Shown: positions 1 through 22,364 of the stretch, piece by piece
Layout: each line of letters starts with the position of its first letter
How positions within the stretch are numbered: the stretch's first letter is position 1
Virus record (IMG/VR): IMGVR_UViG_3300045970_000593
Span: 1 to 22,364 of that record
Length of the DNA: 22,364 bases
DNA from: a virus
Strand: one strand, 5' to 3'
Notes under the pieces: model-generated
The model's database searches: none
Told to the model about the DNA's origin: nothing
Seen by the model: the letters and a program-made list of their open reading frames with translations, nothing else
Position numbers and translations under genes: made by a program

Positions 1-1469
1 CGGGCGTCCGGGTCAGGGATGTCGATGGCCTTCATGCGACAGCCGTAGTTAGACTTGCCCTTCAGGAGCGCCACCGCCAGCCCCTCCTTCTCCAGGCACG
101 TTGCCATGCGAGGCAGATCGTGTCGCGCCAGTTGGTGCTGTAGGGCTTTCTTGGCGGTGCTGATGACAACCCGCTTACCCGATAGGACCGCCGGGACGCC
201 ATAGGCGAAGGACTTACCCGAATTGTGCGTAACGGTGCAATCGCCCAGTAGATAGCGCCCATCCCCGTCTAGCGTAAAGCCGTAGAACGATTCCTTAGTA
301 CCGGTGGGCTCCAGAGTAAACCCTGTTCGGAGCACGTCTTTCTTTTGTCTACGCATCGAAGCCTGCTTACGGGGGATCCGGCAGGGGATGCTTTCGAGCT
401 TGCCCGAGATACAGACACGGTGGTAGGTGCCCACGTGTTGCGGGTGCGCGCTCTTCTGACAGACCTTTACGTAGGCTGCGAAGCCAAGCGTCCGTGCTAG
501 GAACGCTACATCGCTCGCTAGCGTTGGTGACTTGCTAACATAGGCGTAACAACCGTGGGCGTAGGACCCGTCGGTATCTAGAAGCCCTGCTAGTACTTCT
601 ACCCGTACGGCTGCGGGCGCTTGCTTATATGTGGCGGGAATAAAACGGTCGACGCACGCAATAGGCCATAGGCCCAGCAGAACAAGTTTCTTAGAAAGGG
701 GGCTCTTCTTCCCATGTCCGCGAAGTTCGTTAGGGCGGGTTAACCGGTACGTGATACCGGAATTTGTAACTACCATCCCCAGTGACTCTGTATAGATGCG
801 TACGGCGTCTACTACTTCTGGGTCCTGACTGGTCAAGGTTATACTGCCTTTGCTCGTCGACAGCCCGCCGTCACCCAAGAGTACACCAAGCACATAAGGG
901 TCCACAGGAAGAATGCCGCGGGATGTTTTTGCGAACGTAGCGGGGGCCCGGAACAACTTATGGTCAGCGCGCCGATGCTTAGCCCAGCGCTGAAAGTCTG
1001 AAACAGATACGTCCGTTACTTGTCCGGTGGTCGTCTCTACAAGGGTCAGTACATGCCCGACGTTAACCCGCCAGCGATTACCCTTAACAGGTACGACGTC
1101 GACCATTTCCTGCCGACCTCTGTGTAGCTGTTGTACGCAACGGGGTGTGCCGTCAGGCCCGACTAAGTAGTCACCTACGGCAACGTCTTCCACTTTCTTA
1201 ACTGTTCCGGAGTACATCAAGATATCCTGCCCCGCGGCATGACACCCAACCGGGGCTTCAATAATGCCGGCTGATTGGGTAGCGATCAAACGTTCGATCA
1301 TCCGGGCCATCTCAACCTGACCTGGCCGCACAGTCTTTACTAGGTGGTTGTGCTGATGGAGCAGGAAATCATCGCTGTCGTAGATCAGGCTATTGCCACA
1401 CGCCATACATAGCCGGTCCTCGGGGACACGGTCGATCTTGTTCGCTACACCGCAGCTGCTGCACTTCAT
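1..1469 (-). CDS. DinG/XPD-like superfamily 2 DNA helicase, intein-containing, 3' end beyond window
   Basis: The frame is open from ATG at 1469 to the left edge (489 codons). Once the intein (residues 76-416) is removed, the visible host protein begins with a zinc-ribbon-like N-terminus (C3xxC6, C21xxC24). It continues with a Q-motif-like VRPGQVEMARMIERLI (about 47-62), then the rejoined P-loop EAPVG/SGKSFAYG, motif Ia STAKKALQHQLARHD and LKGKSNYGC (C477). In DinG/XPD helicases the last motif carries the first iron-sulfur-cluster cysteine. These ATP-driven 5'-3' helicases unwind DNA in the cytoplasm. The start is supported by GAGG seven bases upstream. The gene diverges from the tail operon. 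The remaining cluster cysteines, DEAH box and motifs III-VI lie outside the window, so DinG versus another Rad3-type helicase cannot be settled. Confidence 0.85.
   Translation of the reverse strand, partial: MKCSSCGVANKIDRVPEDRLCMACGNSLIYDSDDFLLHQHNHLVKTVRPGQVEMARMIERLIATQSAGIIEAPVGCHAAGQDILMYSGTVKKVEDVAVGDYLVGPDGTPRCVQQLHRGRQEMVDVVPVKGNRWRVNVGHVLTLVETTTGQVTDVSVSDFQRWAKHRRADHKLFRAPATFAKTSRGILPVDPYVLGVLLGDGGLSTSKGSITLTSQDPEVVDAVRIYTESLGMVVTNSGITYRLTRPNELRGHGKKSPLSKKLVLLGLWPIACVDRFIPATYKQAPAAVRVEVLAGLLDTDGSYAHGCYAYVSKSPTLASDVAFLARTLGFAAYVKVCQKSAHPQHVGTYHRVCISGKLESIPCRIPRKQASMRRQKKDVLRTGFTLEPTGTKESFYGFTLDGDGRYLLGDCTVTHNSGKSFAYGVPAVLSGKRVVISTAKKALQHQLARHDLPRMATCLEKEGLAVALLKGKSNYGCRMKAIDIPDPDA
222..1244 (-). 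mobile_element. LAGLIDADG-type intein (341 aa) in the helicase Walker A motif
   Basis: This is an in-frame protein insertion, not a separate gene. It begins with Cys1 in CHAAGQDILM (block A). Block B is GNRWRVNVGHVLTL (intein residues 55-68), with the block B His at 64. Two dodecapeptide endonuclease motifs follow: LGVLLGDGG (119-127) and LAGLLDTDGSY (218-228). Block F/G is YGFTLDGDGRYLLGD then VTHN, with penultimate His340 and terminal Asn341. The +1 extein residue is Ser. Cutting at Cys1 and Asn341 restores APVGSGKS, a proper [AG]xxxxGK[ST] P-loop. It is therefore a class 1 intein with a probably active homing endonuclease domain. Both acidic residues typical of LAGLIDADG catalysis are present (D124, D223 or D225 by position in the motifs). 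Confidence 0.93.
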
Positions 1470-1557
1470 TGTATGGCCTCACGCATTTGTAAAAACAGGT
1501 GTAAAGAGATACCTTCATTTGACAGTACTGCTTGTACCACCTACACCCCGAGGTTTC
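1470..1557. promoter_or_regulatory. Divergent intergenic region, probable promoters both ways
   Basis: These 88 bases are the only true upstream space for both the leftward helicase gene and the rightward tail operon. On the plus strand there is a perfect TTGACA at 1519-1524, but the hexamer 17 bases further on is the poor TACACC (1542-1547). That would place the transcript start almost at the ribosome site, so a standard sigma-70 promoter is doubtful. A short palindrome CAGTACTG (1523-1530) overlaps it, and GGTGTA (1498-1503) is inverted as TACACC (1542-1547). A phage-specific promoter is possible. Ribosome sites are GAGG before the helicase ATG and CGAGG before the ATG at 1558. Confidence 0.35.
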
Positions 1558-2154
1558 ATGTCCGACCGTCCGACTATTGGTGATTTCCGCTCCGTACCCG
1601 CCAACGCCCCCCGGGGGTCGATGATTAGCTCAGAGACGCCGCCGGCGCAAGAGGCTGCCACTCCGAAGGAGGCGCCTGAGGCTCTGACCACGGCCGAGGT
1701 CGCCACCAAGGCTACCGAAGAGCTCACCCCTGCGGAGCGCTATCGTAAGCGCCTCGAGGAGGCGAAGATCTCGTTCGCTACCGCTACAGCTATCTACGAT
1801 GCGGTCCTGGACAAGGGCTTCTACGAAGAGTACGTCAAGATCCGTAGTAACCGCGCGGTGCTGCGTACCCGTACGTATGAGGAGCAGCTTCGGGTCCAGA
1901 CTGCCCTCGAGACCTACCAGCCCCGGATGGCCGTCAGTCAGGAGGAGCTCATCTCCCGCTATAACCTGGCCGCCTCCCTGTACGAGTGGAAGGGGAAGGT
2001 CATCAAGCATGAGACCGACGAGGACTTCGACGCGGCCATGAAGATGATCCAGAAGATGCCCGCGCCCCTGGTTGGGCTTCTGTACGACGCCTTGGCCAAG
2101 TTCGACGCTCGGGTGATGATGGTCTTTAGCGAGGGCGCGACCGACAGTTTCTAG
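1558..2154 (+). CDS. Putative tail assembly chaperone (G-like), 198 aa
   Basis: The protein has a disordered Ala/Pro/Thr/Glu-rich N-terminus (about residues 1-60) and a mostly helical, charged remainder with Lys/Arg/Glu segments. No enzyme motif is visible. ATG 1558 was chosen because CGAGG lies just upstream, and because an earlier in-frame ATG at 1393 would run into the divergent helicase gene. Its position as first gene of the tail operon, followed by a small gene in the -1 frame and then a tape-measure-like gene, matches the G/GT tail chaperone arrangement of many tailed phages. In those phages the pair binds the tape measure protein during tail assembly. The assignment rests on gene order and size, not on a recognised domain. 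A different virion assembly protein remains possible. Confidence 0.5.
   Translation: MSDRPTIGDFRSVPANAPRGSMISSETPPAQEAATPKEAPEALTTAEVATKATEELTPAERYRKRLEEAKISFATATAIYDAVLDKGFYEEYVKIRSNRAVLRTRTYEEQLRVQTALETYQPRMAVSQEELISRYNLAASLYEWKGKVIKHETDEDFDAAMKMIQKMPAPLVGLLYDALAKFDARVMMVFSEGATDSF
2148..2154 (+). other. Candidate -1 ribosomal frameshift site TTTCTAG
   Basis: The last sense codon of the upstream gene is TTC, preceded by T and followed directly by the TAG stop. tRNA-Phe could slip back one base from TTC to TTT while the stop codon waits in the A site, after which CTA would be read. The -1 frame is open from 2130 (just after a TAG at 2127-2129) through the whole downstream gene to 2537. It is not the classical X-XXY-YYZ heptamer, since the preceding codon AGT would re-pair badly as CAG. 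Simple stop-restart at GTG 2163 is an alternative. Confidence 0.35.
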
Positions 2155-2162
2155 CCACCCCC

Positions 2163-2537
2163 GTGGGCAATGAGCGCGCGTCACTAGCCGCTCGCGGGGT
2201 CAAGCTAGCACCCAGAGGATCAGCTCGAGACGAAGCCCTCCGAGAGGTGCTCCGGCGAGAGAGATCTGAGAAATTCGCAGAAGTACAGCTCTTCGCCCGT
2301 CTGATTGGCCAGGGTCTAGGTATGGCTGAAGACGGGGTCGAAAGTATGCTAGACTTGTACCTGCTAGAACTGTCCCAAGACCGTTACCGTCCTAGTATTG
2401 TGCAAGCTGCTCGAGCGGCCCGTAGTGGCCGGAAACAACAGAAAGAAAACGATAAGGCGCTGCTCGCGCGAGTCGACGCCCTTACGGAGTCGGACGACGA
2501 CGTGCCGATGCCTAAACGTAAGCCGCGGAGACGCTAG
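2163..2537 (+). CDS. Putative tail assembly chaperone second part (T-like), 124 aa or frameshift extension
   Basis: The frame encodes an Arg/Lys-rich, helical protein with a basic tail ending in PKRKPRRR. A middle segment around MAEDGVESMLDLYLLELSQ looks amphipathic. The only early start is GTG 2163, eight bases after the upstream stop, with no purine-rich ribosome site before it. The frame is -1 relative to the upstream gene and stays open back to 2130. This suggests it is made as a C-terminal extension of the upstream protein (about 326 aa in total) as in GT tail chaperones, or by reinitiation. It ends two bases before the next ATG. No domain is recognised and function is inferred from position only. 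Confidence 0.5.
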   Translation: MGNERASLAARGVKLAPRGSARDEALREVLRRERSEKFAEVQLFARLIGQGLGMAEDGVESMLDLYLLELSQDRYRPSIVQAARAARSGRKQQKENDKALLARVDALTESDDDVPMPKRKPRRR

Positions 2538-2539
2538 AG

Positions 2540-5500
2540 ATGGCAGATCAGGATCGAGGCTCACCCAACCCGATGCAGATGCAACTGGGCCTCGGGGGCG
2601 GCGGTAGCTTTAATCCTGTTGGTATCCCTACTCCTCAGCCTGCGATGCCTTACGTCCCGTCCCCAGGAGAGACGTCGCAGAACGTAGTTAACCAGACGCA
2701 GACGCAGGCTATGCGGACGATCCAGTCTGCACAGATGGTCTCGCCCACCCCGGTGGGCTCTTTCTCCCCCTACCCCACGTTCCAGAATAACCCCATGGGT
2801 GGCATGTCCGGCGGGTACGCTCAGGCGTATCAGCAGAACATGGGGATGATCAATTCGAACCTAATCGGTAGCCCCTTCTACGCACAGATGATGGCGCGGA
2901 TGGGCGGTATGGGTCAGGGGTTCCAGGGCGGGATGATGCCCTCACCTACCCAGATGACGGACCCCTCGATGGGGTTATACCGGCCGTTCCCACAGCCGTC
3001 TGCGGGCGTTGTTCCACCGACTCCGCAGCTACCTCTCTTCCGCCATCCGCTGGTGCCCGCGCTACCGGCTCCTCGCTTTCAGACCCCATTTGAGTTTAGC
3101 TACAACGTGGCCCAGCAGCGTGCTGATCAGTTCACTGCGGCCGCTATGGGGGCTCCGTCCATTGGGGCTCGCCTAGGGGCTGATGCCTACGGCGCCTCTT
3201 TGATGGGCGGTCTCGGTGCAGCCGCTGGCGCTTTCCTCGGGGGCCCTGTCGGCGCCCGGGTGGGCGGCATGATCGGCGGTCTCGGGGGGTTGTATGGCAC
3301 GGAGAGCTTAGGCATCGGGCGGGGTGTACAGAATCTGGTTAACCAGCTGAACCCGATGAACTCTCTCATGTCCCGTGGCGCGCAGATCCAGGGCATGAGC
3401 CAGGATTGGATGGTCGGTGGGGATCACCTCTCCATGGTTGGCCGCGGTATGTCGCGGAGCTCTTCTATCCGAGCGGGTCGGTTGATTGAAGACCTGGGCT
3501 ATAACTCCGAGTTCAAGCAGTCTACCGCCAACCACTTCTCGGTACAGGACCTGACGCGCATCACTCAAACCGCAGGGCAGGCGGGCATGCTGGACTTCGC
3601 CCGCTCCCCCGAAGCGATGCGGGATGAGGTTAGTAAGATCGCGAAGCAGCTGCGTACGTTCATGCAGATCGCGAACGAGCCTAACGTTCGAGAGGCCGTT
3701 AAGCAGATGGGGCAGCTCCGTGCGCTGGGCATGGACACTGCCGACATGAGCGGGTTCGCACTCCAGTCGCGCACCTTCGCGCGCATGGCGGGCACGACGA
3801 TGCGTGGTCTGGCCGAGACCGCTGGTCTCCCCGGGGCCATGATGTCCCAGCAGCTAGGGCTCTCTGCCGGCTTGGGTATGCAGATGGGTCAGGGCATGTA
3901 CGGCATGGCCAAGCAGGCCATCGCCGGCGGTGCATACACCGTTCAGGAGATCTCCATGCTCGGCGGGGCGCAGGGCATCGCGCAACGCAACACGGAGTCG
4001 GCGCTCGCTACGCTCAAGATCCCGCTCATGGCGGCGGCTATGAGTCAGCTCACGTCTGGCGGCCAGTCGTTCGGGATGCACAACGACAACATCAAGGCGA
4101 TGGCTAGCGGTAAGCTCGGCATCTCTGGCATCGCGCAGGCGGGCGTTCAGAACATCCATAACGCCGTAGCTCAGGGCGGCATCGGGGCCCTCGGCTCGTT
4201 CATCATGCAGCAGGATCAACTCCAGGACAACATTGGCCGTATCCTTGGTCCTGTTGGTATGAAGAACCTGCAGATGCGCTCGATCCTCGGCGTTCAGAAT
4301 GACCTTGGTTACGACAAGACCCCCGGCGGCTTGGGGCTCGCCGCTATGTCCATGGGCATGGATAAGAACCAGGCCCTACAGTTTATCCGTGAGGCCAATA
4401 GCCCCTCCTTCTTCAAGGGTCTACAGAAGCAGTTGGATGTGCAGATCCGCGAGATGCGTGCGACTGCCGCCGACGCCCATGACAGGGAGTATAACGGGAT
4501 CGCTAAGCGGATGGGACGGCGGTATAGCACGGCGGAGAGCTTTGGCGATACCATAGATCACATCGGACGATCCTTCCGTAATGGGCTCGAGCGCATGGGG
4601 CAGGGGGTATCTGAGTTCGGCGAAGATTTCATGCTTCGTGAGGGCGAGTACGCCATGCGTCGACCGCAGGAATTGATGGCGGGCGGCGACTTACAGATGC
4701 GCGGTCTACAAGACCGATGGTCCCGTCGTTCTCGGACCAGTGAGCAAATCGGTATGGTTGGAGGGCGGGCCGCAGGGCTCCTGAACCTGGGCGGTCGTGA
4801 GTATGGCCGCGGCGGATTTGCTGATTGGTGGAATGACCGGGTTGGGGAACGCGAAGAGGACCGAGAGTGGGCCCGCGGTGAAGGCGGCCTAACTTCTATG
4901 TTCGCGTTCATGCGAAAGCCGATGCTCGCCTTCGGTATGATCGACCGTGTTCCTAATCAACGGGATCAGCTACAGGGCCGAGCTGATGTGTCGGGATTCT
5001 TCCGGGAGACGCGAAACCAGACCGGGGCGCAGACTGAGGCTGCGTATGCTGCGTCGAAAAAGGCATTCGGGGGTGATACCGATAGAGTCTTGGCCAAATT
5101 AAAGATGGCCGCGGGTAAGGCCGCCAACCAATACACTGACTTAAAGGGTACGAACGCCCGCGCGGGGTCTGAGTACTTCGATTGGGTTCAGCAGGAGCTG
5201 GTTAACGACGGAACGCTATCCGCTGCTCAGTTGGCCGAATTGAAAACTAACGCACGCGCCCACCTTCGTTCTTCTGGCGCGGATGCTATCGGGGGGATGA
5301 CCATTAACGGGCAGGAGGCGATTACGGGAACGGGCGGAGATTCCATAGGAAATGCCACTAACCGTGACAGTACTCAACGTCATCTGGATATGTTTGATAG
5401 AGCCAATAGGGCTATGTTTGGCAGTGGGCTAGCGAACGTGCAGACTGGAGAAACCTTAAAGTATCTTGCGTCTATGGACGACAATAAAGCCGCTTACTTC

Positions 5501-6235
5501 ACGAGCCGGGCCGCGACGGAGCGAACCGGGGGTAAGTGGAAAGAAGATTCTAACCTGGCCTTAAGTATGAAGTTAGATGGGCCCACGCGGTCGCGGCTAG
5601 CCAAGGAGTATGAGAAGGAAAAGGCCGAAGCCAGCGGCACGGACCGATTTAACCAAATCGGTATCACGGGTGCAAGGTTAACCAAGCTAGCCACCGTAAA
5701 TGGTGTAGTCGACATCGATAGGTACCAAGCCTTAGCCAAGCAGGGCTACGACGCCGTTGCGAATGCAACGGAGGGTCAATCCATCGGAACAGGGCTCCAA
5801 AAACTGCTCCCAATGCAGATGCAAATGATCGCCAGTGAGTACGAAGCGCCGACGAAACTAAGCGCCGATGAGCGTATGGAGCGCCTCCTAAAGGCCAGCC
5901 ACGGCAAAGGAAACGTTACAAAGCTTTGGCAGGACCTGGCTAATGAGTTTAATAGAGACAGCGGCGACCCCACAAAGAAGGCTGCGATCATCAAACGGGC
6001 TCAAAACATCGCTAGTAACGCCGACGGGGGTGGCAGCAGCGTTCAAGGCAGTACCGCTACCGATCGCGCGTCGATGATGATCGTCGATGAGAAGGGTAAG
6101 CTCGCCGACACACAGCAGCAGCTCGCAGGTAGTTTCCCGGATGCAGTGAGTGAACTCCGTAAGTCGGCGATGCTCCTACAGGAAGCGGCTAGCCAACTGG
6201 GTGGTGGGATGAACCGCTTCTATGGGCCCGACTAA
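2540..6235 (+). CDS. Putative tail tape measure protein, 1231 aa
   Basis: This is the longest gene in the window and lies directly after the chaperone-like pair, where tape measure proteins are found. Such proteins fill the tail tube, set its length and help DNA entry. Residues 1-170 are low-complexity and rich in Met, Gln, Gly and Pro. A glycine-zipper-like hydrophobic stretch at about 205-260 (repeats of GGxxG, AAAGAFLGG) could insert in membranes. The rest is largely helical, with Met/Gln/Gly-rich parts to about residue 630 and a more charged second half. The end has a short helical ELRKSAMLLQEAASQL segment. By the usual rule of about 0.15 nm per residue it would fit a tail near 185 nm. 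There is no peptidase or lysozyme motif. Codon use shifts towards A/T-ending codons in the second half. A different large virion protein is possible. Confidence 0.55.
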   Translation: MADQDRGSPNPMQMQLGLGGGGSFNPVGIPTPQPAMPYVPSPGETSQNVVNQTQTQAMRTIQSAQMVSPTPVGSFSPYPTFQNNPMGGMSGGYAQAYQQNMGMINSNLIGSPFYAQMMARMGGMGQGFQGGMMPSPTQMTDPSMGLYRPFPQPSAGVVPPTPQLPLFRHPLVPALPAPRFQTPFEFSYNVAQQRADQFTAAAMGAPSIGARLGADAYGASLMGGLGAAAGAFLGGPVGARVGGMIGGLGGLYGTESLGIGRGVQNLVNQLNPMNSLMSRGAQIQGMSQDWMVGGDHLSMVGRGMSRSSSIRAGRLIEDLGYNSEFKQSTANHFSVQDLTRITQTAGQAGMLDFARSPEAMRDEVSKIAKQLRTFMQIANEPNVREAVKQMGQLRALGMDTADMSGFALQSRTFARMAGTTMRGLAETAGLPGAMMSQQLGLSAGLGMQMGQGMYGMAKQAIAGGAYTVQEISMLGGAQGIAQRNTESALATLKIPLMAAAMSQLTSGGQSFGMHNDNIKAMASGKLGISGIAQAGVQNIHNAVAQGGIGALGSFIMQQDQLQDNIGRILGPVGMKNLQMRSILGVQNDLGYDKTPGGLGLAAMSMGMDKNQALQFIREANSPSFFKGLQKQLDVQIREMRATAADAHDREYNGIAKRMGRRYSTAESFGDTIDHIGRSFRNGLERMGQGVSEFGEDFMLREGEYAMRRPQELMAGGDLQMRGLQDRWSRRSRTSEQIGMVGGRAAGLLNLGGREYGRGGFADWWNDRVGEREEDREWARGEGGLTSMFAFMRKPMLAFGMIDRVPNQRDQLQGRADVSGFFRETRNQTGAQTEAAYAASKKAFGGDTDRVLAKLKMAAGKAANQYTDLKGTNARAGSEYFDWVQQELVNDGTLSAAQLAELKTNARAHLRSSGADAIGGMTINGQEAITGTGGDSIGNATNRDSTQRHLDMFDRANRAMFGSGLANVQTGETLKYLASMDDNKAAYFTSRAATERTGGKWKEDSNLALSMKLDGPTRSRLAKEYEKEKAEASGTDRFNQIGITGARLTKLATVNGVVDIDRYQALAKQGYDAVANATEGQSIGTGLQKLLPMQMQMIASEYEAPTKLSADERMERLLKASHGKGNVTKLWQDLANEFNRDSGDPTKKAAIIKRAQNIASNADGGGSSVQGSTATDRASMMIVDEKGKLADTQQQLAGSFPDAVSELRKSAMLLQEAASQLGGGMNRFYGPD

Positions 6236-6423
6236 TGAATAAACTAATACTCCCGAGCGCAATCAACGTCCTGACCGCCCTGAACGAGGAGGTTGTGCTG
6301 CGGCGTAAATTGAGCATTACGCCAGTATTGTCCTTACCCAAACTACGCACGCGTGCGTGGATTGTAGTTACCGAGACGAGCCCGATGGTCATCACCCTTC
6401 TAGACATGCCTGAGGTCCCCTAG
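6235..6423 (+). CDS. Small protein of unknown function, 62 aa
   Basis: The ATG overlaps the tape-measure stop codon (TAATG), so translation is probably coupled. The protein is hydrophobic and basic (VVLRRKLSITPVLSL, RTRAWIVVTETSPMVITLL), with alternating residues that suggest beta strands rather than a membrane helix. It ends three bases before the next start. It is not recognised. Its place between tape measure and baseplate genes suggests a small tail component. The tight stop/start packing on both sides supports a real gene despite the short length. Confidence 0.55.
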   Translation: MNKLILPSAINVLTALNEEVVLRRKLSITPVLSLPKLRTRAWIVVTETSPMVITLLDMPEVP

Positions 6424-6425
6424 TC

Positions 6426-7388
6426 ATGGGCGTATTTCCACTACAGTGGGACGGAGATATCGATAGATTCCAGATCGATGAAGACCCGGCTGAGGGCACT
6501 AACTATAACCGCGGAGTACACGCCAAAAATCCGGTAACCACTCCTAAGTGGTACAACGGTAAGGAAGACGGGGGGTACCGCGAGAATCTTGCGCGTATGT
6601 ATATCCCTTTGAGCCCGAGCGATCGGGTCAAGTTTATCCAGTCTGTGACCACCGTCAGTGGCGGAGACATGGACTCAGTGCGCCTGGCGGAAGCGTTGAC
6701 GGACCGCGGTTACATGGACTTCTTCCTGTCGTCCACCACCCGGATGCACACGGAAAAAGCGGACGTGATCGAGCATAACGCGGATGGCTTTGTCGTGTAC
6801 TACTTCGGAGCCGCGGCTACGACGTACTCTTTCAGTGGCGTTGTCTTGAACTCCGCCGAGAACGACCAAGCCGTTAACATGCTGAAGATCTATAAGAACA
6901 TCATCCGAGGTACCGAACTCGCTAGGCGCCGCGCTCTGGTGTATTTGCGTTATGACAGCTATCTAGTCGGCGGAACGCTACAGGGGTTCCAGGACTCGCT
7001 CACAGCGGACAATGAGTTGGCTATGCCGTTCAACTTCACGATGCTGGTCCACAAGGTGATTGACCGGCCACGGCGGGGGCCCGAGAGTCTAGCTATCCTG
7101 CGGCCTACCACTGCGTTCGATGAAGAGAATTTACTGGGTAAACCCTCTGATACGGTGGCGCCCTTGGGGCACTACGAAGCGGCTATGGCCCCTCCTATCC
7201 GCCCAACACCGGCGGTTCCTCCTACGGACACAACTCCCCTCACCGACGCACAGAAGACAGCAGCAAGATTAAACGCGGTGCCCCTCGAAAAAAGTCTGTA
7301 TCAACTGGCTGAGGGGGAGGCCCAAACGGCGTCCGAGGCTAAAACGGAAGCCCAGAATAGGCGCGACGCGGCGAAGGTGAGACGATGA
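6426..7388 (+). CDS. Putative baseplate/tail-tube structural protein, 320 aa
   Basis: ATG is preceded by GAGG at a suitable distance. The central part (about residues 115-215) reads FVVYYFGAAATTYSFSGVVL, then a helix with KIYKNIIRGTELARRRALVYL, then a strand-rich GGTLQGFQDSLTA and PFNFTMLVHKV. This pattern of a strand-rich barrel that describes an axis, a helix and a displacement strand is similar to proteins joining the tail tube to the baseplate in several myoviruses. I recall it only as a general resemblance. The C-terminal 90 residues are Pro/Thr/Ala-rich, then charged and helical (probably disordered or coiled). Its stop overlaps the next ATG (ATGA). The structural role is inferred mainly from context. 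Confidence 0.5.
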   Translation: MGVFPLQWDGDIDRFQIDEDPAEGTNYNRGVHAKNPVTTPKWYNGKEDGGYRENLARMYIPLSPSDRVKFIQSVTTVSGGDMDSVRLAEALTDRGYMDFFLSSTTRMHTEKADVIEHNADGFVVYYFGAAATTYSFSGVVLNSAENDQAVNMLKIYKNIIRGTELARRRALVYLRYDSYLVGGTLQGFQDSLTADNELAMPFNFTMLVHKVIDRPRRGPESLAILRPTTAFDEENLLGKPSDTVAPLGHYEAAMAPPIRPTPAVPPTDTTPLTDAQKTAARLNAVPLEKSLYQLAEGEAQTASEAKTEAQNRRDAAKVRR

Positions 7389-7792
7389 CCCTAGCAGATC
7401 TAACGACGCGTCTTAATACCCCCTCCCTCTTCCCACACGTCGAGCGGATGCGTCTTGCTTGTCTTGCGGCTAGTGCCCCCAGTGCGCCCAATCAGGTAGG
7501 GGCAATGATTAAACGTGTATACGCCACCGACCTTGTGTCGCTCTTCAGCGACAAAATCGAGTTGCCGTTGGGGTACCTGGACGTTGACTACGCGCCCTAC
7601 GCCCTCAACTACACCGTTACCATCACAGACGCCATTGACTTAACGCGGGTTGCGGTGTTAGAACAGCTTGCGCAGTCTGGCGTGACACGGCAGTACCTGG
7701 ACCCCATCACCGTGTACACCACAGACCATACGCCGCAGGGGCGCGTCGCAGGCTCCTTCGCAACGCTTCTTATCGCTTGCATGAGCGCCTAA
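7385..7792 (+). CDS. Hypothetical tail-operon protein, 135 aa
   Basis: ATG overlaps the upstream stop as ATGA and has AAGGTGAG upstream as ribosome site. The protein has an N-terminal helix, a mixed middle with DLVSLFSDKIELPLGYLDVDY, and a strand-like end (NYTVTITDAIDLTRVAVLEQL). No signal peptide or membrane span is seen. The stop overlaps the start of the hub-like gene (TAATG), so these genes are likely translated in step. It is not recognised. It is probably a small baseplate or tail-completion component by location. Confidence 0.6.
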   Translation: MTLADLTTRLNTPSLFPHVERMRLACLAASAPSAPNQVGAMIKRVYATDLVSLFSDKIELPLGYLDVDYAPYALNYTVTITDAIDLTRVAVLEQLAQSGVTRQYLDPITVYTTDHTPQGRVAGSFATLLIACMSA

Positions 7793-10320
7793 TGCCCGCT
7801 GAGACACCGCATCGTGGAACATGGATCCTCTACCTAAACGGTATCGAGGTCCCGTGTCCCGACATGTCCGTTACCTACGGCGTGTGGCAGGTACCTGAGG
7901 CTACCTTAAATCTCCCGCCCCACCGCATGCTCGAGCGCTTGGGCACCGAAGACCGTATCGATGTAGCCATCTTCTATCTCGACGATTTGATCGAGCCGGA
8001 GAAGCCGCAGTTCCGTTTGTTGTTCGAGGGGGAGATTGCGGGTTGGTCGTACAACAACACGCCCTTCGGCCGCGTGATGTCCTTCCAGGCTATCGGGGAC
8101 ATCACGATCTTCCGTCAGATCTTCTTCTTCTTCATGAATACGGTGGACGCGGTTACTCAGTACCACACGATGCCGCAGACCATGGCAGCACCCCCGCCGG
8201 CCAACCTATTCTACCCGACTAGCCTGTTCTACAAGGGGTTGCTTACCGTCGACAAAGCGGGTAAGCCCAGCGAGCTAATCAAGCGTCCCTTCGAGCTGAT
8301 GTACAACATCGTGCGCGGTATGATCGACGCTAACCTCCCTAAAGAGAAGCGTACGATCCCTAGCGTTAACTTCTTTAGTCGCTGGGTCCGTAAGCGTAAC
8401 TTCCATAACCGCTTTGTGTCGCTGCCCTTGTTCGAAGACCCTTATTCGCCGCCTGTTTTAACTACGTGGCAGGAGACCCTTAAGGATAAGACCAAGGAAG
8501 AAATGGAGACTTCGGAAGAAGACCCTAAGGATATTGCGGCCGTACTGGCATATCAGAAGGGGCAGCAGGACTACGGCGTCTTCCCTATCTTCAAGGCCGC
8601 GCAGTGTGCCTCTGCTATGGTTGCTGTCAAAGAGGGACTCGCACCTACCGTTGGCGAATCAGGATCTATGATGGACGTCTTGCGCGAGGTCTTGGGTAAG
8701 GCCTACTCCGAGATGGCTATGATCCCCACCGCCCCCATGCACGAAGTTGACCTGGAGACGGGTGTCATCACGGGGACGCCCGACACGGAGCAACCTCAGG
8801 ACCTTCAGAAGCCTTGGCGACTGGCTAACTTCTTCACCAAGCCTGCGATGTACTTCGGTATCCCCCCGATGTGCAACGTTGTGTTCCCGGCGAACATTCG
8901 CTCGCACCAGTACCAGGAGAACTACTGGGCACAACCCACGCGCGTGTACGTCAACGATACCTTCGTACAGTCAATTCTCGGAGAGAACGCGTTCACTGCG
9001 GACGCCATTCGGGTTGGTTACCCTCCAGAGGTTAACGCCACCATACAGGCTGCTCTCCTCCGCCAACAACAAGCCGCTACGGGTAAGCCTGTTAACCCTA
9101 AGGCTCCGCCTATCACGGCGCAGGCCCTACGGAACGCTAAGAACATACTCGTGTTCCCCGAGGAGTTCTACAAGGGCCCGGTTCTTTCTCGTATGCCCAT
9201 CCCGGCCTGGTTCCATATCCTCATGAAGCTCTCCAAGCCGCGTAAGGATACGGGAGCCACCGCTAAGGATGCGCCCCCGCTGCCGGCGGTCATTGAGGGA
9301 GCAGCGATTCATACCCTCTTCGAGAAGTATGCCGAGTACGAATACTACCGTCAACGCTACGAGAAGCGTGGCGGACAGGTAACCATGGTGTGGAACCCCT
9401 ACATCGTTCCGGGGTTCTCCTGCGCCATCTTCGATACCCGTCGTGAGGGGCTAGACACGATGGGGTACGTGCAGAACGTCACGCACTCGTACTCGACCCG
9501 TGGCCGTGGGGTGGGTTCTCAGAGCACGACGATGTCGTACGGTTTCGGCCGTACCCTTCGGGAAACGCTAGACCTGATCAGCGACCTGCAAGGCCGCGGC
9601 GTCGTCACTGGTAACGGTCCTCTCGACCCGGTCCAGACGGTACGGGAGATCACTCACGACTTTGACCAGTCGGAAACATTCTTCAGGTCGCTTTTCTTTG
9701 GCCGCGGTAAGGCGCAGACCTTCACCACTCCCGCCTCGTTCGACTTCCGCAAAATTATTGGGTACGTAACGGGAGAAGATGCGTACGGTAATAATCGCAC
9801 TGTGGTCCCCTTCGATGTTACCCCTACGTCTAATAATATCCCTGCCTCGCGTACACACGAGATCGCGCCCCTCCCCGGGCGTGAACCAATGTTCAATAGT
9901 TTTGAACAGGGTATGAAGACCATAGCGCGTCCTATCTGCACGCTGACGCAGTACATCCTCTGGATGCACCCCGGGAAGACCATGAAGGAATTGACTACCC
10001 CCGTCGAAGGTAAGGCCTCGGTCGAAGGCCCCTCGACGACGTTCTCGGACGGGGTGTTGTCCGCCGGGTCTGAGTATCCGTCGGCTATATATTGGGCGCG
10101 TATTAAGCGTCTAGTACAGGGCCCCGGCGGGGAGCCACCCGCGGGCGCGCGCGGGGTGACCATTACAACCCCGGCTACTGCGGATGCCGATGCGACGGCC
10201 ACCCCTGAGGCCGGGCAGCCTGTAGCGGTTGGTGCCTCTGCGCCGCAGACCCGTTCGGACTGGGACAAGATCCTCGAAGCTTACCGTATCGAGATGTACA
10301 GCAAGCTGCCACAGAGGTAA
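7792..10320 (+). CDS. Putative baseplate hub protein (gp27/gpD-like), 842 aa
   Basis: The start chosen is ATG 7792 in the TAATG overlap; a TTG five codons upstream in frame is less likely. The N-terminus (about 8-105) is strand-rich, with LYLNGIEVPCPDMSVTYG and FRLLFEGEIAGWSYNN, then VMSFQAIGDITIFRQI, as in hub proteins that form a ring around the central spike. Near residues 515-590, MVWNPYIVPGFSCAIFD, YVQNVTHSYS and STTMSYGFGR look like the gpD-type domain, in which a location-changing loop is followed by paired strands. Residues about 780-820 are a low-complexity Ala/Thr/Pro linker. Its length is greater than T4 gp27, as in large myoviruses. It is followed by the sigma factor gene after two bases. 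No lysozyme motif is seen in it. Confidence 0.65.
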   Translation: MPAETPHRGTWILYLNGIEVPCPDMSVTYGVWQVPEATLNLPPHRMLERLGTEDRIDVAIFYLDDLIEPEKPQFRLLFEGEIAGWSYNNTPFGRVMSFQAIGDITIFRQIFFFFMNTVDAVTQYHTMPQTMAAPPPANLFYPTSLFYKGLLTVDKAGKPSELIKRPFELMYNIVRGMIDANLPKEKRTIPSVNFFSRWVRKRNFHNRFVSLPLFEDPYSPPVLTTWQETLKDKTKEEMETSEEDPKDIAAVLAYQKGQQDYGVFPIFKAAQCASAMVAVKEGLAPTVGESGSMMDVLREVLGKAYSEMAMIPTAPMHEVDLETGVITGTPDTEQPQDLQKPWRLANFFTKPAMYFGIPPMCNVVFPANIRSHQYQENYWAQPTRVYVNDTFVQSILGENAFTADAIRVGYPPEVNATIQAALLRQQQAATGKPVNPKAPPITAQALRNAKNILVFPEEFYKGPVLSRMPIPAWFHILMKLSKPRKDTGATAKDAPPLPAVIEGAAIHTLFEKYAEYEYYRQRYEKRGGQVTMVWNPYIVPGFSCAIFDTRREGLDTMGYVQNVTHSYSTRGRGVGSQSTTMSYGFGRTLRETLDLISDLQGRGVVTGNGPLDPVQTVREITHDFDQSETFFRSLFFGRGKAQTFTTPASFDFRKIIGYVTGEDAYGNNRTVVPFDVTPTSNNIPASRTHEIAPLPGREPMFNSFEQGMKTIARPICTLTQYILWMHPGKTMKELTTPVEGKASVEGPSTTFSDGVLSAGSEYPSAIYWARIKRLVQGPGGEPPAGARGVTITTPATADADATATPEAGQPVAVGASAPQTRSDWDKILEAYRIEMYSKLPQR

Positions 10321-10322
10321 TC

Positions 10323-11018
10323 ATGGACTACAAGAATCGCGACATTGAGCTCTGGACGCAGTGGAAGAAAACACAAAACCCATACGACCTACAAAAGCTG
10401 CTGGATCAGATGTCGGGAATAATTGCTCGAGAGTGCAACAAATGGGCGCCTTCTATGTCTCGGTCGCTGCTCGAGGCTGAAGCTAAACGCCTTACCGTAG
10501 GCGCGTTCAAAGAGTTCGACCCGAAGCGCGGTGTCGCGCTATCAACCTTCGTAGCATCACGTCTCCCCAAATTAAGTAGGCTCACATATAGTGCACAGAA
10601 TGCCGCACGTATGTCCGAGACGCAGGCCCTAGGGTTTAACGCATACCACTCCGCCAATACGGAGCTAACTGACCGCCACGGCCGCGAACCTACCCTCGCG
10701 GAGTTATCAGATCATCTTGGGTGGACCCCGCGCCGCATCACGCAGTTCCGGACCCAGTCCCGACGTAAAGAGTTCGTGGAGTCAGAGGAACACCCGGATT
10801 TTGGGGAAACGGCGGATGACTTTCTTATCGATTTCATCCATAATGGCTTGACGCCCTTGCAGCAGAAAATCTTCGAGCATTCCAGCGGTTATCGGGGGGC
10901 TAATATCTTGTCCGGCTCGGAGATGATGAAGAAGCTGAACATCACGCAAGGCCAGCTGAGCTACCAGAAAAACTTGATCGTACAGGCCGTAGAGAGGGCG
11001 CAAGGCAAGCATGTCTGA
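10323..11018 (+). CDS. Sigma-70 family RNA polymerase sigma factor, 231 aa
   Basis: The domain order fits a compact sigma factor. Region 2 lies at about 19-95, with AFKEFDPKRGVALSTFVASR resembling the conserved FDP..G..FSTYA..RI block of region 2.2-2.4. A region-3 helix, GREPTLAELSDHLGWTPRRI, spans about 120-139. Region 4 lies at about 176-226 (LTPLQQKIFEH, then a helix-turn-helix with EMMKKLNITQGQLSYQKN). It would bind the host RNA polymerase core and direct it to phage promoters. The usual aromatic cluster of region 2.3 is weak (no Trp), which suggests a divergent -10 element. A good ribosome site (AGAGG) precedes ATG. It sits inside the baseplate operon, so a late-gene regulator role is likely but inferred. 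Confidence 0.8.
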   Translation: MDYKNRDIELWTQWKKTQNPYDLQKLLDQMSGIIARECNKWAPSMSRSLLEAEAKRLTVGAFKEFDPKRGVALSTFVASRLPKLSRLTYSAQNAARMSETQALGFNAYHSANTELTDRHGREPTLAELSDHLGWTPRRITQFRTQSRRKEFVESEEHPDFGETADDFLIDFIHNGLTPLQQKIFEHSSGYRGANILSGSEMMKKLNITQGQLSYQKNLIVQAVERAQGKHV

Positions 11019-11973
11019 CGCGGTACCCAAAGCACTACAGGGGCTGGCCGCAAGTAACTACTTGCGCGCGTCTACCTTTGCGGGCTTCGTCAAGACCCCT
11101 GAAGTAAAGGCCAAAGCTAAGGACATCTTCAAACAGGTACTGCCTGGGGTCTACAAGCAGTACTCTGATCTGATTTTCGATAACGCCGTCGCTGCCGATG
11201 TTCCCCCTGTCTTGGTGTGGGGCATCATGCAGATGGAGAGCAGTGGTAAGGCGGACGCTGTCTCTCCTGACGGCTTCGATAAAGGGCTGATGCAGATCAA
11301 TAGCCGCGTATGGGAGGCTTGGTACGCTAGTCTTGCTGACCCGGCGGATTGGAAGAAAGCGGAACTAAACGTAGCGCAAGGAGTCGCTATCTTAGCGGGT
11401 GAATACGCAGCCATGCGACGTATGGTCGTAAAGGGCATAGCCCTCAGCGGTTATGCCCTGTCTCGAGCCGCCGTTGCGGGTTACAACGCGGGTACGCCCG
11501 CGGTACAAGCGGCCCTTTTGGCCGGAAATGACCCGGACTCTGTAACGGCTCTGGGCATCATGAAGCGGAAGAAGAAGACCGACAGGGGCTACGTGGAGAG
11601 GATCTTCGAGGCGGCCAACGACCTCAATGAAAAACTAGCCGCGTACAGTAACGATCTAGGGACGGTTGACGCCTTAGCCATGATCGTACTCTCCTCTGAC
11701 ACAACCCCCGCGGTAGCCGCCGTGGCTGCGGAAGTGCGTCAGGAATTTGTGAGCTTAGACCGCACGACGCGTATGGCGCAGCTAGACAAAAAGGCGGCCT
11801 ATGCCGCTGCTGCCGCGGCCCATCTAGCGGAGGGCGTAAAGGCTGGTAAAGCGGCCTTCGATGCGGATCAAGCGAACCAACTGGCAAACGTAGGCCTACA
11901 GCCTTTCGTAGATGATGCTAATTTTCAAAGCTTATCCTACAGTTACGTGACGGGTAAGTGGGGTGCGGCGTGA
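11011..11973 (+). CDS. Lytic transglycosylase (SLT/GH23 fold), 320 aa
   Basis: The goose-type/SLT signature is clear. VLVWGIMQMESSGKADAVSP carries the catalytic Glu76. It is followed by GFDKGLMQINSRVW (88-101), a helix NVAQGVAILAGEYAAM, AVAGYNAG (154-161) and RGYVERI (192-198). These enzymes cleave the MurNAc-GlcNAc bond of peptidoglycan with formation of an anhydro ring. No signal peptide is seen. The C-terminal 90 residues are Ala-rich and helical (KKAAYAAAAAAHLAEGVKAG). Because it lies between hub and wedge genes it is probably a virion-associated enzyme for entry, though a role in release cannot be ruled out. It overlaps the sigma gene by eight bases, with AAGG upstream of ATG. Confidence 0.85.
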   Translation: MSDAVPKALQGLAASNYLRASTFAGFVKTPEVKAKAKDIFKQVLPGVYKQYSDLIFDNAVAADVPPVLVWGIMQMESSGKADAVSPDGFDKGLMQINSRVWEAWYASLADPADWKKAELNVAQGVAILAGEYAAMRRMVVKGIALSGYALSRAAVAGYNAGTPAVQAALLAGNDPDSVTALGIMKRKKKTDRGYVERIFEAANDLNEKLAAYSNDLGTVDALAMIVLSSDTTPAVAAVAAEVRQEFVSLDRTTRMAQLDKKAAYAAAAAAHLAEGVKAGKAAFDADQANQLANVGLQPFVDDANFQSLSYSYVTGKWGAA

Positions 11974-12395
11974 GCTACGATCTCTTCTTTAACAGTGATT
12001 CGACGAGGTCAAAGCCATTCGGCTTCGGGTATCAATCGGCGGTGGGCGTTAGCGGCGTAACCAAGATGGTGAACCGCTGGACCAAATGCCTACTGACTCG
12101 GAAGGGGTCGGACCCCTTCGATCGTAATGAGGGTACTTCCTTCGTTGGCCTCGCCGGCTCGAACGTATGTGACGAAGCCGACGTTTTTGATATGGCCGCG
12201 CTCGCCGTTGAAGACTGCAATACCCAAATGCGAGCCTGGGATATGAAGTCGCAACCGCCCACCGCTGAACGATTCCTATCGGCGGCTATAACCCGTATCG
12301 TACGCGTCGAGGGCGACCGTTACGACATCTGGGTCACCGTTCGTAACACCACCGGGCAGGCGGCTACGCTGACCCTCGCGGCTACAGGCTACTAG
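11970..12395 (+). CDS. gp25-like baseplate wedge protein, 141 aa
   Basis: The core VSGVTKMVNRWTKCLLTRKG followed by SDPFDRNEGTSFVGL matches the gp25/GPW family. Members of that family have a lysozyme-like fold without enzymatic activity, join the sheath to the baseplate wedge, and often carry a conserved SDPF-type loop. The size (about 140 aa) is normal for the family. GTG 11970 was chosen because it overlaps the upstream TGA (GTGA) and is preceded by AAGTGGGG. An in-frame GTG four codons earlier is less likely. The next gene follows after an AGGAG ribosome site. The C-terminus is strand-rich (YDIWVTVRNTTGQAATLTLA). A nearly perfect palindrome lies within the SDPF codons. Confidence 0.75.
   Translation: MSYDLFFNSDSTRSKPFGFGYQSAVGVSGVTKMVNRWTKCLLTRKGSDPFDRNEGTSFVGLAGSNVCDEADVFDMAALAVEDCNTQMRAWDMKSQPPTAERFLSAAITRIVRVEGDRYDIWVTVRNTTGQAATLTLAATGY
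12101..12119. repeat. 19-base palindrome within the gp25-like gene
   Basis: GAAGGGGTC and its exact reverse complement GACCCCTTC flank one central base. In mRNA this could fold as a seven-base stem with a five-base loop. It encodes the conserved KGSDPF stretch, so the protein sequence explains much of it. It has no run of T after it, so it is not a terminator. Confidence 0.6.
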
Positions 12396-12403
12396 GAGTA
12401 TCG

Positions 12404-14350
12404 ATGGCTACGGTTACAATCAGCGATGCGATGCTCCAGCGGGCCGATGTTTTCCTATCGACCTACTTGACCGAGAAAGTCCCCGATGCGGACTTCTCCC
12501 CCGGTTCCGCGGTACGCGACTTGGTGGTCAAGTCTATCGCATATATCTACGCGTACCTGGAGAGTGAACGGGAAGCCCTGCGCGCTACGAGCTCGTTGGC
12601 CTTGATTGCGGCCATGCCCCCAAGCGAGGACGCTGACGCGGCCATCGACGCTTATCTTTCCAACCTATTCGTTACACGGAAGACGGGACAACCCACCAGC
12701 CTCCCGACCGTGTTACATTTCTCTCAACCTGTCGATGTGGTCATCACGTCCGCGATCCGCTTCTACAGAACTTCTGCGCTGGCTTTCGCGTCCGCGGATT
12801 CATACGTGATCCCCTCTAGCGCCTTAAAGATGAATACGTACGCCGGCGGGGAGCGCGATTGGACCTACACCGCCATGCTGACGTCCACCCAGAATGGCGG
12901 AAACTATAACGTCTTACCGGGTACGTTCTTACAGGTGGATAAGTTCAATCCCTACTTCACCTACGCGGAGAACATCGTAGGGGGTAAGGACGGCAAGGGG
13001 CTCGAGACCACCGCGGAGTTAATCAAGCGCGCCCCCACGGCGCTAAGCACTCGGAACCTTGTCAACGAGCGTTCCGTTAATGCCGTGCTGTACGATAAGT
13101 TCCCGGCCTTAACTCGCGCGCTGACGACCGGTATGGGTGACCCCGAGATGATGCGGGATCTGTCCAGTGAGTTCGTGACGGGGCTGAAGCTGCACCTCGG
13201 CGGGTACACCGACATCTACGTGGGTTTACCGCGTACAGAAGTCACCGAGACGCTAACGCTGAACATGGAGTTCGCCCGCGCCGACGGGTTGACTGTCATG
13301 CTGTACGACGACACGCCCCCGTACTTTACGGACGTGCGCCCCGGTCACGTCGTTAACATCATCAACGGGCTACCCAGCGGCCCGATGCAAACGATCGTCA
13401 AGAAGACCTGGTGGGCCGGACAGCTCGAGGTGATCTCCCCGTTCCCTGAGGCTGCGTCCGGTCTGACATACTCCATTGGCGCCTTCCAGCCTGCGCACGA
13501 CGATATTCGTCCTGTTAGCTCCACGGGGCGCACGGCCACTACCGTACAGAACTACGCCAGCGTCTTCCTAGCAGGGAGACCCGTATACCGTGTGCGGAGC
13601 GTAACGAGTGCTGCCGGTGCCGTCTTAAAGCGCGTACCCGACGCCCCGTCCCTTGCGGAGGATGAATATTCCGTAACGGTATACAACCCTTCCGCAGCGC
13701 AGTCGGCCAAGACTGTTACTCAGGTGCGAACCGGTTTGGCCTCGGGGGACATTACCGTTAAGTACGACACCTTGTCAGGCTACGCCGAGATTCAGGCTTA
13801 TATTACTAGCCGCTATGACCGGATCATAAACGCTAATCATCTTGCTCGGGGCTACAACCCAGTATACGTATCAGCGGCTATCAAGTATGACCGTCGCTAC
13901 GGGGCGAAGACGACCTACAATCGAGCGGAGGTGTCCAACACGGTCACGGGCTTCATCAATGACTTCGATTGGACGAACACCCTGGACGTGTCTTCGATCT
14001 CGAACGCGCTACGTCAAGCCTATCCCGATATCGGCGTAGTCTACCCCTTCGTGCTCAACTACGTGCTGTACGCCCCGGATGGCCGTATGTTCAAATTCAC
14101 GTCCCAAGACGTGGCGACTCTATTCCCTCGAGACGGCTCGACGGCGACCCTGACTAACGGCGCGGAGCTGGGTTTCAATACGGATTATCTAACGCAGCTT
14201 AAGGCGGCGTTCGCTGAACTAGGTGTTACGGACAGAACTGTTCGGTACATGGCTGACCTAGAAGACATCGACGTGTGGGAGAGGGCGTCAGAGCAAAGGA
14301 TAATCGAGGCCGCGCTGGACATCGGTACGGTAACGGATACGGTGATCTAG
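12404..14350 (+). CDS. Baseplate J-like / gp6-like wedge protein, 648 aa
   Basis: The N-terminus carries DADFSPGSAVRDLVVKSIAYIYAYL (about 28-52, only part matters: the SPGSAVRDLV block), typical of J-like baseplate proteins of P2/Mu-type and large myoviruses. The middle is strand-rich and contains GGNYNVLPGTF (about 165-175), which also recurs in this family as NVxxGTI. The C-terminal half includes GYNPVYVSAAIKYDRRYGA and a helix-rich VSNTVTGFINDFDWTNTLDVSSISNALRQ-type region, as expected for the gpJ end. It forms wedge dimers in the baseplate. AGGAG lies just before ATG. Its stop overlaps the next GTG by one base. It is longer than P2 gpJ (about 300 aa), as is common in large phages. Confidence 0.8.
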   Translation: MATVTISDAMLQRADVFLSTYLTEKVPDADFSPGSAVRDLVVKSIAYIYAYLESEREALRATSSLALIAAMPPSEDADAAIDAYLSNLFVTRKTGQPTSLPTVLHFSQPVDVVITSAIRFYRTSALAFASADSYVIPSSALKMNTYAGGERDWTYTAMLTSTQNGGNYNVLPGTFLQVDKFNPYFTYAENIVGGKDGKGLETTAELIKRAPTALSTRNLVNERSVNAVLYDKFPALTRALTTGMGDPEMMRDLSSEFVTGLKLHLGGYTDIYVGLPRTEVTETLTLNMEFARADGLTVMLYDDTPPYFTDVRPGHVVNIINGLPSGPMQTIVKKTWWAGQLEVISPFPEAASGLTYSIGAFQPAHDDIRPVSSTGRTATTVQNYASVFLAGRPVYRVRSVTSAAGAVLKRVPDAPSLAEDEYSVTVYNPSAAQSAKTVTQVRTGLASGDITVKYDTLSGYAEIQAYITSRYDRIINANHLARGYNPVYVSAAIKYDRRYGAKTTYNRAEVSNTVTGFINDFDWTNTLDVSSISNALRQAYPDIGVVYPFVLNYVLYAPDGRMFKFTSQDVATLFPRDGSTATLTNGAELGFNTDYLTQLKAAFAELGVTDRTVRYMADLEDIDVWERASEQRIIEAALDIGTVTDTVI

Positions 14351-15954
14351 TGGCTATCATCGGCAATGACCGGGACGCACTGTTCCATGGCCTCTCCGAT
14401 TTCTGGCGGAGGATGTTCAATGACGCCGGTGATCTACAGGCGCTGTATGAAGGTACCGAAGTATTGCTGGGTCAGGCGTATCTAGATCTATTGTCTGACG
14501 TTCTGAATGCGGCTGTTGTAGAGACGCCCCTGTTCCGCAAGGAATACTACAACCTCATCGTCTTGAACCATGATCCTGCCGCAGCGGATCCCTTGACGTT
14601 TGCGTTAGATAAAGAGTACCAGAGCATCGCGTATCTACAGGACCGGGTGTTCGCCCCCACCAACACACTTGAGCCTATTCGAGACTATACGGTAAACGGG
14701 AGCACGATCACGTTCACCACCAACCCCTTCGTGTTGGTAGACGGGGCTTGGACTAGTGCGCATGCTGGGTTCGCCTTTCGTGACTTAAACGGTACGCCCC
14801 AGTTGATGCTGTGGGCCGTTGATGCCCAGGTAGATACCTACGAGCTCTACTATCGCCTGGGACACCTCTTCTCGGATAAGACACGTTCCTCCGAGGCCTA
14901 CCGGATGTTCGTCCGGGGTATCATGCAGCTTTACCTCCTAGGCCCTGCACTCGAGCGGTTGGAGAGCGCGCTGAATGTAGTCGCGGGCATGCCGGTTGTA
15001 CGTAGCGACGGGGAGCGGATTACCGCGGTAGATGGCGCCGCAGTGAAGCCCTCTGTCACCACTGACCGGAATGTGTACGTATTCCCGACGGGGACGCGGC
15101 TCCGCCTGGACCTGCTGAACGCAACGAACTTAACACTGCTCCCTGCCTTGCGTGTTTTCGAGCCCCTGACCGAGTCCGTACAGGTAACCGATTACCTCCA
15201 GCAGCCTAGCTGGTGGCACCACATCACTATTCCCGAGCCCCTTATGCCCGGGGCTCCTCTGGCTAACCGAGTGGTCAGCCCACTTCTCGCAGAGAACCGC
15301 ATTGGGTATGACGGTACCAACGGTTATGCCCGTATAGGTGATCCGGGTTTCGTGATCGGTCCGGCCTTGGGGTACTACTGGCACGATGGTCAATACATCA
15401 GCGAGGAGACGTTCCTGCCCCCGACTGAGTTGCCGGTACAGCACCGTCAACGTGCGTCGTTCATTATCATGGACAAGTTCCTTAAAACGCACCTGTTCAG
15501 CGTGGTCGTTGATCAGGCGGTAGGCGATAAGATTGGGCAGATCGTTGCGCTGCTCAAAGATGCCAAGCCTACGCACACCGACTTCTACCTCTCGGTCGGT
15601 GCAAGCTTGGCGCTGGAAGAGATTGGTGTTGGTGACGTGATGAACATGACTCCGTGGGTCATGTCTCCGGAGCCCATCCACAACGTGGATAACCGCTGGC
15701 AGCTGGGCGATGGCCTTAACATCGGTGACCGCTTCTTTTACGACGGTACAGGCACACCTATACTTTCGACCTTACCGACGAGTATGCCTGTAGTATTAGG
15801 GGGACAGAACCCCTTTATCTTGCCAGACCCCACGAAACAGTCCATTATGGATCGACCTGTCGCGATAACGGTGACGGAGTGGGTTTTGGACAGTGGTGGT
15901 AACATGGTCTATACGGTTGGCGGACAGCCAGTCACGAGGGAATACACATGGTGA
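14350..15954 (+). CDS. Putative gpI-like/gp7-like baseplate wedge protein, 534 aa
   Basis: GTG 14350 overlaps the upstream TAG (TAGTG) and gives the start MAIIGNDRDALFHGLSDF; a more upstream start would run inside the J-like gene. The N-terminal 80 residues are helical, as in wedge proteins that bind J. The middle is strand-rich. Near the C-terminus, LLKDAKPTHTDFYLSV resembles the KPAHT motif of gpI/Mu gp48-type proteins, where the chain folds back beside J. No enzyme motif is visible. It ends seven bases inside the next gene, with GAGGG as that gene's ribosome site. It is probably the baseplate arm that connects to the fibres. Confidence 0.6.
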   Translation: MAIIGNDRDALFHGLSDFWRRMFNDAGDLQALYEGTEVLLGQAYLDLLSDVLNAAVVETPLFRKEYYNLIVLNHDPAAADPLTFALDKEYQSIAYLQDRVFAPTNTLEPIRDYTVNGSTITFTTNPFVLVDGAWTSAHAGFAFRDLNGTPQLMLWAVDAQVDTYELYYRLGHLFSDKTRSSEAYRMFVRGIMQLYLLGPALERLESALNVVAGMPVVRSDGERITAVDGAAVKPSVTTDRNVYVFPTGTRLRLDLLNATNLTLLPALRVFEPLTESVQVTDYLQQPSWWHHITIPEPLMPGAPLANRVVSPLLAENRIGYDGTNGYARIGDPGFVIGPALGYYWHDGQYISEETFLPPTELPVQHRQRASFIIMDKFLKTHLFSVVVDQAVGDKIGQIVALLKDAKPTHTDFYLSVGASLALEEIGVGDVMNMTPWVMSPEPIHNVDNRWQLGDGLNIGDRFFYDGTGTPILSTLPTSMPVVLGGQNPFILPDPTKQSIMDRPVAITVTEWVLDSGGNMVYTVGGQPVTREYTW

Positions 15955-16430
15955 TTACACAGGGTATCGGCGTTGCGGGTGCCTTCGAGGTCCGTGTATT
16001 GAACGCTCTGACGGGACAAGTTTTAAGGCGCATGACGATCAAGAATATGATCGTTAATGGGGGGTACGACGCCATCATCCAGTCCCTGGCTAACGGAGTT
16101 ACTACCAGTCGGATTACTACGTTGGCGGTCGGTAAGGGCGGCGCAACGCCCGCGGCGTTAACGCAGACCGCCTTAGCTAACCCACTAGTCAACATCACCT
16201 CCTTCACCACCGATGTGATCGCAGGCACGGCGCATCAAGTTAAGATCACGGCGACGCTTGACGCGGCTACGGGCAACGGTACTGTTGACCAGCCGAACAA
16301 TGTTTCCGAGGTAGGCCTGATCACCGCCGGCGGTGCCCTTTTCTCCCGTCAGGTTCATCCCGCGATCACTAAGACCGCGGCTATCGCCATCCAATACGAG
16401 TGGATCATTTCGCTCGTCGCCGCAGCATAG
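15948..16430 (+). CDS. Tail fibre-associated/baseplate fibre protein, 160 aa
   Basis: The pattern KNMIVNGGYDAIIQSLANG, ITTLAVGKGGATPAALTQTAL, NVSEVGLITAGGALFSRQ and ITKTAAIAIQYEWIISLV is that of a small strand-rich phage domain found near tail fibre genes: a turn motif around AVGxG, then EvGL and lFsR. It has no membrane span. It starts inside the end of the upstream gene after GAGGG and ends nine bases before the fibre gene. A fibre base or adaptor role is inferred from the domain pattern and neighbours. Confidence 0.55.
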   Translation: MVITQGIGVAGAFEVRVLNALTGQVLRRMTIKNMIVNGGYDAIIQSLANGVTTSRITTLAVGKGGATPAALTQTALANPLVNITSFTTDVIAGTAHQVKITATLDAATGNGTVDQPNNVSEVGLITAGGALFSRQVHPAITKTAAIAIQYEWIISLVAAA

Positions 16431-16439
16431 AGGTAACGA

Positions 16440-18071
16440 ATGGGCTCCCAACATCTCGACTTCACTAAGTCCCCCGACACCGGCGACGCTACCGTCGCGT
16501 CCATCGTTCCCGTAGCCGACGCCGAGCCCGCTACCGCGGCGGTGTTCCAGCGGCCCAGTGAGGCGCTGCGTAATAGGACCGAGGTCTTGCGTAATGCCGT
16601 TGAGGACCTCAACTACCTAACGGCGTTCGAGGGTATGCTGCCCGTCTCCGGGGGCGGCACCATCACGTGGGATGGAACCAAGTTTACTACGACCGCTGAC
16701 TTGGTTATGCGCCCTCTGATGGCGCCCCTAACCAGCTTGCCCGCGACCCTGTCAACGCTCACCTCTACGGTTATAGGGGACACAACTCCGCAGTTTACGT
16801 TCTCGACGCGTACGACTAGGCCGGGGTCTTTCTACCCGCTCCGCGCCTACGGCCGCTATATGGACGTAATCCCAGGGGCTAATGAGTTTAGCTTCGAGAT
16901 CGTAGTGCAGTCGGGGGCTACCTTAGCTCTTACCCTCGTACCCCCTGAAGACCCCCGGCATTACGTGTTGACCGTAAACAATGAAACGGTAGAGCAGGTT
17001 AACACGTACCTGACCACTGACGCTGGCCTCAATGAGTTCCGCGGGCGTTTCGTTATCACGGCGACTCCGGCTAACCGGACGCAAGCCGTGCGCGCGCTAC
17101 CCCGTACCTACTTCAAGGGCGCCGTTGACGCAGAGGTGCACATCATCCCTTCTACGTCGCTGGCTACTTTCTTCCTGACGCACACCATGGCAGACGGCGA
17201 TACTCTAGCTATCTGGTATGACACCCTTTGGTCCCAGAACGGTGGCGGGCGTAAGCAGTCGATCGCCGACACGACTACCGAGAACAACGCAGTACTGGCC
17301 GACACGAGCTTGTTCATCGTAAGCGGGAGCCCCTCCAAGGTTCCTTACGCCATCCCGGTAGCCCGTAACGTAGGTGGGACGCTTGTCTTCGCGGGTGGCG
17401 CGAAGGTGTCCGCGGGAACTCCTGGGCAGTACCTGCCTAACCTGGGGGCCCTCGAGGGCCTGCCGGGATCGACCTACAGCATTGGTAACGGGACCATCAA
17501 CCGCGTCCTGTTGACGGGCGCTTCTGGGACTGGTGCCGAGGGTGGGTTGGTCTTGCGGGACGGGGCAGACGGTGCCCGGCCCACCGCTACCCTAGACTAC
17601 ACCGCGGCGGCTGCCCTGCTTAATGGCGCTGACGGTAACGCTTACCACACCCATACCCCGCTGCTCCAGCGGTGGCGTTCAGCCTCCCCGGGTAAGGCGA
17701 TCACCGGGACGGGTACTGTTATGACGGGCGTCTCCCCGACATTCACCGACGCGCCCTTCAACTTTGCGACCGCTACCAATAACCAGCTCGTAGAGATCGC
17801 GTACAATATCAACATGCGGCTTAGCGTTGATACGGCTGTGACCGTATCTGTGTGGCTAGACGGGGTCCAGCTGAATTCGGGCGACACCCTGAACATGGTC
17901 ACCGATACCTACACCGCTAACAGCGACCCCGATGCCCCCACGTATACTCTCAACGGCTCGTGGTGGGTTACTGTCCCTACAAAGGGATCCGCCCACGATC
18001 TTCAGATTAAGGTTGCTCCCGGCGCCGGTACCCTGACCATCTACCCCGACTCCCGCGTCACCCTGTCATGA
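16440..18071 (+). CDS. Tail fibre / receptor-binding-like protein, 543 aa
   Basis: GAGG lies upstream of ATG. The first 60 residues (MGSQHLDFTKSP... QRPSEALRNRTEVLRN) resemble the attachment end of tail fibres, with the helix ALRNRTEVLRNAVEDLNYL likely to be a trimer coil. The next parts are strand-rich, with many Thr/Gly repeats. Around residues 335-395 Gly-rich segments (GTPGQYLPNLGALEGLPGS, GASGTGAEGGLVLRDGADG) look like loops of a fibre shaft. The final 110 residues form a separate beta domain (TNNQLVEIAYNINMRLS, VSVWLDGVQLNSGDTLNM), a possible receptor-binding tip. Its stop overlaps the next ATG (ATGA). Host specificity cannot be predicted. Confidence 0.65.
   Translation: MGSQHLDFTKSPDTGDATVASIVPVADAEPATAAVFQRPSEALRNRTEVLRNAVEDLNYLTAFEGMLPVSGGGTITWDGTKFTTTADLVMRPLMAPLTSLPATLSTLTSTVIGDTTPQFTFSTRTTRPGSFYPLRAYGRYMDVIPGANEFSFEIVVQSGATLALTLVPPEDPRHYVLTVNNETVEQVNTYLTTDAGLNEFRGRFVITATPANRTQAVRALPRTYFKGAVDAEVHIIPSTSLATFFLTHTMADGDTLAIWYDTLWSQNGGGRKQSIADTTTENNAVLADTSLFIVSGSPSKVPYAIPVARNVGGTLVFAGGAKVSAGTPGQYLPNLGALEGLPGSTYSIGNGTINRVLLTGASGTGAEGGLVLRDGADGARPTATLDYTAAAALLNGADGNAYHTHTPLLQRWRSASPGKAITGTGTVMTGVSPTFTDAPFNFATATNNQLVEIAYNINMRLSVDTAVTVSVWLDGVQLNSGDTLNMVTDTYTANSDPDAPTYTLNGSWWVTVPTKGSAHDLQIKVAPGAGTLTIYPDSRVTLS
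17447..17460. repeat. 14-base perfect palindrome in fibre gene
   Basis: GGCCCTCGAGGGCC reads the same on both strands. It lies in codons for GALEGL within a Gly-rich part of the fibre gene and is probably chance plus codon preference. Confidence 0.5.
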
Positions 18072-18460
18072 ACGAGCTCGAGCAGAAGATCCAGGAGTTG
18101 GCCCAGAAGGGTCTTGAGACTAAGGATCCTGCTACGAACTCCCTCTGGAAGCTCATCGGGACCCTGGTCTTCTTTGCTACCATCTGGTGGACGCGTTACC
18201 AGTTGGCAGCTAAAGAAAGGGAGCTCGCCGCGGCTCGTACCGAACTCGAGCAGCAGAAAGCTCGGGTTGAGCTCGAGCTGACGCATGCGCAGGTGGCTAA
18301 GCTTGCGGCCGAGGTCGTTGCGCTACTCGAGGTAACTCGCAAGCGCATCGAGTTCACCCAGGCCGCTATCGTAGCGCAAGAAGTCGCACTCGAGGCCACC
18401 AAGGCTAAGCTAGAGAAGGTGGCTAACTTCGAGGACCTCAACAAGATCGCGGGTGTCTAG
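18068..18460 (+). CDS. Small membrane protein with coiled coil, possible lysis (spanin/holin-like) component, 130 aa
   Basis: After a 25-residue polar N-terminus there is one membrane helix (LWKLIGTLVFFATIWW, about 26-42). An almost unbroken charged coiled coil follows (about 45-118, Glu/Lys/Ala/Leu heptads). The gene starts inside the fibre stop codon (ATGA) with no clear ribosome site, so coupled translation is likely. It ends at a TAGTG overlap with the next gene. An inner-membrane anchor with a long coil reaching into the periplasm resembles the inner part of two-part spanins that fuse membranes at lysis. Position after fibre genes is also common for lysis genes. A structural tail fibre chaperone is an alternative. 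Assignment is by topology only. Confidence 0.45.
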   Translation: MNELEQKIQELAQKGLETKDPATNSLWKLIGTLVFFATIWWTRYQLAAKERELAAARTELEQQKARVELELTHAQVAKLAAEVVALLEVTRKRIEFTQAAIVAQEVALEATKAKLEKVANFEDLNKIAGV

Positions 18461-18882
18461 TGACTAGACAAATTATCGCTGTGCTGCTCTTGTGTGTTGC
18501 TCCGTCGACGTGGGCGCAAGAGTTAACGTACATCCCTAAATGGCACATGGTGGACGCGGAGGCTTGTTACGACCTAGAGGGGGCCAAGCAGCTTGTGTAC
18601 CTCGACGGTAAGCTCAAGGTATGTGACAGCTATCGCGCCGCCAACCAAGATCTGATTGTGTCTCTTGGTAACTACGAGAAGGCTTTGCAAATGAAAGATT
18701 CTGCCCTTAAGGTTTCACTCGACGCCCTTAACGCAACCGAGGGGAAGCTCGAGTTGGAGATCAAGGCTAAGAACGACTGCACCGCCAAGCTGAGCTCGGG
18801 CCCAGGTATCGGTTGGCTGGTTGCCGGGGGTCTAGCGTTGCTGCTTACGGGTCTCGCGGCAGGGGCTTACTTTCGTCGCTAA
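18460..18882 (+). CDS. Secreted, C-terminally membrane-anchored protein, possible lysis partner, 140 aa
   Basis: GTG 18460 overlaps the upstream TAG. The N-terminus is a signal peptide (MTRQIIAVLLLCVAPSTWA, cut likely before QE). There is no lipobox, since Cys12 is preceded by Leu. The mature part has Cys35 and Cys54 on either side of EGAKQLVYLDGKLK (a possible disulfide), then a helical segment of about 50 residues. It closes with a membrane helix GWLVAGGLALLLTGLAAGAYF near 114-137 and a positive RR end. So the bulk should lie in the periplasm, tied to the inner membrane at the C-terminus. Pairing with the previous gene suggests a joint envelope function such as lysis. It does not match a standard outer-membrane spanin lipoprotein. 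The 3' end overlaps the convergent gene. Confidence 0.5.
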   Translation: MTRQIIAVLLLCVAPSTWAQELTYIPKWHMVDAEACYDLEGAKQLVYLDGKLKVCDSYRAANQDLIVSLGNYEKALQMKDSALKVSLDALNATEGKLELEIKAKNDCTAKLSSGPGIGWLVAGGLALLLTGLAAGAYFRR

Positions 18883-19159
18883 TAAGCCGCAGCAAATGCT
18901 TCCCGCCGAATCCGGCGAACCGGTACATAAACTCTACGTAGCGCTGACGTTCCGACCCGGTGTAGAAGGACACACGTATAACTTGTGTGGACTCCAGCGG
19001 GTCGTCCGCGGCCACCCACGGGTGCTCAAGCTTGACCTCTACACGGTCGAACCATGAGTACCCCTTAGGCGCGTAGGTGCCCACGCCCATAGCCGCATAG
19101 AACGCGGAAATGCGCAGAACTACTGGGGTGATCCCCGTCTTCTGAAGCTCAGAGGCCAT
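18845..19159 (-). CDS. Hypothetical protein, 104 aa
   Basis: ATG overlaps the stop of the upstream minus-strand gene (ATGA), which supports it being real and coupled. The protein is mixed alpha/beta with VVLRISAFYAAMGVG, WFDRVEVKLEHPWVAADDP and VIRVSFYTGSERQRYVEFMYRFAG. No signal, membrane span or enzyme motif is seen. Its last 38 bases overlap, in antisense, the end of the last gene of the tail operon. Not recognised. Confidence 0.55.
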   Translation of the reverse strand: MASELQKTGITPVVLRISAFYAAMGVGTYAPKGYSWFDRVEVKLEHPWVAADDPLESTQVIRVSFYTGSERQRYVEFMYRFAGFGGKHLLRLISDESKPLPRDP

Positions 19160-19359
19160 CAGCTAGCTTTGGCGATCCTCGCCGGCAAGAAGCCCTCGAA
19201 CTCAAACCGCTCATTCGGGTTCTCGCGGGTAAGAACAATCTTCAGGGTCAATACATCCTTTTGACAGACAGGGCAGAGAGCGGCCACATAACCGTACCCG
19301 GCGTGATTAATTAAGAGAGACGCGACGTCGCAGGGCTTGTTGCAGTTGCTGCACACCAT
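19159..19359 (-). CDS. Small zinc-ribbon protein, 66 aa
   Basis: The protein starts MVCSNCNKPCD and has a second pair, LCPVCQKDV, so C3xxC6 and CxxC about 25 residues later form a likely zinc ribbon. The rest is short and mixed, ending with FEGFLPARIAKAS. ATG 19359 was chosen because GAGG lies seven bases upstream. A TTG six codons earlier is in frame but lies in the T-run of the terminator. Such tiny zinc-ribbon proteins are common in large phages and often of unknown role. It is directly preceded by a strong terminator hairpin on the same strand. Confidence 0.65.
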   Translation of the reverse strand: MVCSNCNKPCDVASLLINHAGYGYVAALCPVCQKDVLTLKIVLTRENPNERFEFEGFLPARIAKAS

Positions 19360-19375
19360 GTGTGGGCCTCGGGGC

Positions 19376-19410
19376 AAAAGAAAGGGGAGACGTAGCGGAC
19401 CTCCCCTTTC
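19376..19410 (-). terminator. Rho-independent terminator after the homing endonuclease gene
   Basis: On the minus strand GAAAGGGGAG (from 19410), an 11-base loop and CTCCCCTTTC form a perfect ten-base stem, followed at once by TTTT (19379-19376). It begins seven bases after the TAA stop of the GIY-YIG gene. On the plus strand the stem is followed by AACAAG, so it works leftward only. Confidence 0.85.
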
Positions 19411-19417
19411 AACAAGT

Positions 19418-20029
19418 TTAAGCTATACGGCCATTCTTCACACGCCACCGTGCCCACCCCGCGCGCATCTTCGCGCGTATTTCCTCAGATAGGGGTTTAC
19501 CGAGTTTAGCCGCGCGCAGCCGCGCTAACCCCTCCGGTGTTTTAGGCGCGGGTTTAACTCCTTTTAACGCACGGCTGATCTTCGCGCGTGTTTCCGCGGA
19601 TACTGGGCGCCCCGTCAATGCGCGTCGGTGTTCCGCGCTTTTGGGTTTTCCCTTTGAAGCTTTCGATTGTTTCTTACGTGTAGCCGCGGAGTGTTTCCAC
19701 CCACGCGCGACGCGGCCACCTTCTTTATGATTAACTAGATCACACCCGATATACCGCATGATACCTATCCAATAGGTTTCGGCGTCGTCTAGTGCTAGCG
19801 CTGAGGCGCACACCTCCAACGTGATTATTTCGGGGCGTTGGTGTGCGTCTCGCCACAATGCTTTTAACCACTTATTAATATGGCGCGAACCCTTTCGTGC
19901 CGAGGGTGTGAGGTGCTCCTTCGGTCGACGATCCCCGTACGTACTCAATCCTACGTACCGCAATTGAGCCGTACGGGGGTCGATCAAGCCGTAGATAATT
20001 AGATCACCCACAACCGGTTGTAGTCCCAC
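19418..20029 (-). CDS. GIY-YIG homing endonuclease with NUMOD3 repeats, free-standing, 203 aa
   Basis: The catalytic domain spans about 8-105: IIYGLIDP (11-18) and LRYVGLS (23-29) are the GIY/YIG pair, R34 or R35 sits where the catalytic Arg is expected, E84 in DDAETYWI is the metal-binding Glu, and VNHKEGG closes the domain. The C-terminal half holds repeated NUMOD3-type DNA-binding motifs (SAATRKKQSKASKGK, SAETRAKISRALKG, SEEIRAKMRAGW). It cuts DNA in a cognate allele lacking the gene, so it can spread. The start is probably GTG 20029, inside the reductase gene (26-base overlap); GTG 20011 is also possible. A TAA at 20066-20068 limits extension. A terminator follows. The repeated CGCG-rich codons look a little different from neighbours. 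Confidence 0.9.
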   Translation of the reverse strand: MGLQPVVGDLIIYGLIDPRTAQLRYVGLSTYGDRRPKEHLTPSARKGSRHINKWLKALWRDAHQRPEIITLEVCASALALDDAETYWIGIMRYIGCDLVNHKEGGRVARGWKHSAATRKKQSKASKGKPKSAEHRRALTGRPVSAETRAKISRALKGVKPAPKTPEGLARLRAAKLGKPLSEEIRAKMRAGWARWRVKNGRIA

Positions 20030-22364
20030 ACTGAGTGCATACGAAACAAGTCCCGGACCGGACCGTTAGGTTTGCGCACTTTGAACAGGGCGGCCCACTA
20101 TACCCTTGTGTGACAACTTCCTTGTGCAGCACTTCTTCACTGAGGGCCTCTACTGGTGCCGCGGGTTCCCCTTTCAGGAACTGTTGCTCGAGCCAGCGAC
20201 CGATGTAGTCAGGGATTGACTGCGCCATGCGAATGGCAGGATTCTGTGTGAACCCCGACGGTTCGAACTTCAGCCCCTGCATCTTATGGGCTAGCACCTC
20301 TAAGGGTACTCCGTGCTGGAGCCCCAGCGAGATGGACGTTGCTGCCAGATCCATGAACCCTCGCAGCGCACTCCCCTCCTGGGCCATAGTGATAAAGACC
20401 TCTCCGGGGGTACCATCCTCATGGAGGCCTACGGTAACGTATCCCTCGTGCTCCCCAATCTGCATCTTGTGGGTAACACTCTGCCGGGTGGTCGGCATCC
20501 GCTTCCTATCGCCCCACAGAGGGGCTGGAGGGGCTTCTGGGAGGCTCTTGCCGAGCCCGTCCACCTTGGTACCCGCGGGCTGCGAAAGCTTGCAGCCGTC
20601 ACGATAGATGGCTACCGCCTTAAGGCCCAGCATCCAGGCCGCCATGTATACCTTGTTAACGTCTTCCAGGGTGGCGGTGCTGGGAAGGTTGACCGTCTTG
20701 GAGATAGCCCCCGAGATGAAGGGCTGGACTGCTGCCATCATCTTCAGGTGGCCCGCGGGCAGGATGGCGTTCGTACCGATAGCGGTAGCGAACACATCCC
20801 GGTCCTTAGGCTTCAGACCCTCACACCCAACCACGTCCCCCGTCTCTGCGATGCACTTCTCGAGGGATGTGATTACTCGGGTGCTGTACCCTAGCGTCGT
20901 GAGCGCCTTAGACACGAGTCGGTTGGCCATCTTCATCTGGCCGCCGCCGACGAGCTTCTTGTACTGAACCAACGCAAGCGCTGGCTCGACCCCGGTGGTG
21001 TCACAGTCCATCAGGAAGCTGATGGTACCGGTGGGGGCTAGTACGGAGATCTGTGAGTTACGGAAGCCAACGCGCTTACCGAGAGCCAGTGCTTCAGCCC
21101 AGGCATCGATGGCTAGGTGGACGTGCTCCTTAAGTCCTTCGTCGTCGATCTTGTCGACGGCCTTGCTGTGCTTCAGGATCACGTGGAGCATCGCTCCGGC
21201 GTTGGCCTCGTAACCAGGGAACGGGCCCACAGCTTCAGCGAGGCGTGCGCTCTGACGATAGGCCACGCCGCTCATGATGGCAGTGATAGCTGCCGCAAGA
21301 GCACGACCCTTGGGACTGTCGTACGCGAGGCCGCTGACCATCAGCAGGGCGCCTAGGTTCGCGTAGCCGAGTCCGAGAGGGCGGTAGTCGTGGGAGTTCT
21401 TGCCGATCTCCTCACCCGGGTAACCAGCGAGGTCAACCAGCACCTCCATGGCCGTGGTCGCAACTTCACAGGCATGGGTGAACCCGTTGAGATCGAACCC
21501 GAGGGGTGAGTCGTTATGGAACTTCATTAAGTTGAACGAGCCGAGGTTACACGCGGTATCGTCCAGGAACATGAACTCACTACACGGATTGGACCCGTTG
21601 ATCCTGCCGGTGTTGGGGCAAGTGTGCCAATCGTTGATAGTGGTATCAAACTGCATGCCGGGGTCGCCGCACTCCCACGCCGCCTTAACGATCTCATCGA
21701 AGAGACCTTTGGCCTTGTAGGTGTGTAGCACCTCACCGGTTGTTACCTTCTTAGTGTGCCACTCCGCGTCCTTCTCCACGGCGCGCATGAACTCATCCGA
21801 CGCGCGAACGCTGTTGTTGGCATTCTGGAACCCGACGCGCTCGTAGATGTTACCAGGGACGTTGAACTCCGCCGAGTACTTCCCAGTAGAGAACAGGTCT
21901 CGAGCCAGTTGTTCTGCCGAGGACTTGCATGTGATGAACCCCGGGCGTCCGTTCTGCTGGATGAGGATGTCCGGGTGGTCGGCGTTGAGCATCACCATCT
22001 TGGCTGCGCGACGCGTGTTCGACACCACAACACCCGAGCCGGTCAGGTCGGGGCCGGCCCAGATTACGAAGTTGTGTCCGCTGCTCGCGGTCTTGTCGTC
22101 TACCGTGGGGCAGTCGACTTCCAGATCGTAGACGTCCATCTCGCCTACGGCCTCCACACAAACAACACGGTGATTATTCTCAGCGACGGCTCGAACGAAA
22201 TTTTCGTAGGTCCCGAAACGCCCTTCGATGATGCGCTTAACCTTCGTAATCGACGGAACGCGTCCTAGCACTAGCTTGCGGCCCTCGATGTAGGCCTCGA
22301 AGACGTCGATGCTATAACCCGCGTTTAGCACTTTGAAAGCGGTATTCAGCAACTTTTGTTCCGC
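20004..22364 (-). CDS. nrdJ: Adenosylcobalamin-dependent (class II) ribonucleotide reductase, intein-containing, 5' end beyond window
   Basis: The frame is open to the right edge and ends with TGA at 20004. After the intein end (22017) about 670 residues of reductase are seen. TRRAAKMVMLNADHPDI begins this part. NGSNPCSEFMFLDDTACNLG has the active-site N, C (codon 21582-21584) and E of the radical mechanism. PTGTISFLMDCDTTGVEPA follows in the barrel. The C-terminus ends in PPCSKC, GTCFVCTQCG and TTGCG, the cysteine-rich tail typical of NrdJ-type enzymes, which probably recycles the active-site disulfide. The enzyme turns ribonucleotides into deoxyribonucleotides using B12, without needing oxygen, and would supply dNTPs for phage DNA. 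The gene overlaps the homing endonuclease gene. Confidence 0.93.
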   Translation of the reverse strand, partial: AEQKLLNTAFKVLNAGYSIDVFEAYIEGRKLVLGRVPSITKVKRIIEGRFGTYENFVRAVAENNHRVVCVEAVGEMDVYDLEVDCPTVDDKTASSGHNFVIWAGPDLTGSGVVVSNTRRAAKMVMLNADHPDILIQQNGRPGFITCKSSAEQLARDLFSTGKYSAEFNVPGNIYERVGFQNANNSVRASDEFMRAVEKDAEWHTKKVTTGEVLHTYKAKGLFDEIVKAAWECGDPGMQFDTTINDWHTCPNTGRINGSNPCSEFMFLDDTACNLGSFNLMKFHNDSPLGFDLNGFTHACEVATTAMEVLVDLAGYPGEEIGKNSHDYRPLGLGYANLGALLMVSGLAYDSPKGRALAAAITAIMSGVAYRQSARLAEAVGPFPGYEANAGAMLHVILKHSKAVDKIDDEGLKEHVHLAIDAWAEALALGKRVGFRNSQISVLAPTGTISFLMDCDTTGVEPALALVQYKKLVGGGQMKMANRLVSKALTTLGYSTRVITSLEKCIAETGDVVGCEGLKPKDRDVFATAIGTNAILPAGHLKMMAAVQPFISGAISKTVNLPSTATLEDVNKVYMAAWMLGLKAVAIYRDGCKLSQPAGTKVDGLGKSLPEAPPAPLWGDRKRMPTTRQSVTHKMQIGEHEGYVTVGLHEDGTPGEVFITMAQEGSALRGFMDLAATSISLGLQHGVPLEVLAHKMQGLKFEPSGFTQNPAIRMAQSIPDYIGRWLEQQFLKGEPAAPVEALSEEVLHKEVVTQGYSGPPCSKCANLTVRSGTCFVCTQCGTTTGCG
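22017..22364 (-). mobile_element. C-terminal part of an intein in the ribonucleotide reductase, cut by window edge
   Basis: The first 116 visible codons of the reductase frame are not reductase-like. They contain NHRVVCVEAVGEMDVYDLEVDC and HNFVIW (block F), and end GVVVSN just before TRRAAKM, which fits block G with terminal Asn and +1 Thr. The penultimate residue is Ser, not the usual His. The block before it (TKVKRIIEGRFGTYENFVRAV) is helical and may be the end of an endonuclease or linker domain. The N-terminal half lies past 22364, so size, endonuclease type and whether it is one piece cannot be seen. Confidence 0.85.

Follow-up and report, generated by a model that had tools for sequence, protein, structure and literature searches.

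We have identified what is very probably a bifunctional class 1 LAGLIDADG intein in the P-loop of a phage DinG/XPD-type helicase, predicted both to splice and to home, and belonging to a clade that occupies the P-loops of many ATPases. The helicase gene lies at one end of the window, by which we mean the whole 22,364-nucleotide stretch of viral DNA analysed here (IMG/VR record IMGVR_UViG_3300045970_000593). The intein alone adds the phage DinG/XPD helicase as one more P-loop intein host; the set of 139 inteins assembled for comparison is more useful than this single case.

The helicase gene and its uninterrupted homologues

The helicase ORF (3..1469, minus strand) encodes 489 aa and runs off the window's start; since the record consists of the window's 22,364 bases only, the rest of the helicase, including its C-terminal half, lies outside view. 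The reading frame is open throughout, and ORF residues 76-416 form the 341-aa intein (window 222..1244, minus strand), which sits between ...IIEAPVG and SGKSFAYG..., the junction being ...IIEAPVG^SGKSFAYGVPAVL... (the caret marks the point of insertion). The residue following the intein is the P-loop's own Ser. An earlier note on this DNA had placed the insertion between the glycine and serine of Walker A, and EAPVG^SGKS is indeed the exact site; its coordinates and junctions were likewise exact, but the minus strand and the truncation of the gene by the window edge were missing from it.

Translation from the start codon (at 1469) to Gly75 gives the N-extein (1245..1469, minus strand), which comprises a CxxC...CxxC zinc ribbon followed by ...IIEAPVG. 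The ribbon lies N-terminal to the helicase, and its four cysteines, like the P-loop, are conserved in the alignment of viral homologues. The C-extein (3..221, minus strand) is incomplete, beginning with SGKS... and containing KGKSNYGC. When the flanks are joined, Walker A is restored as EAPVGSGKS, and the downstream KGKSNYGC fits the pattern KGxxNYxC, the DinG/XPD motif carrying the first Fe-S cysteine. The joined flanks (148 aa) match the NCBIfam families YoaA (4.3e-30) and DinG (3.5e-17), with scores under the full-length cut-offs, as expected for a fragment of 148 residues; they also match DinG entries in the PDB and phage DinG-like helicases. Helicase_C_2 was found in an insert-free homologue (L002); the window's own gene runs off the edge before a full Fe-S domain or a Helicase_C_2 region could come into view. 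These matches and the homologue alignment bear out the earlier assignment of the host as a phage DinG/XPD-like helicase. From its motifs, the host would be a DinG/XPD-family SF2 helicase, probably of the Fe-S type.

Direct searches for close copies failed, and alignment-based scans were therefore needed: the intein alone as query had no match in the viral contigs, and the joined exteins recovered one insert-free homologue. Scanning the viral contigs with the extein alignment yielded 80 DinG-like loci. A contiguous P-loop pattern was recognised in 42 of the 80, the pattern probably being too rigid for the 38 that it missed, and only these 42 and the loci in the extein alignment are counted as insert-free. 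The five closest loci (L158-L162), 50-54% identical in the alignment, run uninterrupted across the P-loop, and three of them (L159, L161 and L162) read EAPVGSGKS exactly. Homologues without an insert thus align across APVGSGKS, the outcome that the earlier note had made the test of its claim. The junction DNA is also alike, the window having GAAGCCCCGGTTGGG/TCGGGTAAGTCC where L162 has GAAGCCCCGGTAGGT/TCGGGCAAGTCC.

Motifs, fold and predicted activities of the intein

The insertion matches PF05203 Hom_end_hint (3.7e-16), PF14528 LAGLIDADG_3 (3.1e-10) and PF05204 Hom_end (6.5e-7) in Pfam, all three above the curated cut-offs. In a phmmer search it matches PI-SceI, the Sce VMA intein, at 8e-15, and its first and last residues pair with PI-SceI residues 1 and 454. 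A HINT splicing domain (approximately residues 1-99 and 309-341) is split by a two-motif LAGLIDADG endonuclease (approximately residues 113-300). These domains, the end-to-end match to PI-SceI and the intact motifs agree with the initial description of the element as a full LAGLIDADG intein.

Conservation was assessed over 139 aligned inteins, namely the window's own, eight from annotated phages and 130 from viral and cellular contigs. Cys1 (codon 1242..1244, minus strand, at the N-terminal splice junction G^C) is present in 139/139, a universality due in part to selection, as rows lacking an initial Cys were left out of the alignment. His340 and Asn341 (codons 222..227, minus strand, at the C-terminal splice junction HN^S) are likewise found in all 139, again partly by selection, as the locus scan picked HN ends. 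The block B histidine, His64 (1053..1055, minus strand), is present in 139/139, and G120, D223 and D335 are also invariant. The LAGLIDADG motifs, VLGVLLGDGG and LAGLLDTDGS, carry one acidic residue each: Asp125 (870..872, minus strand) and Asp225 (570..572, minus strand), each conserved in 137 of the 139 inteins. They align with the catalytic aspartates of PI-SceI, D218 and D326, respectively. Where block B usually has Thr or Ser, the window intein has Gly63, as do 41 of the 139 rows. Residue 329, at the block F position, is also Gly; His occurs there in 70/139 rows, Gly in 30/139 and Arg in 19/139. A loss of splicing on account of Gly329 was considered and rejected as a weak argument, given the 30 rows that share this residue.

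The AlphaFold2 model of the intein (mean pLDDT 94.5, pTM 0.92) has the horseshoe HINT fold, and its best PDB match in Foldseek is PI-SceI (E 4.2e-23, TM 0.75), followed by the TliVMA, PhoVMA, PI-PfuI and Prp8 inteins. The resemblance to PI-SceI extends to the Hom_end_hint/Hom_end architecture, the ends and the aligned aspartates, but identity over the structural alignment is only about 20%. The window intein is also shorter (341 versus 454 aa), including between block B and the endonuclease, and the host proteins differ. Cys1, the block B His, the His-Asn end and the +1 Ser are all class 1 features, and since the scores against the domain families, the matching ends and the insert-free sites all agree, the resemblance is not due to chance. 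The element thus apparently is an ordinary, active class 1 LAGLIDADG intein, with splicing and DNA cutting predicted from its motifs and fold. That it is instead an in-frame endonuclease insertion or an assembly chimera without protein splicing, a notion that draws on splicing being a prediction here, is extremely improbable: HINT blocks flank the endonuclease on either side, C1 and HN^S are present, homologues lack the insert exactly, and the PI-SceI fold spans both ends.

In the mechanism we propose, the helicase would be made as a precursor with its Walker A loop interrupted at G^S. The HINT domain would then carry out an acyl shift at Cys1 followed by transesterification to the +1 Ser, after which cyclisation of Asn341 and ligation would restore EAPVGSGKS. 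The ATPase function of Pyrococcus horikoshii RadA is disrupted by its P-loop intein (PMC6195587), and by analogy it is reasonable to suppose that the precursor could not use ATP until spliced. The LAGLIDADG domain, for its part, would cut insert-free P-loop alleles, and repair would copy the intein into them, which constitutes homing.

Whether the endonuclease half of this scheme still operates is the point at which the closest competitor departs from it. A stable resident that splices, has an inactive endonuclease and is held in place by purifying selection on the P-loop would account for the sparse distribution of the element, for the lack of an insert among the aligned DinG-like homologues and for the failure to find a near-identical copy. 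It also tells against our own reading that no close relative, the best having about 50% identity, signals recent homing of the window's own element. We nevertheless consider the stable resident unlikely, given intact LAGLIDADG motifs, both catalytic aspartates and a confidently predicted fold. A bifunctional intein, competent in both splicing and homing, is therefore the reading that we carry forward.

Insertion position and movement between hosts

ATP-binding proteins host more than 70% of inteins (PMC5790916), and the P-loop has been described as a "classic" intein position (PMC5050341). P-loop inteins are known in DnaB, PcrA, UvrD, RecA and RadA (PMC5874633), and the MCM-a and VMA-b inteins sit after the Walker A Lys (PMC10643990). 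Our literature search, of partial coverage, found no description of an intein in DinG.

Related inteins were found in 317 phage records, 219 of which cover at least 80% of the query, and some of these records are already annotated as "intein-containing helicase". Junctions in the 139 loci fall at G^xGK[S/T] in 78 cases and three residues further on, at GK^[S/T], in 54; the remaining seven are unclassified, some having misplaced N-terminal boundaries. The proportions of 78 and 54 are not population frequencies, since the loci were collected for their resemblance to a seed set in which both positions were present. Hosts at G^xGK include ResIII/DEAD SF2 helicases, a ClpX-like AAA protein (L021), Cdc6 (L098), T2SSE, a type II/IV secretion ATPase (L103), a DnaB-like protein with DnaB_C (L030) and Terminase_3 (L009). 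When the 63 non-redundant inteins at G^xGK are clustered by C-extein similarity, their hosts form 11 clusters. The second intein residue follows the position, being His in 77 of 78 inteins at G^xGK and Leu in 45 of 54 at GK^.

DinG/XPD-type hosts occur at both positions. A further scan found an XPD/DinG-type phage helicase on viral contig L303 with an intein at exactly G^SGKS, and three distinct helicases of this type have one at GK^S (L044, L093/L094 and L307); all four hosts match Helicase_C_2 and DEAD_2. We had entertained the window as the first DinG/XPD intein at G^SGKS, which L303 rules out. The site had been singled out beforehand as a notable insertion point, a view that finds no support: the P-loop is a classic place for inteins, and the position is shared by 78 of the 139 relatives and recurs in L303.

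Phages phiHSIC, YX3973 and PJ16 carry helicase inteins that are 39-41% identical to that of the window over their full length (BLASTP) and occupy the same place, G^[SC]GK[ST], in the P-loop of a phage helicase, but their hosts are ResIII/DEAD-type SF2 helicases rather than DinG/XPD. The L303 intein is related and matches in both position and host domains, whereas its extein is distant, no zinc-ribbon N-terminus was seen, and the tree described below does not include it. The already annotated "intein containing helicase" of the Salmonella phage SETP3 type carries a related intein (approximately 38%) in a phage helicase P-loop, but at GK^T, which lies three residues downstream, and its host is a helicase of the SNF2 type. 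Mycobacteriophage TerL1-a, haloarchaeal MCM-a and archaeal VMA-b are also Walker A inteins of ATPases, likened here by description and not by sequence; they differ in lying after the Lys (GK^) and in their hosts (PMC5050341, PMC10643990).

Two related inteins at GK^[ST] have non-ATPase hosts, namely a crAss-like phage portal protein (REGGK^S; L010, 2001-3062) and a Ruegeria phage tape measure protein (IAGK^T; L012, from 2001). Two members of the intein family (L037 and L039) share one viral contig, IMGVR_UViG_3300048930_000528, where they interrupt different P-loop proteins, each at G^TGK.

On a tree built from 105 non-redundant inteins, seven changes between the G^xGK and GK^ positions are required, compared with approximately 33 when the labels are shuffled, and none of 500 shuffles was as low as seven; insertion position is far more clustered in the tree than expected by chance. 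The window falls inside a starred set of 66 rows, 61 of them at G^xGK. Measured by path, the inteins closest to it sit in a ClpX-like ATPase (L021) and in SF2-type helicases (L018 and L023); these are not an established sister group, as the window branch is long (1.09) and the tree was built quickly and carries no bootstrap values. The clustering, with the second residue following the position, suggests that an intein keeps its insertion position by inheritance even as its host gene differs. It is possible, if somewhat short of an even chance, that an intein clade tied to Walker A moves between unrelated P-loop ATPases, keeping the exact G^xGK point with residue 2 (His or Leu) tracking the position, and that the window represents one such jump as opposed to vertical or allelic descent. 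Because the clade occupies the P-loops of many ATPases, the element would most likely have arrived either through homing from the allele of another phage or through a rare jump from one P-loop sequence to a similar one. With 139 related inteins almost all on two P-loop positions in many ATPases, movement between paralogous sites becomes testable.

Why inteins favour invariant sites has more than one accepted explanation: loss from such a site is costly, and conserved DNA provides a homing target. The data here separate neither from the other. A regulatory reason for the position, in which splicing serves as a post-translational switch and the helicase stays inactive until a signal arrives, has been proposed for the inteins of mycobacterial DnaB and Pyrococcus RadA, precedents that include condition-responsive P-loop inteins (PMC6195587, PMC5790916). 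For the window intein we regard such conditional splicing as highly improbable: the sequence holds no hint of a sensor, and a position shared with endonuclease-bearing relatives explains the site without a switch. The mobile, bifunctional intein remains our preferred reading.

Other elements in the window

Structural-looking genes occupy positions 1561-14347 on the plus strand (for example, ORFs of 1231 and 847 aa) and have almost no PHROG match, which places this phage far from described ones. At the other end of the window (22017-22364, minus strand), the ORF of a class II (NrdJ-type) ribonucleotide reductase starts off the window, and the first 116 residues visible resemble a second intein's C-terminal part (GHNFVIWAGPDLTGSGVVVSN^TRRAAKM), in which the last Asn is preceded by Ser and not His. 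No relatives of this intein-like segment were found in the PDB, the viral contigs or phages. Directly after the reductase gene, and overlapping its 3' end by 26 bases, is an ORF resembling a GIY-YIG/NUMOD3 homing endonuclease of the group I intron type (19418-20029, minus strand). Counting this ORF, the helicase intein and the intein-like segment, the 22 kb hold three elements of a mobile-endonuclease-like kind.
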